A DNA stretch of 64,000 bases from Hyphomicrobium sp. (lineage in GTDB: Bacteria; Pseudomonadota; Alphaproteobacteria; Rhizobiales; Hyphomicrobiaceae), in contig JALHQM010000001.1 of NCBI GenBank assembly GCA_022841965.1, positions 67,868 to 131,867 on the forward strand. The letters are read 5' to 3'. Position numbers and translations under genes: made by a program. Positions within the stretch are counted from its first letter, which is position 1. Every line of letters begins with the position of its first letter. The notes under the pieces are model-generated. The model had not been told where the DNA came from and did no database searches. It saw only the letters and a program-made list of their open reading frames with translations. Shown piece by piece: positions 1 to 64,000 of this stretch.

Positions 1-357
1 CCCTGCGTGTTCGACGGCCCCATCAACGGCGAGAGCTTCCGCGCCTACGTCGAGCAGCTTCTTGTCCCCACACTCAGGCGCGGCGACATCGTCGTCATGG
101 ACAATCTCGGTTCACACAAGAGCGGTGCAATCCGAAAGGCGATCAGGGCTGCCGGCGCGCGCCTCTTCTACCTTCCGCCCTACTCGCCCGACTTGAACCC
201 CATCGAGCAGGTCTTCGCCAAGCTGAAGACCCTGCTGCGAAAGGCTGACGAACGCACCATGGAGGCCGTGTGGAAGAGGATCGGAGCCCTCCTCGGATGC
301 TTCACGCCCAACGAATGCGCCAACTACTTCCGCAACAGCGGTTACGCTTCAATCTGA
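1..357 (+). mobile_element. IS630-family transposase, C-terminal part (cut by window edge)
   Basis: The frame is open from the first base, so only the last ~118 residues are present. It carries the C-terminal half of an IS630/DDE_3 (Tc1-mariner-like) catalytic domain: the second Asp in [11 protein letters not shown] and the final Glu in [16 protein letters not shown]. It ends in [13 protein letters not shown], which closely matches the relic ending near 6429. IS630 elements move by cut-and-paste into TA dinucleotides. The sequence just after the stop ends in CTAG, as does the relic, so the terminal repeat probably lies there. The first catalytic Asp lies outside the window. Confidence 0.9.
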
Positions 358-369
358 GTCAGAAAGGCT

Positions 370-1773
370 CTAGTGGCCGGAATGTCCACTCGGCTTGATC
401 GCTTTGACCTCAATTTCGGTCGGTGGCGAGGCGGATGCCGGTGCCGCGGGTGCACGAACTGGGTCGGCGAGCTTCGCCGGATCGCCGGTCCACTTGTAGG
501 CCACGGTTCCTTCCGGATTTTTGTACCACCCTGGATCTCTGTAATCGTTGCGATCGAGCCCGTCGCGGACTTTGACAACCGAAAACATTCCGCCCATTTC
601 GACTGGGCCGAACTGTGCGAATCCGGTCATCATTGGTAGTGTGTTGTCAGGCAGCGGCATTTCCATTTCGCCCATGTCCGCCATGCCTGCCCCGCCCATC
701 GGCATGTAGCCTTTGACCATTCCGCTCATGCGCTTCTTCAGCTCAGATTGATCGACGCCGATAAACGTTCTCAAATCGTGCCCCATGGTATTCATCGTGT
801 GATGTGACTTGTGGCAGTGTATCGCCCAATCCCCCTCATAGATGGCGTCGAATTCATAGGCGCGCATCTGCCCGACCGCGCAGTCGATCGTGACCTCAGG
901 CCAGCGCGATTCAGGCCGTGTCCATCCGCCGTCCGTGCATGTCACCTCGAAGTGATAGCCGTGCATGTGGATTGGATGATTTGTCATCGTCAGGTTTCCG
1001 AAACGTACGCGTACCCGATCGCCCTTGCCCACGACCAGCGGATCAATGCCAGGAAACACGCGACTGTTCCAACTCCACAAGTTGAAGTTCAACATCTGCG
1101 CGATGCGCGGGACGTATGAGCCTGGATCGATATCATAGGCGTTGAGCAGAAACACGAAGTCGCGATCGACGCGCATGAACTTAGGGTCTTTAGGATGAAC
1201 GACGAAAAAGCCCATCATGCCCATCGCCATCTGGACCATTTCATCGGCGTGTGGGTGGTACATGAAGGTGCCGGACTTGGCGATCTGCCACTCGTAAACG
1301 TACGTTTCTCCAGGCTTGATGTGCGGCTGGTTGAGCCCGCCAACACCGTCCATGCCGCTTGGCAAGATCTGTCCGTGCCAGTGGATTGTCGTATGCTCGG
1401 GTAGATTGTTGGTGACAAAGATGCGAACCTTGTCGCCTTCGACAACCTCAATCGTCGGGCCGGGTGATTGCCCATTGTAGCCCCACAAATGCGCTTTCAT
1501 GCCCGGCGCCATTTCGCGCACGACGGGTTCGGCGACGAGATGGAACTCTTTCCATTCGCCATTGATCCTCGGCGCCAGCGTCCAGCCGTTTAGCGTCACG
1601 ACAGGCTGATAATCATGTCCGGTCGTTGGAGCGACCGGCGGTTGGGTTGCCGCAGATGTCTGGAACTGTGCTTCGGGAACAGCTGCGTGAGCCGGGCGGC
1701 CGGTCACTTTGGCAGCCCCCAGCAGCGCAAGACCGCCAGTGGCCGCCATCATATCTCTGCGCGTAACAAGCAT
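370..1773 (-). CDS. Multicopper oxidase with Tat signal (CopA/CueO-like)
   Basis: This 467-residue periplasmic protein probably oxidises Cu(I) or another substrate with O2. The start chosen is the ATG at 1773, which has AAAGGA 8 bases upstream; an in-frame ATG 10 codons earlier lacks a ribosome site. The N-terminus (VTRRDMMAATGG) is a twin-arginine signal. Copper-ligand motifs are visible in order: HWHG, HPHAD (where HSH is usual), HPIHMHG and HCHKSHHTMNTM. A Met-rich stretch (MPMGGAGMADMGEMEMP) lies near the C-terminus, as in copper-handling oxidases. It is third in a minus-strand operon, 19 bases after the TolC-type gene. The substrate cannot be fixed from sequence. Confidence 0.92.
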   Translation of the reverse strand: MLVTRRDMMAATGGLALLGAAKVTGRPAHAAVPEAQFQTSAATQPPVAPTTGHDYQPVVTLNGWTLAPRINGEWKEFHLVAEPVVREMAPGMKAHLWGYNGQSPGPTIEVVEGDKVRIFVTNNLPEHTTIHWHGQILPSGMDGVGGLNQPHIKPGETYVYEWQIAKSGTFMYHPHADEMVQMAMGMMGFFVVHPKDPKFMRVDRDFVFLLNAYDIDPGSYVPRIAQMLNFNLWSWNSRVFPGIDPLVVGKGDRVRVRFGNLTMTNHPIHMHGYHFEVTCTDGGWTRPESRWPEVTIDCAVGQMRAYEFDAIYEGDWAIHCHKSHHTMNTMGHDLRTFIGVDQSELKKRMSGMVKGYMPMGGAGMADMGEMEMPLPDNTLPMMTGFAQFGPVEMGGMFSVVKVRDGLDRNDYRDPGWYKNPEGTVAYKWTGDPAKLADPVRAPAAPASASPPTEIEVKAIKPSGHSGH

Positions 1774-1792
1774 ATCTTGGGTCCTTTCGTCA

Positions 1793-3283
1793 TTATCCAC
1801 CACCGGCGCCGGGCGCTATGGCTTGAGCTGACGCTGTCTCTCGTCCACCGACCACTGCGGTGTGGAGATCAACCTTGGCCAACCAGAAATCCCGCCGGGC
1901 ATTGACCGCCAGTATGTTCGCATCGATGCGCGCTCTTGCGTCAGTCAGCAGCGCAAACACATCGACAAGCATGCCATTGTAATTGAGAAGCGTCTGTTCG
2001 CTGATGATTTGGCGTAACGGTAAGATTTCACGTTCGTAGTGACGCACCACGTCGTAGTTTCCGCGGTAGGCCTGATAGGCTTGACGGGCTTCGGAGCGGA
2101 CGTTGACGGCCTTATCAATAACGCGGTTGACAGCGCCCATGTAAATTTCCTCTGCCCGGCGCATGCGCACTTCCCCGAAATCATAGATCGGGATTTGAAA
2201 ATCGACATCAAGACCGCGCCAGCGGATTTTTTCGGTTCGCCGGGCCGTCGTCTTAGTGAGGCTGGGACCCGGCGCGAGCGTGTAATCGACATCAGTCACA
2301 TCGGCTTTTTCAAGCCGGCGAATGCCGCGCACATCCAGGACGTCGACAAAGCGCGTTGTGTGCGTCAAACCGAATTCCTTTGCCAGGATCGCCACCTCCA
2401 TGCGGGCAATCTCTAGGTCAACTCGACACAAGATCGCCTCGGTCTCGATATCATTGTCGACTTTCGGTTTTGGCGGCAGGGCGGGGAGCTTGTCCGGCAG
2501 CTTGTACTTGATCTGCGCGCCCCAAAGCCCAAGCGCCTGGTTCAGGCGTTCGCGCTCGAGACGCTGACTGAGACGTGCTTGCGCCAGCTGGCCACCCACT
2601 TCGGCCGTGAAAGCATGCTCTCGCGCCTGATCGAGCTTGGCCATGCCGCCGGTCTCGCCTAGTTTCTTGGCAAAATCTGATACGGTCTCGGCCGACATGA
2701 GCGCCTGATCGAGCAGCTTTACGAGTTCGTTTGCTGCGACCGCGCGATAGTAAGCGCGCCTTGCGTCAGCTGCGATCCTGAGCGTCGCCTCGGCCGCACG
2801 CTGTTGCGCCTGGAGGAAGCGATCCTCGGCAATTTCGCGCCGCCGCGGCAGCGTGAGCAGGCTCAGTACGTTTTGTAAAATCTGCGCTTCGAGTTCGATC
2901 GAGGACGGCTGCACGAGCCGCGACAATGTAACAACCGGTGACGGTGGCAAACTGGCCTCGACCATCACGGCTTCGGATACGCCCAACTCGTTATACGCGG
3001 CTTGAAGGGCGCGATTGTTCAGAAGAGCAATCCTGACGGCGGCGTCTGCGGTCATCGTGCGCGACAACAGGTCGGCAACCTTTGCCTGAGCGGCGGCGGC
3101 CTCGTCCTTGCTCCGTATTTTGGTAACGTGTTCGCCAATCGCGCCCGTCGTGAAAGCGTTGACGATACTCATGCCCCCATCAGGCGAGAAGTTTGCACAA
3201 CCGCTAAGGAGGAGAATAGATGTCAGTGACGGCGATATCACGCGGAACCTCGTACGCATTGTACAACGTCGGCTTGAAATCAT
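1793..3283 (-). CDS. TolC/CusC-family outer membrane efflux channel
   Basis: A protein of about 496 residues of the outer membrane factor family, which forms the exit duct of tripartite pumps. The N-terminus has a signal ending in the lipobox LLSGC, so it should be an outer-membrane lipoprotein. The rest is Ala/Leu/Gln/Arg-rich helical sequence with the repeated OEP layout. No RND pump is adjacent; its partners may be the Cus or Czc systems elsewhere in the window. Two starts are possible: ATG at 3283, with a run of 11 G eight bases upstream that could act as the ribosome site, or ATG at 3259, just before RTRFRV. The G-run makes expression potentially phase-variable. Confidence 0.88.
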   Translation of the reverse strand: MISSRRCTMRTRFRVISPSLTSILLLSGCANFSPDGGMSIVNAFTTGAIGEHVTKIRSKDEAAAAQAKVADLLSRTMTADAAVRIALLNNRALQAAYNELGVSEAVMVEASLPPSPVVTLSRLVQPSSIELEAQILQNVLSLLTLPRRREIAEDRFLQAQQRAAEATLRIAADARRAYYRAVAANELVKLLDQALMSAETVSDFAKKLGETGGMAKLDQAREHAFTAEVGGQLAQARLSQRLERERLNQALGLWGAQIKYKLPDKLPALPPKPKVDNDIETEAILCRVDLEIARMEVAILAKEFGLTHTTRFVDVLDVRGIRRLEKADVTDVDYTLAPGPSLTKTTARRTEKIRWRGLDVDFQIPIYDFGEVRMRRAEEIYMGAVNRVIDKAVNVRSEARQAYQAYRGNYDVVRHYEREILPLRQIISEQTLLNYNGMLVDVFALLTDARARIDANILAVNARRDFWLAKVDLHTAVVGGRETASAQAIAPGAGGG

Positions 3284-3291
3284 CAGCTCGT

Positions 3292-3302
3292 CCCCCCCCC
3301 CC
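3292..3302. repeat. Homopolymer tract C11 in the translation-start region
   Basis: Eleven C on the plus strand (G11 in the sense of the TolC-type gene) end 8 bases before its ATG at 3283. The tract sits where the Shine-Dalgarno sequence should be, so slippage would alter ribosome binding or spacing. Confidence 0.8.
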
Positions 3303-3357
3303 GGTCTGCTCAGACCTGCCGTGCTTGCCTCAGCGGTCACGGCAGCCGGCATTAAAT

Positions 3358-3672
3358 CTAGTGCTGCATGCCCGGCATCGGTGCCATTGCAGGCGGCTCA
3401 GGCGGCGGTGCCGGCGGCGCTTGTGGCTGCTGCTGTTGCGGTTCGACGGGTGCGGCCTCTAGAGGTGAGACACGCCGGTTGATGTCGCCCCAAGGCAAAG
3501 GTTCGACGGGTCGGTAACTCTTGACACCTGTGACTACCGATCCGTAGCCGCTGCTCGGAACTTCAATGGGTTCGTCCGGCATTGGACCCGAATTGGGCCA
3601 GTCAGGTGCGCTGCTTCCCCACCCAGTCAAGAGGACGCTTAAAGCCGCCAAGATGGTTGTCCGTTGGAGCAC
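3358..3672 (-). CDS. Small exported Pro/Gln-rich protein, lipobox-like signal without the cysteine
   Basis: 104 residues, first gene of the minus-strand operon with the TolC-type channel and the multicopper oxidase. The N-terminus looks like a lipoprotein signal, but the expected cysteine is tryptophan (LLTGWGSS instead of LLTGCGSS), one base from a Cys codon. The mature part has a short ordered region (SYRPVEPLPWGDINRR) followed by a Pro/Gln/Ala/Met-rich tail ending in MAPMPGMQH that could bind copper. No family is recognised. It may now be cleaved by signal peptidase I or stay membrane-anchored. Confidence 0.65.
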   Translation of the reverse strand: MLQRTTILAALSVLLTGWGSSAPDWPNSGPMPDEPIEVPSSGYGSVVTGVKSYRPVEPLPWGDINRRVSPLEAAPVEPQQQQPQAPPAPPPEPPAMAPMPGMQH

Positions 3673-3982
3673 AGAGTACCTCCAATCTGCATCGTCAGTG
3701 TCGAGCCGGAATCAGATTCTATCGAACAGTAGGATGGACGGCGCTACCATGTGTTGTGAAATTGTTACGGTTTGTTTCAGCGGCATTCTCGCAACATCGT
3801 ACTGTGGGTTTTGTTGAAGTGCCCGGGTCAGCGGAGTAAATGGTCGGATTGAGGCTCCTTCGGCAGTCGTTCCGCTCGGCTGCAATTCCCGCTGGGGGCG
3901 AACGGCGGGAACCGCGCGATTGTTGACCCGCAGAGCACGCCGCGAGGATTGGGTCTGATTTTTGCTTATTTGGAGGCAGTCA
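3673..3982. promoter_or_regulatory. Divergent promoter region with 10-bp-phased GTTAC/GTTTC repeat
   Basis: The region lies between the copper operon (minus) and the response regulator gene (plus). A direct repeat GTTAC-N5-GTTTC starts at 3764 and 3774. Ten-base phasing is typical of OmpR-family operators. Similar GTTAC-N5-GTTAC pairs, read on the minus strand, occur at 22829-22843 and 29727-29741. No sigma70 core promoter is obvious. Confidence 0.4.
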
Positions 3983-4711
3983 ATGGGGTTCGAGCCACAC
4001 GTTCTCGTTGTTGATGATGATCGTGGGATACGAGAGCTTCTGTCACGGTATCTGCGGAAGAACGGCTTGCGCGTTGACGTGGCGGCCAATGGCCGTGAAA
4101 TGGAATCTCGACTGAGCGAATCCAAGATAGACTTGGTGGTCCTTGATCGGGTCATGCCGGGTGAAGATGGGCTGACGCTCTGCCGCGATTTAAGAAGTCA
4201 TAGTCGCGTTCCGATCATTATGCTGACGCTTCTCGGGGCGGACACGGATCGAATATCGGGCTTGCAGATGGGCGCCGACGACTATGTGCAGAAGCCGTTC
4301 AATCCCGAGGAACTCTTGGCTCGCATCAGGGCTGTCTTGCGGCGCGCCAACGAACTTCCCCTGCAGGCGGCTCTGAAAAAGGACGCTGTGCTCAGGTTCG
4401 CTGGATGGACGCTGGATCTGGGCCAACGTCGCCTCCTGACGCCAGCTGGCGCTAAGGTTGCGCTAACGGATGGGGAATTCGACCTGTTGGTTGCATTCGC
4501 CGAGCATCCCCAAGTCCCATTGTCTCGTGATCAACTTCTCGATCTGGCCCGGGGACGCGAGGCCGCCGCATTTGACCGCGGGATTGACATGCAGATAACG
4601 CGCCTGAGGAGAAAGATCGAAGCCGATCCCGCAGAGCCTGAGTTCATCAAGACAATCCGCAACAAGGGGTATGTGTTTACCCCGAAGGTGTTTGAGCAGG
4701 CGAATGTATAA
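3983..4711 (+). CDS. OmpR-family response regulator
   Basis: 242 residues. The receiver domain (about 1-120) has the acidic pocket VVDDD, the phospho-acceptor Asp55 in LDRVMPGEDG and the conserved Lys in QKPF. The C-terminal winged helix (about 145-240) has TDGEFDLLVAF and the recognition part RLRRKIEADP, ending in TIRNKGYVF. The ATG at 3983 is chosen because GGAGG lies 6 bases upstream; the ATG at 3962 has none. The last 8 bases overlap the kinase gene, so the two are translationally coupled. Its position next to the multicopper-oxidase operon suggests a copper or envelope signal; this is inference. Confidence 0.93.
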   Translation: MGFEPHVLVVDDDRGIRELLSRYLRKNGLRVDVAANGREMESRLSESKIDLVVLDRVMPGEDGLTLCRDLRSHSRVPIIMLTLLGADTDRISGLQMGADDYVQKPFNPEELLARIRAVLRRANELPLQAALKKDAVLRFAGWTLDLGQRRLLTPAGAKVALTDGEFDLLVAFAEHPQVPLSRDQLLDLARGREAAAFDRGIDMQITRLRRKIEADPAEPEFIKTIRNKGYVFTPKVFEQANV

Positions 4712-6107
4712 GGTTCTCGACAGTGTCCGAGGCAGGCTCCTCTTTATCGTTCTGTTATTCGCATCGATTTCGCACCTCGCCGGGCTTTGGCTCTACGTTC
4801 AGCAAAGTGATGCGTCGACAAATCTCCTGCACGATGCTCTTCTCGCAGATCGTATTTCACTCGTCTCCAAGCTCGTGGAGAAATCACCCCCTTCTGATGT
4901 CCCGGCGCTATTGGACGTATTGAGCAGTGCCGTCGTTGGCTTTTCGCTTCCGAATGAGGCTGTCGCCGGTGATAAGCTACCCGAGGGCTCGCGAGCTCAC
5001 TTGCTCGAGCACTTGTTGAGCGTGTTCCTCAATCAGCCGTCACATGACGATATTCAGATGATGTTTTCGTCATCGGGCGAGTTGGCCGGAACAGCCGCAC
5101 TCCTCAGCACCATTAACAACTCTGTCCACGAAGAAATACATCATTTGCCGGCCGCGGCGCTTGCAGAGATTCGCTCAACAGGAATTGCGGAAATACATAT
5201 CAAGCTCCGTAATGGTGTGGTGCTTCATGCAGCGGCGCCATTGCTTGGCGTTAGACCCTTTTCACTTTGGAAGATTGGCGGATCGCTGGCCATCATGCTG
5301 ATCATGATTTTGCCGCTAGCGATTTGGATACTCTCTCGCTGGACCGCGCCCCTGACGGTTCTTGCGTTAGCGGCGGAACGCTTGGGAAGAGATATTCATG
5401 CTCCGCCCTTGAGTGAGGACGGACTCTTGGAAGTTCGAACTACCGCGCATGCCTTCAACATTATGCAAGAGCGAATCCGGCAGCTTGTCCAGGATCGCAT
5501 CGCAATCGGTGCCGCAATTGCTCATGACCTTGGCACGCCGGTGACGCGGCTTTGCTTGCGCGCCCAAGAGATTGCTGATGTCGAGACACGGGAACTTATT
5601 CTTGGCGAACTCAGTCAATTGCGCCGTATGATTATCGAGACACTGTCCTTTGCTCGCATGGATCTCACTGCTGAGAAAACCGAGATTGTCGATTTGACGT
5701 CTTTGGTCCAACGCGTGTGTGACTCCCAAGCTGATGTCGGCGGGGATGTGGTCGTCGATGGGCCAGCGCACGGTGTCACTCGAACCAAGCCAATGGCACT
5801 GCACAGGATACTCTCCAACGTAATCGAAAACGCGGTAAAATATGGCAAACGCGCTCGTGTGGCGATTGTTGAACACAATCAGTCTTTCGAACTTATAATC
5901 GATGATGATGGTCCAGGGATACCGGAGGCTATGCTCACAGAGGTCTTCGAGCCATTTCGGCGCCTCCAGCAAGAAGAGAATGGGACGCAGGGGACCGGCC
6001 TTGGCCTAACAGCGGCGCGCAGCTTGGTAAAAAGCATAGGTGGCGAGATCACCCTAGGCAATCGCCCCGAGGGCGGACTTAGGGTTTCAATTCATCTTCC
6101 AAAGTAG
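4704..6107 (+). CDS. Sensor histidine kinase
   Basis: 467 residues, partner of the overlapping response regulator gene. There is a transmembrane helix at about 8-30, a periplasmic sensor of about 150 residues, and a second helix (SLAIMLIMILPLAIWIL) followed by a HAMP-like linker. The dimerisation/phosphoacceptor motif IAHDLGTPVTRL places the phosphorylated His at 274. The catalytic domain has the N box (SNVIENAVKYG), G1 (DDDGPGIP) and G2 (GTGLGL). The HDLGTP variant of the H box is common in alphaproteobacterial kinases. The sensor domain is not recognised and has no obvious metal-binding cluster, so the signal is unknown. Confidence 0.92.
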   Translation: MYKVLDSVRGRLLFIVLLFASISHLAGLWLYVQQSDASTNLLHDALLADRISLVSKLVEKSPPSDVPALLDVLSSAVVGFSLPNEAVAGDKLPEGSRAHLLEHLLSVFLNQPSHDDIQMMFSSSGELAGTAALLSTINNSVHEEIHHLPAAALAEIRSTGIAEIHIKLRNGVVLHAAAPLLGVRPFSLWKIGGSLAIMLIMILPLAIWILSRWTAPLTVLALAAERLGRDIHAPPLSEDGLLEVRTTAHAFNIMQERIRQLVQDRIAIGAAIAHDLGTPVTRLCLRAQEIADVETRELILGELSQLRRMIIETLSFARMDLTAEKTEIVDLTSLVQRVCDSQADVGGDVVVDGPAHGVTRTKPMALHRILSNVIENAVKYGKRARVAIVEHNQSFELIIDDDGPGIPEAMLTEVFEPFRRLQQEENGTQGTGLGLTAARSLVKSIGGEITLGNRPEGGLRVSIHLPK

Positions 6108-6199
6108 AACTGTATCCAGTCCAAGATAAAGTACTGTGTTCACTGCAAGCCACCTACAGCTTTGCAAGTTGCTCAAAGCGGTCGCAGCGAGTTCGGTTC

Positions 6200-6429
6200 A
6201 TGGGACACGGGCCGCCGCCAAGCCGATGGGCGGCAAGCGGACGTTGCTGGACCAACACGACCGCGACTGCTGCTCGAGGGGTTGCGAGAGAAGCTCGATG
6301 CGAAGCCGAGGAGCGCAGCATCGCAGGCCTCGTCATGGCATCGGTGGCTGGTCATTTCTTGCCGGCCAAGTGCGCAACGTTTTTCCGCAACAGCGGAAGC
6401 GCTTCGATGTCAGCTGGGACGGCATCTAG
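6200..6429 (+). pseudogene. IS630 transposase 3'-end relic
   Basis: A reading frame here ends in FLPAKCATFFRNSGSASM, which aligns with [19 protein letters not shown] at the end of the transposase at 1-357. Upstream of this the similarity to a catalytic domain is lost, so only the 3' end survives, degraded. The relic ends at GGCATCTAG, comparable to the sequence just after the element at the left edge. It marks an old insertion between the two-component genes and the small secreted protein genes. Confidence 0.6.
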
Positions 6430-6569
6430 GATGCACGCAATCATTTGAAACAATCCCGCAAACTCCATGTAGCGATGCTCCCTCAAAAAGCGATCCGACG
6501 CAAATCACCAAGCGGCCGTGCTCCGACTCTGGGAGACGGCGTGGTGACAGAAAAAGGGAGTTTTTCAGT

Positions 6570-6809
6570 ATGTTGAATATTTCGAGAATTGCTGTCGTCG
6601 CCCTGGCCGCCGGCATGATCGCGGGGCCGGTACAGGCATCAACCGTGTGGCACTTCCCGTACAAGGGGGCACCGTTCGCCATGTCTCATGCGGGACCACG
6701 ATCAGAATCTCCCAAGCCGAAGCGCCGAGGAAACAAACGTCGCGACCGGGTAAGTACCACGAGTGGGCAACTGACGATTGCGAGCCATAAGCCGCCTTAC
6801 CATCCTTGA
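6570..6809 (+). CDS. Small secreted basic protein, unknown
   Basis: 79 residues. GGGAG lies 9 bases before the ATG. Residues 1-21 form a clear signal peptide (ISRIAVVALAAGMIAGPVQAS, cut after VQA). The mature part of about 58 residues is basic (PKPKRRGNKRRDR) and begins TVWHFPYKGAPF. No family is recognised. It lies just after the IS630 relic and before another small secreted protein; both may be periplasmic accessory proteins of the copper block. Confidence 0.55.
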   Translation: MLNISRIAVVALAAGMIAGPVQASTVWHFPYKGAPFAMSHAGPRSESPKPKRRGNKRRDRVSTTSGQLTIASHKPPYHP

Positions 6810-6954
6810 AGGCAGGCGCACATCCGGTCGGCACTCGACGCTATAAAATACGAGGTCGGGCTGTCTGATTAGATTTGCAAAGAAACGAACCCTCGGCCGT
6901 GATTTTGCTCCACTACGGCCCTGGTAAGTTCAAGGAGCAGATAAGGAGTTGAAC

Positions 6955-7227
6955 ATGAGAGTTGCTAAGCAAAGGAAGGCCGTTGTTGCGCTTGCCGCTT
7001 TAGGTCTGGTAGCCGGGTTTGCGCCAAGTGCCATGGCGGCGTCGCCCGAGGAGGTCGCAAGATGTAAGGCGATGGTGGAAAAAATGGGAGCCCCGGCCCC
7101 GCACGACCACGGCAAGGATAAAACCGGAGCACCGAACGCGATGACGTCAGAGCATGTTCGGTGTAAGGAAATTCTTGCACAGCCGGCCCATGGGCATAAG
7201 GAAGGCTCCAAGCACGAACAGAAGTAG
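6955..7227 (+). CDS. Small periplasmic protein with His-rich tail, unknown
   Basis: 90 residues. The ATG at 6955 has AAGGAG 6 bases upstream and is preferred to the in-frame TTG two codons earlier. A signal peptide ends at AMA-AS. The mature part has two similar segments (VARCKAMVEKMG and VRCKEILAQP), each with one Cys, and His-containing stretches (APHDHGKDK, PAHGHKEGSKHEQK), suggesting metal binding. A strong terminator follows. No family is recognised. Confidence 0.75.
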   Translation: MRVAKQRKAVVALAALGLVAGFAPSAMAASPEEVARCKAMVEKMGAPAPHDHGKDKTGAPNAMTSEHVRCKEILAQPAHGHKEGSKHEQK

Positions 7228-7254
7228 CTGTCGTCGATTTGAGACGCGGCTTTC

Positions 7255-7286
7255 GTCGAGGCATCGCCACGCGGCGATGCCTCGAC
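7255..7286 (+). terminator. Perfect 14-bp hairpin terminator
   Basis: Arms 7255-7268 and 7273-7286 are perfectly complementary (GTCGAGGCATCGCC / GGCGATGCCTCGAC) around a 4-base loop. The hairpin lies 28 bases after the stop of the His-rich protein gene and is followed by GCTTTTG. Confidence 0.85.
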
Positions 7287-7361
7287 AGTGCTTTTGTCGG
7301 TTTAGGTGGATTATCAATCGACGTGACGAGGGGTTACGCCCTATGCGGCGGCGATAGTTTC

Positions 7362-7396
7362 TCTGGCCTAGTCAACGTTCTTCTGGCCTAGTCAAC
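7362..7396. repeat. Two 15-bp direct repeats, 20-bp period
   Basis: TCTGGCCTAGTCAAC occurs at 7362-7376 and again at 7382-7396, two full helical turns apart. It lies in a gene-free stretch and could be an operator or recombination site. No function can be read from it. Confidence 0.6.
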
Positions 7397-7501
7397 AAAG
7401 TCTCGCTGGTAGACCTACTGCGATCTACAAAAATCCTCCGATTTTTTGACGTTACATTAGGTATACCGCTACTCGCGCGCCGGTTCGTTCGTCCCGAAGT
7501 T

Positions 7502-7795
7502 TTACTCTTCGAGTTCTGCAAAAGATGCTGTCGAGCAGACCTGCCTCGAGTCGTGCGGCGCCATTTCGGTGCGAACCCAAGTCAGGTCGAGAAGTGCCGC
7601 GATCGGCCGGACCTGGTGATCGTCTGGTGCGATGGCCTTAAGATCGAATGCATAGGACAGCCAGTCCTGCTCACTGTGCTCTTCTCCATCATGGAACTGC
7701 TCCGTCGTTGGCCGCCTCACCGAGACGGAAATACGGTTTGCCCGCCCTCTCAAGCCAGATCTGCAACTGAATCGGTCGTAAGCCGCCGTTGCCAT
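7502..7795 (-). CDS. Hypothetical protein, doubtful
   Basis: 97 residues with no recognised domain. A weak ribosome site (GGAAAT) precedes the ATG. An overlapping plus-strand frame is longer (about 158 residues, from 7553), so coding is not certain. The sequence is polar with an acidic middle (HDGEEHSEQDW). Apart from this the stretch 7397-8168 shows nothing convincing. Confidence 0.25.
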   Translation of the reverse strand: MATAAYDRFSCRSGLRGRANRISVSVRRPTTEQFHDGEEHSEQDWLSYAFDLKAIAPDDHQVRPIAALLDLTWVRTEMAPHDSRQVCSTASFAELEE

Positions 7796-8168
7796 GGGAT
7801 TTCCATTCTTGGTTTGTCATCTGAACGGCTAAGTAACCCTTCTACCCGGAACCTTCGCGGCACAGAGCAGTTCTTTGTGCTAGAGGATTTCTGGAATGGC
7901 AGCCGCTCAGAAGGCCAAACTTTATCGGATGATCGGCCCGCCGCACATGTGGCCCTGGGCCTAAAAGCACTCGACCGTTTGAGGCGGCATCCGTCATTAT
8001 GGCCGTATACATCGAAAGGCGGGAATTGATACGCGCCTGTGTCGGCGGCGAATGCAACGTACCGCTTGGCTTCGTCTCACTGACAGAGAACCTGATGATG
8101 GTCGGAAATGGCGGTGCGGATGGTTCTGAAGCCCATGGCAATGGCCATGGGGCCCTGACGAGGGAGAT

Positions 8169-8678
8169 ATGATGTTTCACCAATACCAGACTCGCCATGT
8201 GCACGGCGAGGAAGAGCACGGTTTGCACGGCCGTTCCTACCTGATGTTTTGGGTGAACATGGCCCTTGGACTTGTCGCGATGTACGTTGTCATGTTCAGC
8301 ATGATCGACGGCTTCCGCGACTTCAGGAACAACCTGAACATGCTCTACATGGCGGTGACCATGTGGGCCCCCATGGGCATCTTAATGCTGGTGACGATGC
8401 AGGGCATGTACCCGAACAGAAAGGCCAACCTGGCGCTCTGCGTTTTTTTCACCGTGCTAACGGCCGGGTCATTCTGGGCGACCCGCACCCAGTTCGTGAT
8501 CGAAGATCGCCAGTTCATCGCATCAATGATTCCCCATCACTCCGGGGCGATTCTGATGTGCAGGGAAGCGATCCTCTCCGATCCTGAACTCGTGTCGCTG
8601 TGTGGCGAGATCGCTAAGGCCCAGCGCGAGGAGATCGAGCAGATGGAGAGAATTGCCGCAAGGATTGGGGTCAAGTGA
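8169..8678 (+). CDS. Membrane-anchored DUF305 protein
   Basis: 169 residues; GGAG lies just before the start, where two ATG codons are adjacent. Three hydrophobic segments (about 25-45, 58-80, 88-105) precede a short C-terminal DUF305 domain with the signature MIPHHSGAILM (usually MIPHHQGAIDM). The His and Met residues of DUF305 proteins are thought to bind copper, and the family sits in copper-resistance islands. It is one of three DUF305 genes here. The N-terminus carries HVHGEEEHGLHG, a possible extra metal site. It stands alone on the plus strand. Confidence 0.85.
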   Translation: MMFHQYQTRHVHGEEEHGLHGRSYLMFWVNMALGLVAMYVVMFSMIDGFRDFRNNLNMLYMAVTMWAPMGILMLVTMQGMYPNRKANLALCVFFTVLTAGSFWATRTQFVIEDRQFIASMIPHHSGAILMCREAILSDPELVSLCGEIAKAQREEIEQMERIAARIGVK

Positions 8679-8999
8679 CCCCACTGCGCCGGAACAAGCC
8701 ACTCACTCACCCTAATCCATGGGCGCCTTGGGATCAAAAACGAGGGTTTAGGCCCGCTGAGGCTCTCCTTCTCAGTCCCGGACAGTGGCCGTCGATGGCA
8801 CGAACAGCGACTATGAGGAACGGTGAGCGAATGGCCCTCAGGGTTGCTGCCGACGGCGATCATCAATATCGTTCCGTTTGAGCCGCCCAATTCCCTAAGT
8901 TCCGCAGATGGATTTGCCGACTATTATAACATGTATTTATTGGTCCATCATAAGGGATGAACTTCGCTGACGGCGTCTGTCAATCAGAACCTTTGAGAA
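8679..8999. other. Gene-free stretch
   Basis: Between the convergent DUF305 and heptaheme cytochrome genes no credible gene, hairpin terminator or repeat is visible. The last ~80 bases are AT-richer (around ATTATAACATGTATTTATTGG). Confidence 0.4.
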
Positions 9000-9728
9000 T
9001 CAATGGTGTTTGTACCAGCCTACGCCACGAATTTCGTTCCAAGAATCGGTTTGATGACAGAGGTGGCATTGCTCAACGCGCGCATGCTCCTGTCCAGCGA
9101 CGATCTTTGAAACCATTTCGAAGTGGCCCATGTAGTGGCTTGGCGGCGCTTGGTGACATTGAGCGCAGTCGGTTGAATTCTGAGACGGATGCTGAAAGCT
9201 GGAAATCTGCCATGTCGATGTCACATGGCAGGCCGCACATTCGACCCCGAAGAGATCGCGATGTGGGCTCTTATTGCTATGGCATTCAAAGCAATAGAGC
9301 TGTGACCTGTTGGACGCGTGCGCAGCATCAGGCGGGCTGGCTACTTCTTGGTGTTTTTCGCGACCAATGGCAATTAGCGCGTCGTGCTGCATCTGAGTAG
9401 GCCGCACCTCATTCTGGTGCTCAATGTGGCAAGCAGTACACGATCCCACAGTTGCATGAAAAGCCGTCGATTGGCGCGCTAAGGTGACGGTGTTTGTGGC
9501 ATGGCATGCGATACAGGCGCTCGCGCTTACTCCGCGGAGTGGAGTGTGGCAGGTCTCGCATTTCTCAGCCAAGAAAGCGTGTCTCGCAGAAAGCTCGCCC
9601 GGGCTCACAAAATTCGACCATTGCGGCACCGCTGAGGATCCGTGGTTGTAGACCGTGCTAATGACCGCCGCGGCGCCTGTCATCGTTGCCGTAATCAAAA
9701 CGAGGTAGGTGAGCATCTTCCGGTTCAT
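9000..9728 (-). CDS. Heptaheme c-type cytochrome
   Basis: 242 residues with seven CXXCH motifs, at residues 57, 72, 97, 146, 164, 188 and 221. One N-terminal hydrophobic segment (YLVLITATMTGAAAVI) either anchors it or is cleaved on export. Many extra His residues could be distal ligands, as in NapC/c7-like multiheme electron carriers. The start ATG at 9728 overlaps the stop of the membrane cytochrome gene (ATGA), so the two are coupled. It is the last gene of the 9000-14429 run and is probably the periplasmic electron carrier of that module. No named cytochrome family is certain. Confidence 0.88.
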   Translation of the reverse strand: MNRKMLTYLVLITATMTGAAAVISTVYNHGSSAVPQWSNFVSPGELSARHAFLAEKCETCHTPLRGVSASACIACHATNTVTLARQSTAFHATVGSCTACHIEHQNEVRPTQMQHDALIAIGREKHQEVASPPDAAHASNRSQLYCFECHSNKSPHRDLFGVECAACHVTSTWQISSFQHPSQNSTDCAQCHQAPPSHYMGHFEMVSKIVAGQEHARVEQCHLCHQTDSWNEIRGVGWYKHH

Positions 9729-10405
9729 GGAAGCCACCGAAGCCCGTAGTAGAGGCCGCTGCTGATGTGCAGCAGCAAGAGCCCGCAAAAGATAATCGAG
9801 GCGATGCTATGCACTACCATCCAGCGTCCAGTGATCCGCTTTGCTGCCTCGCTGAGGGTCAGCGAATACTCGGCATCCGCAATGGCGTCGACGAGGCCCA
9901 GGATTGGCACGGCTGGTACTGCTGTTGAGCGCTCAGACGCTGGGCCTAGGCGTGGCAAGATACGGTCGTAAGCGGATCGCAAGGTGCCGAGCAGCGCCTG
10001 TCGTTGACGCACCTCGCCGGCAATGTGACTGAGGTAGTAGCGCCCGACAAAGCCTGTACCCACGACCACCAGAATGTCGAGCATGAGAGCAATCCCGAGT
10101 ACACTGCGATAACTATGGCCGGAATGCAGGATCGCAAACAGAGCCGCTAGCAATCCGCCGTAGATGTGAAAGCTAAGAAGGCGCCCTAGTGAGATATGCT
10201 GCGTGACGCGGGCCTTCACCCACGGGATGTATTTAATCGCCGGATATAGGAGAACCAGCAGGAAAAGAATTGCCGCCGTAATGCCCAATGCGCCTCCGGC
10301 TAGGCTGCCAGGGAATCTCGGCGAGGCATGGAGTATATAACCGGGTGCCAACAGTAGCAGCAGCGTCCCCAGGGCCAGCACGATCACCTTTTCTTGGTCG
10401 TTCAT
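9725..10405 (-). CDS. b-type membrane cytochrome
   Basis: 226 residues with about five transmembrane helices. Histidines at 80 and 94/97 (SFHIYGG, LHSGHSY) and at 199 and 213 (VVHSIAS, LLHISSG) sit in helices in the arrangement expected for bis-His b-heme ligation, as in cytochrome b561 or ferric-reductase-like proteins. It lies between the flavin/iron-sulfur reductase gene and the heptaheme cytochrome gene, so electrons could pass NAD(P)H-flavin-2Fe2S-heme b-heme c. This route is inference from order and cofactors. Confidence 0.8.
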   Translation of the reverse strand: MNDQEKVIVLALGTLLLLLAPGYILHASPRFPGSLAGGALGITAAILFLLVLLYPAIKYIPWVKARVTQHISLGRLLSFHIYGGLLAALFAILHSGHSYRSVLGIALMLDILVVVGTGFVGRYYLSHIAGEVRQRQALLGTLRSAYDRILPRLGPASERSTAVPAVPILGLVDAIADAEYSLTLSEAAKRITGRWMVVHSIASIIFCGLLLLHISSGLYYGLRWLP

Positions 10406-10425
10406 GTCACGTCTCGTGGTTTAGC

Positions 10426-12789
10426 TCAGGCGTCAACCGTAACGTTGCCCATTGAGCGCGCCTGGCAGGCAAGGATCATGCTGGATGCTTTGTCTTCGTC
10501 GGTTAGTGCATCCTGGACCTCCATGACCACCTGGCCGGCCAGGAGTCTGGTTTTGCAGATGCCGCAGGTCCCAACACGGCAGGAGTAGTCGATCGGCACG
10601 CCAATCGACTCGGCTACTTCCAGCACTGTCCTGTCTGGAGGAAACGGCACCGTCTTGGCGGACCTCGCAAATGACAGCGTTGCCACTGCAGGGCCCGGAT
10701 CGGCGTTGTAGGGGAGTGGAACTCCGGGCGTATCTTCGTTGTGCTCGATGTTCTGTAGCAACTCGATGATTGCCGTTGGCGGTGGCGGCGCAGGCGAAGG
10801 TTGAGATGCTGGGACAGCGCCTTTGGCAGGGCCGAACGCTTCGGTCTTGATCTGGTCGGGCGGCACACCAAGCTCGGCCAGGATACGGCGAATAGCGTCC
10901 ATCATTGGCGGCGGTCCGCAGAGGTGGACCCGCCGCGTCTCAATGCCGGGAACCGCGCGCATGATGGCATCTTTGCTGAGTGGGCCTTCCAAGCCCATCC
11001 AAGCAGTACCATCGGACCGCATAGCGACAGCAGCCGCGACATGAAGTTTTGGCCATCGACGTTGGAGATACTCGAGTTCTTCGCGGAAGATAAACTCTTC
11101 TAGGTTGCGAAGCGCAAAAACCAGAAATATCTCGCCGGGCCATGTCACGTCCGTGAGATATCTGATAATGCACATCATGGGCGTGATGCCTACGCCGCCG
11201 GCGATCAGTACGATGCTGTCCGCGTTGCCGCCGTCGAATGTAAAGGCACCTGATGGGCCTTTGACCTGTATCGTATCTCCGGCGGACACTACGTCGTGCA
11301 GGTAGCGCGAAAATTCGCCCTCGTCCTCACGCTTGACAGTAATCTCGACAAAGGACGTGCGTGTCGGCGGGGACGCAATGCTGTAAGCACGGCGGATGGT
11401 CTTGCCATCCACTGTCGCCGACATGGTCAGAAACTGCCCGGGCACGAAGGTGAAAGGTATGCGCTCAAATCCTGGGGCCACGAGCCGGAATGTCTTCACA
11501 TGAGGTGTCTCGCGGTGGATGGCGGTGACGCGCATTGCACCCGACCAAGTACTGCTTTTTGGCTTCACAGTTTGGGCGAGTGAGGTAACTTCAGCAGCTT
11601 CGAACTGCGCCGGCGGCGGCGCGGGAATTGACGGTACTTGCGCACGTTGGGCCGCTGCCGAAGCGCTTGTCAGGCGGTTTACTAGAGCAACTGACCGGCG
11701 GTGACGGCCTACGGCCATTGCTGCTAGGGTTAGCGTGAATAAAGAAACCGCCACCATGGACATGATGTGGAGCCAGTTCAGCCCAAACAAACCTGCTGAG
11801 CCCTCGGCTGATACTTCGGCAGGCCAGAGATTCATTTGGTCGCGGAAGTAGGTCAGGGCTATCTGGCGCGGAGCTTGGCCTCCTGCTAGGGCGCGCAAGC
11901 CTGCAGTTCCACTTTCCACAACCGCAAGCGCAGCGCGCAGGCGCGAAACAGCTGCAGTCGCTGCTGCTGTGTCGTTGTTCATTATCGCCAGTTGGTAGTC
12001 ACCGTAGGCTTGGACGAGCGAGGTATTGCCCGCACCGATACGGTCGCGTGCGTCGGCCTCGATTCTGGCGCGCGCTTCCGGCGTCATGGCCGGGAGCTCC
12101 ATCAGTTGGGGATAGAGCTGTTTGCTGTACGTCCCGCCCATCGTACCTCCCATCATGTCTTGCATGCCGCGCGGGGCTGGAGGAGCGGCGGACGGGACTT
12201 GAAGCGGCGTTGCGACGGAGGGGGCGTCGGCGGGGACGGGCGATTGATTTCCATGATGCGCCGCGTGGGGATCGAGCGCCAGCGCCTTGATGGGAGTTAA
12301 GCAGACGATCAATGCTACGGCGACTGCGACTTTTCTGGCGGCAGTCAAGGCAATTGTAGGGATCACGATCCATTGCATAAGTGGAGATAATCCGGTCCCA
12401 ATTATAGGGACCACGGGCATGAGAGAAGAATATGCCCAGCTTTCCCTAACTACAATATTGAGCCACTCGCTGAAAATCGTATAGCCAACACCCAAGCAGA
12501 GGGTAAGAACAAGGACAGAATTGTGCCGTTCGCCCGGCCAGTTCTTTGTGCCAGCAAAGATGAGGGCGATGATGAGCGCGGCGAGAGCAATCAACGCATC
12601 GCCAAAAGTGCAATGAACAACGGCAAAGGCTATTTCGCGTGCCGTCCCGATCGTCCAGATGGTGTAGAGTGGAAGTTGCAAAATCTCCCAGATGAGATTC
12701 GCAACCATTATCACAGCCATATATGTGCTAATAGCACGGAGCCAATCTGGCGGCGCGGGGTGCGGCGGAGGGAATTCGCTCGATCTCAT
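10426..12789 (-). CDS. Large membrane FAD/NAD(P) reductase with 2Fe-2S domain, N-terminal membrane fusion
   Basis: 787 residues. GGAAG precedes the ATG at 12789, which overlaps the stop of the 56-aa gene (ATGA). Order of parts: four helices (about 20-160), a signal-like segment ending near ALA-LDPHAAHH (171), a Met/Gly/His linker (MQDMMGGTMGG), a helical domain (225-330), a helix (338-360), then a cytosolic ferredoxin-reductase domain with RAYS (468) for FAD and GGVGITP (531) for NAD(P), and a C-terminal plant-type 2Fe-2S domain (CRVGTCGIC plus a later Cys). The first 165 residues look like a separate small membrane protein fused on. It probably feeds electrons to the membrane cytochrome encoded downstream. 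Confidence 0.85.
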   Translation of the reverse strand: MRSSEFPPPHPAPPDWLRAISTYMAVIMVANLIWEILQLPLYTIWTIGTAREIAFAVVHCTFGDALIALAALIIALIFAGTKNWPGERHNSVLVLTLCLGVGYTIFSEWLNIVVRESWAYSSLMPVVPIIGTGLSPLMQWIVIPTIALTAARKVAVAVALIVCLTPIKALALDPHAAHHGNQSPVPADAPSVATPLQVPSAAPPAPRGMQDMMGGTMGGTYSKQLYPQLMELPAMTPEARARIEADARDRIGAGNTSLVQAYGDYQLAIMNNDTAAATAAVSRLRAALAVVESGTAGLRALAGGQAPRQIALTYFRDQMNLWPAEVSAEGSAGLFGLNWLHIMSMVAVSLFTLTLAAMAVGRHRRSVALVNRLTSASAAAQRAQVPSIPAPPPAQFEAAEVTSLAQTVKPKSSTWSGAMRVTAIHRETPHVKTFRLVAPGFERIPFTFVPGQFLTMSATVDGKTIRRAYSIASPPTRTSFVEITVKREDEGEFSRYLHDVVSAGDTIQVKGPSGAFTFDGGNADSIVLIAGGVGITPMMCIIRYLTDVTWPGEIFLVFALRNLEEFIFREELEYLQRRWPKLHVAAAVAMRSDGTAWMGLEGPLSKDAIMRAVPGIETRRVHLCGPPPMMDAIRRILAELGVPPDQIKTEAFGPAKGAVPASQPSPAPPPPTAIIELLQNIEHNEDTPGVPLPYNADPGPAVATLSFARSAKTVPFPPDRTVLEVAESIGVPIDYSCRVGTCGICKTRLLAGQVVMEVQDALTDEDKASSMILACQARSMGNVTVDA

Positions 12790-12956
12790 GTCACTTCCGG
12801 CGATCGAGCCTCGAGAAATAAGCTGAAGAAGATGTAGTTGATGAGCACGGCCGCAATCAGCACGGAAACAAGTGTCAAAAGCCACCCGCTGAGCCCCATG
12901 CTCCACATCATGGAGCGATTTGTCATCACGTCTCGCACGTTCCCAAGGTCCGCCAT
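12786..12956 (-). CDS. 56-residue single-helix membrane protein
   Basis: The frame begins MADLGNVRDVMTNRSMM and has one hydrophobic helix (SGWLLTLVSVLIAAVLINYIFF) with a short tail RSPEVT. The stop overlaps the reductase start (ATGA), and the start lies 4 bases after the stop of the 157-aa gene. That spacing on both sides argues that it is real. It resembles the small subunits that sit beside membrane redox enzymes, but no family is recognised. Confidence 0.7.
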   Translation of the reverse strand: MADLGNVRDVMTNRSMMWSMGLSGWLLTLVSVLIAAVLINYIFFSLFLEARSPEVT

Positions 12957-12960
12957 CTCG

Positions 12961-13434
12961 TCACTGTATGTCGATCGTATGTGCCGAAAGTCGCGTCAAA
13001 CTGACCGAGAACCAACTGAAGATGACAACATCAATCAGCGTTGCCAATGTGGCCTGCACCATCACAATCACCTCAAATATTGATAGTGCGTTGGTCCCCC
13101 GCATCCAATCGACGAACGCGTAAATGACGACGAAGAGGGGGAGCAGGGAGAACAGGATCTCGATCATGGTGTGCATCGCGCCACCGCGCGGCTGGGCCAG
13201 AACGGATCTCGCCTGCCAAGCTACGTAAAGCAATGCAATGACACCGACCCAGGATACGTGCCTCATCGCCTCGTCAACGTCCGGTAGCTCTGGTGAATGT
13301 CCCCACCACAGAACGTACAAAAGCAGGGTAGAAAGGATGAGCGGCGCGCCGTGATTGAGCAGGAACGCAAGGAGACCGAGTCCACTGCTATGTTTAATCG
13401 GCGCTCCGCCGGCTTCCTGATGAGAACTCTTCAT
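12961..13434 (-). CDS. Four-helix membrane protein, unknown
   Basis: 157 residues with about four transmembrane helices (LLAFLLNHGAPLILSTLLLYVLW, VGVIALLYVAWQA, IEILFSLLPLFVVIYAF, a long C-terminal helix). It has charged loops but no recognised motif. It is followed after 4 bases by the 56-aa membrane gene and so belongs to the proposed redox operon. It could be a structural or heme-binding subunit: His28 is within a helix, but no second helical His is obvious. Confidence 0.75.
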   Translation of the reverse strand: MKSSHQEAGGAPIKHSSGLGLLAFLLNHGAPLILSTLLLYVLWWGHSPELPDVDEAMRHVSWVGVIALLYVAWQARSVLAQPRGGAMHTMIEILFSLLPLFVVIYAFVDWMRGTNALSIFEVIVMVQATLATLIDVVIFSWFSVSLTRLSAHTIDIQ

Positions 13435-13485
13435 ATCACGACCGCCTCATGAACTGATTGTTTGCAGTGAAGATCAATACTCAGC

Positions 13486-14139
13486 TCAGGTCGGAGCCCC
13501 GGTTAATCTCGAGATGCGAGGAAAAAAGCCGGGAACCCGAGCGGTGTACTTTCGATAGACATCACCGAATTCGGTGAAAGCCTCGCGCTCTTCTTGGTGT
13601 GCCAATCGAATATACATCCACACGAGGACGGGAAACATGAGCAGTGTGAGAATTGTTGGCCACTGCAGAAGAAAGCCAAACATAACCATGATAAAGCCTA
13701 TATACTGGGGATGCCGGACATAGGAATAAGGACCGGTGGTCGCGAGCGACCTTTCGCGCTGTGCTCTATACAGGACGTACCAAGCATTTGAAATCAGCAT
13801 GAATCCACCCGCAATGAAGACAAAGCTAAGAATATGGAAGGGCCCGAAATGTGGGTTTGCTTTCCAGCCGAAAATCATCTCGAGCAAATGTCCGGCATCG
13901 TGAGACAGCCAATCCACGGTCGGGTATCGGCTCTGTAACCAGCCAGACATGAAATATATGGTCAACGGAAATCCGTACATCTCTGTGAACAGTGCCACAA
14001 GGAAGGCGCTGAACGCGCCGAACGATCGCCAGTCGCGGGCGGTTTTCGGTTTGAAGAATGTGTATGCAAACACGATGAACACTATCGAGTTGATGAGGAC
14101 CAGGCTCCACAACCCATAGGCAGACACTGGCTCGTTCAT
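13486..14139 (-). CDS. Isoprenylcysteine carboxyl methyltransferase-like membrane protein
   Basis: 217 residues with about five helices. The C-terminal half has the ICMT/PEMT signature: GPYSYVRHPQYIGFIM, then HQEEREAFTEFGDVYRKYTARVPGFFP, which binds S-adenosylmethionine. Bacterial members (sometimes called NnrU/MddA-like) methylate lipids, thiols or unknown small molecules. The start overlaps the stop of the DUF2933 gene (ATGA). The substrate is unknown; its place in a metal and redox operon is typical of these islands. Confidence 0.85.
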   Translation of the reverse strand: MNEPVSAYGLWSLVLINSIVFIVFAYTFFKPKTARDWRSFGAFSAFLVALFTEMYGFPLTIYFMSGWLQSRYPTVDWLSHDAGHLLEMIFGWKANPHFGPFHILSFVFIAGGFMLISNAWYVLYRAQRERSLATTGPYSYVRHPQYIGFIMVMFGFLLQWPTILTLLMFPVLVWMYIRLAHQEEREAFTEFGDVYRKYTARVPGFFPRISRLTGAPT

Positions 14140-14429
14140 GACTTGCCTCTTTCCGTTTCCACTTGATTTTCGGTCGCCTCTTGAGCGCCAGAGTTGTCTT
14201 GATCGCTGTGTTGTCTATGTCCACTGTGGTCCCCGTGCCCGAACATGTGAAGCAGTGGGCAGGCGAGAAGAAACAGGAAAGGCAGAATCCCCAAGACATG
14301 CGCCCTGTGCTCGGTGAAGAGCAGTGCTCCTCCCATAGCCAGAAATGCCCACAGAATGAAACCGCTACGCGAGGTCCAGAAGCCGCCACCGCCTCCTGTT
14401 TGATGACGCGCGTGTTCGTAGTTTTCCAT
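14136..14429 (-). CDS. DUF2933 small membrane protein
   Basis: 97 residues: a soluble N-terminus (YEHARHQTGGGGG), two hydrophobic segments (FILWAFLAMGGALLF, VLGILPFLFLLACPLLHMF) and a His-rich tail (GHGDHSGHRQHSDQD). This is the usual layout of DUF2933 proteins, which accompany copper and silver resistance genes. The tail may bind metal. It is coupled to the ICMT-like gene by ATGA. A shorter relative lies at 19361-19621. Confidence 0.8.
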   Translation of the reverse strand: MENYEHARHQTGGGGGFWTSRSGFILWAFLAMGGALLFTEHRAHVLGILPFLFLLACPLLHMFGHGDHSGHRQHSDQDNSGAQEATENQVETERGKS

Positions 14430-14550
14430 TCGACGGTTCTCCGTGTTGTGCGGTGATTGCCGCGATCTTCATAGGTCGCAGTTTATGTGCAGTCGCACGC
14501 TGCGTGATCGCTCGGACAGGGGCCGACTCTCCTTTCTACTGAGGCATAGA

Positions 14551-14823
14551 TCATTGTCTGGTTGCCGAATTATACGCGAAGGCGAAGACTGCACCCAAAG
14601 CAAAGCCAACCAGCGCCAAGCCGGCCAAACCAAACACAAACAAGTAGAGACTGAAGGGCTGTGTCGATTTCAGCGGCGCCAGGTCGAGGCCGTGAGCGAA
14701 CGAGTTGAAGAATGTCATCACGCCGTCCGGCCAAATGGCGACCGCAGCCGCGCAAACAGTATTCAGAACGGAAAGTGTGATTGCGGTGGCTATGCCAGCC
14801 GGCAAAGGATCTATTCTATTCAT
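14551..14823 (-). CDS. DUF5676 membrane protein
   Basis: 90 residues; AAGGAG precedes the ATG at good spacing. Two long helices (ATAITLSVLNTVCAAAVAIW and LYLFVFGLAGLALVGFALGAVFAF) with FFNSFAHGLDL between them, the DUF5676 pattern. These proteins co-occur with DUF2933, DUF305 and copper ATPases. Function unknown. About 120 bases separate it from the DUF2933 gene downstream. Confidence 0.75.
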   Translation of the reverse strand: MNRIDPLPAGIATAITLSVLNTVCAAAVAIWPDGVMTFFNSFAHGLDLAPLKSTQPFSLYLFVFGLAGLALVGFALGAVFAFAYNSATRQ

Positions 14824-14989
14824 AGAAAACTCCTTTTGTTGGCCACGAGTTCGATGTTCAAGCTGGACCGCTGGACCAGTTCAACGGCCCTATGACAGCC
14901 TGGACTACCTAAATTCATCAATTGGGTGCCTTTTGAGTTCTGGCGCCAGAGATGCAGAGATAAGGGCTGCTTTGACGATTTGCCAAATG

Positions 14990-15130
14990 CTAGCGAAGTC
15001 TTCGCGGCATGCCAAAGTGGTGGCATCGCTCGCAGTAGAAAGCATAAGCCAAGCCGCGAAAATTCTCGTGGCATAGGGCATTGCAAAGTTCGAACACTTT
15101 TCCGTACACAGGATCTTTGACGCCAATCAT
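14990..15130 (-). CDS. 46-residue Cys/His protein, degenerate YHS-like
   Basis: The ATG at 15130 has AAGGAG 7 bases upstream and lies 12 bases after the FabI stop. The sequence starts MIGVKDPVYGKVFEL and has CNALCH and CERCHH clusters, enough for one metal site. The beginning resembles the YHS heavy-metal domain (VKDPVCGM...), with Tyr where the key Cys should be and a truncated end. Either a diverged metal-binding peptide or a decaying YHS gene. Confidence 0.6.
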   Translation of the reverse strand: MIGVKDPVYGKVFELCNALCHENFRGLAYAFYCERCHHFGMPRRLR

Positions 15131-15142
15131 CTCGACACTCCT

Positions 15143-15931
15143 TCAATGGAACACCATTCCGGCGACATGAAATCCCGCGTCGGCATGAAGAACCTCCCCC
15201 GTGATCGAGGCACCATAGTCACTGGCGAGAAGGACCGAGACACGGCCGATCTCGCAGGCATCAACAGTCCTTCTCAGCGGAGCCTTGGCCGCGGCTTCGA
15301 GAAGCAGTTCGTCGAAATGTTCGATGCCAGAGGCGGCACGGGTTTTGACGGGGCCAGCCGATATTGCATTGACACGAATGCCCTTCGGTCCGAGTTCGTG
15401 CGCGAGATAGCGAACCGTCGCCTCCAGCGCTGCCTTCACTGGTCCCATGACGTTGTAGTGATCGACAACCTTCTCTGCACCGTAGTAACTGAGCGTAATG
15501 AGGGTCCCTCCTTGCTGCATTAGCGGCTCGGCGAGCCGCGCCATGTGAATAAAAGAATGACAGGAGATCAACATTGACTGGGTAAAACCTTCTGCGGAGC
15601 AATCCGTCAGGCGCCCGCGAAGGTCCTCCTTTCGTGCAAAGGCAACAGCATGGAAGATAACATCAACCGTCCCCCACTTCTCTTTGAGCGCATCGAACAC
15701 GGTTTCGAGCTGACCTGGGGCTGCGACATCGCACGGCACCAGAATTTCGGCGCCGAGTTCCGTCGCAAGAGGCGCAACGTGCGGCTTGGCCTTGTCGTTC
15801 AAGTAGGTCATTGCGACGTCTGCGCCAGCATTTCTGATGTGCTTCGCCGCCCACCAGGCCAAACTGTCCGCGTTCGCCACACCAACAATGAGGGCCTTCC
15901 GTCCTTTAAGGTCGATAGTTTCCTTTGTCAT
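15143..15931 (-). CDS. fabI: Enoyl-[acyl-carrier-protein] reductase FabI
   Basis: 262 residues, full length for FabI, which reduces trans-2-enoyl-ACP with NADH in the last step of each fatty-acid elongation cycle. Seen: the variant nucleotide-binding start LIVGVANADSLAW, the active-site Tyr/Lys in the segment YNVMGPVKAALEA, and the FabI-type end GEVLHADAGFHVAGM. A chromosomal FabI is expected elsewhere, so this is probably a second, accessory copy, as found beside pta/ackA in related bacteria. It may adjust membrane lipids together with the cyclopropane synthase encoded upstream, or confer tolerance to FabI inhibitors. Confidence 0.93.
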   Translation of the reverse strand: MTKETIDLKGRKALIVGVANADSLAWWAAKHIRNAGADVAMTYLNDKAKPHVAPLATELGAEILVPCDVAAPGQLETVFDALKEKWGTVDVIFHAVAFARKEDLRGRLTDCSAEGFTQSMLISCHSFIHMARLAEPLMQQGGTLITLSYYGAEKVVDHYNVMGPVKAALEATVRYLAHELGPKGIRVNAISAGPVKTRAASGIEHFDELLLEAAAKAPLRRTVDACEIGRVSVLLASDYGASITGEVLHADAGFHVAGMVFH

Positions 15932-16101
15932 TGTTTTCTCGATTTTCGATCGTCAGCGACTGACTTGTCTTCCACGACTATTGAACATTACTGACGAACA
16001 TGGATCCCCATAGGCACAAACCGCTTGTCAGTTCGGCGTTCGCTGGTATTCGTTCGATCCAATACTGTGCAGCTTTTTCAGCCAGCTCGATTTGCATGAC
16101 C

Positions 16102-17109
16102 TCACCCAGGCAATGGACAGCACGCCGTCTCGGGTTGAGGTGCGCATTCAAGAGGCCGATCGCCGGGAATATTTGTTGGACGGGCGAGCTTGGCGCTTTC
16201 GTGATGGATAAGTGCGGCGAGCGCTAGGGCCGTAAGCCGGGCCCGGGACTGGTCGGCACGAGAACTCAAGACGACGGGCGCTGACACACCGAGCACTATT
16301 CCGGCCGCAACCGCATCGGCAAGGTATTCCAGATTTTTCGCTAGAATGTTGCCGGAGACCAAATCAGGTACCAGCAGGATGTCGCATTGACCTGCAACCT
16401 TTGATGCAATGCCTTTTTCGTCTGCTGCACGGAGCGAGATCGCATTATCGAAGGCAAGGGGACCATCGATAACCGCGCCAGTGATTTGGCCACGCTGGCC
16501 CATCAGCGCCAGGCAGGCTGCGTCGATTGTAGAGGGGATCGCTGGATTGACCGTTTCGATGGCAGACAACGCAGCCACCCGTGGATTTTCGACGCCGAGC
16601 AAATGGCACAGTTCAATCGCGTTCTGAAGGATTTGCGCTTTGGCATTGACGTCCGGAGCGATGTTGATCGCGGCATCCGTGATGAAAAGCAGCTTTGAGT
16701 ACGAGGGGATATCACACAGGAAAACGTGGCTTACCCTCCGACCCGGAAGGCGGAGGCCACGTTCGGAGTCTAAGATTGCGTGCATCAAAGCATCGGTGTG
16801 AATTTGGCCCTTCATGAGTACGTCGGCCTTTTGGTCGCGCACAAGCTTGACTGCCGCGGCGGCCGCACTCTCGTCGCTCTTTGCTTCGATAACGTGATCC
16901 GCGCTAACGCGGAGCCCAACTGATGCGGCAAGGTCGCGGATGACACGGGAATCGCCAATAAGGGTTGGTTCGGTCAGGCCGAGATCTCCGGCATCGCGCA
17001 AGGTCTCGAGGACGACCTTCTGGGCCGCATTCACGACAGCGACTCGAATGGGCGCCAAACCTCTGCTCCTTTCAATGAGGTCATTGAACTTGCGTTGTTC
17101 AAGGGTCAT
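16102..17109 (-). CDS. pta: Phosphate acetyl/butyryltransferase
   Basis: 335 residues of the PTA/PTB family, interconverting acetyl-CoA and acetyl phosphate. Seen: ADVLMKGQIHTDALM, the FITDAAINIAPD segment and IVLGVSAPVVLSSRADQ. It lacks the N-terminal hydratase domain found in some alphaproteobacterial relatives annotated as bifunctional, and is the size of the short bacterial enzymes. The ATG overlaps the acetate kinase stop (ATGA), so the two are coupled into a substrate-level ATP-forming pathway. Butyryl specificity cannot be excluded. Confidence 0.9.
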   Translation of the reverse strand: MTLEQRKFNDLIERSRGLAPIRVAVVNAAQKVVLETLRDAGDLGLTEPTLIGDSRVIRDLAASVGLRVSADHVIEAKSDESAAAAAVKLVRDQKADVLMKGQIHTDALMHAILDSERGLRLPGRRVSHVFLCDIPSYSKLLFITDAAINIAPDVNAKAQILQNAIELCHLLGVENPRVAALSAIETVNPAIPSTIDAACLALMGQRGQITGAVIDGPLAFDNAISLRAADEKGIASKVAGQCDILLVPDLVSGNILAKNLEYLADAVAAGIVLGVSAPVVLSSRADQSRARLTALALAALIHHESAKLARPTNIPGDRPLECAPQPETACCPLPG

Positions 17110-18377
17110 GAGCGGCTCGCCTCCTGTCCGAGTGCTGGATTGGCACTGAGCCGCAAGACGTGTCGCGCGATCATGTGTTCCTCGTCCGAGACAAGTGTTT
17201 GTACGGTCACGGCAGCCCCATGTGCCGAGATCGTAGCAGCGTTTGCCTGATTTGCTGCGATGTCGATCCTGAGGCCGAGATAGGCGAGCCCTTGGCAGAT
17301 GTTCTCGCGTATTTCGGAAGCGTATGCGCCAATGCCACCCGTGAATACGAACCGGTCAATGCCCCCGAGAGACGCGGTAAGCGCCGCCAAGTGATGTCGC
17401 GCCCGATAGCAGAAAAGTTCGATCGCCTCCTTCGCTGGCGGGTCGTCACGGCGATTTAATAGTTCGCGCATATCGCTGGAAATACCGGAAACCCCGAGAA
17501 GTCCCGACTTTTTGTACAGCAGGTTCTGCACCGCGCCGGCATCCAGTCCCATTGCCGTCATAAGGTAGAGGACTGCGCCAGGATCAAGGTCACCGGACCT
17601 CGTCCCCATCATCAGGCCTGCAAGCGTGCTGAACCCCATTGTCGTCTCGACGCTCCGACCATTTCGGAGCGCACACATGGAAGCACCGTTTCCCAAATGC
17701 GCGACGATGATTCGCTCCTGCTCGACATTCACGCCCTGTTCGCGCAGTGTCCCGACGACGTACTCGTATGACAGGCCATGAAATCCGTACCTCCGAATTC
17801 CGCCATCTTGAATCGCGCGGGGTAACCCTGTGAGCCGCGCAAGCCGGGGTAGGGTGTGATGAAAGGCGGTGTCAAAACACGCGACTTGAAGAAGGCTTCC
17901 ATCAATCTCCCGTATGGCCGAGATTCCGGCAAGGTTATGAGGCTGATGCAGGGGAGCCAGCGGGATCAGCCGTTTCAATCTTGCCTCAAGCTCTCGTGTC
18001 ACGGGGAGCGGACAGTCGCAGTCTGATCCACCATGCACAACCCTATGGCCAACAGCGACAAGCGTTGGGGTAGCGGGTCGATTTTTTAGCGTGTTAAGCA
18101 GAAGGGCGAGCGCCTCGCGGTGGCTTGCGAGCGAAACTGGTGTTTCAACCAAGACCTTCCCAGTCGAGTCCTTCACACGCATTCGTCCCTGCGGCAGCCC
18201 GATACGTTCGAGGGCGCCTGAAAAGAGCCGCGGCATCTTACGTTCCGTCGCGAACAGGGCGAATTTGACGCTAGATGAACCGCTGTTGATCACCAGGATC
18301 GCGGTGCCGGATGACGAGGGCGTTTTCACTTTTTCTGTAGCTCTTTTGCTGTAGCTCTTTGTTGGTCGCAGCTTCAT
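17106..18377 (-). CDS. ackA: Acetate kinase
   Basis: About 423 residues; converts acetyl phosphate and ADP to acetate and ATP. ASKHA-fold motifs: ILVINSGSSSVKF, the catalytic ACFDTAFH, MMGTRSGDLDPG and FTGGIGAYASEIRE. The start is unclear: ATG at 18377 lacks a good ribosome site, and a GTG at 18329, nearer the usual family start, is possible. Between them lies a 12-bp direct repeat (18335-18346 and 18349-18360). It is coupled to pta downstream. Confidence 0.92.
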   Translation of the reverse strand: MKLRPTKSYSKRATEKVKTPSSSGTAILVINSGSSSVKFALFATERKMPRLFSGALERIGLPQGRMRVKDSTGKVLVETPVSLASHREALALLLNTLKNRPATPTLVAVGHRVVHGGSDCDCPLPVTRELEARLKRLIPLAPLHQPHNLAGISAIREIDGSLLQVACFDTAFHHTLPRLARLTGLPRAIQDGGIRRYGFHGLSYEYVVGTLREQGVNVEQERIIVAHLGNGASMCALRNGRSVETTMGFSTLAGLMMGTRSGDLDPGAVLYLMTAMGLDAGAVQNLLYKKSGLLGVSGISSDMRELLNRRDDPPAKEAIELFCYRARHHLAALTASLGGIDRFVFTGGIGAYASEIRENICQGLAYLGLRIDIAANQANAATISAHGAAVTVQTLVSDEEHMIARHVLRLSANPALGQEASRS

Positions 18378-18503
18378 CAACGTCAACGACCGCGCAAGCG
18401 GTAGAACCATTGCGACGCAACACGTTATGCTTGTCATGCCAGTTTAGTCCTGGTCAGAACCATCCAGAACGCGCGGTACTGCGGACTGAAAAGGCTAGGA
18501 TAC

Positions 18504-19088
18504 CTATCTTTGCCCTTTCATCTTCAGCCACTCCGTGAGCAAGCCGATTTCAGCTTCTTGAGCCTTAATGATGCTTTCGGCCATTTTTCGGGTTTCGGGA
18601 TCTTTGCCGAATGCGAGCGCCGTTCTTGCCATATCGATCGCGGCTTGATGATGCGGGATCATGCGTTTGACAAAGTCGACATCGGGGTCGCCGGTAAACG
18701 GCATTGTCATTTCCCGGGCCATCTTTGCAATAAGACTGTTGAATGCTTGGCTTGATGGCCCTGTGTCACCCTCTGGCTGAATGGCCATGCCGCCGCCTAT
18801 CATCTTGTTATGCATCTCCTGCATCATCTTCATCATGGGCATCTGATCCCCGCTCGTCATTCCTCCCGTTGCCCCGGTTCCTCCCATTCCTCCCATTTCA
18901 CCCATGTCTGCTATGCGATCCCCCACTCTACGTACTGTTTCCGACGGGCTCGATCGGTCAAGCTGGCCTGTTGGCGCCGCGGCCAGAGGGGGGCCGTCGT
19001 GCGAAGACGCAGCGGACACACCTTCTGTCGAAGCTAAAATCAGCCCAAAAATCACCGCTAAGGTTTCCGAACTTGCTCTTGTCGTCAT
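18504..19088 (-). CDS. Secreted DUF305 protein
   Basis: 194 residues from the ATG at 19088, with GGAGG 9 bases upstream. A signal peptide (SETLAVIFGLILASTEGVSA) is followed by a Gly/Met linker (MGEMGGMGGTGATGGM and MPMMKMMQEMHNKMIGGGM), then a complete DUF305 domain: DPDVDFVKRMIPHHQAAIDMA and KMAESIIKAQEAEIGLLTEWL. The Met-rich linker and His pair suggest periplasmic copper binding. It lies between two small metal-binding proteins and acetate kinase. Confidence 0.9.
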   Translation of the reverse strand: MTTRASSETLAVIFGLILASTEGVSAASSHDGPPLAAAPTGQLDRSSPSETVRRVGDRIADMGEMGGMGGTGATGGMTSGDQMPMMKMMQEMHNKMIGGGMAIQPEGDTGPSSQAFNSLIAKMAREMTMPFTGDPDVDFVKRMIPHHQAAIDMARTALAFGKDPETRKMAESIIKAQEAEIGLLTEWLKMKGQR

Positions 19089-19119
19089 GGCGCATGACCT
19101 CCAAATTTCTAACTCTCGT

Positions 19120-19314
19120 CTATTTTTGAACTTTTGAGCCACCGCAACAGCCGCCCGACTTCGCTGTGTCCTGGTGCTCATGGTTGGCGGATGCTGGAGC
19201 CTGTGGTTTTTGGCTGCCAACCGCCTTCTGGTCCTTGGCCTTCGTCTCGCCGCAGCAGCCGTGGCTCTTTTGGTCATTCGAAGTGTGTTCGTTTGGACTG
19301 GTGATCTTTGACAT
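19120..19314 (-). CDS. Small Cys-rich cytosolic metal-binding protein
   Basis: 64 residues; GAGGAG lies 7 bases before the ATG at 19314. Two CCG clusters (SHGCCGETK near residue 20 and SGGCCGGSK at the end) are joined by a polar Lys/Gln/His linker (ANHEHQD). There is no signal peptide. This layout, short with paired CCG motifs, suggests a copper or other soft-metal buffer. No family name is certain. Confidence 0.75.
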   Translation of the reverse strand: MSKITSPNEHTSNDQKSHGCCGETKAKDQKAVGSQKPQAPASANHEHQDTAKSGGCCGGSKVQK

Positions 19315-19360
19315 ATCAACTCTCCTCGTGTTCTGGTTCTGCGCTTCAATAGAGTTAAGA

Positions 19361-19621
19361 TCAGCAACCGTGGCGGTTATCTGTGCTTTGATGGGTACCA
19401 GTGGAGGGCACGTTCGTGTGTAACGAATGAGTGGTCGCTCCCGCGACCGGAGATAGCATCGTTGTTGTGACCTGGGGCGGTTTGGTATCGCGGCTTTCGG
19501 TGCTGCCAGAGTGGCGGCGGTGTCGGCTTCCATGCCCATGCCCGCCGTGTCCGAACCAATGCAGTGCAACGAACCCGATCAGAATAGCGATCCAGAGCCA
19601 ATTACTTGCAAGCCATTCCAT
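19361..19621 (-). CDS. Small DUF2933-like membrane protein with His-rich stretch
   Basis: 86 residues from ATG at 19621, with AGAGGA upstream. One N-terminal helix (WLASNWLWIAILIGFVALHWF) is followed by GHGGHGHGSRHRRH and a low-complexity Thr/Ser tail. It resembles the second helix and tail of DUF2933 proteins. It probably sits in the inner membrane with the His cluster binding metal. Confidence 0.7.
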   Translation of the reverse strand: MEWLASNWLWIAILIGFVALHWFGHGGHGHGSRHRRHSGSTESRDTKPPQVTTTMLSPVAGATTHSLHTNVPSTGTHQSTDNRHGC

Positions 19622-19652
19622 CTTCGTGTTCCTCTTCCGAAAAAGTAAAATG

Positions 19653-20906
19653 TCACTCGGCTGCAATCGGCAAGTCCTGCTGGCAACCCTCTTTGGATCT
19701 AAGTTCAACTTCACGTTGGCCGATGTAGTCGCGGGTCAACGGAACAGCGTCCTGCCGTTTGGCAATCTGGATCTGAAAGACCATCAGGCCCGAGTACCGG
19801 AACGCGCTTTCGCACGCCGCCAAGTAAAACTCCCACATGCGGCAGAAGCGGTCGTCGTAAAGCCCCTTCGCCTCATCGCGCCGCGCGATAAAGCGCTCCC
19901 GCCACGCTCGCAGAGTGTCTGCGTAATGGAGGCGCAGAATCTCGACATCGGTGACCACCAGCCCCGCCCGCTCGATTGCAGGGAAGACTTCGGAAAGTGC
20001 CGGCGCATAACCGCCCGGGAATATGTACTTGGCCATCCAGGGATTGGTCGCGCCAGGGCCGTCCATCCGCCCTATCGAGTGGAGTAACATCACTCCGTCG
20101 TTGGCCAGAAGTTGCGCGGCCTTATCGAAGAAGGCACAGTAATAATTAACTCCAACATGCTCGAACATGCCAACAGATACGATTCGATCAAATGGTTCCG
20201 AAACCGACCGATAGTCTTGCAAACGGAACTTGACTCGCCCCCCGAGATCTTCCTGCTGTGCGCGTTGTCGCGCGACGCTGATTTGCTCTTTGGAGAGGGT
20301 AATGCCGGTGACTTCCGCTCCGCACGACTTGGCCAGATAAAGCGCCAGTCCGCCCCACCCCGAACCAATATCAAGAACGTGCTGGCCAGGTCTGATGAGA
20401 AGCTTTGCAGCGATGTGACGCTTCTTCGCAAGTTGCGCCTCGTCAAGACTAAGACCGGGCTCATCGAAGTATGCGCAAGAATACTGGCGGTCGGAATCCA
20501 GGAAAAGATCATACAGGCGGCCATCGAGATCATAGTGGTGGGCGACGTTTCGCGTCGCACTTATCGAGCTGTTTCTTTGCTGAAATGATCGCACCGCAGT
20601 ACGGAGTCTGGTCAACGCCTTTGCAATCCCGGGAGGCTCCTGCAGGCCCAAGTTGCGAGATACGAGCGCCAGCACGTCATAAATTGAGCCGCGCGTGACG
20701 AGGAGACGTCCATCCGTGAAGAGTTCGCCGAACGCAAGCGATGGATTTATAACCAGCTGACGTTCGACGGCCGGGTCCGCAAAGCGAATCCCGACGCGAG
20801 CGCCGGTTCCGTCGCCAAATGCAAACTGTTGCCCTGTCGCGGTCTCGACGTCGAGCGCACCTTCTCTCACAATCCTATGCAAAAATGTGCGCAGCACCGT
20901 AAGCAT
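19653..20906 (-). CDS. cfa: Cyclopropane-fatty-acyl-phospholipid synthase
   Basis: 417 residues. It transfers a methylene group from S-adenosylmethionine to unsaturated acyl chains of membrane phospholipids. The SAM site VLDIGSGWGGLALYLAK is clear, followed by GITLSKEQ, RIVSVGMFEHVG and the C-terminal WEFYLAACESAFR. Start: ATG at 20906 with GGAGAG just upstream, placing it 1 base after the DUF3141 stop. Cyclopropanation stabilises membranes under acid, metal or stationary stress, which fits the neighbourhood. Confidence 0.93.
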   Translation of the reverse strand: MLTVLRTFLHRIVREGALDVETATGQQFAFGDGTGARVGIRFADPAVERQLVINPSLAFGELFTDGRLLVTRGSIYDVLALVSRNLGLQEPPGIAKALTRLRTAVRSFQQRNSSISATRNVAHHYDLDGRLYDLFLDSDRQYSCAYFDEPGLSLDEAQLAKKRHIAAKLLIRPGQHVLDIGSGWGGLALYLAKSCGAEVTGITLSKEQISVARQRAQQEDLGGRVKFRLQDYRSVSEPFDRIVSVGMFEHVGVNYYCAFFDKAAQLLANDGVMLLHSIGRMDGPGATNPWMAKYIFPGGYAPALSEVFPAIERAGLVVTDVEILRLHYADTLRAWRERFIARRDEAKGLYDDRFCRMWEFYLAACESAFRYSGLMVFQIQIAKRQDAVPLTRDYIGQREVELRSKEGCQQDLPIAAE

Positions 20907-20907
20907 T

Positions 20908-22731
20908 CTACTCTCCGTACATGTTCGTGAAAGCTCGTTCCTGCGCCGCATCACGCAGCTTCCGCGCTGATTCCCAGAAACCGGAAATTTCGGCAATCAA
21001 CTTGCGCTCCTGTGCCATCAGCGGGTGATCATCGCGAATGGCGTGCCGGTCCTTGCTGACGGCATCAGCGAGTACGGCGAAGGCGCCCATCCAGGGCACG
21101 AAGCGCTCCGACCAGAGATAGGTTTTCGTGCGCATCGGATGCAACCATTGCATCGCTTCTGAAAGCCAAGGGTTGGCGATCGCCTTGACCCAAGGGCTCA
21201 CGAATGAGCGATAGATGGCTTCGTTAAACTCAGAGACCTTCTGGACCCGCTGGAAGGCGGCGCGCGGATAGTCGAAATGCAAGTCCTCGACGTTGCGTGG
21301 TTCGAAGCGCACTGAATACTGATCCCGTTCGCACTCCGGATTACCCGTCGGATTGTCGATTTTCATTTCGTAGAGACCTGGCACAAGCGCCTCGATCTCT
21401 TGCAGGTTCTCGATAATCGCCCGGTGTTCAAAACGCGCAACGCTGGCCGAAACAAAGATCCCCAGATGTCCGATATGGGGATTGGTTAAATAGACGATGC
21501 GTTGCCCCGCCTTCTTGAGAGCTTCGGTGCTTTTGTAGATGGCCGGAACCCAACCAAGCGCTTGGTGTGGTGGTGTGATGTTGTCGCCATAGGAGGCAAA
21601 TATAATAAGGGGACAAGTTATTTTTTTGAGATCGATAGTGCAGTGCTCATCTATCCGGATTTCACCTTGTTCGAGCCTGTTGCCCACGAACAGATCCTCG
21701 ACGATAGAGACGATCTCTTCGCCGGAAAGCCGGTAAAAACCATTCCACCAGCGTTCGAAATCCAGGAACCGATCACTTTCGCTATCGATTTTGGTGAACA
21801 GGTTTGCGTATTTGTCCCAGACGGCATTGCCGGGCTTGAGGGTTTCAAAGTTTTGAACGAGCCAAGCGCCGTCAAAGCGGTTTCTGTTTAGATCCGCCAA
21901 GAAATGCGTCAGCCAAACGCCGCCGACGAACCCACCCATGAGCCGCAGTGGGTTTGCCCCAGGTTCGCCCTCCCAATAAGAGAGTGGCGAGCCGTTCAAG
22001 ACCGTCGGCCCGATTTTGTCAGGGCAATGAGCCGCTAGGAGTGTTGCTGCCCAGCCGGCTTGACAGTTGCCATAGAGCACTGGCGCTCTTCCGCTATGTC
22101 GCGCAGCTACCGCTTCCGCGAAGCGCCGCAGGGCTGCGAGGACGTCGACAAGCGTTTGATGTGGGCAGGGCTCGGGGAAAAAGACGACGAAATAGACAGG
22201 ATGGCCCGTGTGAAGTGCGACGCCCACTTCCGAATCGCGCTTAAACCCGCCGATACCCGGGCCATGTCCCGCTCGCGGATCAAGCACAATGACAGGCGGC
22301 TTGTTTAAGTCGACGCAGTCGTCCCAGCAATCCTCACCAACTTCAGTGATCCGCAGAAGCGCGTAGTTCGCCGGGCGCTCGAAGAGACGCGCATCGAGCA
22401 GCATTTCGTACTTGAAGTTGAGAAGGGGCGGCAGTCCTGCATCTTCGTGTTCAAGCATGTTGTTCGCGCGGCGGCGCAAGGTATCGAAGAACAGTATCGT
22501 TCGCTCGAGAACGTCTCTTTGATACTCAAATACTTCGAAGGGTGACGGGAGAGTGAGAGTCGACGATGACGGGTCTGGAACCGATTTTTCGTTGCTCGGG
22601 CGTTGCTTGGGTTGTTCCGCTTGCTGCGAAACCTTGGCCGTCGGACGCGGTGGAACCAATAGTGGAGCGGTCGCTCGGCCGCCTCCAGTAAGCGGATTGG
22701 TCGACACAGATGTCTTCCTTACGACGGTCAT
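20908..22731 (-). CDS. DUF3141 alpha/beta-hydrolase-like protein (PhaC-related)
   Basis: 607 residues from ATG at 22731, with GGAG 9 bases upstream. The middle has an alpha/beta-hydrolase core related to polyhydroxyalkanoate synthases: VYFVVFFPEP, LYGNCQAGWAATLLAAH (GNCQAG in place of the lipase-like GxCxG box) and later PLIIFASYGDNITPPHQALGW and NPHIGHLGIF for the Asp and His. The family often sits with pta, ackA and fabI. The reaction is not known. It heads a minus-strand run into cfa, preceded by an FNR/FixK-like box. Confidence 0.85.
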   Translation of the reverse strand: MTVVRKTSVSTNPLTGGGRATAPLLVPPRPTAKVSQQAEQPKQRPSNEKSVPDPSSSTLTLPSPFEVFEYQRDVLERTILFFDTLRRRANNMLEHEDAGLPPLLNFKYEMLLDARLFERPANYALLRITEVGEDCWDDCVDLNKPPVIVLDPRAGHGPGIGGFKRDSEVGVALHTGHPVYFVVFFPEPCPHQTLVDVLAALRRFAEAVAARHSGRAPVLYGNCQAGWAATLLAAHCPDKIGPTVLNGSPLSYWEGEPGANPLRLMGGFVGGVWLTHFLADLNRNRFDGAWLVQNFETLKPGNAVWDKYANLFTKIDSESDRFLDFERWWNGFYRLSGEEIVSIVEDLFVGNRLEQGEIRIDEHCTIDLKKITCPLIIFASYGDNITPPHQALGWVPAIYKSTEALKKAGQRIVYLTNPHIGHLGIFVSASVARFEHRAIIENLQEIEALVPGLYEMKIDNPTGNPECERDQYSVRFEPRNVEDLHFDYPRAAFQRVQKVSEFNEAIYRSFVSPWVKAIANPWLSEAMQWLHPMRTKTYLWSERFVPWMGAFAVLADAVSKDRHAIRDDHPLMAQERKLIAEISGFWESARKLRDAAQERAFTNMYGE

Positions 22732-22785
22732 TGCAGAGGTCTCCAAGCATTAACTTCAAAGTGAGCGCCGGGCCGTTGCCTGCAC

Positions 22786-22843
22786 TTGATCTAGGTCACT
22801 CAGACCGGTCTGATAATCCCTCTAATTGGTAACGGCTTGTAAC
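22786..22843 (-). promoter_or_regulatory. FNR/FixK-like box plus phased GTAAC repeat upstream of the DUF3141 gene
   Basis: TTGATctagGTCAC (22786-22799) matches an FNR/FixK/Dnr-type site, centred about 61 bases before the DUF3141 start. GTAAC occurs at 22829-22833 and 22839-22843, exactly 10 bases apart. The same pair of elements at the same spacing precedes the P-type ATPase gene at 29685-29741. Confidence 0.55.
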
Positions 22844-22938
22844 AGCTGAAGTGCCTGTGGTGCCTGCTCGGGGCCATTGTGCGATGCTGGAGTTTCCAAT
22901 CACTGGAAGGTCAAGAGAAATTTGAGGTTCCGAAGGCG

Positions 22939-23340
22939 ATGCGCATAGGCGAGGCAGCTCTGTTATCTGGGGTTTCGGCGAAGCTGATCCGATACTACGA
23001 GAACGAAGGCTTATTGAGCCCGGCAGGGCGCGATAAAAATGGATACCGGGATTTTGATGATCGCAACGTGTACGAGCTTCGCTTTATCAAACGCGCTCGC
23101 GCCCTCGGATTTCCGATCAAGCAAATCGCCGAGTTACTCAGCCTTTGGCGCGACACGAGGCGACCCAGCCGCAAGGTACGCGCGCTCGCTGAGAATCATA
23201 GGCAGGCGATCGCCTCTCGAATGGAGGCACATCGGGAGATTATCGACGTGCTCACGCGATTGATAGAGTCCTGTCGTGGCGACGACCGCCCTGAGTGCCC
23301 AATCTTGGAGGAGTTCGGAACAAGACGGATGCATCGATAA
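22939..23340 (+). CDS. MerR-family copper-responsive regulator (CueR-like)
   Basis: 133 residues. The N-terminal winged helix has MRIGEAALLSGVSAKLIRYYENEGLL, then a long dimerisation helix. Near the end Cys112 and Cys120 (SCRGDDRPECP) are spaced as in CueR, where they hold Cu(I); a Ser77-equivalent that excludes divalent ions can be placed at the helix (PSRKV). A GAAGGCG ribosome site precedes the ATG. It is divergent from the DUF3141/cfa run. It probably activates copper genes by distorting a 19-bp-spacer promoter; its targets here are not certain. Confidence 0.88.
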   Translation: MRIGEAALLSGVSAKLIRYYENEGLLSPAGRDKNGYRDFDDRNVYELRFIKRARALGFPIKQIAELLSLWRDTRRPSRKVRALAENHRQAIASRMEAHREIIDVLTRLIESCRGDDRPECPILEEFGTRRMHR

Positions 23341-23509
23341 TTAGAACAGGCCTTGTGACGCCCTTAGGGCCGTTTTACTATTCCAATCGCTCGCCGGGCT
23401 GAAACATCGACGGGTTTAAGGATAAGCAGAGTTTGATGACTTCAAATCGGGGAGGGCGACTAAATGGCGGTGAACGCCAAGCAGTGTGACCGTAAGCGGT
23501 TTCGAACTG

Positions 23510-24190
23510 TCAGATAGAGGCATTCGCGCTCAGAGCCGGGTCCGGCTCACTTAATATCATGTAAATAATATAGAGCGACATCAATGCTCCGCCAAAACAG
23601 AAGACAGATATGTAAGCAAACTGAAAAAAAAGGTATGTCGTCGCTGCGACGAAAGAGATCAAGATACCAAAAATCTGAGCACGCCGGTTCGACGACGTCA
23701 GAAGCGGGGCGATTATGACGAAGAGGTAAATCATGTAAGTATATTCTCGCTGCATAATGTAGTCAAAAAGTACCGTTCCCTGATAGCTGATCGAATTGGA
23801 AAGGAATTTGGTAACCAGCCAGCCGTCGTGTGCAAAATAGGGAAAATACTGCATCGCGCCGACTATGCCGCCGAGTATTGCGAACAACAGATAGACGTGG
23901 CGCCGTCGGCAAGGTTCAAGAAAATAGACGGAGAATGGTACCCAGATCGGCCACGCGAGCCAGGAAAAAAACATATAGGCCAGAGAATACCGTTCGACCA
24001 TTGCGGCGCTTGACACTGCGCCACCAGTCCACACGAGGCCCTCGAATAACTGCTGAAAACCGAAGAGCATCGGCAACGTTGCGAGTGGGACCAAGTTGCG
24101 ATTTGTCTTGTAAGCCTTCCGGACCGCGAAGCTACCCATGGATAGAAGCGCGGCTGCGGCTGTAAAACTCGCTTCTGCCGAAAAGCACAT
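23510..24190 (-). CDS. DUF6629 membrane protein
   Basis: 226 residues with about seven helices. It begins MCFSAEASF, the signature start of this family, and has the conserved FGFQQLFEGLVW segment. Function unknown. It follows PPK2 on the same strand and is probably the end of the ATPase-thiolase-PPK2 run. Confidence 0.8.
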   Translation of the reverse strand: MCFSAEASFTAAAALLSMGSFAVRKAYKTNRNLVPLATLPMLFGFQQLFEGLVWTGGAVSSAAMVERYSLAYMFFSWLAWPIWVPFSVYFLEPCRRRHVYLLFAILGGIVGAMQYFPYFAHDGWLVTKFLSNSISYQGTVLFDYIMQREYTYMIYLFVIIAPLLTSSNRRAQIFGILISFVAATTYLFFQFAYISVFCFGGALMSLYIIYMILSEPDPALSANASI

Positions 24191-24260
24191 CAGAACTTGC
24201 CTTACAGTTTGTTTTTCATATGAGCGGCGGTTCGCGTTCGAATCTAAATTTTGCGGCTGC

Positions 24261-25037
24261 TCACTCTGCGATCATGCCGTTCTTAAGGTTGCTCTCGTTG
24301 AAGGGAAATACGAGTTTGGTATCAGGTATTTCGCTATGCCGGCTCTTGCCGTGGAATTCGCATCGTGAAAGCAGGTCGCGAATGACATTAAGCCGTGCTA
24401 GTCGTTTGTCGTCGGCGCGCACGATAATCCAGGGAGATAATATACCGTGGGTTCTCACTAGCATCGCATTGCGTGCTTCCGAATAGTGTTCCCAATGCTT
24501 CGGCGCCTTTGCGTCGATAGGGCTCAACTTCCACTGCCGCAGCGGATCCTTGCGCCGGCGCCTTAAACGCCGCGTTTGTTCTTCGCGGCTGATATCGAGG
24601 TAGTACTTGAGGATCGTGAATCCGCAATGGACCAGCATCTGTTCAAACATTGGCACTGTTTTCATGAACTCCTCGTATTCGTGCTCTGTGCAGTATCCCA
24701 TCACGCGTTCAACACCGGCTCGATTGTACCAGCTGCGATTGAAAAGAACGATTTCTCCGGCGATCGGCAGATGCTCGACATAGCGCTGAAAATACCAAGC
24801 TTTGCGGTCGCGGTCGGAGGGTACACCTAGCGCAACAACGCGGGTTTCACGCGGGCTCAGATGCTCGACGATACGCTTGATCGTTCCGTCCTTACCGGCG
24901 GCGTCGCGTCCCTCGAAGATCAAGACGACTTTCTTGCCGTTTTTGATGACGTGTTTTTGGAACTTCACGAGTTCTATCTGAGCGTTGTGGAATGCCGCTT
25001 CGTAGTCGTCCACGCGGTCAGTGGGCGCCCTGTTCAT
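24261..25037 (-). CDS. ppk2: Polyphosphate kinase 2
   Basis: 258 residues of the PPK2 family, which phosphorylates nucleoside di- or monophosphates from polyphosphate. Walker A is FEGRDAAGKDGTIKRI; the lid and Walker B parts include LFNRSWYNRAGVERVMG and HCGFTILKYYLDISREEQTRR. The length matches single-domain, class I-type enzymes. Together with acetate kinase it would supply ATP or GTP when respiration is limited; polyphosphate also binds metals. The substrate preference cannot be read. Confidence 0.92.
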   Translation of the reverse strand: MNRAPTDRVDDYEAAFHNAQIELVKFQKHVIKNGKKVVLIFEGRDAAGKDGTIKRIVEHLSPRETRVVALGVPSDRDRKAWYFQRYVEHLPIAGEIVLFNRSWYNRAGVERVMGYCTEHEYEEFMKTVPMFEQMLVHCGFTILKYYLDISREEQTRRLRRRRKDPLRQWKLSPIDAKAPKHWEHYSEARNAMLVRTHGILSPWIIVRADDKRLARLNVIRDLLSRCEFHGKSRHSEIPDTKLVFPFNESNLKNGMIAE

Positions 25038-25091
25038 TGTCTTAAACTCCGATCGTTCGATAGCAGACGGGAGAGACGACTACCCCACATT

Positions 25092-25577
25092 CTACCTAGG
25101 TCTGTGCTCGTAGGGAAAACTGAGAGTGATGACTTTGGCGGCGCCTTGGCGGCTGATGGTTAGAACGATCGTGTAGGGACCAGGACCGGCGAAGGTGAAA
25201 TAACCGCCGTAAGTCTGCGTACCCTCGATCGACATCAGGTCCAGTCTCTGCTTGCCACCTGTCTTACCTCGTGCTGAAACTTGCCCGGTCACGATGGCGT
25301 CTGTAATCCGTTCGCCCGACATGGCGTCAAAGATTGCAGCCACGAGATGGTACTGATTGGCCCCCTCCGGTACGCTGCCGTGCATCGGGCCCTCAGGCCC
25401 AGTAGGCTTGTGGTCTTTGGTGATCTGTGCGGGGACGATACCGAGGTACGCCTCGACACCCGATGCCTTTTGGTACAATGCATCGCCCGCAGCGTTGGCA
25501 GGTTTGTGGACGTGGGCTGCGGCCAGCAACGCTACAACAAGAAGGGGAAGAAACCGTTTCATCAGCCTGAGGCGCAT
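25092..25577 (-). CDS. Secreted beta-sandwich-type protein, unknown
   Basis: 161 residues (155 if the second Met is used). A signal peptide (LPLLVVALLAAAHVHKPANA) precedes a soluble domain with MHGSVPEGANQYHLVAAIFDAMSGERITDAIVTGQV and GYFTFAGPGPYTIVLTI. This alternation, with a final IxLxF strand, resembles the FixH/YtkA-like or CopC-like Ig folds that bind metal or modulate membrane proteins. It lies between thiolase and PPK2. Confidence 0.7.
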   Translation of the reverse strand: MRLRLMKRFLPLLVVALLAAAHVHKPANAAGDALYQKASGVEAYLGIVPAQITKDHKPTGPEGPMHGSVPEGANQYHLVAAIFDAMSGERITDAIVTGQVSARGKTGGKQRLDLMSIEGTQTYGGYFTFAGPGPYTIVLTISRQGAAKVITLSFPYEHRPR

Positions 25578-25599
25578 TTCATTGTCCTGGTGATACGAG

Positions 25600-26784
25600 C
25601 TAGGTTCGCTCCAGCACGAGTGCTATTCCCTGGCCCCCGCCAATGCACAGCGTGACGAGACCCCGTTTGATCTTATCGCGCTGCATCGCGTGCAGCAGAC
25701 GCGTAGTCAGGATCGCTCCGGTTGCGCCGATCGGATGCCCGTGAGCAATTGCGCCACCTTCGACATTTACGATGTCCTCGGGCAGTCCAATCTCTTTGAT
25801 CAGAGCGAGCACGACGGCGGCGAAGGCCTCATTCACTTCGGCGCGCTCGATATCGGCGAGGCGCCAGCCGGCCCGCTTGAGTGCTTGGCGAACCGCAGGG
25901 ACCGGTCCAAGACCGAACATACCCGGATCAACGGCACCCACCCCATAGGACACTAATCTCGCGAACGGTTCGAGGCCATGTTTTTCTGCCCATTTTTCAT
26001 CAGCTAGGATCATGGCGGCCGCGCCGCTGTTCAAGCCGGGGGCGTTTCCTGCTGTAATGGTACCATCCTTGCGGAACACGGGCTTGAGTTTGGCAAGCGA
26101 CTCGGCCGTCGTATCAGGCCGATTGTGTTCATCCTTGTCAAAAACGGACGGTTTCTTTCCTTCAGCAATGTCTAGCGCAACGATTTCCTGCACAAACTTT
26201 CCTGCGGCTTGGGCCTCCCCAAAACGCTTTTGCGTTGCAAGCGCCCAGGTGTCCTGGGACTCGCGCGTGACTTGATATTTCGCAATGAGGTCCTCCGAAT
26301 GCCATCCGGAATGCTGGCCGGAGAAGGCATCATTCAGGCCGTCGCGAAGCATGCTGTCGAAGAGCTGTGCGTCGCCCATACGGTATCCCCAGCGGCCGCC
26401 AGCCATCAGGTAAGGGGCTTGGTCCATGTTTTCCATGCCTCCAGCCACGACACACGATGCGTGGCCAAGCATGATCTCTTGTGCGGCCGAAGCGATAGCT
26501 TGGGCGCCCGAGCCGCAGACGCGGTTTACAGTCATTGCGTGCACCTCGACCGGCAAATCGGCTGCGCGCATGGCTTGTCGTGCCGGGTTCATTTTGGCGC
26601 CAGCTTGCACGACCTGTCCCATAACAACGGAATCGACGTCGGTTCCCTGGAGTTTCGCCTGTTTGAGTGTCGCCTTGATCACTGCTGCGCCAAGTTCGGG
26701 GGCAGTTAAACGTTTCAGTGATCCTCCATACGTTCCAATTGCGGTGCGAACGGGAGCACAAAGCACGACGTTTGAGTCCGGCAT
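25600..26784 (-). CDS. Acetyl-CoA C-acetyltransferase (thiolase)
   Basis: 394 residues, full length. It condenses two acetyl-CoA to acetoacetyl-CoA or the reverse. Catalytic residues are visible: Cys90 in [10 protein letters not shown], His in [15 protein letters not shown] and Cys in [12 protein letters not shown] precedes the ATG, which comes one base after the stop of the 95-aa frame. With the PhaC-like DUF3141 protein it could draw acetyl-CoA toward polyester metabolism; atoB, phaA and fadA-type roles cannot be separated. Confidence 0.93.
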
Positions 26785-27072
26785 CTAAAAGCTCCGCTTG
26801 ATCAGAGAGGGGGTGAAAGCAGTCGTGCATGAACGTCGCCGCGAATGGAGATCGCAACGGTTGCCCCAGATCGATGCGAGTATGACGCATGCACGCGTGC
26901 TTGTAGGCTGGTACGGCGTGATAATGCTGAAATCGTGCTCGGCGCCGATTGCCTGGAGCATTCGGGTGAGATTGGAGCGCTTATTCACAGCCGACACTGT
27001 GGAAACCGAAGGGAGCGCGGCGGTCATTGCTTCGCCCCGGAACCGGTGGGTCTCCTTTGGCGTAACCTTCAT
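26785..27072 (-). CDS. 95-residue protein coupled to the P-type ATPase, uncertain
   Basis: The ATG overlaps the ATPase stop (ATGA), and the TAG ends one base before the thiolase ATG. The tight fit on both sides favours a real gene. The sequence ([14 protein letters not shown], then [19 protein letters not shown], then an Arg/Cys-rich end) shows no signal peptide, helix or known domain. It could also be an untranslated leader of the thiolase message. Confidence 0.4.
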
Positions 27073-29528
27073 GCGAGGGCTTCCTCCAACGTCGGCCGGG
27101 CCATGGGACTGCTGCTTCCGAACGTGATGCCCGGCAGTTTTGTCCACTTCAACATGAGTGCGTTAATCGCGACGAGCGCCGAGCTGCCAGACATGGCAAG
27201 GGCTGCAACCTCTGGACTTAACAGGATTGGATAGAGCACGCCCGCCGCAAGGGGGAAGGCGATGACATTGTAACCGACGGCCCACCAAAGGTTCTGATGC
27301 ATCTTGCGCAAGGTCGCTCGTGAAAGCTCGATCGCACCGACGACGTCGTACGGATCGCTTTTCATGAGAACCACGTCGGCGCTTTCCATCGCGACGTCGG
27401 TGCCTGCGCCGATCGCAAATCCGACATCGGCCTGGGTCAAAGCCGGTGCATCGTTGATTCCATCGCCAACCATTCCGACTTTCCTGCCTTGGGACTGCAA
27501 TTCCTTGACTTTGGACGCCTTCTGGCCCGGTAGTACGTCGGCGAGAATGATGTCGATGCCGAGTTCGCGGCCAATCCGCTCCGCCGTTCCTTTGTTGTCG
27601 CCAGTCAACATGGCAACCTGCACACCGCGCTCCTGCAATTTCTTTATCGTCGCAGTTGCGGTGGGGCGTGGAGCGTCCGCGATAGCGATCAGGGCTATGA
27701 TTTTCTTGTTGCGAGCAAGATGGACAACGGTTCTTCCTGCGCCCTGCAATCGCTCGGCGTCTGCCAACAGAGGTCCAACGTCAATTCTCTCGGAGTCCAT
27801 CAGCCGGCGATTGCCCAAAAGCACCTCTGCTCCGGCGACGATCGCTCTCGCTCCCATGCCTTCCAGATTAGAAAAATCCGCAGCCTTTGCAGCAGCAATG
27901 CCCTCGGCCCGGCGCAGAATGGCCTGGGCTAAGGGGTGATCTGAGCCGGCCTCAACAGAAGCGGCAATGGCCAAAACTCCTTCCGTGCTTTCTCCCGTTG
28001 CGGTCACAATCTCTACGACCTCGGGCTTGCCCAAAGTGAGTGTTCCGGTCTTATCGAAGACAATGACGTCCAGCTTGGTGGCATCCTCGAGCGCGGCGGC
28101 ATTCTTGAAAAGAATACCATTCATCGCGCCGAGCCCCGTGCCGACCATTACGGCCATTGGCGTCGCGAGTCCTAGGGCGTCGGGACATGCGATGACGAAG
28201 ACCGTAATCGTTAGCGTGAGTGCAAAAAGAAATGGCGAACCGATCCACCAAAACCAGACCACGAATGTGAGGAGACCAATGACGACTGCAGCCAGAACAA
28301 GCCATTGAGAAGCCCGATCTGCAAGGAGTTGCGCAGGAGCCTTCGAGTTTTGTGCCTCTTGCACGAGCTTGACGATCTGGGCCAGCGCCGTATCAGCACC
28401 AACTTTCGTTGCAGAGTAGCGGAATGTGCCGCTCTTGTTGATTGTGGCTCCGATGACGGTGTCTCCTGGCTTCTTGTCGACCGGCATCGATTCTCCCGTA
28501 AGCATCGACTCATCGACAGTCGATTTTCCTTCGAGCACTCTACCGTCTACAGGAATCTTGTTTCCGGGTCGTATCACGACGATGTCGTCGACCACGACTT
28601 CAGCCGTGGCCACTTCCACTTCGCGGCCGCCTCGGACGACGTTTGCCTTGGGTGGTGCGAGATCCAGGAGTGCACGAATGGCGGCTGAGGCGCCCGCGCG
28701 GGCGCGCATCTCCAGCCAATGACCAAGAAGTATGAAGACAAGAAGGACGGCTGAGGCTTCGTAGAACTGCTCGCCGTCGAAGAAGAATGTGGCTCCGACT
28801 GAGAAGAGATATCCGGTCCCAACGCTGAGGATTACGAGCACCGCCATGTTGAGGACGCCGTTCTTGAGCGCCCGGTAAGCAGCAACGGCGAAAGGCCAAA
28901 CTGGATAAAGGATAGCGCCGCTTGCCAGAAGGAACAAAGTGAAGTTTAGACTAAGCCCTAGGGGTGGCTCTAAAGGTGCAATATCCATTCCCATTGGGGC
29001 GAGCGCGAAGATCGGGATCGTAAAAAAGAGGCTGACGAAGAACCGGTTCCGCATATCACGGACCATCTCTTGCATTTCCATTCCGGCACCGTGTCCCATT
29101 TCATGGGACATGGCGTCGATCTTGCCTTTGTCAGCGCTGCGATTTTGGGTCGGTGTTTGGGCGAGGTCACTTGCGGACGCAGGCTGCCGCTGCAACCGTT
29201 CGCTTTCGTGATGCGCCACATGTTCGACATCTGCAAGATACGGCGGCCGCTGTTGCGAAGCTGACGCTGCATCGCCGGCGAGGGGCCCGTGCGCGCTGCA
29301 CAGGTGCTCGGGTTCAAGGTACCCAAGACAATGATGGCCGCAGCGATCAATTGCCTGTTTGATCGTATCAACAGCAATCCTGTGATCATCATAAGTTACG
29401 GTGGCACATCCAGAGACAAGATTGACAGCCACCGCCGTCACCCCATCGAGCTTTCTCAACTGCTTCTCGACACCAAATGCTCCGAGCGGTGAAAGAAGCT
29501 CCGCAACGTGGAGATTGACGACTGGCAT
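27069..29528 (-). CDS. P1B-type heavy-metal ATPase with CPD motif
   Basis: 819 residues from ATG at 29528, with AAGGAG 8 bases upstream. An N-terminal HMA-like fold (1-70) lacks CXXC; then comes a His/Met segment ([16 protein letters not shown]) before the first helix. Motifs: TGES, metal-site helix with Cys448-Pro-Asp450 ([10 protein letters not shown]) instead of CPC, phosphorylated Asp in DKTGTLT, GSDHPLA and [10 protein letters not shown]. Copper is likely from the context and the Met/His-rich N-terminus, but the Asp may change ion preference. It leads a run with thiolase, PPK2 and DUF6629 genes and has an FNR-like box upstream. Confidence 0.92.
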
Positions 29529-29684
29529 TCTTGGAACTCCTTTAGCAGTGTTCTCTTCATCTTCGAAACAAGCGCGCCGCGTTCCCGTTCTCCGGCGGCA
29601 CAAGGATGGTGCGTCTCACGCTAACGCGCGCTCCATCACTGACCGGCTCTTTCGGTACTTGTGTGCAGCACGATGCACCTGAAC

Positions 29685-29741
29685 TTGATTTAGGTCAGCA
29701 TCTTCTGGAAAGTAGCCGACTAATTTGTAACGCTCGGTAAC
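29685..29741 (-). promoter_or_regulatory. FNR/FixK-like box plus phased GTAAC repeat upstream of the P-type ATPase
   Basis: TTGATttagGTCAG at 29685-29698 and GTAAC at 29727-29731 and 29737-29741. The layout copies that at 22786-22843, with the box-to-repeat distance differing by one base. The box centre is about 163 bases before the ATPase start. Confidence 0.55.
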
Positions 29742-29801
29742 AGAGTGGCTCTTTGTCGACGACAGGCCCTGGGCGACTTGCGCTCCTCTCCTTTCGTAGT
29801 G

Positions 29802-32800
29802 TCACGTCGTTTGGAGGGTCGTCCTCTGGCCAAACGGCCTTGTATCGCCTGAGCTAAGGGCCCTGCCCCTACCTTTGACAATCGCATAGATTGCCGGAAT
29901 CACGACCAGCGTCAGAACGGTCGATGACACCATGCCGCCAATCATCGGCACGGCAATGCGCCGCATCACTTCTGAGCCCGTACCGTCACTCCATAGGATC
30001 GGCACGAGGCCCGCCATGATGGCGATCACGGTCATCATCTTCGGGCGCACACGCTCGACGGCGCCTTCCATGATCGCGGCGCTCAGATCGGCGCGCGTGA
30101 CGGTGCGGCCTTCTGCGACAGCTTTGCGCTTCTGATCCTCCCAGGCATGGTCGAGATAGATGAGCATGATAACGCCCGTCTCGGCGGCCACGCCGGCGAG
30201 CGCGATGAAGCCGACGGCGACGGCAACCGACAAGTTGAAGCCCATCCACCACATCAGCCAGAGGCCGCCGACCAGTGCGAACGGAAGAGACAGCATGACG
30301 ATCAGTGTCTCCGTCATGCGCCGGAAGTTGAGGTAGAGCAGCAAGAGGATAATCAACAGCGTCAGCGGTACAACGACCGCGAGACGCTTCTTGGCGCGTT
30401 CGTAGAATTCGAACTGGCCGCTCCAGACGGCATAATAGCCGGGCGGGAATGTCACTGAGGCCGCTACAGCCTTCTTAGCGTCGGCAACGAAGCTGCCGAG
30501 ATCGCGCTCGCGGGCGTCGACAAAGATATAGGCGGCGAGTTGCGCATTCTCGGTGCGGATGGAGCCCGGCCCGCGCACGAGGGAGACTTTTGCGACTTGC
30601 CCTAATGGGATCGAAGCTCCGTTAGGGAGCGGAACGAGCACCTCGCGCGCGATGGCCTGCGGGTCCGAGCGCACATCGCGCGGATAGCGCACCGAGACGC
30701 CGTATCGTTCGCGGCCCTCCACGGTTGTGGTCACCGTTTCGGCACCGAGAGCCGACGACACAACCTGCTGCACGTCGCCCATCATCAGGCGATAGCGGGC
30801 CAGTTCGCCCCGATCCGGCTCGATGTCGAGATAGTAGCCCCCGATGATGCGTTCTGCGAAGGCACTCGATGTGCCGGGCACTGTCTTGATCGCCGTCTCT
30901 ATTTCGCGCGCGAGCTTTTCGATAACGGCAAGGTCTTGCCCGATGACTTTGACCCCGACGGGTGTGCGGATGCCGGTTGCCAGCATATCGATGCGTGCCT
31001 TGATCGGCATGGTCCAGGCATTGGAGACGCCGGGGAACTGGAGCGCCTTGTCCATCTCCTGGATCAGGCTGTCGACGGTGACTCCAGGACGCCAGTCGGC
31101 TTCAGGCTTCAGGTTGATGATCGTCTCGAACATCTCTGTGGGCGCGGGATCCGTGGCGGTCACGGCCCGCCCTGCCTTGCTAAAAACGCTCGCGACTTCG
31201 GGAATTGTCTTGATGATCCGATTCTGGGTTTGCAGCAGTTCCGCCGACTTTGTGATGGATAGGCCGGGCAGTGTCGTCGGCATGTACATGATCGTGCCTT
31301 CGTTGAGGCTTGGCATGAACTCGGAGCCGAGTTTCGTTGCGGGCCAGACGCTGGCGGCCAGAACGATCAGTGCAACCGCGATCGTGAGTCCCTTGGCTTT
31401 GAGCACGCCGCGAATGATCGGCCGATAGAGCCAGATCAGGAAACGGTTGAGGGGGTTCTGCCGCTCCGGAATGATGCGCCCCCTCACGAAGAGAACCATC
31501 AGCGCGGGAACGACGGTGATGGACAGCAGCGCTGCAGCAGCCATCGCGAAGGTCTTGGTCCAGGCGAGCGGCTTGAACATCAAGCCTTCTTGGGCCTCCA
31601 ACGCAAAGATAGGCAGGAAGGAGACGGTGATGATGAGCAGCGAGAAAAAGAGCGACGGGCCGACCTCGCTTGCCGCCTCGATCAGCACTTCGGTGCGGGA
31701 CGCTTCGGGAGGCGCGCGTTCCAGATGCTTGTGGGCGTTCTCAATCATAACGATGGCCGCATCGATCATGGCCCCGATGGCGATGGCGATGCCGCCGAGA
31801 CTCATGATGTTCGATGAAATACCAAGGGCCCACATGCAGATATAAGCGATGAGGATGCCAAGGGGCAGCGTGATGATGGCAACGAGCGCGCTGCGCGCAT
31901 GCAGAAGGAACACGAAGCAGACAAGCGCGACGATCAGGCTTTCCTCGACCAGCGTCGTCTTTAGTGTTGCAATCGCCCGGTGGATAAGATCGGAGCGGTC
32001 ATAGACCGGCACTATGGACGTGCCGTCCGGCAGGCTGCCCGTGATCTCGGCCAATCGCTCCTTGATACTGCCGATCACCGACATTGCATTCTGCCCATAA
32101 CGCTGGATGGCAATGCCGGAAACGACCTCGCCTTCGCCGTTAAGCTCGGTGACACCGCGGCGCTCGTCGGGCGCGAGTTCCACGGTGGCCACGTCCTTAA
32201 TCAGCACCGGCGTACCGCCCTGCGCCTTGAGGACGATGTTCTCGATGTCGCCGATACTCTTGAGATAGCCGCGACCGCGCACCATAAACTCGGTTTCGGT
32301 CAACTCGACCACCCGGCCGCCGACATCCATGTTGGACTCGCGAATGGCACCGCTGACCTTTGACAAGGGAATGTCGAAAGCGCGCAGGCGCCGCGGATCG
32401 ACCACGACCGAATACTGGCGCACAAAGCCGCCCACGCTCGCGACCTCGGCCACACCCTCGGCCTTGGCGACGGCAAACCGCACTTGCCAGTCCTGGGTGG
32501 TGCGCAGCTCGGCAAGGTTTCGTTTTTCTGCCATGACGGCATATTGGTAAACCCAGCCAACGCCGGTCGCGTCAGGACCCAGTGACGGCACGACTCCTTG
32601 GGGCAATGTCCGCGTAACGCTCGACAAAAATTCGAGAACACGGCTGCGCGCCCAATAGATGTCAGTGCCTTCGTCAAAGATGACGTAGACGAACGAGACG
32701 CCGAAGAAGGAGAAGCCGCGCACGACCTTCGAGCGGGGCACCGACAGCATGGCGGTGGACACCGGGAAGGTGACCTGATCCTCAATCACCTGCGGTGCTT

Positions 32801-32966
32801 GGCCTGGGAACTCTGTAAAGACGATAACCTGCGTGTCGGACAGGTCCGGGATTGCGTCGAGCGGTACTTTGGTGAGTGCGTAAAGGCCAGCGCCTGTTAC
32901 AAAGATCATCGCAATCAGGATCAGGGTCAGGTTGGTGGCCGACCAGCGGATAATGCGAGCGATCAT
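29802..32966 (-). CDS. cusA: CusA-type copper/silver RND efflux pump
   Basis: 1054 residues, inner-membrane proton-driven pump of a tripartite Cu(I)/Ag(I) exporter. Two RND halves with 12 helices. The helix-4 segment GGIAIAIGAMIDAAIVMIENAHKHLER is of CusA type (monovalent metals), not the CzcA type. Met-containing loops such as TMPIKARIDMLATGIRTPVGVK match the periplasmic substrate region. Its start overlaps the cusB stop by ATGA. There is no adjacent outer-membrane channel gene; the one at 1793 could serve. Confidence 0.94.
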   Translation of the reverse strand: MIARIIRWSATNLTLILIAMIFVTGAGLYALTKVPLDAIPDLSDTQVIVFTEFPGQAPQVIEDQVTFPVSTAMLSVPRSKVVRGFSFFGVSFVYVIFDEGTDIYWARSRVLEFLSSVTRTLPQGVVPSLGPDATGVGWVYQYAVMAEKRNLAELRTTQDWQVRFAVAKAEGVAEVASVGGFVRQYSVVVDPRRLRAFDIPLSKVSGAIRESNMDVGGRVVELTETEFMVRGRGYLKSIGDIENIVLKAQGGTPVLIKDVATVELAPDERRGVTELNGEGEVVSGIAIQRYGQNAMSVIGSIKERLAEITGSLPDGTSIVPVYDRSDLIHRAIATLKTTLVEESLIVALVCFVFLLHARSALVAIITLPLGILIAYICMWALGISSNIMSLGGIAIAIGAMIDAAIVMIENAHKHLERAPPEASRTEVLIEAASEVGPSLFFSLLIITVSFLPIFALEAQEGLMFKPLAWTKTFAMAAAALLSITVVPALMVLFVRGRIIPERQNPLNRFLIWLYRPIIRGVLKAKGLTIAVALIVLAASVWPATKLGSEFMPSLNEGTIMYMPTTLPGLSITKSAELLQTQNRIIKTIPEVASVFSKAGRAVTATDPAPTEMFETIINLKPEADWRPGVTVDSLIQEMDKALQFPGVSNAWTMPIKARIDMLATGIRTPVGVKVIGQDLAVIEKLAREIETAIKTVPGTSSAFAERIIGGYYLDIEPDRGELARYRLMMGDVQQVVSSALGAETVTTTVEGRERYGVSVRYPRDVRSDPQAIAREVLVPLPNGASIPLGQVAKVSLVRGPGSIRTENAQLAAYIFVDARERDLGSFVADAKKAVAASVTFPPGYYAVWSGQFEFYERAKKRLAVVVPLTLLIILLLLYLNFRRMTETLIVMLSLPFALVGGLWLMWWMGFNLSVAVAVGFIALAGVAAETGVIMLIYLDHAWEDQKRKAVAEGRTVTRADLSAAIMEGAVERVRPKMMTVIAIMAGLVPILWSDGTGSEVMRRIAVPMIGGMVSSTVLTLVVIPAIYAIVKGRGRALSSGDTRPFGQRTTLQTT

Positions 32967-34423
32967 GGCTGCACCTCCCGCGCAGCTGTTGCGGGCGGTT
33001 CGGCCCTTGGTGCTTCAGTCGTGAAGCCGGAGAGCGCTGCCTTCAGGTTGCTCTCAGCGTCAATCAGGAAGTTTGCAGCAACGACGACGTTGTCGCCAGA
33101 TTTGAGGCCATCCAGAATCTCCACGTAACCATCACCGCGAAGGCCGACTTTTACGGGCCGCGGCTCAAATCGACCCTCGCTGCGATCGACCAGGACGACT
33201 TGGCGATTGCCGCTGTCGATCAAGGCGGAAACCGGTACGACGAGACGCGCGGCCTCCCCTTCGCCGGCGTTGATTTCGACGTCGGCAAACATTTCATGCT
33301 TGATGCGGTGATCGGGATTGGCGACTTCGATACGTACCTTGGCCGTGCGCGTGGCCATCTCGAGTTCGTGCAGCACGAAGGTGACCGTGCCCGTAAAGAC
33401 CTCGCCCGGAAAGGCGCGGAAGCTTACTTTCGCCGTCGAGCCCACCTGAACCTGACCGATATCCTGCTCGGCCACGTCAGCGATGACCCAGATCGAGGAG
33501 AGATCGGCAAGGCGCATCATCTCGTCGCCCGCCTTCATCATCATGCCTTCGATGGCCGGCTTTTGCATGACGACCCCGGAGACCGGCGAAGGCCAGTCGA
33601 ACGAGATCACGGGCTCGCGTGTGCGCTTGAGTTCGTCCAGCACGGCATCGGGAATTTGCAAGTTTTTAAGTCGTTGCAGCGAGCCCTTGTCGTCGCGCTC
33701 GCCCGATGCATTGGTCGCGATCCGGTAGTCCACTTGCACCTTGACCATCTCGGGGCTGTAGATGCGAAACAGCGGCTCGCCCTTGGTCACATGACGCCCG
33801 GTTTCGTTGACGTAGAGCGTTTCGATGAAGCTGTCGGCGCGCAAAGCGACGGTCAGCAGTGAGCGCTCGTCGGGTTTGGCGACGCCGGGCGCCCGGATGG
33901 GCCGCACGAGGCGGCGCATGCTTACTGGTTCGCTGCGAACACCAGAGCGTTGCAGCTTGGCGACGCTGACCTTAACCGTACCGCCATCCTCCGCCTCGCC
34001 TTCGTAGACGGGGATATAATCCATGCCCATCCAGTCCTTTTTCGGCACTGGAGAGGTGTCGGGCAGGCCCATAGGATTGCGGTAGTAGAGCAGTTTCTTT
34101 GCTGAACCGTCTGTTCCTTGCGGCGCCTCCTTCGGTTGCGCTTGCGCAAAATCTGCCTCCTCGTCGTCATAAACGGCGACGAACTCACGACCATCGCCGG
34201 TCTGCTTAGGCTGGGCGGCAAAATCCGTCTCGTTGTCCGGATGCTTCCAGTACAGCACCCGGCGTTCCTTTTGCGAGGCCGCTGGCTGGGTGGCCGCTTC
34301 TTGGGGTGGTGGTGATAACCAACCACCCGGCGCAGGCCAATTCCCGGTCCCAAAGCGATAGCCAGCCGCAGTCGAGGCGAGGATCGCCGCGATGGCGATC
34401 CCCCCGAAGAGGAGCTTGTTCAT
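32963..34423 (-). CDS. cusB: CusB-type periplasmic adaptor
   Basis: 486 residues, membrane-fusion protein linking CusA to the outer channel. After an N-terminal anchor (FGGIAIAAILASTAAGYRFG) come two heavy-metal-binding-domain copies: a degenerate one (YWKHPDNETDF...FVAVYDDE) and a good one (YYRNPMGLPDTSPVPKKDWMGMDYIPVYEGE, given in part). The second has the Met residues that bind Cu(I). The lipoyl/alpha-hairpin/beta-barrel core follows, with SPVSGVVMQKPAIEGMMMKAGDEMMRLADLSSIWV as a clear adaptor segment. Coupled to cusA. Confidence 0.93.
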   Translation of the reverse strand: MNKLLFGGIAIAAILASTAAGYRFGTGNWPAPGGWLSPPPQEAATQPAASQKERRVLYWKHPDNETDFAAQPKQTGDGREFVAVYDDEEADFAQAQPKEAPQGTDGSAKKLLYYRNPMGLPDTSPVPKKDWMGMDYIPVYEGEAEDGGTVKVSVAKLQRSGVRSEPVSMRRLVRPIRAPGVAKPDERSLLTVALRADSFIETLYVNETGRHVTKGEPLFRIYSPEMVKVQVDYRIATNASGERDDKGSLQRLKNLQIPDAVLDELKRTREPVISFDWPSPVSGVVMQKPAIEGMMMKAGDEMMRLADLSSIWVIADVAEQDIGQVQVGSTAKVSFRAFPGEVFTGTVTFVLHELEMATRTAKVRIEVANPDHRIKHEMFADVEINAGEGEAARLVVPVSALIDSGNRQVVLVDRSEGRFEPRPVKVGLRGDGYVEILDGLKSGDNVVVAANFLIDAESNLKAALSGFTTEAPRAEPPATAAREVQP

Positions 34424-34433
34424 GGTCTGCTCC

Positions 34434-34832
34434 TCAGTCCTTGGCCTGGAAAATGACGACGCCTTCGACCGTGTCCTTCTCGCCCGGCACCTTCGCCATG
34501 ATCCGAAAGGCCCAGCCGCCGGCCATGGTCAGGTCGGCCTTGAAGCGATAAACACCAGGTTGCTCTGAGGGCATGGCAGCGTGCTGTGCTTGCATCTCGG
34601 CCATGCCGTCCGGGGCCATGTCGAGCCGTGTCCGGAAGAGCACCGCACCCTCAACGGGCTTACCGGATGGCTTGTGAACGAGGCGGACGCCAAGCTCGCT
34701 CGCGGCGCCGTTTTTAACCTCGACGTCCATCGGCTCGAAGCTGTAGTCGGCTGCACCCGCGAAGGCGTCGTCGAATGCGGTTGTCATCACCAGCCCGGCA
34801 AGGGCGGCGAGAACGAAATTAGGAAGATTCAT
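34434..34832 (-). CDS. FixH/YtkA-like periplasmic protein
   Basis: 132 residues; a signal peptide (LAALAGLVMTTAFDDAFAG) and one Ig-like domain with VRLVHKPSGKPVEGAVLFRTRLDMAPDGMAEM, GVYRFKADLTMAGGWAFRI and VEGVVIFQ. Proteins of this fold often sit upstream of cusB and may carry copper in the periplasm. Several Met residues (DMAPDGMAEMQ) could serve. The gene is 10 bases before cusB. Confidence 0.82.
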   Translation of the reverse strand: MNLPNFVLAALAGLVMTTAFDDAFAGAADYSFEPMDVEVKNGAASELGVRLVHKPSGKPVEGAVLFRTRLDMAPDGMAEMQAQHAAMPSEQPGVYRFKADLTMAGGWAFRIMAKVPGEKDTVEGVVIFQAKD

Positions 34833-34949
34833 TAGTCTGATCCTTGATTGATGTCAGTTTTGCGCGCGCCGCATCAAGCATCTGCGCAATCTCTGCCCGG
34901 CAAAATGCCAAACATCACTGCCCACTGACGCGGACACCTCATCAATGGA

Positions 34950-35315
34950 TCAGGCTCGGGGTGGCGGTGGCTGCGGCCCGGAAGACCAGTCAGGGGGCCG
35001 CAATGGTTTGGCCGGGCTCAAAACGATCGCGACCAGAGATCGAACAGCATCCGGCACCGGCGTAACGGAGAACACTTTGAAGCATTTCGTGAGACACTGT
35101 TCCGGCGGACAAGCCGCTTTGGTATCGCAGCACGGACATTCATCTTTGCTGCCTGTCTGATCGCTCGCATGGCCCATCATCTTGGCACAATCGTCCATCT
35201 CGCCGTTGGCTGGCGCCGCCACATGCGGATCACTCTGCGCCACGGCCGCACCGAGCGGTGCCGTCGCAAGCGACAGTGTGATGGCCAAGGCCAGTAAAAG
35301 TCGGATCAAGGACAA
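34950..35315 (-). CDS. Cys-rich secreted protein, unknown
   Basis: About 121 residues if translation begins at the TTG at 35315, which has GGAG 8 bases upstream; an ATG at 35369 gives 139 residues without a good ribosome site. A signal peptide (IRLLLALAITLSLATAPLGAAVA) is followed by MDDCAKMMGHA, then DECPCCDTKAACPPEQCLTKCFKV with seven Cys, and a Pro-rich C-terminus (RPPDWSSGPQPPPPR). This is the layout of small periplasmic copper-binding proteins at the head of cus operons. Confidence 0.72.
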   Translation of the reverse strand: MSLIRLLLALAITLSLATAPLGAAVAQSDPHVAAPANGEMDDCAKMMGHASDQTGSKDECPCCDTKAACPPEQCLTKCFKVFSVTPVPDAVRSLVAIVLSPAKPLRPPDWSSGPQPPPPRA

Positions 35316-35410
35316 AATATCAACTCCTGCCTCGTCGACGATGCACGAATTTTCATGACAGCGCAACAAAGGGCGACCAGCTCGTCATCCTCTCGCGGGG
35401 CTGATGGATG

Positions 35411-35635
35411 CTAATTTCCCAGGTAAGTCGCTACCGGAGCAATGCCTTGCTGTTCAGAGCGCCCGCAACCGTTTCGCTTGATAGTATAGCTGGAAAAGCT
35501 AATCGCGCGATCCTTATCCATTATAAAACCAGAAAAAGGCGGGCTTGACGGGAGAATGTTTGAACGCAGTGGCTCGCGAACTCGCAGAATGGCACGATAA
35601 ACTTGCCCACCATAGTCTTGACAGCGATATATCAT
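35411..35635 (-). CDS. Hypothetical protein, doubtful
   Basis: 74 residues beginning MIYRCQDYGGQVYRAIL. No ribosome site, signal or domain is evident. Composition is less GC-rich than neighbours. It could be a real orphan gene in this low-GC patch or chance. Confidence 0.3.
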   Translation of the reverse strand: MIYRCQDYGGQVYRAILRVREPLRSNILPSSPPFSGFIMDKDRAISFSSYTIKRNGCGRSEQQGIAPVATYLGN

Positions 35636-35663
35636 CTGTAATCGTATTATTTTAAAGGAGAAA

Positions 35664-35903
35664 ATGTTTTTGTCTAATATTTCTTAACGATTTAAGACCG
35701 CCAGTGAGACTTGCTATAATATTGCTTCTCAAAGAACATTTCTTACTGCTGCATTTTTTGGGGCTGTTGTTATTTATCCACTCAGCGCATCTTTAGCAAT
35801 TGGCGTTCTGGGCGCCCCTGCTATTTTCGGGGCGGCAGGGTTCACAAGGAAAGCAACAGCAAAAGCTATTGATTTTCTAAACCCACCAAAGCCCGAAGCT
35901 TAA
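35664..35903 (+). pseudogene. Small membrane protein gene with in-frame TAA after codon 7
   Basis: A strong ribosome site (AAAGGAG, 3 bases before ATG 35664) starts MFLSNIS, then TAA at 35685, then the same frame continues RFKTASETCYNIASQRTF, a hydrophobic stretch (LTAAFFGAVVIYPLSASLAI, GVLGAPAIFGAAGF) and a polar end NPPKPEA before TAA at 35901. No alternative ATG, GTG or TTG restarts the second part before the helices. Without the TAA it would be a two-helix protein of 79 residues. Either a recent nonsense mutation or a sequencing error. Confidence 0.55.
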
Positions 35904-36085
35904 ATTTTGGCCCGCCGACAACTAAGCCTAGGGTGTGGCATTAATTGAGTCCATTCTTAACTTCTAGATTACGCTATTCGCTCTCTTATTCAAAAAATAG
36001 CAAAGATTCTTCTTGCATTGAAATTAGAGGTCAGTTTATTTGAACCATGTTCAATAATAACTTGGAATTGATGCCGAAGGATAAT

Positions 36086-36370
36086 ATGCCTCACAAAAAC
36101 GCAATAACGCTGAGCGATAGAACGCATGGTCTTTTAGTTGCAATACTAACGTCCTTTCCGACTTACGATGGGTTCTATCAGATTTCTGAAGCAACCGACA
36201 TTTCAAGCGAATTTGCTTCAGCCTCAGGCGCCTTGGGAGCAGCGGTCTGCGCAGTCAATTTTTACCGCCTTGTCGTACGGGGAGCTGCAGCTTTACGGGA
36301 AGAGCGGGAAGTGCGGGATTCACGTGGCCATAATCTCATGCCTCCTCCAGACTCCAACGAGTATACTTAG
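36086..36370 (+). CDS. Hypothetical protein in a low-GC patch
   Basis: 94 residues from the ATG at 36086, which has AAGGA just upstream; an in-frame ATG at 36047 has none. Sequence: LSDRTHGLLVAILTSFPTYDGFYQISEATDIS, an Ala/Gly-rich hydrophobic segment (ASGALGAAVCAVNFYRLVV), and a charged end. No family is recognised. Its stop abuts the stop of the convergent gene at 36371 with no base between them. Confidence 0.5.
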   Translation: MPHKNAITLSDRTHGLLVAILTSFPTYDGFYQISEATDISSEFASASGALGAAVCAVNFYRLVVRGAAALREEREVRDSRGHNLMPPPDSNEYT

Positions 36371-37207
36371 TCACACGCGCGATCGCATCGACCACAAATA
36401 GCTATAGGGCGACGTCGGCGGGGTCTTGAGAGAAAAGCAATTCGCTATTTTGAGAAGAGCGCCGCCAACAACAATCTGCTCTGGCGGAATTGCCTTAGTT
36501 ATAGTTTCAGATGTAAGTAGCGTTGCCATTGTTCCAGCGAGAGAAATGTCAAACGCAAAATTTACCGGCTGGAATTTAATGCCGCTGTTCTGCATAGCCG
36601 CGAAATAGTCATTTATGCCAGACCGTATTCGTGTGACTTCATTCTCAAGCGCGAAGTGCGCATCTTCTGAGGCCTGTACTTTCAAATACGCCTCGCCCAA
36701 GGCTGCCCGCAGTGCCCATAGCTCTGCCGTGTATCGATCCTTGAAGCGAAGGCAGTCCTCTAAGTGAACGTCTTTCTCAGGAATTGGTAGAGCATCAAAT
36801 AGTTCTATCATCAAAGCACGACTTTGGCTCAGAGCCTCCGGCCGGACTGATGGTCTACCACCCGAACGGTTGGCTATTGCCCAGCGACCTGGCTCAGCCA
36901 GTTCCCGATTTTGCAGAATGTCAAAGCCATCGTAGTGGCCATGAGCATAGGGCAATCCAGCGCCGTGGTGACGGAGAGAGCGGACTAGCACTCCCGTCTG
37001 AATTAGAAACTCTTCGTCAGCGCTTCTGCTGACACAATCGGTCAAGTCGGTGGGTAAATCGATCCGGTCAAAGAATAATGCCATCATGCGAAGGACGCTT
37101 GGATGGACGGGCCTGCGATCATAAACCTTCGTATCTATTTGCGTGCAGATAACTAAGCCGCGCTCGTTTTTTCCAAGTGCGCAACCGGCTAGATCAACTT
37201 TAACCAT
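36371..37207 (-). CDS. Hypothetical protein, about 278 residues
   Basis: Start taken at ATG 37207 with GAGG about 10 bases upstream; the frame is open further up to 37414. Soluble, no signal peptide. Notable parts: KVDLAGCALGKNERGLVICTQIDTKVYDRR, FDRIDLPTDLTDCVSRSADEEFLIQTGVLV, a middle that is Arg/Glu-rich, and a C-terminal half that may form a helix-rich domain (DISLAGTMATLLTSETITKAI). No domain recognised. It lies in a patch of lower GC than the metal genes, so it is probably separately acquired cargo. Confidence 0.55.
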   Translation of the reverse strand: MVKVDLAGCALGKNERGLVICTQIDTKVYDRRPVHPSVLRMMALFFDRIDLPTDLTDCVSRSADEEFLIQTGVLVRSLRHHGAGLPYAHGHYDGFDILQNRELAEPGRWAIANRSGGRPSVRPEALSQSRALMIELFDALPIPEKDVHLEDCLRFKDRYTAELWALRAALGEAYLKVQASEDAHFALENEVTRIRSGINDYFAAMQNSGIKFQPVNFAFDISLAGTMATLLTSETITKAIPPEQIVVGGALLKIANCFSLKTPPTSPYSYLWSMRSRV

Positions 37208-37410
37208 ATCGTGCCTACCTCGCACTTTTTTGTTCTTCTGCTCGGAACCCGCTACCAAATCGAACCCCCACGCAACCACGAAATAGTCTTCCGAAACCCG
37301 CCTTAAGGTGTTCCGCCACATGTGTGCTGTATGACAGCACATCTTGCTCGGCGGTCTTCCGCCCGGCTCGGGAAAGGGGGGCATGCTGCCCCCCGTTCCA
37401 TCCCCCCAGC

Positions 37411-38070
37411 TCACAGACGGCTCTCAGCACGCAAATCGTCATGGCGATATTCTTCGCGGGCCTGCCGCAAAATCAGAAAAGACGAATTGAGGAACAGAAG
37501 AGCCATCGCCGCGGCCACGATCAAGTCGGGCCATGCGGAGCCGAACGCCCAGACAGCGATGGCTGCCACCATCACCGCCACGTTACCGATGGCATCGTTG
37601 CGCGAACAGAGCCATACCGAGCGAACATTGGCATCGCCATCTTTGTAACGGAGCAAAAGAAGTACGCTCGTAACATTGGCAGCCAATGCCAGAAATCCAA
37701 TGCCAGCCATGATCTCGGCCTGAGGAAGGCCGAGGATCAGGACTTGATAGGCGGTTGAGCCAAAGACCCACAGGCCCATCAGCATCAAACTTGTGCCCTT
37801 GAGAAACGCCGCCGTGGCCCGCGTCTTGATGGAAGTGCCGATGACCGCAAGGCTGAGCCCGTAGGTGAGTGTATCCCCCAGAAAATCGAGAGCGTCGGCT
37901 TGCAAGGCCTGTGACCCCGCGAGGCGGCCTGCCGCCATTTCGACGACAAACATCACAGCGTTGATGGCGATCACCACCCACAGGATGCGCTTGTAGCGAG
38001 AATCGAGCCCGTCGAACCGGGGATTGGTCCCGCAGCCGCAGCTTGCCGATGTCTCGCAGCTGTCAGTCAC
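37411..38070 (-). CDS. Cation diffusion facilitator (CDF) transporter
   Basis: 219 residues from a GTG at 38070 with AAGGA upstream; the GTG overlaps the stop of the small periplasmic gene. The N-terminus has a Cys cluster (TDSCETSASCGCGTN). Five to six helices follow, with the CDF metal-site patterns ADALDFLGDTLTYG (helix 2) and SRNDAIGNVAVM (helix 5). CDF proteins exchange divalent metals for protons out of the cytoplasm. The helix-2 H/D-x3-D site here is D-x3-D, as in some non-zinc members. It lacks the long C-terminal cytosolic domain. Confidence 0.85.
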   Translation of the reverse strand: MTDSCETSASCGCGTNPRFDGLDSRYKRILWVVIAINAVMFVVEMAAGRLAGSQALQADALDFLGDTLTYGLSLAVIGTSIKTRATAAFLKGTSLMLMGLWVFGSTAYQVLILGLPQAEIMAGIGFLALAANVTSVLLLLRYKDGDANVRSVWLCSRNDAIGNVAVMVAAIAVWAFGSAWPDLIVAAAMALLFLNSSFLILRQAREEYRHDDLRAESRL

Positions 38071-38299
38071 GATGAGGGTCCTTCGGCACAGGCAAATGAG
38101 GGCGAATGGTGATGGGGAGGTGCTCCCGCGTATGGCAGTACGTCCGCCGAGGCGTGTTGTGACAATGCCGATAGGTCCGTACATCGGCTATCTGCCGCGT
38201 GCTGTGCTGCGGGTGCGGGATAGCACCAGGCTCCGCAGATATGGCAGGGGCAGCCGCGACAATCGCGGCTGCCATACTGAGATTGATGCTGGGTCGCAT
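38063..38299 (-). CDS. Small periplasmic His-rich protein, unknown
   Basis: 78 residues from ATG at 38299 (two other starts lie up to 7 codons upstream). A signal peptide (INLSMAAAIVAAAPAISA) then a basic, His-rich mature part with YRHCHNTPRRTYCHTREHLPI, which has two Cys-His pairs. Its stop overlaps the CDF start and it starts within 20 bases of the upstream stop, so it is tightly packed in the operon. Probably a periplasmic metal-binding accessory protein. Confidence 0.6.
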   Translation of the reverse strand: MRPSINLSMAAAIVAAAPAISAEPGAIPHPQHSTRQIADVRTYRHCHNTPRRTYCHTREHLPITIRPHLPVPKDPHRD

Positions 38300-38316
38300 G
38301 GCCATCACGATCGCAC

Positions 38317-38700
38317 TCAATCCAGCTTGATGCGCGCTTGCTCAGGCTTATGCCCCGGCATCGTGAGCGTGACGACGATGGTGGTGCCTTTGGCTGCTTT
38401 GAACGTTCCCGTGCCTTTCAAAAAATTGGCTGGGTCGGGAACAAGTTCGATTTCTTGCTTTTGGCCTTCAGACAAAATCGTAGCTTTAGCCTTGGCATCC
38501 TTAACGTCTTCGGCGTCACCGTCCTCATGCGCCAAATACACTTCGAGGCTGCCGTCCTTGGCCACGATCTCCATGTGGTGATGACCCGTCTCAACAATTT
38601 TGCCGCCATGCTTGCCGGCATGCGAATGCTCGCCTTCCGCGAACGCCGGTGAGGCCAAGGCGAGGACAGTGCCGAGGATGAGGGCTGTGTATTTTTTCAT
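38317..38700 (-). CDS. Periplasmic protein of the RND operon, His-rich N-terminus
   Basis: 127 residues; GAGGAG lies 10 bases before ATG 38700. Signal peptide (ALILGTVLALASPAFA), then EGEHSHAGKHGGKIVETGHHHMEIV, with many His, and an Ig-like domain (LEVYLAHEDGDAEDVKDAKAKATIL, GTTIVVTLTMPGHKPEQARI). It follows the RND pump gene by 35 bases. Likely a periplasmic metal carrier of the pump. Confidence 0.75.
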   Translation of the reverse strand: MKKYTALILGTVLALASPAFAEGEHSHAGKHGGKIVETGHHHMEIVAKDGSLEVYLAHEDGDAEDVKDAKAKATILSEGQKQEIELVPDPANFLKGTGTFKAAKGTTIVVTLTMPGHKPEQARIKLD

Positions 38701-38734
38701 AGTTTTGAGTCTCCTCGTTAGTTCGGGTTGAGAA

Positions 38735-41700
38735 TTAGAAAGCCTCGGCATGGGTTTTCTCCCCCTCGGCAGAGGCAAGTTTTTCGAGCGGCTTTTTGCC
38801 GAACAGCAGGAACAGCACCGGGGTCAAGAACGCATCCAGCAATGTTGCCGACACCAGCCCCCCGAAAATCGTCACCGCGACCGGGTTCAGGATTTCCTTG
38901 CCCGGTTCATCAGCGCCGATCATGAGCGGCACGAGCGCAATACCGGCGGCTAAAGCCGTCATGAGGACGGGCGTGAGGCGTTCGAGCGTTCCCCGGATGA
39001 TCATCTTGCGTCCGAAGGTTTCCCCCTCGAACAGCACCAGATTGATGTAGTGACTGATTTTGAGGATGCCATTGCGCGTGGCGATTCCAGCCAGTGTGAT
39101 GAAGCCGATGGCGCTGGCCACGGAAAAGCTCTGCCCGGCAATCCAGAGCGCTGCCACGCTGCCGATCAAAGCCAACGGCACGTTGCCCATAATGATGAGC
39201 GCCAGCACCGCTGATTGATAGCGTGAGTAGAGAACCACAAAGATCAGGCCCAATGAGACGAGCGAGAGCAGAGCGATAAGCTGCGAGGCTTCTTCCTGTG
39301 CCTGAAACTGCCCTTCAAGGCTGGTGAAATAGCCTTGAGGGAGTTTCGCTGTCTGCACTTCCTTGCGGATATCCTCCACGATGCGCGCCAGATCAGAGCC
39401 ATCGGTATTGGCCAGCACCGCGATGCGCCGGCGGCCGTTCTCGCGCAGGATCTGGTTGGGCCCGTCCGTCTCGACGACATCCGCCACAGATTTAAGCGGG
39501 ATGCGCCCGGCTGGGCTTTCGATCAGCATCTCGCCCAAGGCGTAGGTGCTGCGGTCGGAATCGCTCAGGCGCAAGACAACATCGAAGCGCTTGGATTGAT
39601 CGACGATCTGCGAGACGATGCGGCCATTGGAAAGCGTCTCCAACGCTTTGGTGATATCGTTCGGATTAAGGCCGTAGCGTTTGGCTTTGTCGTAATCGAT
39701 CTGCACCTGAAGCTGCGGGATACGCACCTGCTTCTCGGTTTGCAGATCGGTAATGCCCGGGATGCGCTTGAGGCGCGTTTCGAGATCGGCGGCAAGGCCC
39801 CGCAGCGTGTCGTAATCATCGCCATAAATCTTGAGCGCGATCTGGGCGCGAACGCCGGAGAGCATATGATCGAGGCGGTGCGCGATGGGCTGCCCCACCG
39901 CAATGCTGGCGGGAAGAACGGTCAGGCGCTGGCGGATATCGGCGAGGACCGCCTCGCGGCTGCGCTCGGATTTTTCGAGGTCTATATCCAGTTCGCTGTT
40001 GTGAACGCCTTCGGCATGTTCATCCAGCTCAGCTCGCCCGGTGCGCCGTCCCACGGATTTAACCTCCGGCACTTCCGCAACGATTTTCTCGGCAAGCCCG
40101 CCAATACGGTCAGATTCCGCAAGGCTGATGCCGGGCTGCAAAATCACACTGACCAGAACGGTGCCTTCGTTAAAACTCGGCAGGAACGCGCGCGGCAGCA
40201 ATAATCCCGCACCGAGTGCCAGGATCACAGCCAAAGCCGGAACGCCGATGACAAAGCCGGGGCGGTCGAAGGCCCATTCAAGGCCGCGCTTTTGCAAAGC
40301 CTTGAGGGTGTGCACCAGCCACGTTTCATGCTCTGACACATGCTTCATGCGCGGCAACAGCCAGTAGGCCAGCACAGGCGTCACGGTCATGGACACAACA
40401 AGGCTGGCCAGAATCGAGACGATGAAGGCAATGCCGAGCGGTGAGAACAAACGGCCTTCAATGCCCGAGAGGGCAAAGAGGGGGAGGAACACCAACACGA
40501 TGATGGCGGTGGCGTACAAAATGCCGGAGCGCACTTCGATGGAGGCATCAGCCACCACCGTTTCAATGCTGCGGCGATCCCGGCCACCTGCCGCCCTGTG
40601 CAAGCCAAGCCTTCGGTAGATATTCTCAACATCCACCACCGCATCATCCACCAGCGCGCCGATAGCAATCGCAAGGCCGCCGAGCGTCATGGTGTTGATC
40701 GAGAGGCCCATGAACTGGAACACGATCACTGTGGTCAGCACCGACAGCGGGATTGCGATCAGGGAGATGAAGGTGGTCTGCCAGTTGAGCAGGAAGGCAA
40801 ACAAAACGATGGCCACCACGATCAGCGCCTCAACAAGGACGCGCAGGACGTTTTCTATGGAGGTTTCGATGAAGGTTGCCTGCCGAAATTGAATATCCGT
40901 CACACGCACGCCTTCCGGCATCACGCGCTGAAGTTCAGGCAGCATAGCTTCGATCTGGCGTGTGATGCCGACCGTGTCGGCGTTGGGCTGCTTCTGGACA
41001 GCCAGAATAACAGCGGGCTTACCCTGATACCCTGCATCGCCGCGCTTGGTTCTTGCCGCGAAATCAACATCGGCGACCTGACTGAGGAAGACGGATTGCC
41101 CCTCGCGGAAGGCCACCACCAGATTCTTAAGATCATCAATCTTCGTGGTACGGGCGATGTTGCGGATCAGATATTCTCTAGCCTTTTGATCGACAAAGCC
41201 GCCGCCCGTATTAGCCCCGAACTGCTGGATCGCCTTTTCGATGGCTTCAAAGCTGACATCGAGGCTGGCCATACGCCGGGGATCGGGGATGACCCGGTAC
41301 TGCCGCACCTCGCCGCCAATCGGGACCACCTGCGAAACACCCGGTACAGTCAGAAGCTGCGGGCGCACCGTAAAATCGGCGATCTCGCGCAGCACCATGG
41401 GATCGGACGTGTCGCCCGACATGGCGATCAGCATGATCTCGCCCATGATGGATGAGATGGGCCCCATCTGCGCATGGACGTTGCTCGGGAGCTGCTCGCG
41501 CACGAGCTGCAATCGTTCAGCCACTTGCTGGCGTGCCCGATAGATCTCCGTCGACCAGTCAAACTCGATATAGACAATGGAAAGCCCGACGCCGGAGACG
41601 GAGCGCACGCGGTTCACGCCGGGCATACCGTTCATGGCGGTTTCAATCGGGAAGGTGACCAGCAGTTCGACTTCCTCCGGCGCAAGGCCATCGGATTCGG

Positions 41701-41851
41701 CAAGCAGCGTGACCGTCGGGCGGTTGAGATCGGGGAAGACATCCACCGGAAGCGTTCTGAGCGTGGCGAGGCCATAGAGCATGATGGCGATGCCGCCGAT
41801 CAGGACGAACAGGCGATTGGCAAGGCTGGCGCGGACAATAGTATTGAACAT
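38735..41851 (-). CDS. CzcA/CusA-family heavy-metal RND pump (second system)
   Basis: 1038 residues, HME-RND inner-membrane pump. Two RND repeats with 12 helices; helix 4 reads GGLAIAIGALVDDAVVDVENIYRRL, the VDDAVVDVEN form, unlike the CusA form in the first system, so substrate is probably different (divalent metal or unknown). Coupled spacing with its adaptor (12 bases). The C-terminus ends in a short cytosolic tail. The system also has its own small periplasmic proteins and a CDF gene downstream. Confidence 0.92.
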   Translation of the reverse strand: MFNTIVRASLANRLFVLIGGIAIMLYGLATLRTLPVDVFPDLNRPTVTLLAESDGLAPEEVELLVTFPIETAMNGMPGVNRVRSVSGVGLSIVYIEFDWSTEIYRARQQVAERLQLVREQLPSNVHAQMGPISSIMGEIMLIAMSGDTSDPMVLREIADFTVRPQLLTVPGVSQVVPIGGEVRQYRVIPDPRRMASLDVSFEAIEKAIQQFGANTGGGFVDQKAREYLIRNIARTTKIDDLKNLVVAFREGQSVFLSQVADVDFAARTKRGDAGYQGKPAVILAVQKQPNADTVGITRQIEAMLPELQRVMPEGVRVTDIQFRQATFIETSIENVLRVLVEALIVVAIVLFAFLLNWQTTFISLIAIPLSVLTTVIVFQFMGLSINTMTLGGLAIAIGALVDDAVVDVENIYRRLGLHRAAGGRDRRSIETVVADASIEVRSGILYATAIIVLVFLPLFALSGIEGRLFSPLGIAFIVSILASLVVSMTVTPVLAYWLLPRMKHVSEHETWLVHTLKALQKRGLEWAFDRPGFVIGVPALAVILALGAGLLLPRAFLPSFNEGTVLVSVILQPGISLAESDRIGGLAEKIVAEVPEVKSVGRRTGRAELDEHAEGVHNSELDIDLEKSERSREAVLADIRQRLTVLPASIAVGQPIAHRLDHMLSGVRAQIALKIYGDDYDTLRGLAADLETRLKRIPGITDLQTEKQVRIPQLQVQIDYDKAKRYGLNPNDITKALETLSNGRIVSQIVDQSKRFDVVLRLSDSDRSTYALGEMLIESPAGRIPLKSVADVVETDGPNQILRENGRRRIAVLANTDGSDLARIVEDIRKEVQTAKLPQGYFTSLEGQFQAQEEASQLIALLSLVSLGLIFVVLYSRYQSAVLALIIMGNVPLALIGSVAALWIAGQSFSVASAIGFITLAGIATRNGILKISHYINLVLFEGETFGRKMIIRGTLERLTPVLMTALAAGIALVPLMIGADEPGKEILNPVAVTIFGGLVSATLLDAFLTPVLFLLFGKKPLEKLASAEGEKTHAEAF

Positions 41852-41863
41852 GAGTTGCCTCCC

Positions 41864-43597
41864 TCACCGAATCTGATTGATGAGTTCGGCCGCGCTGGTC
41901 ACAACGCGGTCACCGGGCTTGATGCCCGCTAGAACCAACAGGCGTTCCCCATCGAGCGGCTGGGTTTTTACCTCCGCCGGACGAAACCGCTCCGGGCTTT
42001 CCTTGATCCAGACCTGCGGGATGCCATTATTGCCGCGCACCACAGCGGCCAAAGGCAACTCGATGCCTTGGGTTGTGCTGTCGGATTGAGCAAAAACTTT
42101 GACCGGCGATCCGATGACAAGCTCGGGATGGGAGTCCTCGATACGGAAAAGAAACGGAGTTGCCTGTTGACGCAGCGTCGGAGAGCGCCCGACATACGAA
42201 AGCTTCAGAGAATGGCCCTCGCCATCCAGCGCCTGGGCCGCCATGATCGCCCCTTCACCGTGACCCGCATCACCAATGCCCTCCACCCATAATTTCTCGG
42301 GATCGACGATTTCAAAAAGCGTGTCGCGCGCCGTGACAACCTGCCCGGCCCGCACATTGGCCACCGAGATAATGCCGCTAACCGGAGCCTTCAGTGCGAT
42401 TTTCTGGGTGTCTTTTGGTTCGAGAACCCGCTTTTGCTCGCGCAAGGCGGCCAGCTCGGCCTTCGTATCGTCAATCTGGCTTTTGGCGACCACGCTGGCG
42501 ATGCGTGTAAGCCGGTCCAGCTTTTGCTCCGCAATGATCAGCTTGCCATCCACTTCGGCGCGGAGCTGCTGCATGGTGCCAAGATCAGCCACCGGAATGG
42601 AAGGGGACAACAGTGCAAGCACTTCTCCTGCCTGCACTTTCTGCCCGGCATAGGAAATGCCGCGCTCGCTGACTTCAATCTGCCCATCCATCGGCGCTTG
42701 AACCTGCCCGAAGGACGATGGATCAGGCACAACCGTGCCAATCAGCTCTCGCGTGCGTGCTGACGATGCGGTCGCAGCGGGCGTGGTACGCAGACCGAGT
42801 AACCGCTGGGTTGATTTGGGAACAAAAACGCCGCCACCCGGAAGCTTGCGGGGTGTAATCCCGCCAGCCGCCGCTGGAGCCTCATCATGGCCGCCATCGC
42901 CATGATCGTGTCCGGGGCCTGCCAAAGCGGGGGATGCAATTGCAAACCCGACCAAAGCCGCGATGAGAATAAGCTCTGCCGCGCTTCTGAGGTGGATCGA
43001 TTTGGTCGCTGAAGCTTTTGTGGTGGGGGCATCATCGTCGTCGCGCCCGATTTTCTGCCGCGACCGTGCGCGCAATGCGAAGGCGAGCACGAAGCCAAGG
43101 GCTAACGCGCCAGCCAGCATGGTCAATATGTCAGGTCGCGTAAGAATTTGGACAAGGGGTGTAGCCGCGCCGTCCGATGGTGCGGCATGACCCGCTTCAG
43201 GAACGCTCCATGTTCCGTTCAGCAGATCGGCATCGGTTTTGGTCGTGATCGTGAAGACCAAAGCCTTTGCACCCGGCTGATCAACCCAGTCGGCCTCCAG
43301 TTCGTATGTTCCGGGCTCAACGGGCTTGGCGAGTGCTACAGGAATGCCCTCGCCCGAGACTTCAATCGAGGCCCCCTCGATTGGCTCGCTGGTATCCGGG
43401 TGATCCAGATACATGATGAGGCGATGACCCTCAGATATCGCCACCAGCTCCATGGTGGAGCCGACGCTTTCCAGCCGTGGGGCAGCATTGGTGACGGGCG
43501 CGGGGCCTTCATCGCCGTGGTCGTGCCCCGGCCCGGCCCATGCGGCGCTGATGGTCAAAACGAAAATTGCGAAGAGTGTGATGGTGGTACGAAACAT
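41864..43597 (-). CDS. Periplasmic adaptor with an extra N-terminal domain (second RND system)
   Basis: 577 residues, longer than usual adaptors (about 400-490). Order: signal peptide; GPGHDHGDEG; an Ig/FixH-like domain (about 35-130, EGHRLIMYLDHPDTSEPIEGASIEV); a helix (ILTMLAGALALGFVLAFALRA); a cytosol-facing linker; a second signal-like helix (ELILIAALVGFAIASPALA) and a second GPGHDHGDGGHDE; then a normal adaptor core (GGGVFVPKSTQRLLGLRT, VQAPMDGQIEVSERGISYAGQKVQAGEVLALL). It looks like a fusion of two exported proteins, with the HDHGD motif duplicated. Confidence 0.88.
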   Translation of the reverse strand: MFRTTITLFAIFVLTISAAWAGPGHDHGDEGPAPVTNAAPRLESVGSTMELVAISEGHRLIMYLDHPDTSEPIEGASIEVSGEGIPVALAKPVEPGTYELEADWVDQPGAKALVFTITTKTDADLLNGTWSVPEAGHAAPSDGAATPLVQILTRPDILTMLAGALALGFVLAFALRARSRQKIGRDDDDAPTTKASATKSIHLRSAAELILIAALVGFAIASPALAGPGHDHGDGGHDEAPAAAGGITPRKLPGGGVFVPKSTQRLLGLRTTPAATASSARTRELIGTVVPDPSSFGQVQAPMDGQIEVSERGISYAGQKVQAGEVLALLSPSIPVADLGTMQQLRAEVDGKLIIAEQKLDRLTRIASVVAKSQIDDTKAELAALREQKRVLEPKDTQKIALKAPVSGIISVANVRAGQVVTARDTLFEIVDPEKLWVEGIGDAGHGEGAIMAAQALDGEGHSLKLSYVGRSPTLRQQATPFLFRIEDSHPELVIGSPVKVFAQSDSTTQGIELPLAAVVRGNNGIPQVWIKESPERFRPAEVKTQPLDGERLLVLAGIKPGDRVVTSAAELINQIR

Positions 43598-43778
43598 AGC
43601 TCAAGCCGATCTGTTGCAAGGGAAACCTTGGATCGGCCGGGGGCATCACGTCCTTCGCAACTCTTGCGCTCCCCGCATATCGCAGAGGTGCTTGAGTGGC
43701 TTGGGATCAGTGGAAAAGCCGCTGGCCGAATCCAGTCGCTAAACGCTCATCCGCCAAAGCGGGCGAGGTCAAAGCGCG

Positions 43779-44183
43779 TCAGACCAACGGACGGGGAGGG
43801 CGCAAGAGAGGATATTTGAGTTCGCCGAGAGCCAAGCTTGAGTGGCCAATGGCCTGCTCCACGGCATCAACGGCCATAGCCTTGACCCCGAATTCAGCGG
43901 GCAGCAGGGCCATGAAAGTCCCGCAGCACGGTATGTGGAAGTGTGCACCGGATTGGTCGCTTTCGGGCGCTTCACAGGAATTTTGGGCGCAGAAATCCAC
44001 CGTAGAAGTGGAGCTGCTTTCAATCGGGATCATCACGCCCGCTTCATGGTCGTGCCCATCCATCCCATGAGCGTCCGTCTGGTGATGGTCTTGGGCGTGA
44101 TAGACAAGAGGCCGCGCCGCGCCGTGACCGCTAACGGTCACAACAGCAAAAAGCAGGAGCATGATTCGGGCGATCAACCTCAT
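43779..44183 (-). CDS. Secreted His/Cys protein at the head of the RND genes
   Basis: 134 residues; signal peptide (MLLLFAVVTVSGHGAA), then HAQDHHQTDAHGMDGHDHEAGVM, FCAQNSC, HFHIPCCGTFM and a hydrophobic C-terminal segment. A typical, poorly defined periplasmic metal-binding protein that precedes Czc/Cus-type genes. It is 180 bases before the adaptor gene. Confidence 0.65.
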   Translation of the reverse strand: MRLIARIMLLLFAVVTVSGHGAARPLVYHAQDHHQTDAHGMDGHDHEAGVMIPIESSSTSTVDFCAQNSCEAPESDQSGAHFHIPCCGTFMALLPAEFGVKAMAVDAVEQAIGHSSLALGELKYPLLRPPRPLV

Positions 44184-44239
44184 AATTTCACTCTACACGC
44201 TTTGGCGGGCTTGGGCAAATTCATCCGAATACCAGTGTA

Positions 44240-45232
44240 TTAAGCCCCCTTTGAACCGCGTTTTCTCGAAAAGCGGGGTATGACGCGGATGTAGATGAGC
44301 TCACTGATGAGTTCGATGATCGTTTGCATCACGATGATCGCAGGCAAAAGCGGGATGCCACCCGGAATTGCGAAGGCCAGCGGCAAAACCACCAGAGAGT
44401 TCCGCGTTGCCGCGCTGAAGGCGACGGCACGTGCAGCGCCTGTTTCGGCCCGGAAGGCCCTTGCGACCAGCCAGCCCAACACGGGAGCGATAACGGCATA
44501 TGCGATGTAAATCGGAGCAGCCGATAGGGCGGCGCTGCTAGCCTCGCCTATCTGCGGCATGACCGCGGCGATTACCAAGAACAGTACCAGCGCCGTTGCC
44601 GGAACGGGAAGAACGCCGAGTATGTCAAACAGCTTGCGGCCTGCCGGAAAGCGCGCGCTTGCGTATTGAACCAGCGCCGCAAGGAGCAGCGGCACGGCAA
44701 TGAGCCAGACAAAGGCGTGGAGGAACGGTTCCGGCTGAACCAGATTTGCGGCATCGTCTCCCAGAAACAGCCCCAAATACACCGGCAATAAAAGCATTTG
44801 CAACAGAAGCAGGATCGGGGTCGATGCCAGCAAAGACCGCGCGTCACCCTGACCGAGATGGGTGAATGTCACGACGTAATCGATGCAGGGCGTCAGCAAA
44901 ACCAACATGATGGCAAGCCGCAGCATCGGTTCATCCGGCGCAAACCAGATGAGCCCCACGACAAGCATAGGCACGGCAATGAAGTTGGTGACCAAGAGCG
45001 CGGTGAGAAACCGGCCATTGCGGAAGGCTGCGGCCAACTCAACCAGCGGCACCTGAAGAAACGTCACGAACAGCATGAAGGCCAGAGCCGGATTGATTGA
45101 TGGCTCCAAAGCTGTGGTGGCCGGAATGGCACTGCTCGCTGCAACGGCGAGAAGGATTGCTGCGAAATAAATCCAGACCTGCCGATTCTCCAAAAATGAG
45201 CGCGACGTATCCAAAGTTTGATGTTCCCCCAT
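44240..45232 (-). CDS. SBF/ACR3-superfamily transporter
   Basis: 330 residues with about ten helices, of the bile acid:sodium symporter/arsenite ACR3 superfamily. It has NPALAFMLFVTFLQVPL, VLLTPCIDYVVTFTHLGQGDAR (a membrane Cys as in ACR3, with TPC) and FSAATRNSLVVLPLAFAIPGG in the crossover region. An arsenite exporter is one possibility; but no ars genes (arsR, arsC) are near, and relatives in metal islands are uncharacterised. Another inorganic or organic anion is possible. Confidence 0.75.
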   Translation of the reverse strand: MGEHQTLDTSRSFLENRQVWIYFAAILLAVAASSAIPATTALEPSINPALAFMLFVTFLQVPLVELAAAFRNGRFLTALLVTNFIAVPMLVVGLIWFAPDEPMLRLAIMLVLLTPCIDYVVTFTHLGQGDARSLLASTPILLLLQMLLLPVYLGLFLGDDAANLVQPEPFLHAFVWLIAVPLLLAALVQYASARFPAGRKLFDILGVLPVPATALVLFLVIAAVMPQIGEASSAALSAAPIYIAYAVIAPVLGWLVARAFRAETGAARAVAFSAATRNSLVVLPLAFAIPGGIPLLPAIIVMQTIIELISELIYIRVIPRFSRKRGSKGA

Positions 45233-45382
45233 AAGCCCTTATTGACTCTGACGGATTGACTGTTCGTTGTCGAGCAGACGGGCGTCCCACTCACTTCGTT
45301 CGGGGTCAGGCTCTCGCGAGCCGAGCCCGCGCGTGCAGGGCGGTCTCGGCCCTTTGGGCTTGGATCGTTGCCGCTCCGTGTT

Positions 45383-45514
45383 TCAAGGGCGCGGCACCTC
45401 CCGGCCATGCGCCCAGTCCGACGGGGCCACGGATACGGCGATAGCCATAAAGAGCGCCAAGGCCGCCAGCACGCCGGGTTCTGAGAGCTCAAGTAGAAAC
45501 AGACAAATGGTCAT
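45383..45514 (-). CDS. 43-residue membrane peptide
   Basis: ATG at 45514 has AAAGGA 8 bases upstream. It reads MTICLFLLELSEPG, a helix (VLAALALFMAIAVSVA) and a polar end (PSDWAHGREVPRP). No known family. It lies between the frameshifted DUF305 gene and the SBF transporter gene on the same strand; the 150 bases after it show no gene. Confidence 0.45.
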   Translation of the reverse strand: MTICLFLLELSEPGVLAALALFMAIAVSVAPSDWAHGREVPRP

Positions 45515-45555
45515 TGCGGTATCCTTTTGTGTCGTTTAATGGCCTCCGGAGCGCG

Positions 45556-45953
45556 CTACTTCGCGCGCTTGGCGAGCCAGTCCTTCATGAAGACGATTCC
45601 CTTATCCTGCGCGGCGATGATCTCCTCCGCGAGATTGCGCGCTCAGGGTCTTTCCCGTATTTCAGAAGCACCTGGGCCATATCGATTGCTCCCTGATGAT
45701 GCGGGATCATTCCAGCCACAAAATCCACATCGGCATCGCCTGTGAATGTGATGCTCATGTCCTTGTGCATCTTGGCGTTGACCTCGGCGAAGGCCGCTGC
45801 AGATTCGCTTTTCGGAGCCGCGTCAGACATGTTGCCGTGCATCTCATGCATGCCCTTCATGTCATGCATGTCGTGGCCCTTGCCTTCTTCAGCGTTCGCG
45901 GGAGCGCTCAGCAAAAGAAGCCCAAGTGCGAGTGATTTTGTTGTGCGGTTCAT
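45556..45953 (-). pseudogene. DUF305 protein gene with a frameshift
   Basis: Signal peptide (LALGLLLLSAPANA), a His/Met region (GHDMHDMKGMHEMHGNM) and the DUF305 start DADVDFVAGMIPHHQGAIDMAQVLLKYGKDPE are intact. Then the frame shifts near 45641 into an Arg/Ser-rich end that stops at 45585. In the next frame the normal family end continues (RNLAEEIIAAQDKGIVFMKDWLAKRAK, stop 45556). One inserted or deleted base restores the full domain. A real mutation or a sequencing error; copies at 8169 and 18504 are intact. Confidence 0.8.
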
Positions 45954-46176
45954 TGTGATGTCTTTTTTGTCTTGATTTGTGAGGGTCTGCGCGAGATCGC
46001 TGTCGCTGCCAGCCCGCCTGCGATGTAGAACGCGCTCGCTGAATGCCGGTTAGATCAGCCAAAGCGGATCTCATCCGCTGGCGACATCGATCATATGTGC
46101 AGACATTGGGTGCCAGCGCGGCTTAAGGCCGACGGGCTGCGCACCCCATAGGCTCCCGGGCTTGCCGGAGCCGGAT

Positions 46177-46690
46177 TTACGCCTTGGGTGGGCGGTCTAA
46201 ACCGAAGATGATATCCGGATAAATCAAACCCTGACCGGGCATCTGAAAACGTGCCTGACGCTGATCGCCAGTCCACCACGTATGATCCTGAGGCAATGCG
46301 CCTGCGCAGCAGTGACCGGCCATGCCGCAGGATGAGAGGCTCTGACAGCAGCAAGCGTCCGGGATGCAATCGGTCGATCTGTGTGATTGATCGCTGGTTA
46401 CGGACGCAACCTTGCTGGTTGCACGTCCGGCAGTCTCAGTTGGATCGAGTTTGCAGCGCGGGATGCCGTCAGTTTTTCCGCATCGGCAGTGGTCATAACG
46501 CGCGATGGACCTTGTGGCGGGAGTAAGCGCGCCGCCTCAATACTTGGAACCGATGCGTGAACATGGCCTGCATGGGCAAGCGCGTTCGCAAGTCCGCCGA
46601 AGATAATGGTGACCAGTACAGCAGGCGCGGCCAGGGACAGGATCAGGCTAGCACGTCGCCCTTTCAGTTGCGTTCTTTGATACTCAATCC
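46177..46690 (-). pseudogene. Decayed Cys/His-rich secreted metal-binding protein gene
   Basis: Two minus-strand frames join into one plausible protein. The first (about 46690 to TAA at 46398-46400) carries a signal-like segment (SLILSLAAPAVLVTIIFGGLANALAHAGHVHA, quoted in part) and LRLPDVQPARLRP. The second, ending TAA at 46177-46179, carries STDCIPDACCCQSLSSCGMAGHCCAGAL and the end LIYPDIIFGLDRPPKA. No start codon opens the first frame and a shift separates the two near 46400, so it is broken. Intact relatives are periplasmic Cys-rich proteins in copper loci. Confidence 0.5.
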
Positions 46691-46719
46691 GGATCTGATT
46701 AACATTTTAGCAAATTGGC

Positions 46720-46995
46720 CTACCGATTGGAACGCTCGATGACATCCATCAGTTCGGCCACTTTCTTGCTTTGTTCAGCCGCATTGCCACTCGCCATTGC
46801 ATGAGCGATACAATGGCTGACATGATCTTTCAGGACGGCTTCCTCGACCTTACGCAGTGCCGCGCGAATGGCGGCGATCTGTGTGAGCAGATCGATGCAG
46901 TACCGCTTCTCTTCAATCATCCGCGAAACGCCGCGTACCTGACCTTCGATCTTGCCGAGGCGCTTCACGCAGAACTCTGCCGTCTCATTTTTCAT
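46720..46995 (-). CDS. csoR: CsoR-family copper-sensing repressor
   Basis: 91 residues, all-helical DUF156/CsoR fold. The Cu(I) ligands Cys33, His58 and Cys62 have the spacing of CsoR (C-x24-H-x3-C), in RYCIDLLTQ and [10 protein letters not shown]. Apo-CsoR binds operators with G-tracts and lets go when it binds Cu(I). Divergent from the copper ATPase with two operator-like palindromes between the genes, so it should repress both. A nickel or formaldehyde sensor of the same family would need different ligands. Confidence 0.9.
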
Positions 46996-47005
46996 GCTTG
47001 ACTGC

Positions 47006-47057
47006 TACCCATACCGGGTGTAGGTGTCAAGATGAAACTTATACCCCCACCGGGTAT
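47006..47057. promoter_or_regulatory. Two CsoR-type operators upstream of the copper ATPase
   Basis: ATACCC-CCACC-GGGTAT at 47041-47057 is a perfect 6-bp palindrome with a 5-base centre, and a weaker copy, TACCCATACCGGGTGTA, lies at 47006-47022. Such GC-tract palindromes are typical of CsoR. They lie between csoR (start 46995, minus) and the ATPase (start 47073, plus), 35 bases apart. Confidence 0.7.
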
Positions 47058-47072
47058 CAGGAGAGCCCACGT

Positions 47073-49463
47073 ATGGACGATAAATATACTCATTCAAGCC
47101 CCGTCTCCTCTTCGCCCGGTTGCTGTGGCCAACATGGCCCTGGTCATAAAGACGAAAGACCCAAAGGTTCTGGGGGCAGCGATGCCGTGCGCGATCCTGT
47201 CTGCGGCATGGAGGTTGACCCGCACACGGCCAAGCACCGCGCAGAGCACGGCGGCCACCCGTATTATTTTTGCTCGGACGGGTGCCGGACGAAGTTTGTG
47301 GCTGATCCGGCAACCTATCTCACCGAACGCGCACCGCCGCCTGTTATCGAAGGGGCGATCTATACCTGCCCCATGCATCCTGAAGTGCGACAGGTGGGGC
47401 CGGGTTCTTGCCCGATCTGCGGGATGGCGCTGGAGCCGGAACTGGCCAGCGCCGAGACTGGCCCCAATCCTGAACTCGCCGATATGAGCCGTCGGTTCTG
47501 GATTGGCTTGATCCTGACGCTCCCTGTGTTCGCGCTGGAGATGGGCGGCCATCTCACGGGCCTGCATCAGTGGTTGGGTCAACAAACCTCGAACTGGCTT
47601 CAATTCGCTCTGGCGACTCCCGTCGTCCTCTGGGCTGGCTGGCCGTTTTTCGAGCGGGGCTGGGCCTCGCTCATCACGCGCAACCTCAACATGTTCACGC
47701 TCATTTCTATGGGCACGGGTGTGGCCTGGCTTTACAGCGTCATTGCGACGGCCTTTCCGGGGATATTCCCCGCAGAGCTGCGTGGTCCAGATGGAGCCAT
47801 TTCCGTCTATTTCGAAGCCGCCGCCGTCATTACCGTTTTGGTGCTGCTTGGTCAGGTTCTGGAATTGAGGGCACGCGAGCAGACCAGCGGCGCGATCAAG
47901 GCGCTCCTCGATCTTTCGCCCAAAACCGCGCGCCGCATTGCCGAGGATGGCAGCGAAGCCGATATCAGTCTCGATCAGGTGCATGTGGGCGACAAACTTC
48001 GCGTCCGTCCCGGTGAGCGCGTGCCGCTCGATGGGCAGATTATCGATGGTCGCAGCGCCATCGACGAGTCAATGATCACAGGCGAGTCGATGCCTTTGAC
48101 GAAATCCGCAGGTGATAAGGTCATTGGCGGGACCATGAACCAATCCGGGGGCTTTGTGATGCGAGCCGATAAAATCGGCCGCGATACCATGCTCTCCCAA
48201 ATCGTTCAGATGGTTTCGCAAGCCCAGCGGAGCCGTGCGCCGATCCAGCGTCTTGCCGATCAGGTGTCCGGCTGGTTCGTTCCGGCTGTGATCGCGATTG
48301 CCCTGTTGGCCTTCGCAGCTTGGTCTATCTGGGGGCCTGATCCGAAGCTGACCTATGGCTTGATTGCGGCGGTCTCCGTGCTGATCATCGCGTGCCCCTG
48401 TGCGCTTGGGCTTGCTACGCCCATGTCTATCATGGTGGGTGTGGGGCGAGGCGCTGAGCATGGCGTCCTGATCAAGAACGCCGAAGCGCTCGAACGGATG
48501 GAAAAGGTCGATACGCTGGTCGTCGATAAGACCGGCACGCTCACAGAAGGCAAGCCGCGTGTTGTGGCGATTCGTGCCATTGGCACGACCGTAGAAGACG
48601 AACTCCTTCGTCTGGCCGCGAGTCTTGAGCGATCAAGCGAGCATCCGCTGGCTGATGCCATCGTCCGCGAAGCGCAGAGCCGCTCGCTTGCACTGTCGGA
48701 AGCCAAGGATTTTGACTCCCCTCTCGGCAAGGGCGCGTTTGGCGTAGTGGATGGCCGCCGGGTCGCCATCGGCAATAAGCGATTGATGGACGACCAAGGC
48801 ATTACCATCGGAGACCTTGTGAACGAGGCTGAAAAACTGCGTGGCGAAGGCGCGACTGCGATCTACGTGGCCGTGGACGGGGTGGCGAGCGGCATCATAG
48901 CAATTGCCGACCCGATCAAGGACTCGACGCCTACGGCGATCAAGGCTCTGCAAGCGGCCGGTGTGCATGTGGTGATGCTGACGGGTGATAATGCTACCAC
49001 GGCGCGTGCCGTTGCCGGAAAGCTCGGGATCGCCGATGTCGAAGCCGAAGTCCTTCCCGAAGACAAGAGCCGCATCGTCGAGACGCTGCGCGCGCAAGGC
49101 CGTATCGTGGCTATGGCCGGTGATGGTGTGAATGATGCGCCGGCGCTGGCTGCCGCCGATGTTGGTATCGCTATGGGGACTGGGACCGATGTCGCGATGG
49201 AAAGCGCCGGCATCACGCTGCTGAAAGGCGATTTGATAGGCATCGTGCGCGCCCGCCATCTTTCGACAGCAACTATGGCCAATATCCGTCAGAATCTGTT
49301 CTTCGCCTTCGCTTACAATGCGGCGGGCGTCCCTATTGCTGCCGGCGTGCTCTACCCGGTCTTTGGCATACTTCTCTCGCCGATCATCGCGGCGGCGGCC
49401 ATGGCGCTCTCGTCCGTGAGCGTTGTCGGCAATGCCTTACAGCTAAGGCGCGCTGCCTTGTGA
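47073..49463 (+). CDS. copA: Copper-exporting P1B-1 ATPase with YHS and heavy-metal-binding domains
   Basis: 796 residues from ATG 47073 with GGAG 9 bases upstream. Order: CCGQHGPGH, a YHS domain ([10 protein letters not shown] at 41-50, YYFCSDGC), a heavy-metal-binding domain ([22 protein letters not shown]), eight helices, TGES, the CPC site Cys441-Pro-Cys443, [21 protein letters not shown] and [13 protein letters not shown] indicates Cu(I) export to the periplasm. Controlled by the adjacent csoR. It is the most complete copper ATPase of the window. Confidence 0.94.
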
Positions 49464-50100
49464 GCCGATCATTCACGCTCATTCGACTTTATTGAGCAAG
49501 CCAATTGCACCTGGCGTAAGCGGTTATCTATCGGCATCGCCAGCCTTTGCCTCGGGGAAAAATGGACACTGAGATGCGCAGCGCTCAGCAATCCTGGAAT
49601 GATGTAACCTCGGGGCGCACAGACCCGGTAGGACGGTCTGTAAGACAGATGGAGGCTCGTTGGGGGGATCGCCGTCGATCAGCGCGGGCCGGTAGCCGGT
49701 TTGGATCGCGGTAGGCTCTGAGTAACCTCTTCGCGGCGGTCTCGGCATGAATCGCGGCCAGGAGACCCGATCGCAGCGTGCTCGAATTCGGCGCTCACGA
49801 TGAAACTCATGCTGCTAAAGCCGCGGGCCTTTATCGACATGGGTGGCATTCGGGCTGATCTCGCAGCACTGCCTCTCGTCTAGCGGCAACGATCGTGACC
49901 CGCATGGGCCGAGACGCGCCCCCGCGGCTTGGTCGCGCTCTCTCGCGCGATAGAGCGTGGCCCGGCCCTGACCGGGTGCCGCCCGTCACGGAGAACATTC
50001 GCGCGCAAGACCGGTCATCTGCGACGGGGTGAAACCATTGATGTAAGGGGGCCTCCCGCACAACATCGGACGGAGAGGTATCGCAGACCAGGAGCCCGCT
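49464..50100. other. Gene-poor junction between the metal island and the plasmid backbone
   Basis: No frame here has a good ribosome site and recognisable content. There is a weak hairpin around CAGACC...GGTCTG near 49600-49625. The change in gene content (metal resistance to plasmid functions) occurs here, so an old recombination boundary is possible, but no terminal repeat is seen. Confidence 0.4.
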
Positions 50101-50586
50101 ATGACCCATCACAACCGTCCCGCACGCGAGGTGGATTTCGGACGCATGCTCGATGTTCTGCGGCCGCTGGCTGATCAGGGAAGTCGGGTTTGGCGCCACG
50201 CGTTGGCGCTCCATGGTTGTCCGGCAAAAGCCAAAGTGGATTTGCGGCAAAGGGCGAAGGTCAGCGCGGAGGTCGCGGCAGAGCTGGCGCTGGGCCGGCC
50301 GTCCGGCTGTCTTGGCGTCTGCGAGTCGGGGGAAGAGGAGCGGCCCACACGGCGCCCCAGCGTATTGTGCAGCGAGCGCCTCAGCGGAGAGGTCAGCATC
50401 CCCGGATGGAGCGTGGATCTGGAGCGCGTGCTCGCCGTGGAGGCCGCCCGCCTCTACGGCATGCTGGTGGTCGCTCTGGAATGCCGCGAATGCGCCTATG
50501 TTTGGATGCTCGACATGATCCAGGCTTGCGCTCCGGGCGCTCCTGATTGGTGCTGCCAGCAGGATGGACCGCCGCGCGACGCGTAA
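50101..50586 (+). CDS. Hypothetical protein, plasmid cargo
   Basis: 161 residues; CAGGAG lies 6 bases before the ATG. Soluble, with an Ala/Glu/Arg-rich middle (KVSAEVAAELALGRPSG) and a C-terminal part containing ECRECAYVWMLDMIQACAPGAPDWCCQQ, with five Cys. No domain recognised. The plus-strand gene order 50101, 50639, hipB, hipA suggests a common cargo block. Confidence 0.55.
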   Translation: MTHHNRPAREVDFGRMLDVLRPLADQGSRVWRHALALHGCPAKAKVDLRQRAKVSAEVAAELALGRPSGCLGVCESGEEERPTRRPSVLCSERLSGEVSIPGWSVDLERVLAVEAARLYGMLVVALECRECAYVWMLDMIQACAPGAPDWCCQQDGPPRDA

Positions 50587-50638
50587 GTGTCACACAAAAA
50601 CCGATCGGTCACTCAAACCCTTCAGGAGCGGATCCACC

Positions 50639-51004
50639 ATGGACAGGTTCTCGCAAGCCTTCAGCATGGCCTATGAGCAGCGCCGCCAACATCCCGCAGT
50701 GGCAAGCACGCTAGCGCGGTTCAATGAGAGTCTCCCCGGTCTCGAAGACCATGCCGAGCGCGTGCTCGTCGCCTGCTCGCTGAGCTTCAACGGGTATGGG
50801 CCGGATGAAGACCTCATCCCGCCGGTCTCCTATCTGCTGGACCGGGTTCAGGCGGGAAGCTGGCTTCCCCTGCTCCTGAGCGCCATTGAAACCGCACCGG
50901 GTCTTGATCCGAGTGAGCGCCAGGCCATGGTGGGCGCCTATCTGATCGTCGAGACCATGCTCTTCGCGGACGAGCTCCGCGGATCGCACATCCATACGCT
51001 ATAG
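50639..51004 (+). CDS. Hypothetical helical protein upstream of hipBA
   Basis: 121 residues; AGGAG lies 10 bases before the ATG. Predicted mostly helical, e.g. FSQAFSMAYEQRRQHPAVASTLARF and ERQAMVGAYLIVETMLFADELRG. No domain recognised. Its last codons and stop lie inside the first of the four hipBA operators, so HipB occupying that site would touch this gene's end. Confidence 0.55.
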   Translation: MDRFSQAFSMAYEQRRQHPAVASTLARFNESLPGLEDHAERVLVACSLSFNGYGPDEDLIPPVSYLLDRVQAGSWLPLLLSAIETAPGLDPSERQAMVGAYLIVETMLFADELRGSHIHTL

Positions 51005-51090
51005 CGTTTAAATGTATTCGATACGCTATCGCGTATGCCACGTCAAAATACGCCAAAGCGTATATTGACAATCTATACGCTATAGCGTAT
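50994..51090. promoter_or_regulatory. Four 16-bp palindromic operators of hipBA, 27-bp spacing
   Basis: Palindromes of consensus ATACGC-TATA-GCGTAT at 50994-51009, 51021-51036, 51048-51063 and 51075-51090. Starts are exactly 27 bases apart. The fourth is perfect; the others have one to a few changes, mainly in the centre. The last ends 9 bases before the hipB ATG. Expected role: autorepression by HipB/HipBA. Confidence 0.85.
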
Positions 51091-51099
51091 GCTAATTTC

Positions 51100-51351
51100 A
51101 TGAAACAGATCGTACGAACAGCTCCGCAAATGGGTGAGGCGCTGCGCCGGATTCGGCGGGCCGGCCAGCTGACCCAGGCCGAACTTGGCCAGAAAATGGG
51201 GGTGCGGCAGGCCACAGTCTCCCGTTTGGAAGCCGGAGAGCGCGGCACGGAGCTCGGCACACTCATGGATGCCTTGGCGGCCATGAACCTCGAGCTCGTC
51301 ATCCGCCCGCGCGCCCAAGGACAGGGATCGGATTTTGAGGACCTCTTCTGA
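51100..51351 (+). CDS. hipB: HipB-like antitoxin (XRE/Cro HTH)
   Basis: 83 residues. The HTH domain is MGEALRRIRRAGQLTQAELGQKMGVRQATVSRLEAGERG (quoted in part), then a short C-terminal strand (LELVIRP). It neutralises HipA and represses the operon. The stop overlaps the hipA start by one base (TGATG). The four phased palindromes upstream are its presumed targets. Confidence 0.88.
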   Translation: MKQIVRTAPQMGEALRRIRRAGQLTQAELGQKMGVRQATVSRLEAGERGTELGTLMDALAAMNLELVIRPRAQGQGSDFEDLF

Positions 51352-52679
51352 TGGCCCGGCCGCGTAAATCAGGGCTGCTGGCCGTGTGGCTGAATGGGAA
51401 GCGCGTCGGAACTCTGCGGCGCGCCTCCAGCGGTGCGATCGATTTCCAGTACGACCCGGACTGGCTGGCCTGGGAGAATGCGATCCCGGTCTCGCTCTCC
51501 ATGCCGCTGCGCGAGGACCGCTTTATCGGCGACCCCGTGCTCGCCGTCTTCGACAATCTGCTGCCCGACAATGAGGGCATCCGCAAACAGGTCGCGGAGA
51601 AGACGGGCGCTGCCGGCGATGATGCCTACAGCCTTCTCGCCACGCTGGGCCGCGACTGCATCGGGGCGCTGCAGTTTCTCCCCGACGGTGAAGACCCAGG
51701 GCCAGCGGGCGCCATCAACGGCCGCGCGGTCACGGATAAGGAGATTGAGAAGATCCTGGTCAATCTGGCCCGCAACCCGCTGGGGCTCAGTGAAGATCAG
51801 GAGTTTCGGATCTCAATTGCCGGCGCACAGGAAAAGACAGCGCTGCTGTTCTGGAAGGGGCGCTGGCATGTGCCGCACGGATCGACGCCGACCACCCACA
51901 TCCTTAAGCCGCAGATTGGCAAGCTTAAAGACGGGATCGATATGTCCCGCAGCGTTGAGAACGAACATCTGTGCCTCAAGATTGTCGCGGCCTTGGGACT
52001 GCCGGCCGCCACATCACAGATCAAGGATTTCGGCAAAGAGCGCGTGATTGTCATCGAACGCTTCGACCGGCTCTGGGCCAGGGATGGCCGCCTCTTGCGC
52101 CTGCCGCAGGAAGATATGTGTCAGGCTCTCTCAGTGCCGCCCTCGCGCAAATACGAATCCGAAGGCGGCCCGGGCATACCGGCCATAGCAAACATCCTCA
52201 AAGGCAGCGATCAGGCCGAGGCCGACCGGCTGATTTTCTTCAAAGCCCAGATCGTGTTCTGGCTGCTGGCCGCCATTGACGGACATGCCAAGAATTTCAG
52301 TATCAAGCTTGCGCCGCAGCAGCGATTCAAGCTCAGCCCCCTCTATGACGTCATGTCGGTCCAGTTGGCGCTCGACAGGAAGCAGATCCAGCACAACAAG
52401 GTGAAGATGGCGATGGCCGTCGGCAACACGCGCCATTACATCCTCAAGACCATCGCGCCGCGGCATTTCATGGAAACGGCGAAAGCCTGCGGCCTGCCGG
52501 AAAGCGCGATCCGGCAGATGATGGAAGAACTCGCCGATACGGCTCTTGGGAAGATCATCGAGACGCTGGATGCCATGCCTAAGGATATGCCGGGCGATCT
52601 GATGGCAAGCATTGCCGATGGTGCGGCGAGCCGTCTCGAACGGATTGGTTTGATGCTCAAGGCCGATGCAGCGGCCTGA
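51351..52679 (+). CDS. hipA: HipA-like Ser/Thr kinase toxin
   Basis: 442 residues, full length. HipA toxins phosphorylate a translation factor (GltX in E. coli), halting growth; stress and persistence are associated. An N-terminal beta-sandwich (VWLNGKRVGTLRR) precedes a Gly-rich loop near 156 (SIAGAQEKTALL) and the catalytic D310 in IDGHAKNFSI, which corresponds to Asp309 of E. coli HipA. All kinase residues look intact, so the toxin is probably active. Serves plasmid stability or stress response. Confidence 0.92.
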   Translation: MARPRKSGLLAVWLNGKRVGTLRRASSGAIDFQYDPDWLAWENAIPVSLSMPLREDRFIGDPVLAVFDNLLPDNEGIRKQVAEKTGAAGDDAYSLLATLGRDCIGALQFLPDGEDPGPAGAINGRAVTDKEIEKILVNLARNPLGLSEDQEFRISIAGAQEKTALLFWKGRWHVPHGSTPTTHILKPQIGKLKDGIDMSRSVENEHLCLKIVAALGLPAATSQIKDFGKERVIVIERFDRLWARDGRLLRLPQEDMCQALSVPPSRKYESEGGPGIPAIANILKGSDQAEADRLIFFKAQIVFWLLAAIDGHAKNFSIKLAPQQRFKLSPLYDVMSVQLALDRKQIQHNKVKMAMAVGNTRHYILKTIAPRHFMETAKACGLPESAIRQMMEELADTALGKIIETLDAMPKDMPGDLMASIADGAASRLERIGLMLKADAAA

Positions 52680-52767
52680 CAGGCGCCATCAAAGAATGTC
52701 GGGATAAGTTAAACGCCCGCTGAGGCAGAGACTTCGCGCAGCGAGCCCGGCGCATCATTCTCAGCAC

Positions 52768-53196
52768 ATGGTTTTGCGTCTGATCATCCCTCTTGCCTGT
52801 GTCGTCATTCGCTCCCACTGGTCTGAGCCACTCTTAGCCGAACATCCGTCGCATGCGACGATGGTCCTTAAGCCCATCATTGATGGCGACACCTTCGTCG
52901 CCTCAGGGCTCAAAATCGGTCTGTGGGGCAGTGATGCGCCGGAGCGCGGTGAGCCGCTCTATCAGCATAGCCGGCTGGTCCTGGAGCAGAGTCTCCAGAG
53001 TGGAGAGCTCAGCTGCGTGTCTGTGGACCGTGACCGTTACGCCCGCGTCGTCATGCAGTCCCGCAGCGATGAGGCCGATATTGGCGCGCTCATGGTGCGG
53101 GCTGGGTTTGCCCGGGACTACGCGCGCTACTCCAAAGGCTTCTATGCCGAGGAGCAAGACGCAGCCCAAAGCGCGGGCGCTGGACTCTGGAACTAG
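52768..53196 (+). CDS. Staphylococcal-nuclease-like secreted nuclease
   Basis: 142 residues; hydrophobic N-terminus (LIIPLACVVIRS) suggests export. The thermonuclease core: VLKPIIDGDTFVASG, GLWGSDAPERGE (with the first catalytic Arg/Glu region), VDRDRYARVVM and AGFARDYARYSKGFYAEEQDAA. The usual third catalytic Arg lies in DRYARVV. Small plasmid-borne copies are common in Alphaproteobacteria; they may process DNA in transfer or feeding. Confidence 0.82.
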   Translation: MVLRLIIPLACVVIRSHWSEPLLAEHPSHATMVLKPIIDGDTFVASGLKIGLWGSDAPERGEPLYQHSRLVLEQSLQSGELSCVSVDRDRYARVVMQSRSDEADIGALMVRAGFARDYARYSKGFYAEEQDAAQSAGAGLWN

Positions 53197-53388
53197 CACG
53201 GCAGCCCAAGATATCTCTAATCGGCTACGCGCAGCGCAAAGACATTTGCAGGCCACACGGGCACAGATGCGCTGATCTCCGGCCAATCGCAGTGAGGCTA
53301 CAATCTTGTGGGCCCTCTGGCCTCGTCCTCATCTTCCCAAACATCCTCCGCTGCTACGGCGCGGACGGTTTGGCAGGGAGATGGCATC

Positions 53389-54135
53389 ATGACGCTCGAC
53401 GACGCCCTCAAAACATTTAGCCTCAAGCGGCTCCTCACAAAGCCGGCCCTCAAGGTTCTGCGGGACAGCCAGGCCAAGCAGGCTGCTGCGCGCGGCGATG
53501 AGGACGCCCTTATCCGCATCAACGCGGCCTGGTCGGTGCTGACCGGCAAGAGCGATGCGGCGCCAGAGGGCGACTCCGCCTCACACGGGCCGCAAGGCTT
53601 GATCCGGGCGCACTGCGCGCGCAAGAGCGGACAGGTCTTCATCCTCGACTGGACCATGAGCCCGCGCGCGGGCCAGGGCGGGGCTGATAAGATCGTGCTG
53701 GATAATCCGCAGCTCATCTCCTGGGATCCGGAGCTCGGCCTGTTCCAGATTGTCGGCGCCAGCGGCGAGGCCAAGCCCTATTACGGCGAGACCAATGGCC
53801 CCTCCTCCGCAGAGAGTGGCCTCTTCACGCAAGGCTGGGCCTCACAGTTCCGCGGCGAGATCACCTTTGCGCCGGTCGCCTGCCCCTGCTGCCAGGCCAA
53901 GCACATCCAGTGGTGCCAGCACTGCAACACCGTGTTCTGCCATGGCGGCCCTAAGGATACGCCCGAGGGCCGTTACAGCTGCCCCTCCTGCAAAGCCGCC
54001 TACATCTGGGGTGGCGGCGGAACACCCATTCAGCGCGTCTTCGACGGCAAGCAGCTCCGCTCGCTCAGCGATCTGGCGCCTGATGGCGCGATCGGCACGG
54101 AAACCCGCAAAGCCCTCCCGAAATCCAGACGCTGA
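53389..54135 (+). CDS. Zinc-ribbon protein, unknown
   Basis: 248 residues from ATG 53389. N-terminal part (LKTFSLKRLLTKPALKVLRDSQAKQAAARGDEDALIRINAAWSVL, quoted in part) looks like a helical domain; the middle is a possible beta domain (GLIRAHCARKSGQVFILDWTM). The end has three Cys pairs (CPCC, CQHCNTVFC, CPSC), at least one zinc ribbon. The next gene starts 15 bases downstream, suggesting an operon with the membrane protein. No family recognised. Confidence 0.65.
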   Translation: MTLDDALKTFSLKRLLTKPALKVLRDSQAKQAAARGDEDALIRINAAWSVLTGKSDAAPEGDSASHGPQGLIRAHCARKSGQVFILDWTMSPRAGQGGADKIVLDNPQLISWDPELGLFQIVGASGEAKPYYGETNGPSSAESGLFTQGWASQFRGEITFAPVACPCCQAKHIQWCQHCNTVFCHGGPKDTPEGRYSCPSCKAAYIWGGGGTPIQRVFDGKQLRSLSDLAPDGAIGTETRKALPKSRR

Positions 54136-54150
54136 AAGAACGAGCCCCCC

Positions 54151-55185
54151 ATGTCACGCGAAAACAAAATCGCCGCTGCGATTCTGCTTACATGCTTCTT
54201 TCCGCCCTTTGCCGCTCTCATCGCCGCCACTTACGGCCTGCGGTGGCGGTGCCGCTTCTATGCGCAGGTGTTGAAGGCTCAGAAAGAGGCTGAGAGCGAT
54301 CCGTATGTCCTGCGCCCCTTCATCCATCATGGCCGGGCGCCGATCACGGCATGGCTCCCGCCAAAGCTCATTCTCATGACGGTGGCGGGCGTTGCCATAC
54401 TGGCAGCCTCGCTTGGATATTTCCACGCCGTGAATGCCATCTGGGTCGCGCTGGGCTTTGCACCGATCCTGCCCATCGATACGCAGCTGCCGCTTTGGGG
54501 GCTCCTGATTGTCATGGCCGGGTGGTTCGGTACGTTGCACCTCCTTAGCAAGTTCATCCACCGGCGCTACGTCGAAGGACGGATTTTCCCGGGCTATCCC
54601 GAGCTGCTCACCCATATCCGCGCCTGCAAAACCTCAGACGACGTGCTCGCTTATGCGCCCTCGCTCCGTGCGGCGGCCAAAACGCATATCCGCAGACCCT
54701 ATGACCTGTATCGCCTCTGGGCTGCATGGCGCGATGAGGAGGATCATGCCGCTTACTACCGCTCCGAGCGGCTTCTGGATGCGCTGGAGCTGCTGGCGCA
54801 GCGTTTCCCCTATGACAGCAGCGATGAAGCCTTCCGCAAGCGCTATTGGGCCTATGCGCAGTCTCTCTACCGGCTGCTCCTGTTGCGCGACCCCGCCAAG
54901 GTCCAGCATCTGCTGTTCGCAAAGCCCTATCCCGCCTCGCCCGATACAACCCGGCGCGAACGTGAAGCCAAGCTGGCTCAGGCGCGCGCCAAACCGGACA
55001 TCGATCTCGCCGCGCATGGAGACCTCACCCGCATTGAAGCGTTGGAGATTCTGGGTCTGACCACCCAGCCGGATTTGGCGACGCTGAAGAAGCTCAAAGA
55101 GACGTTGCTCCGTGACACGGACCAGGATCACGAAAAAGAAGCCATGGCCCGGGCGTTCAAGCGTCTGGAACAAGCCTATGCGTAA
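54151..55185 (+). CDS. Membrane protein with a J-domain-like C-terminus, unknown
   Basis: 344 residues. Hydrophobic helices at about 8-28, 68-95 and 115-135; then a long cytosolic helical part. The last 60 residues (DLTRIEALEILGLTTQPDLATLKKLKETLLRDTDQDHEKEAMARAFKRLEQAYA, quoted in part) have the order of a J-domain: helix, loop, helix ending in AYA, but without HPD (there is DQDHEK). Coupled spacing with the zinc-ribbon gene. Not recognised beyond that. Confidence 0.65.
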   Translation: MSRENKIAAAILLTCFFPPFAALIAATYGLRWRCRFYAQVLKAQKEAESDPYVLRPFIHHGRAPITAWLPPKLILMTVAGVAILAASLGYFHAVNAIWVALGFAPILPIDTQLPLWGLLIVMAGWFGTLHLLSKFIHRRYVEGRIFPGYPELLTHIRACKTSDDVLAYAPSLRAAAKTHIRRPYDLYRLWAAWRDEEDHAAYYRSERLLDALELLAQRFPYDSSDEAFRKRYWAYAQSLYRLLLLRDPAKVQHLLFAKPYPASPDTTRREREAKLAQARAKPDIDLAAHGDLTRIEALEILGLTTQPDLATLKKLKETLLRDTDQDHEKEAMARAFKRLEQAYA

Positions 55186-55375
55186 GAAACACAATCGACG
55201 GGCTTCGCCGTGGATAGAATGGCACCTGACGTCTCTGTACTTGGCCGGTCGCTGGGCTGGGTCGAACGGCGCGCATGGGAACACCCTTGCAACGCGGTTT
55301 GCGCGCAGCAATAAATTTGGACGGTGCTGAACCATTGGCGTTGCCTGCTTGGGACTGGGGACGTTGTGAGGCTGG

Positions 55376-56059
55376 ATGAAGGGACGTTTCACCATCGCTT
55401 TCCTGTTGGTCGCGGGCGCAGCAGTGGCCAACCAACCGGAGTCTCCGACGAGGATCGATCCTCAGCGTCCGGCAGCTATTGCTGAGGAGAATGGAGCTGT
55501 CGCCGAATGGACGAGAGATCTGGCGACACTCGATCGGCGCCTCACGGTGCTTGAAAACAAGGGTCCTCCCGCGTGGTATGTGCCGTATTTGTTGACGCTT
55601 TTGTCGACCGGCTTCGGTATTGCTGTGGGATCGTTAATTACGGCGCGTTATACACATCGTGCCGAGGCGCGAGCCGACAGACTTCGTCGTGAGGATGCAG
55701 CTATCAGTGTTGCCAGTGAGTGGATCAAGATGTTTCCCTCACTCCAGCATGTTTACAAGTGCTTAGACTCTCCCGATCTTCTGCGGGAAGCAAAGAATCT
55801 CAATGCCGTCTTGGACTACGGCAACTGGCTTGAGACAACGGCGCAACGCCTCGGGCATCAGCTTATCGACAGAGACCTCTTAAAGAAAATGGGCCTGATC
55901 GATCGCATGTTAGTATTTCTCGACAAGTACGATCATGCCGCCGGGATATTGGCAAACGCGCAACCCGCGCTTGATATTGGATCGTATTCCGGCGCATGGA
56001 CCGCGCTTGGAGAGCAGGTATCGAAGGAGAAGGAGGCCAGACATGCAATCAGAAAGTAA
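55376..56059 (+). CDS. Membrane-anchored hypothetical protein
   Basis: 227 residues; GAGG precedes the ATG. A signal-like start (TIAFLLVAGAAVANQ), a coiled-coil-like stretch (EWTRDLATLDRRLTVLENKG), a helix (YVPYLLTLLSTGFGIAVGSLITA) and a cytosolic helical domain (ADRLRREDAAISVASEWIKMF). Unknown function. The end overlaps the next gene by 17 bases. Confidence 0.6.
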   Translation: MKGRFTIAFLLVAGAAVANQPESPTRIDPQRPAAIAEENGAVAEWTRDLATLDRRLTVLENKGPPAWYVPYLLTLLSTGFGIAVGSLITARYTHRAEARADRLRREDAAISVASEWIKMFPSLQHVYKCLDSPDLLREAKNLNAVLDYGNWLETTAQRLGHQLIDRDLLKKMGLIDRMLVFLDKYDHAAGILANAQPALDIGSYSGAWTALGEQVSKEKEARHAIRK

Positions 56060-56279
56060 ACTGATTGACGCTTTGGATCATTCGGTCGATTTGTTGATAG
56101 GGCTTAAAGTCTTGGCCCGGGGTGAAAAGATCTCCTTGCAGTCCAATGAAGAGATAATGCAGGCTTTGAAAGAGCTTGATGACCGAATCGCAGGTATGGT
56201 GGTTGATCCGGTACCCGCTGAAAAATCCGGCATTGTCTGCCCGCGGTGCGGAAAAAGTGTGAAGGTCACGCTTGGCTAA
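56043..56279 (+). CDS. Small protein with C-terminal CPxCG motif
   Basis: 78 residues; GGAGG lies 6 bases before ATG 56043, within the end of the upstream gene. Helical N-terminus (ESKLIDALDHSVDLLIGLKVLARGE) then VCPRCGKSVKV, half of a zinc ribbon. Coupled translation with the membrane protein gene upstream suggests they act together. Not recognised. Its 3' end overlaps the convergent repeat-protein gene by 14 bases. Confidence 0.6.
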   Translation: MQSESKLIDALDHSVDLLIGLKVLARGEKISLQSNEEIMQALKELDDRIAGMVVDPVPAEKSGIVCPRCGKSVKVTLG

Positions 56280-56664
56280 GATCGGTCGGCTTGGGTTCCG
56301 GAATCTCCCGCCCATCGACGTACCAATATTGTGCACCGCCAGAGTGCTCGATGGCCGGTCCGTCGGCGCGATGGAGAACGCCATTCTGCCACCAGCTTCT
56401 GAAGCCGTCAGGCCTCTCAATAGCAGGGCCATTTACGCGGTGCGGCACCCCGTTTTTGTACCAGCGGCGCGTGCCGTCTGCGAGTTCTGCGGCGGGGCCG
56501 TCCTCCCTATGAAGTACTCCTTGACGATGCCAGTAGCGGGACCCGTCCATTGCAACTACGATGCGAAGCTCCGACCCGAGAAGAGGCAGGTTATATGCGA
56601 CGTTCTCAAAAAGGTTTCTCAATCGAGCTGTATTTGTGTAAACGATAACCTTTTCAACACTCAT
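56266..56664 (-). CDS. 23-residue-repeat protein (W-x-x-G-x-x-H-R-x-x-G-P-A)
   Basis: 132 residues; AGGAAAG precedes the ATG. From residue 43 there are three and a half copies of a 23-residue repeat: RYWHRQGVLHREDGPAAE, RRWYKNGVPHRVNGPAIE, RSWWQNGVLHRADGPAIE and a partial QYWYVDG. Similar W-x-x-G/LHR-x-DGPA repeats occur in phage and bacterial proteins of unknown role and resemble MORN-like beta units. The N-terminal 40 residues (VIVYTNTARLRNLFENV) are non-repetitive. AT-rich DNA follows upstream. Confidence 0.7.
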   Translation of the reverse strand: MSVEKVIVYTNTARLRNLFENVAYNLPLLGSELRIVVAMDGSRYWHRQGVLHREDGPAAELADGTRRWYKNGVPHRVNGPAIERPDGFRSWWQNGVLHRADGPAIEHSGGAQYWYVDGREIPEPKPTDLSQA

Positions 56665-56802
56665 AATCTTTCCTAACCTGCTTTATCAGATTATATAATA
56701 ATTTAATCTCCTGATTTCAATTGGATAATATTCCTATTAGACCAATCCCATTCAGCTGACGCCGCAGCCGACAGGTAATCTTTTTGGCTCGTAGGTTTCC
56801 GA

Positions 56803-57702
56803 TTAGACCGGCTGCTGCCGCTTGAGCCAGCCGACCGCTTCTGACGCTTTCGACGCCGCTGTGAATATGGCCTTGGGGTCCTCTTTCAAAAGGGCGAGCC
56901 AGTGGGCCAGATACTGCGCATGGTCGGCGCGTGTGTCCTGGGTGATGCCGAGCTCTGCACAGAGAAACGCGGAACCGATTTCAGCAACCAACTCCTCCGC
57001 CGCATAGGCTTCGGTCTTGAAGCGGCTTGTAAAGTCGCGGTCGCAGCGGCTATTGTGGCCGGTCGCATGGATCGCTTCATGCAGCAGCACGGCATAATAG
57101 GCTTCATCACGGTTCATGGTCTGGGTCCCGGTGAAGAGCCCCTCCTCCGGCATTGTGATCGTATCGGTGGAGGGTCTGTAGAATGCGCGGTCACCGGCAT
57201 GCACGAGCGGGATTTGCGTGTGGCGCATGAACTGATCGGCGCTGGCCAGTCTTGCAATCGGACCCAGGCTCTCGGCGGCGGGTGGCGCCTCATAGCCCTC
57301 CACCTCCTCAGCATTGAAGACATAGGAGGCGCGCGCCACACGGCGCTTGCCATCATCGCCCTCGTCCTCGGGATTGGGCTCGGTCTCGAACTCTTTGTAG
57401 AAGATGACCAGCTCTGATTTGGCGCCTTTGCGGACTTGGCAGCCCAACTCTTGCCACTGCTTGTAGGTCGCGAAGACGGGCGTGGAGAAGCCGCGCATCT
57501 CCGCAGCAACCCAAAGATTGACGACATTGATGCCGTTATAGGCTGTGTGGGAGAGGGCATTCTCGGGCGTCCAGAGCGGACGGCCGGCATTCCGCCAGGG
57601 CATTTTCGGCTCGCCGGGATGGGCCTCGATGGCCTGGATGAGGCGCTGGGTGATTTCGGTGTGCAAATCGCGCTTGGGCGCAGGCGATGATGAACGGCGC
57701 AT
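56803..57702 (-). CDS. ardC: ArdC-like antirestriction/ssDNA-binding protein
   Basis: 299 residues. N-terminal domain (DLHTEITQRLIQAIEAHPGEPKMPWRNAGRPLWTPENALSHTAYNGINVVNLW, quoted in part) is the ArdC ssDNA-binding region; the C-terminal zincin-like domain has the HEAIHATGH zinc motif and a downstream E (YAAEELVAEIGSAFLCAE). ArdC protects incoming plasmid DNA from restriction enzymes. This supports a mobile plasmid. Placement beside the origin region is typical. Confidence 0.9.
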   Translation of the reverse strand: MRRSSSPAPKRDLHTEITQRLIQAIEAHPGEPKMPWRNAGRPLWTPENALSHTAYNGINVVNLWVAAEMRGFSTPVFATYKQWQELGCQVRKGAKSELVIFYKEFETEPNPEDEGDDGKRRVARASYVFNAEEVEGYEAPPAAESLGPIARLASADQFMRHTQIPLVHAGDRAFYRPSTDTITMPEEGLFTGTQTMNRDEAYYAVLLHEAIHATGHNSRCDRDFTSRFKTEAYAAEELVAEIGSAFLCAELGITQDTRADHAQYLAHWLALLKEDPKAIFTAASKASEAVGWLKRQQPV

Positions 57703-57978
57703 GGGGTCTCCTGTCGGGCTTGGGATTCGCCCGTCAGGCAGGTGCGCGCGCTCTCGCGCTCGGCCCCGGGCTCACCCGGGCCAAAGCCTCGCTCTCCCTC
57801 TCATCGCGACTTCAGGCCGCCGCAGACTTCACCGATGGCCGCGCAGCGGGGGATTAGGAACGCGCTGCTTGGATCCCGTCCGGCGTCAAAAGCCCTCAAA
57901 TTCGAGCAGATGAGGCTCTTGTCATGAGCCGCCTCCCGCTCGATCTCCAGCATGATTTCGTCGTGGAGGCCGCGCGGT

Positions 57979-58428
57979 ATGGATGGAGAGTTCCCAGGAC
58001 CCAAGGGTTTGCGCGAGCAGCTGATGCGCGGCTTCGCGGAGCGTGTGTTCGGCCGCTTTCAAAAGCATTCCTCCACGATCGAGACGGCACCTGCGCCTGC
58101 CTTCCGTCCGCCTGGGTTTCGCGGGGTCCCGCCGCCGCTGCAGGGGTATCCGATGGAGAGCCGTCAAGAGACCGAGCGGCGCTCGCTCTATGAGGCGCTA
58201 CGCGCGAAAGTACGTGGTGAGCGGCTGGGTGTGGAGAGCCTCTTGGCCAAAGACTATGAAAGCGTGCGGGAAGAGAAGAAGCCCCCTGCTCCGGCGAATG
58301 ACCAGAAGCGTCCTGAGCCTGCCCCGTTGCGCGGCATGCTCTATGACGATCTCAAAGCGAAAGTGCAGGGCGAAGGCTCAGCTCATGAGAGTTTGCTGAA
58401 GCATGATTTTGATCGCGAGCGTGATTGA
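57979..58428 (+). CDS. Hypothetical protein with repeated motif
   Basis: 149 residues from ATG 57979. Contains two related C-terminal segments: LYEALRAKVRGERLGVESLLAKDYESVRE and LYDDLKAKVQGEGSAHESLLKHDFDRERD, each about 29 residues, separated by a Pro/Lys linker. Probably a helical duplication. The start of the frame (MISSWRPRGMDGEF) leaves the exact start uncertain. No function recognised; it lies between ardC and the origin. Confidence 0.55.
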   Translation: MDGEFPGPKGLREQLMRGFAERVFGRFQKHSSTIETAPAPAFRPPGFRGVPPPLQGYPMESRQETERRSLYEALRAKVRGERLGVESLLAKDYESVREEKKPPAPANDQKRPEPAPLRGMLYDDLKAKVQGEGSAHESLLKHDFDRERD

Positions 58429-58668
58429 TCTCTGCCGCTCAACGCAAGGTCGTCGCAGAGGCAAGCCCCGCCTCTTTGGGAGCGGGCTTTGTCCGCATTC
58501 CATCCTGTCAGCGCTCTTGCGGTTTTGCCGCTACGGCATGGGCGCGTGGGTGGTAACCCAATGAGGCGCTTCAAAGGAGTTAGGACTTTAATATACAAGA
58601 TTTAAAGGGTTAGGGGCGCTGTCAAGGGCGGACTTGAAGCGCTCAGTGCGTCGATAGCGGGGTGGGTC

Positions 58669-59068
58669 GTTCCTAATACCCCGCGCGTTTGTTCCCAATC
58701 CCCCGCATGATTCGTTCCTGTTCCCACGGGGGTTTGTTCCTATTCCCACGGCCCTGTTCCCGATCCCCCGAAAGGGAATTCCTGGCGCGGAGGATGGTGC
58801 GTTCCTATTCCCACGATAGAAGAAACCGCGGCTCAGACGCCGTGTTCCTGTTCCCCCGATACCGGCTAGGCCACTCAAGTATGAGAATCGCGTTCCCAAT
58901 CCCCCGATGCGCGGCCCGTGATGCCTCATCGCCCGCATGGCGCTGTGTTCGGCCAGGTGGCAGAGCGGTGCGGTCCTTGGGACGAGAGACGGATGCGCGT
59001 TCCTATTTCCCCCGAAGCAGTGGGAGCGTTGGATGGGCGGGGGACGCGCAGTCGTTCCCAATCCCCCG
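58669..59068. other. Plasmid origin: ten 15-bp iterons
   Basis: Ten copies of GTTCCYRNTYCCCNCG-like sequence (for example GTTCCCAATCCCCCG), all in one orientation, start at 58669, 58691, 58714, 58736, 58756, 58801, 58844, 58892, 58999 and 59054. The first five are 20-23 bases apart, i.e. about two helical turns; three gaps of 43-48 bases equal two units. Two families appear, ending TCCCCCG or TCCCACG. Expected binding sites of RepA, encoded next to them. Confidence 0.9.
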
Positions 59069-59159
59069 ATGGAAAGGGGATCGTGACAACGAGCAATGTC
59101 GATGGCGGGCTCTACCGCTAGGAAACCTGAGGAATGAGAGGATCTGCGGTTCAAAAAGA

Positions 59160-59345
59160 ATGGGGCTTTATATCAAATATCAAATTCCTAAGAGGGGTGA
59201 TTCGGGGATAAGGAACGAATGACATGAATAACTCTATGGTTATATACAATTTATAATATTAAAAGAGATTGGTCAATACACCCTATAAGTGTTTTATAGG
59301 CGGGATTGAACGCACTATATCTGCGGATTTAAATGATTTGGGATG
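59160..59345. other. AT-rich stretch beside the iterons (probable unwinding element)
   Basis: Strongly AT-rich compared with the flanks (e.g. TTATATACAATTTATAATAT). It contains a hairpin CCTATAA-GTGTT-TTATAGG at 59282-59300, just past the repA stop, which may act as a terminator of repA. Between the iterons and repA, it fits a DNA-unwinding element. Confidence 0.6.
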
Positions 59346-59357
59346 GGTTTGCAGCGG

Positions 59358-60413
59358 TTAGCCGGTGACCGCGCGTTGTACAAAGCTGTAAAAGAGCTTT
59401 TCGTAATTGCCGGGCTCGATGGTGCTGGTTTCGAGCCAGGCATCATAGTCCCGCTGAAGGGCATGGAGGTCCCATCCGGGATGGGCGGCGCGAATCTTCT
59501 CGCGCATGGCATCCGAGATTTGCGGGCTGGGCTTTGGAGTCTTGGCGGGTGTTTGAGGGGGGAGCACAATACTTCCATCTGTCTTACCATCCATGCGCAC
59601 CATGCGAAGGCCGGGATCCGGGCTGTCGGGGTTGAGAATCTCGAGGGCGTAATCCGGTAGCGCATTTTCGCGGGCAATTTTGAGAAGCTCAAATTTGAAG
59701 CGCCTGAAATTGCCCTCAGCGCCGGATTTAGCGAAGAGCGTCGAAAACGACATGGCAAAACCCGAGGGCCCTGCTCCGCCGGCGTGCTTGCGCGCGACAC
59801 GGTAGAGCCAGCGCTCGCGGCCGCCCGTGATCGTAAAATAGAGTGGGTTAATGGCCAGGACGCCGTTATCCGCCATGATGCCTTCATAGAGCCAGTCGCT
59901 CAGCGTGATCGACATGCCGTGGCTGATCCGCTTGTCGGGATCGATATCGTCGGTGAAGCTCTCGATCCAGCTGAACTGGCGGTGCTTGTTGCTCCGTCCG
60001 GCACGGATATTCGTGGTGATCGTGGTCGATTGCAGCCGCGAGAGTGCGCGGCGCAGATTCATATACTCGTCGCCGCCCGTGTGACGGTGAATGGATTTGA
60101 GGAGATCATAGGGGTAGAAGCGCAAGGTGCGCGGCACATCATTGATCTTGTTGTCCTTGAGCTTGCGCATGACGGAGGTGGCCCAGATGAGGATGTCCGC
60201 ATCCCAGATCGTGGCCATGCCGTATTCCGGCACGGGGCTGACCTTGACGAAAATCTCCTTGTCGGGGCTGACATATTCGATCGGCTTGATTCGTTTTTTC
60301 TTGGACAGGCTGAAAAAGGGCCGCTCCATAACCTCGCGTTGATCGCGCAGCGCCAAATCCGAATGGAAATCAACGAAGAGATCGGGCTGTGTGTCGAGCG
60401 CGGGTCGCTTCAT
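59358..60413 (-). CDS. repA: Plasmid replication initiator RepA (RPA family)
   Basis: 351 residues. Winged-helix type replication initiator of the RPA (PF10134-like) family; seen: KKRIKPIEYVSPDKEIFVKVSPVPEYGMATIWDADILIWATSVM (in part), DLLKSIHRHTGGDEYMNLRRALSRLQSTTI, NPLYFTITGGRERWLYRVARKHAG, FKFELLKIARENALPDYAL. It binds the iterons downstream of its own stop and recruits host replication proteins. Start overlaps the stop of the ribbon-helix-helix gene (ATGA). Confidence 0.92.
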   Translation of the reverse strand: MKRPALDTQPDLFVDFHSDLALRDQREVMERPFFSLSKKKRIKPIEYVSPDKEIFVKVSPVPEYGMATIWDADILIWATSVMRKLKDNKINDVPRTLRFYPYDLLKSIHRHTGGDEYMNLRRALSRLQSTTITTNIRAGRSNKHRQFSWIESFTDDIDPDKRISHGMSITLSDWLYEGIMADNGVLAINPLYFTITGGRERWLYRVARKHAGGAGPSGFAMSFSTLFAKSGAEGNFRRFKFELLKIARENALPDYALEILNPDSPDPGLRMVRMDGKTDGSIVLPPQTPAKTPKPSPQISDAMREKIRAAHPGWDLHALQRDYDAWLETSTIEPGNYEKLFYSFVQRAVTG

Positions 60414-61048
60414 CCATCTCGCTCCGCCCCGCTTCTCGCAGAGGCCGTCCCGAAGGGTTTGCCATCGAAGGCAATTTCAGGGAGGCCTTCGGTCTTGAAT
60501 AGAAGGTTCAAGGCGCGGGTCATGAGTTCATCAATCGTCGCGTCTTGTGTCACCGCCATCATGCGCAGCTGTTTGACAACCCGGGGGCTGCAATAGGCGG
60601 AGACGCGGATGGGCTCCTGCCGAGAGGGTGGCTGTTTATAGCGCTTAGAGGCAGGCGTTTGCGATGACCGGGTCCGTGCGACGGACGTCGCATCGTCCTG
60701 CAGTCCAGATGGAGTGTCCCCTGTTCCCACAATCGCGTCGGCCGGTGGCGTCGCAATCGACGGTGTGACCGTCGTCGCATTGTCGGCAGGTCGCATGAGT
60801 GTTTGAGACAGGGAGACGTTAGACCTTTCGTCCTGTGGGACCGGCGGATGAGGGGACGGTGAGACGGAGGGCGCATCGGACGCGAGGACGGAAGGATCAG
60901 GGGATGGAACGACGGATGTCGCAGCAGACGAGCCGTCACTTAGGGATTGCGGGGGAGATCCCCACGCCGCGCGCGGTCCCAGGGCGTCGGTTTCAAGTTC
61001 GGCTTCCATAGCGGCTGCAAGATCAAAGCGGGGTGGTTTATTGGACAT
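60410..61048 (-). CDS. Ribbon-helix-helix partition partner (ParG-like)
   Basis: 212 residues. The first 135 residues are low-complexity Ser/Pro/Thr/Asp, probably disordered. The end (EPIRVSAYCSPRVVKQLRMMAVTQDATIDELMTRALNLLF, in part) is a ribbon-helix-helix DNA-binding domain. It sits between parA and repA with overlaps on both sides (start overlaps the parA stop by 11 bases). The likely role is centromere binding in a type Ib system, with an unusually long disordered arm. Confidence 0.75.
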   Translation of the reverse strand: MSNKPPRFDLAAAMEAELETDALGPRAAWGSPPQSLSDGSSAATSVVPSPDPSVLASDAPSVSPSPHPPVPQDERSNVSLSQTLMRPADNATTVTPSIATPPADAIVGTGDTPSGLQDDATSVARTRSSQTPASKRYKQPPSRQEPIRVSAYCSPRVVKQLRMMAVTQDATIDELMTRALNLLFKTEGLPEIAFDGKPFGTASARSGAERDG

Positions 61049-61706
61049 GGCGGGCCCCCTTTACGGCTGGAGTTCCGGCTTCCGTCATCTTGATCTTATC
61101 GAGCGCCTTGAACACGGCGGTGAATTCCAGGGCGGCTTTACCGGAGGGTTCGAATTCCAGAATGCTCTGGTGCAAGGCATAGGCCCGGCGGGCCGAGGCG
61201 CGGTTGGCGATTCGCTGCTTGCAGACATCGAGGCCCAGCGTCTTGAGCGCTTTGGCTGCTTGATCCGCTTCTGTGCCGTAAGATGGGCATAGATTGAGCA
61301 CCGCAAGCGCCGGCTTCTTGGCGATCCGCAATATGTTTTCGGTGCGCTTGAGTGCCCGGAGATCAACGAAGGAGGGGCCGCAGGGCACCACAATCAGATC
61401 GGACAGATCGGCAATCGCCAGGCTCTCCTCGGTCGAGTTGGGCGAGGTATCGATAAATACGTAGTCGGCTTGATTGGCACGCGCCTTATCGAGAAACTCT
61501 GGGAGCGTATCCGAAAAGACGGAAGCCACGTAGGGCAGGGGGGTCTGATCCTTGCGGCCCGCATACCAGCGATAGGTCGATTGCTGTGGGTCGGTGTCGG
61601 CGATGATGACGCCGCCGCCCTTTTGCTGAGCCGCCGCTGCCAGATTAATCGCCAATGTGGTTTTGCCGACTCCGCCTTTCTGGGAAATAATGGATATAAT
61701 CTTCAT
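61038..61706 (-). CDS. parA: ParA-family partition ATPase
   Basis: 222 residues, short (type Ib) ParA without an N-terminal HTH. Deviant Walker A SQKGGVGKTTLAINLA, Walker A' VFIDTSPN, Walker B LIVVPCGPS. It positions plasmid copies with the RHH partner. A 9-bp inverted repeat (GTCGCATCG / CGATGCGAC, 61707-61715 and 61727-61735) overlaps its ribosome site. Confidence 0.92.
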   Translation of the reverse strand: MKIISIISQKGGVGKTTLAINLAAAAQQKGGGVIIADTDPQQSTYRWYAGRKDQTPLPYVASVFSDTLPEFLDKARANQADYVFIDTSPNSTEESLAIADLSDLIVVPCGPSFVDLRALKRTENILRIAKKPALAVLNLCPSYGTEADQAAKALKTLGLDVCKQRIANRASARRAYALHQSILEFEPSGKAALEFTAVFKALDKIKMTEAGTPAVKGARHVQ

Positions 61707-61735
61707 GTCGCATCGTCCTTAAGTCTCGATGCGAC
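61707..61735. promoter_or_regulatory. Inverted repeat over the parA start region
   Basis: Arms of 9 bases (61707-61715 and 61727-61735) with an 11-base spacer. The ribosome site AAGGA is inside the spacer. The 13-mer GTCGCATCGTCCT at 61707-61719 recurs exactly at 60686-60698 inside the RHH-partner gene, and near-copies occur around 60774. Candidate operator and/or centromere site. Confidence 0.5.
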
Positions 61736-62381
61736 GATTATCCCCTGCGACGGGCTTGTTAGGCAAATATATATCTGACGTTCATATAAACAGTCCACAG
61801 AATATAGTATTTAAATGTCATTTAACTTCTATCTTGATTGCTTCTATACTGTTAGATCGTCCTCTCGGCACCACGGCTCGCCGTCGCCGTCGCCATCGTC
61901 GCGAACGTCCTACTGCTGAGGGCTCAGAACACTGCGTTCAACAGTGTCCTACAATGTGCGGGCGGTAACGTGCATCCCAGTTGCGAGTGATGGCCTCGAT
62001 TGACTTTATCGTGCAACGCAGAACTCCAATTGCTGGCGACCCTCTAACCGCTTGATGAGATGACGGAGATCATGCAGAGAAGGCAGTCGCCGGTGCCAAA
62101 CCGTCATTCGACCAAGAAGCATGGTATCGGGATGACCGCCGGACACCCGACAGCGGTCGCCAAGTCAAACGACTTTCAGATCCACTGGGTCAACTTTGGC
62201 CAGGTCGAATGTAGCGATGCTCTGATACCGACCGTCAACCCCTTGGCGCTCAGAGCAAACAGCTGCCACAGGCTAGGATATAGGGATAAACCGATGAATG
62301 AGTGCATACACCTGGATCGATAGCGCTACTCGCAGTATGCTGGTTATACAGAACAGATTGAACATTGGATCGAGTCGCATA
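61736..62381. other. Gene-poor stretch after parA
   Basis: An AT-rich segment (about 61740-61850) precedes normal-GC sequence with no credible gene. It probably holds the parA promoter. Nothing else is visible. Confidence 0.4.
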
Positions 62382-62864
62382 ATGACCGATGAATTCTCTC
62401 GCAGATCGATGCTTCTGGCCGGGTTCAGCGTGTTCGTAACTTCTCGTGTTTCGTCGGGCCAAGCTGATGGGCCGCTGCCAAAAGTGGTAGTCAACAAGGA
62501 TCCAACTTGCGGCTGCTGCCAAAAGTGGGCCGACTATCTCTCGGCCGCAGGCTTTCCAGTCGAGGTCGTCGCCACACCGGAAATAGCGGCGCTCAAGGTC
62601 AGGCTGGGCGTGCCGGACAACCTAATGTCCTGCCATACGGCCGAAGCCGCTGGCTATATTCTGGAAGGGCATGTCCCGGCGGAAGCCGTTTTGCGCCTTC
62701 TGCGCGAAAGGCCCGCAGCAATTGGACTCGCCGTGCCAGGCATGCCCGCTGGTGCTCCAGGGATGGAGGGCGGAACACCTGAGCCTTACGACGTTATTCT
62801 GTTCGGCAATGATGTTCGTAAGTCCTATGCGCGATTTAGAGGTGAGGCGGAACTCCCATTGTGA
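62382..62864 (+). CDS. DUF411 metal-binding protein
   Basis: 160 residues from ATG 62382. An Arg-Arg signal (SRRSMLLAGFSVFVTS) indicates Tat-type export. The DUF411 core has KDPTCGCCQKWADYL (CxCC), MSCHTAEAAGY with a Cys-His and EGHVPAEAVLRLL, GLAVPGMPAGAPGME, and PYDVILFG. The family binds copper and occurs in copper and other metal resistance islands. It stands alone beyond the plasmid replication genes. Confidence 0.88.
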   Translation: MTDEFSRRSMLLAGFSVFVTSRVSSGQADGPLPKVVVNKDPTCGCCQKWADYLSAAGFPVEVVATPEIAALKVRLGVPDNLMSCHTAEAAGYILEGHVPAEAVLRLLRERPAAIGLAVPGMPAGAPGMEGGTPEPYDVILFGNDVRKSYARFRGEAELPL

Positions 62865-62947
62865 CCGGTCGAGCAGATTGTGGTGGCGGCTCTGGCGCCT
62901 GCGATTGCAGCAGAAGGGCCGCTCACCAAGGTCTCAAGCCTAGGAGG

Positions 62948-63142
62948 TCAATGCTCCCCATGGGCTTCTGCGTATTCGGGGAACCACGCGGCTACTTCGC
63001 GCCGCTCTTTGCATTCCGCCCTGCATTTTGCCCTGGTCGGGCGTCGCAACCGGCGCCTCTGCTCGCGGCTTCGCGCTGTCTGATGCGCCTGCTGGGTGGT
63101 GACCCTCGTGTCCTTTAGTGATGCCATAGACGTTCTAGCCAT
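62948..63142 (-). CDS. Small basic protein after the ATPase remnant, doubtful
   Basis: 64 residues from ATG 63142, with AGGAG 7 bases upstream. Very Arg-rich (RSREQRRRLRRPTRAK) with two Cys. Another frame here (SAKPRAEAPVATPDQGKMQGGMQ) resembles the Gln/Met-rich end of small secreted proteins that follow copper ATPases, so this may be a decayed gene. Confidence 0.3.
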   Translation of the reverse strand: MARTSMASLKDTRVTTQQAHQTARSREQRRRLRRPTRAKCRAECKERREVAAWFPEYAEAHGEH

Positions 63143-63221
63143 GAGCTTACTCCTGAGTTGATGCAGGTCTTGCCTGCCGGTTGAAGTACATCTGCCGGAA
63201 GGTGGAGCACGGCATTCTCCG

Positions 63222-63401
63222 TCACAGCCCGACACGGTTGAGCCTCAGCGCATCGCCAACCACTGACACGGATGACAGCGCCATCGTTGCCGACGCGATA
63301 ATCGGCGAGAGAAGTACGCCGAAGGCTGGATACAGAAGCCCGGCGGCGATCGGCACGCCCGCTGCATTGTAGATGAAGGTAAAGAACGAATTCTGGCGAA
63401 C
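63222..63401 (-). pseudogene. P-type ATPase remnant, C-terminal end
   Basis: The frame reads [49 protein letters not shown] (in part) and ends with stop at 63222: the last helices of a copper P-type ATPase, closely like the end of the gene at 47073. It ends upstream at 63401, where the matching neighbour segment lies on the other strand (63402-63539). Confidence 0.8.
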
Positions 63402-63539
63402 CTTGGCATCGCCATCGGGACCGGTACAGATGTCGCCATGGAAAGCGTCGGCGTGACACTCCTCAAAGGTAACCCCAACGGCATTGTCGGGGCTAGGCAT
63501 CTGGCGCCGGCGACGATGGGCCAGAAAACCTCCACTTAA
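63402..63539 (+). pseudogene. P-type ATPase remnant, inverted piece
   Basis: In the plus direction the frame reads [39 protein letters not shown], which in intact ATPases precedes the segment at 63222-63401, but here the strand is opposite. So the two neighbouring pieces of one gene are in head-to-head orientation. It borders the cytochrome c gene end. Confidence 0.75.
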
Positions 63540-63958
63540 GTCGGCTTAGGGAACTTTGGCTTGCCTTCGCCCTTAGGTGGCAGCAGTGGGGGAATCGTCG
63601 GATCTGTTCTGAGGGTCTCCAAGTAAGCTATAATGTTCAGGATCTCCTCGTTCGAGAAATGCATGTCAGGCATGGGTGCATGTGGCTGGATCAACACGTT
63701 CTTGATGTGCTGAGCAGTCTGTCCTGGCCTATTTGCGATGCTAGCAAACGATGGTGGACCGACTTGAGCCGTGCCACCGCCCTGGCCATTGATTAGGTGA
63801 CAGGCCTTACAGAATTTTTCTGAAAGCTCCTGGCCCTCGGTCGCAGAAGGTGGCTTCGCCTCGTCTCCCTCGAAGGCCATTGATGCGGCCCCCAGCCAGA
63901 TGAACGTGAGCACCGACACAGAGATCACTCTGTTCCAGCCCAGTTTCCTGACAATCAT
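63536..63958 (-). CDS. Cytochrome c, single heme
   Basis: 140 residues. A signal peptide ([18 protein letters not shown]) then one heme motif CKACH (50-54), [23 protein letters not shown], and the distal Met in [22 protein letters not shown], as in class I cytochromes c. The end ([23 protein letters not shown], in part) is a Pro/Lys-rich tail. Possibly an electron partner of the multicopper or redox genes in the plasmid. Its ATG has a weak ribosome site. Confidence 0.9.
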
Positions 63959-64000
63959 CTTATCGTCACCCGTTCGCTGATGGCGGTTGCCACCGTACTG

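Follow-up and report, generated by a model that had tools for sequence, protein, structure and literature searches.

A three-gene unit predicted to link NAD(P)H to a periplasmic heptaheme cytochrome, spread between bacteria mostly with copper-resistance genes

The window studied here is a 64,000-nucleotide stretch of DNA from Hyphomicrobium sp. (assembly GCA_022841965.1, contig JALHQM010000001.1). At positions 9000–14429 it carries seven tightly packed genes on the minus strand. As the initial annotation had described, all seven open frames are present, and ATGA overlaps mark three of the junctions (DUF2933/ICMT, 56-aa gene/reductase and b/c). The features, with the basis for each assignment, are as follows.

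9000–9728, minus strand: heptaheme cytochrome c (cytochrome c3 family), predicted to be membrane-anchored and periplasmic, 242 aa (seven CXXCH, PF14537)
9725–10405, minus strand: membrane protein with five helices, 226 aa, predicted to act as a bis-heme b-type electron wire (His conservation, AlphaFold2)
10426–12789, minus strand: reductase fusion, 787 aa (Pfam, 35-sequence alignment, AlphaFold2)
11836–12126, minus strand: periplasmic helical part of the reductase (conservation in 24 aligned sequences)
12325–12789, minus strand: membrane domain fused to the reductase N-terminus (plasmid matches to a separate gene)
12786–12956, minus strand: one-helix membrane protein, 56 aa (open frame, ATGA overlap with the reductase)
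12961–13434, minus strand: membrane protein, 157 aa (open frame)
13486–14139, minus strand: ICMT/PEMT-like membrane methyltransferase (PF04191, E 7e-9; PF04140, E 2.6e-8)
14136–14429, minus strand: DUF2933 membrane protein (PF11666, E 8.3e-19)
14551–14823, minus strand: DUF5676 two-helix protein (PF18926, E 1.6e-26)

The start of the cytochrome c gene is most likely at 9728; a 262-aa frame at 9000–9788 represents the same gene with a TTG start that we consider unlikely. The reductase most likely starts at 12789, where it has the ATGA overlap with the 56-aa gene, and not at the GTG at 12906. The DUF5676 gene, upstream of DUF2933, possibly belongs to the same transcript as the seven genes. RND pumps and P-type ATPases were named by eye in the window and are likewise annotated in relatives. 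The genome itself is a draft of 150 contigs (88.8% complete).

Comparison with 94 related loci, picked by similarity to the b protein or the reductase, revealed that the conserved unit consists only of the last three genes: reductase, b protein and cytochrome c (hereafter, the trio). Relatives of all three were present by tblastn in 94 of 94 loci (58 after dereplication). In 91 of them a same-strand reductase frame directly precedes b, and in all 94 b is directly followed by a frame carrying three or more CXXCH motifs, an arrangement beyond chance. DUF2933 was found in 6 of the 58 dereplicated loci, none of these within 1 kb of the trio, and ICMT in 7, one of them within 1 kb. The 157-aa gene was absent from all 94 loci, had no plasmid matches, and occurs in 3 of 397 genomes of the order, the window's own included; the 56-aa gene likewise had no relative in the 94 loci, although so short a query makes this search insensitive. 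Since these four upstream genes do not accompany the trio, we rejected a seven-gene module; of the co-occurrence that the initial annotation had set as a check, the trio held and the longer module did not. The trio is sporadic, its b subunit being found in 9 of the 397 genomes, again with the window's own included (the 397 are a sample of the order, and one strong match, G007, falls outside the nine). The trio is mobile and spreads horizontally, travelling from one bacterium to another for the most part together with genes for copper resistance and in some cases next to genes for a hydrogenase.

For conservation analysis we used three alignments, all built with plasmid loci left out: A3, with 52 b proteins (the window plus 51 of 80 genome loci); A4, with 35 reductases (the window plus 34 of 44 dereplicated genome loci having a reductase frame); and A5, with 24 sequences (the window plus 23 of 34).

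The reductase is predicted to begin with a membrane domain (residues ~1–155), followed by a signal-peptide-like helix, a periplasmic His/Met-rich and helical part (~172–330), a transmembrane helix (~339–365) and a cytoplasmic FAD/NAD(P)/2Fe-2S part (~415–787). Three Pfam domains scored above their cut-offs (FAD_binding_6, E 3.8e-15; NAD_binding_1, E 1.5e-15; Fer2, E 4.8e-15), and the 35 aligned sequences showed no variation in the four 2Fe-2S cysteines or at the FAD RxYxIxS and NAD GGxGxTP positions. The best PDB sequence match to the FAD/NAD part was 1tvc, and no NCBIfam equivalog reached its cut-off among the 25 of 31 matches listed. In its FAD, NAD and 2Fe-2S domains the protein resembles PDR/BenC-type flavin reductases and methane monooxygenase component C (1tvc); it differs from them in being tethered by a transmembrane helix to a periplasmic His/Met-rich part, and in having a membrane b protein rather than an oxygenase as its neighbour. 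The AlphaFold2 model had a mean pLDDT of 72.3 and a pTM of 0.40, with much of residues 1–221 at low confidence. The periplasmic helical part is conserved across the 24 aligned sequences and in the alignment follows a conserved DxHAxHH and a run rich in Met, a composition which suggests that this region probably binds copper. A relationship to the neighbouring LTXXQ/Spy-type proteins, of metal-sensor type, found no support (hhalign probability 0.2, in per cent). Furthermore, two genomes of one genus carry a natural variant that keeps the periplasmic part, the transmembrane helix and the 2Fe-2S domain and lacks the FAD/NAD domains, which fits a 2Fe-2S cluster that partners the b protein directly.

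The window copy is unlike all 94 relatives in having its reductase fused to a membrane protein of copper operons, the fused domain being found in none of the related loci. Elsewhere this domain is a separate gene; there were 114 matching plasmid records, and the two copies inspected encode 143 and 166 aa. A homologue in Tritonibacter mobilis (57.6% identity) lies in an operon with SCO, PCu(A)C, DsbA and CcdA, and one in Acuticoccus (59.7% identity) in an operon with SCO and CcdA.

In the b protein, six histidines (H26, H80, H94, H97, H199 and H213) were invariant in all 52 aligned homologues, as was the exact 14-residue separation of two HX13H pairs, H80-x13-H94 and H199-x13-H213. W195-x3-H199-x13-H213 on helix 5 was found in 50 of the 52, and so was [ST]GxxG at 117–121 on helix 4 (at position 117, 24 have S, 27 have T and one has C); position 76 on helix 3 is L in 40 and W in none. 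The AlphaFold2 model (mean pLDDT 85.6) has helices at 3–25, 35–67, 73–94, 102–~125 and ~196–222, with membrane limits that are predictions, and places the two His pairs on helices 3 and 5. The loop at 57–76 has a mean net charge of +4.65, which would place H80 and H199 near the cytoplasm. Ferric_reduct (PF01794) matched the window protein at E 0.065 and 13.7 bits, below the 28-bit gathering cut-off, and 26 of the 52 homologues at E <= 1 (best E 0.0017), while 46 of 52 matched DUF4405 (best E 6.8e-7). We could not assign a fold, since Foldseek and VIA gave no more than common helical arrangements: Foldseek returned no significant PDB match (best E 0.18; SpNOX 8qq7 at rank 18, E 0.97), and the VIA rows were mostly coiled coils and ABC transporters in long-helix arrangements. 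A profile search of PDB sequences yielded seven matches, the best at E 0.16, one of the seven being the putative ferric reductase 5o0t. In the case of the cytochrome c, the window protein has seven CXXCH motifs, a number shared by 89 of 94 relatives, and is placed in the cytochrome c3 family by its match to PF14537 (Cytochrom_c3_2; E 3.6e-7, 31 bits against a 25-bit cut-off). Taken together, the Pfam domains, the two His pairs and the seven CXXCH motifs bear out the cofactor inventory drawn up in the initial annotation.

The initial annotation had also pointed to no named system of this composition. While our search of the open-licence literature likewise gave no paper with a name for the trio, its membrane subunit does have a counterpart. 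For PCC3, PCC4 and orphan multiheme-cytochrome clusters, the available part of He et al. 2017 (PMC5566968) describes inner-membrane proteins that have five helices and two HX13H motifs. On that description, the b protein resembles them in its five predicted helices, in HX13H on helices 3 and 5, in [S/T]GxxG on helix 4 and WX3H on helix 5, and in a gene that adjoins a multiheme c gene. It differs in being shorter (226 aa against ~300 aa) and in lacking a W before the helix-3 His pair, so that WX3HX13H occurs on helix 5 only; its partner is an NAD(P)H/FAD/2Fe-2S reductase where that of the PCC3/PCC4 proteins is the proposed quinone pool, and its cytochrome has seven hemes against a median of 21 or 34. 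In the plasmid loci listed, none of the genes immediately next to the trio carries a porin annotation. Judged by the described features, the membrane subunit is of a type already published, with the trio as a new variant, and some of the orphan clusters in that paper may themselves be trios.

A second likeness is to the NOX/FRD superfamily, which includes SpNOX and MsrQ. According to the available text of PMC5676040, NOX enzymes have bis-histidyl motifs in helices 3 and 5; the trio shares with the superfamily both bis-His pairs on the third and fifth helices and an FNR-type NAD(P)H/FAD dehydrogenase, which in the trio is predicted to feed two b hemes. Unlike these enzymes as described there, however, the trio divides this chain between two polypeptides and has an extra 2Fe-2S domain and a dedicated heptaheme acceptor. 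Moreover, the b protein has five predicted helices against the six transmembrane helices of NOX, and the FAD site of the trio, on a separate chain, is of RxY[ST] type, whereas the NOX motif H(PSA)F[TS][LIMV] lies on the same chain.

These features suggest a model in which the three proteins would form a single inner-membrane enzyme that shuttles electrons between the periplasm and the NAD(P)H pool of the cytoplasm. Electrons would pass from NAD(P)H to FAD and the 2Fe-2S cluster within the helix-tethered cytoplasmic reductase, then to the b protein, whose five helices would hold two b hemes one above the other in the membrane (one held by H80/H199 close to the cytoplasm, the other by H94/H213 close to the periplasm), and from there to the membrane-anchored heptaheme cytochrome c and a periplasmic partner. 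The reductase's His/Met-rich periplasmic part may gate or localise the enzyme. It could provide an outlet for reducing power or hold a periplasmic component reduced; beside a periplasmic HynSL hydrogenase, an inward current from H2 could occur. The ligands conserved in 52 of 52 b proteins and the invariants of the 35 reductases support the path proposed in the initial annotation as a plausible one. It can be traced as far as the periplasm, and the label 'trans-envelope' is wider than this evidence. We favour, as the somewhat more probable account, a gate in the inner membrane that connects NAD(P)H with the periplasm and is used under low oxygen, copper stress or both.

With respect to copper, at least one tested metal gene was present near 42 of the 58 loci, in keeping with the metal-island setting described initially, and an MCO was near 29. 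The background for MCOs was ~0.02 per 20 kb (151 matches in ~137 Mb), a figure that covers 22 host genomes, not all hosts, and overestimates the rate since gene pieces were counted apart. For dereplicated loci of at least 20 kb, 24 of 34 had a metal gene. The counts depend on the queries chosen: locus L020 scored as having no metal gene although CopC, CopD and RND are annotated there. These neighbours, the RND pumps and P-type ATPases of the window and its relatives, and the His/Met-rich periplasmic part make it possible, if in our view rather less than probable, that the trio is a copper-specific reductase, which would reduce periplasmic Cu(II), or Cu(I) to Cu(0), for CusCBA-like Cu(I)-type export or precipitation. 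However, MCOs re-oxidise Cu(I) under aerobic conditions, and those adjoining the trio would work against such an activity. Copper is also not a universal context, since 16 of the 58 loci lack all tested metal genes (among them six from Bradyrhizobium, which have OpgC and an ECF sigma factor), and the loci with hydrogenase neighbours would need another role.

To consider oxygen, we counted FNR/FixK boxes. There were 36 in the 0.476 Mb of 24 trio loci (76 per Mb), about ten times the density of the host genomes (955 in ~137 Mb of the 22 genomes holding these loci, 7 per Mb; one of the 24, L071, is not listed with a genome of its own in this background and shares a contig with L049). At least one box occurred in 33 of the 58 loci and none in 25. 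The window had no match to the strict pattern, and the published wider consensus matched three times in its first 30 kb (the part listed), none of these at the trio operon. With no strict box in the window or in 25 of the 58 loci, the case for low-oxygen control does not extend to the window copy. In the available text of PMC9104804, the FixK2 microoxic regulon of Bradyrhizobium diazoefficiens (Table 2) shares with the trio's surroundings a DUF2933-ICMT-hypothetical operon; HlyD/ABC genes, phosphoketolase, oleate hydratase and thymidine phosphorylase appear both in that table and near trio copies, and acetate kinase is common to the table and the window, with none of the trio genes recognised among the rows available. 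DUF2933 and ICMT genes have also been tabled beside copper P-type ATPases in the part of PMC8478169 available. A bolder form of the gate, which we hold only speculatively and consider unlikely, would be mobile, copper-gated and reversible: its ectodomain would sense periplasmic copper, and at low oxygen NAD(P)H electrons would move out to the heptaheme cytochrome (for reductive copper detoxification, or as a sink when copper poisons respiration) or H2-derived electrons would move in to make NAD(P)H.

HynS was found in 4 of the 58 loci and HynL in 3. The HynS-bearing loci are from Alteromonas, Reyranella, Bradyrhizobium and Xanthobacteraceae; in the Reyranella representative HynS is partial, and Enhydrobacter/Rhodospirillaceae members of its group have both HynS and HynL. 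The Alteromonas HynS carries, by eye, a twin-arginine signal, which implies that it is periplasmic. In the Alteromonas macleodii HynSL cluster, two genes are named only orf1 and cyt, with no function assigned in the available part of PMC3102683; judging from the order of the genes, these most probably encode the b protein and the heptaheme c. That HynSL-type genes lie near the trio in four lineages, and that Orf1 and Cyt were part of the cloned Alteromonas cluster (PMC3102683), could mean that NAD(P)H was originally coupled through the trio to a periplasmic [NiFe]-hydrogenase of HynSL type, with electrons passing from H2 to NAD(P)+ or H2 evolved as an electron sink, and that the copper-island copies are left over or re-used. 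We judge this origin distinctly unlikely. The hydrogenase is near the trio in 4 of 58 loci only, and its large subunit (PF00374) had no match in the window's own 88.8%-complete genome. In favour of the link, large subunits at E <= 1e-100 were found in 5 of the 9 genomes with a b subunit (several of which share a genus or family), against 68 of 397 overall, yet in these five the hydrogenase lies on another contig (four) or ~984 kb away (one). With none close together, we rejected the hydrogenase as a general partner. Furthermore, Orf1 and Cyt were dispensable for maximal hydrogenase activity in E. coli (PMC3102683, available part), an experiment that tests maturation rather than natural electron transfer.

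An enzyme of NOX or peroxidase type, with O2, H2O2 or oxidised proteins of the periplasm as its electron acceptors, appears improbable to a similar degree: the four histidines of the b protein are placed as in NOX/FRD, and the multiheme c could conceivably be a peroxidase, but the FNR/FixK boxes near the trio point to low oxygen, the FAD site has RxY[ST] and not the NOX H(PSA)F[TS], and O2 would need no seven-heme relay. Least probable is that the window copy is decaying or inactive and its N-terminal fusion an accident of assembly or recombination, as the absence of that domain from 94 of 94 relatives and the draft state of the genome might suggest, given that the three frames are intact and keep their conserved cofactor positions, that the signal-like helix is retained behind the fused domain and that translation from an internal start could yield the short reductase again.

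If the favoured reading of an inner-membrane gate is true, the trio would be a small, horizontally transferred redox module in which NAD(P)H is coupled, independently of quinones, to a multiheme cytochrome in the periplasm, and the enzyme would carry its own likely metal-sensing part. The unnamed 'iron reductase', 'orf1' and 'cyt' genes seen repeatedly in copper islands and next to HynSL hydrogenases would then be accounted for. In the case of the Alteromonas hydrogenase, which is studied for H2 production, the construct listed in the available part of PMC3102683 begins with orf1, apparently leaving the upstream reductase outside, and may miss part of the natural electron partner. The finding also raises a testable link between copper resistance and the disposal of electrons at low oxygen.

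The seven genes lie as closely spaced open frames in the sequence, in which the most likely start is 12789 for the reductase and 9728 for the cytochrome c, each within an ATGA overlap:

14429 down to 9000, - strand: seven closely spaced open frames
12789 down to 10426, - strand: reductase (787 aa)
10405 down to 9725, - strand: b-type membrane protein (226 aa)
9728 down to 9000, - strand: heptaheme cytochrome c (242 aa)

Pfam and NCBIfam matched DUF2933, an ICMT/PEMT-like methyltransferase, an FAD/NAD/2Fe-2S reductase and a cytochrome c3-type protein, gave no credible family for the 157-aa and 56-aa proteins, and returned weak matches alone for the 226-aa membrane protein (Ferric_reduct, E 0.065; DUF4405, E 0.079).

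Because the b-type protein is the rarest part (52 plasmid records versus 1745 for the reductase), it was used as the query to collect related loci. A genome scan yielded 257 pattern matches and from these 210 relatives, the best 80 of which were combined with 14 plasmid loci, giving 94 loci, near-duplicates included, in 58 groups at 90% b-protein identity. Relatives of the reductase, b and c proteins are encoded in all 94, which bears out co-occurrence elsewhere for this trio. A reductase frame lies directly upstream of b on the same strand in 91/94 loci (in L019, L066 and L106 it could not be resolved); directly downstream, all 94 have a multiheme c gene, with seven CXXCH motifs in 89. The remaining five have 3, 3, 3, 3 and 6; two are cut by contig ends, and three apparently carry broken c frames. 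Among the hosts are Alpha-, Beta- and Gammaproteobacteria as well as Bacteroidota and Planctomycetota. The initial annotation had taken all seven genes as the module; the conserved core proved to be three, as DUF2933 occurs in 6/58 dereplicated loci and ICMT in 7/58, of which 0 and 1, respectively, have the gene no more than 1 kb from the trio.

Across 52 aligned b proteins, H26, H80, H94, H97, H199 and H213 are invariant, the H80-H94 and H199-H213 spacings are exactly 14 in every sequence, and W195, ahead of the second His pair, and [ST]GxxG on helix 4 are each present in 50/52. An AlphaFold2 model (mean pLDDT 85.6) agrees with a five-helix membrane protein that bears the His pairs on its third and fifth helices and has an extended helical hairpin at ~125-196. 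In the same alignment loop 57-76 is strongly positive (mean net +4.65), and the hairpin is K/R-rich (9.15 on average) yet near neutral overall. By the positive-inside rule, the charge of this loop predicts a cytoplasmic orientation for H80/H199 and a periplasmic one for H94/H213.

The reductase family (35 sequences) shares a signal-like helix, a conserved DxHAxHH, a Met-rich stretch (Cys-containing in some) and a helical part, followed by one transmembrane helix with basic residues after it and a predicted cytoplasmic FAD/NAD/2Fe-2S part. For the window reductase, the model reaches a mean pLDDT of 72.3, and much of residues 1-221 is poorly modelled. A short version that keeps the periplasmic part, transmembrane helix and 2Fe-2S domain and lacks the FAD and NAD domains occurs in two genomes of a single genus (G233, G342):

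L140:8110-9561: short reductase without FAD/NAD domains, here followed by b and c genes; the short reductase is also present in L119 and L120

This version suggests that the 2Fe-2S domain would contact the b protein and that the electron source is exchangeable.

The first ~155 residues of the window reductase form a membrane domain absent from all 94 related loci. Its relatives are found on 114 plasmid records; in the two inspected, it is a separate gene, in Tritonibacter (57.6% identity, 166 aa), where its operon includes DUF411, DsbA, SCO, PCu(A)C and CcdA, and in Acuticoccus (59.7%, 143 aa), where it accompanies DUF411, SCO and CcdA genes. Its neighbours in both are thus genes of copper and cytochrome assembly. 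The junction coincides with the C-terminal end of the separate membrane protein and immediately precedes the reductase's own signal-like helix; it may mark a true fusion or a draft-assembly artefact.

At least one tested metal gene is present in 42/58 dereplicated loci: CopA-type multicopper oxidase in 29, CopB in 16, a P-type ATPase in 16 and an RND pump resembling the window's CusA in 10. The same oxidase query gave 151 matches in ~137 Mb of 22 host genomes, hence ~0.02 expected per 20-kb locus. A periplasmic protein of the LTXXQ family by similarity occurs in 28/58 loci, outside the trio in 23 and within 1 kb of it in 19. The tested metal genes are absent from 16/58 loci, six of them Bradyrhizobium, two of which sit on scaffolds of 7.5 and 2.5 Mb:

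L072, L084, L092, L095, L097, L108: trio copies in Bradyrhizobium with OpgC and an ECF sigma factor at their flanks, no tested metal gene

Overall, OpgC is found in 11/58 loci and the ECF factor in 10/58. Beside the window operon, FabI, a phosphotransbutyrylase/acetyltransferase, acetate kinase, CopM/DUF305, cyclopropane fatty acid synthase and DUF3141 stand in a row (15143-22746); among the 58 loci DUF3141 recurs in 7, FabI in 1, Ptb in 1 and the window's acetate kinase in 0. A CueR-like regulator, DUF6629 and PPK2 polyphosphate kinase follow, then, by eye, a thiolase and a metal P-type ATPase (22879-29603). Left of the window (G000:C1:48000-67900, L141) the metal island continues with another CzcA-like RND pump and a CopM-like gene.

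With the strict FNR/FixK pattern TTGAYNNNNRTCAA, the 58 loci (1.07 Mb) contain 64 boxes, against a mean of 2.95 and a maximum of 5 in 20 first-order Markov sets; at least one lies in 33/58 loci and none in 25/58. Within 1.3 kb upstream of the reductase there are 15, spread over 12 of the 56 loci where a reductase was resolved. The appropriate background is the genomes of the hosts themselves, which hold 955 boxes in ~137 Mb of 22 genomes, or 7 per Mb (the reversed pattern occurs 100 times), versus 36 in 0.476 Mb, or 76 per Mb, in the 24 loci covered by that search, of which five lack a box. The FixK2-dependent list of B. diazoefficiens includes oleate hydratase, phosphoketolase, thymidine phosphorylase, DUF2933-ICMT and HlyD/ABC (PMC9104804), genes which also neighbour trio copies. 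The window has no strict box, its genome 21. Predicted low-oxygen control is thus a property of many family neighbourhoods, the window copy being without a strict box.

The trio has HynSL-type [NiFe]-hydrogenase genes in its vicinity in Alteromonas, a Xanthobacteraceae bin, a Bradyrhizobium bin and Reyranella/Enhydrobacter loci (HynS in 4/58, HynL in 3/58 dereplicated loci, 1.6-7.3 kb away). In Alteromonas the hydrogenase genes are downstream, with three genes between, and the small subunit has a twin-arginine signal by eye. The cloned cluster is described as orf1/cyt/orf2/hynD/hupH/hynS/hynL plus hyp genes, its listed set being without a reductase, and Orf1 and Cyt are reported to be dispensable for maximal hydrogenase activity in E. 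coli (PMC3102683). Compared with the Alteromonas locus, this gene order most likely identifies orf1 as the b and cyt as the c subunit. The gene at the orf2 position (L020:13563-14786) looks, by eye, like a multi-helix membrane protein of the amino-acid-permease type, which would be unusual in a hydrogenase accessory role. A hydrogenase large subunit is encoded in 5/9 genomes with the b subunit versus 68/397 overall in the order sample, with shared ancestry among them; in those five it is on other contigs or ~984 kb from b. No hydrogenase large subunit is encoded in the window's genome.

Among 60 relatives, with the window's genome counted in, strong matches are confined to that genome and the same-family G007; five more match weakly (best E 1.8e-7), and 0/5 same-genus genomes match. 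At E <= 1e-20 the b subunit is found in 9/397 sampled genomes of the order (own included). The closest relatives among the best 80 of 210 (b protein 75-78%) are Reyranella and Hyphomicrobiales/Rhodospirillales metagenome bins. This patchy distribution, with the plasmid matches, points to horizontal transfer. HipA-, ArdC-, replication-initiator- and ParA-like proteins, named by eye at 51351-61706, suggest that the window island may lie on a plasmid or integrative element. Plasmid pBBta01 of Bradyrhizobium BTAi1 (L016, L029) has three places resembling the b protein, with two complete trios, one of them immediately preceded by zwf and gnd; the plasmid also carries an additional class III cytochrome gene.

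The nearest published description of the membrane subunit is that of the PCC3 and PCC4 inner-membrane proteins, which have five helices, WX3HX13H on helices 3 and 5 and SGxxG on helix 4, and of shorter HX13H proteins beside orphan multiheme cytochromes, mostly with 'another redox protein' (PMC5566968). The b subunit shares all features described there except the W of helix 3, so the five-helix HX13H type is already known. Quinone coupling was proposed for those proteins, whereas the trio pairs its b protein with an NAD(P)H reductase bearing a His/Met-rich ectodomain. Copper, low-oxygen or hydrogenase settings do not feature in the sections of PMC5566968 examined. The trio also falls outside the definition of NOX. 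Electrons would probably pass from NAD(P)H through FAD and 2Fe-2S to the b heme at H80/H199, then to that at H94/H213, the heptaheme c and a periplasmic partner, a path based on conserved sites and gene adjacency as far as the c hemes and on context beyond. Inward flow to NAD(P)+ would be possible if H2 is available in the periplasm, and outward flow if oxidants are present there.
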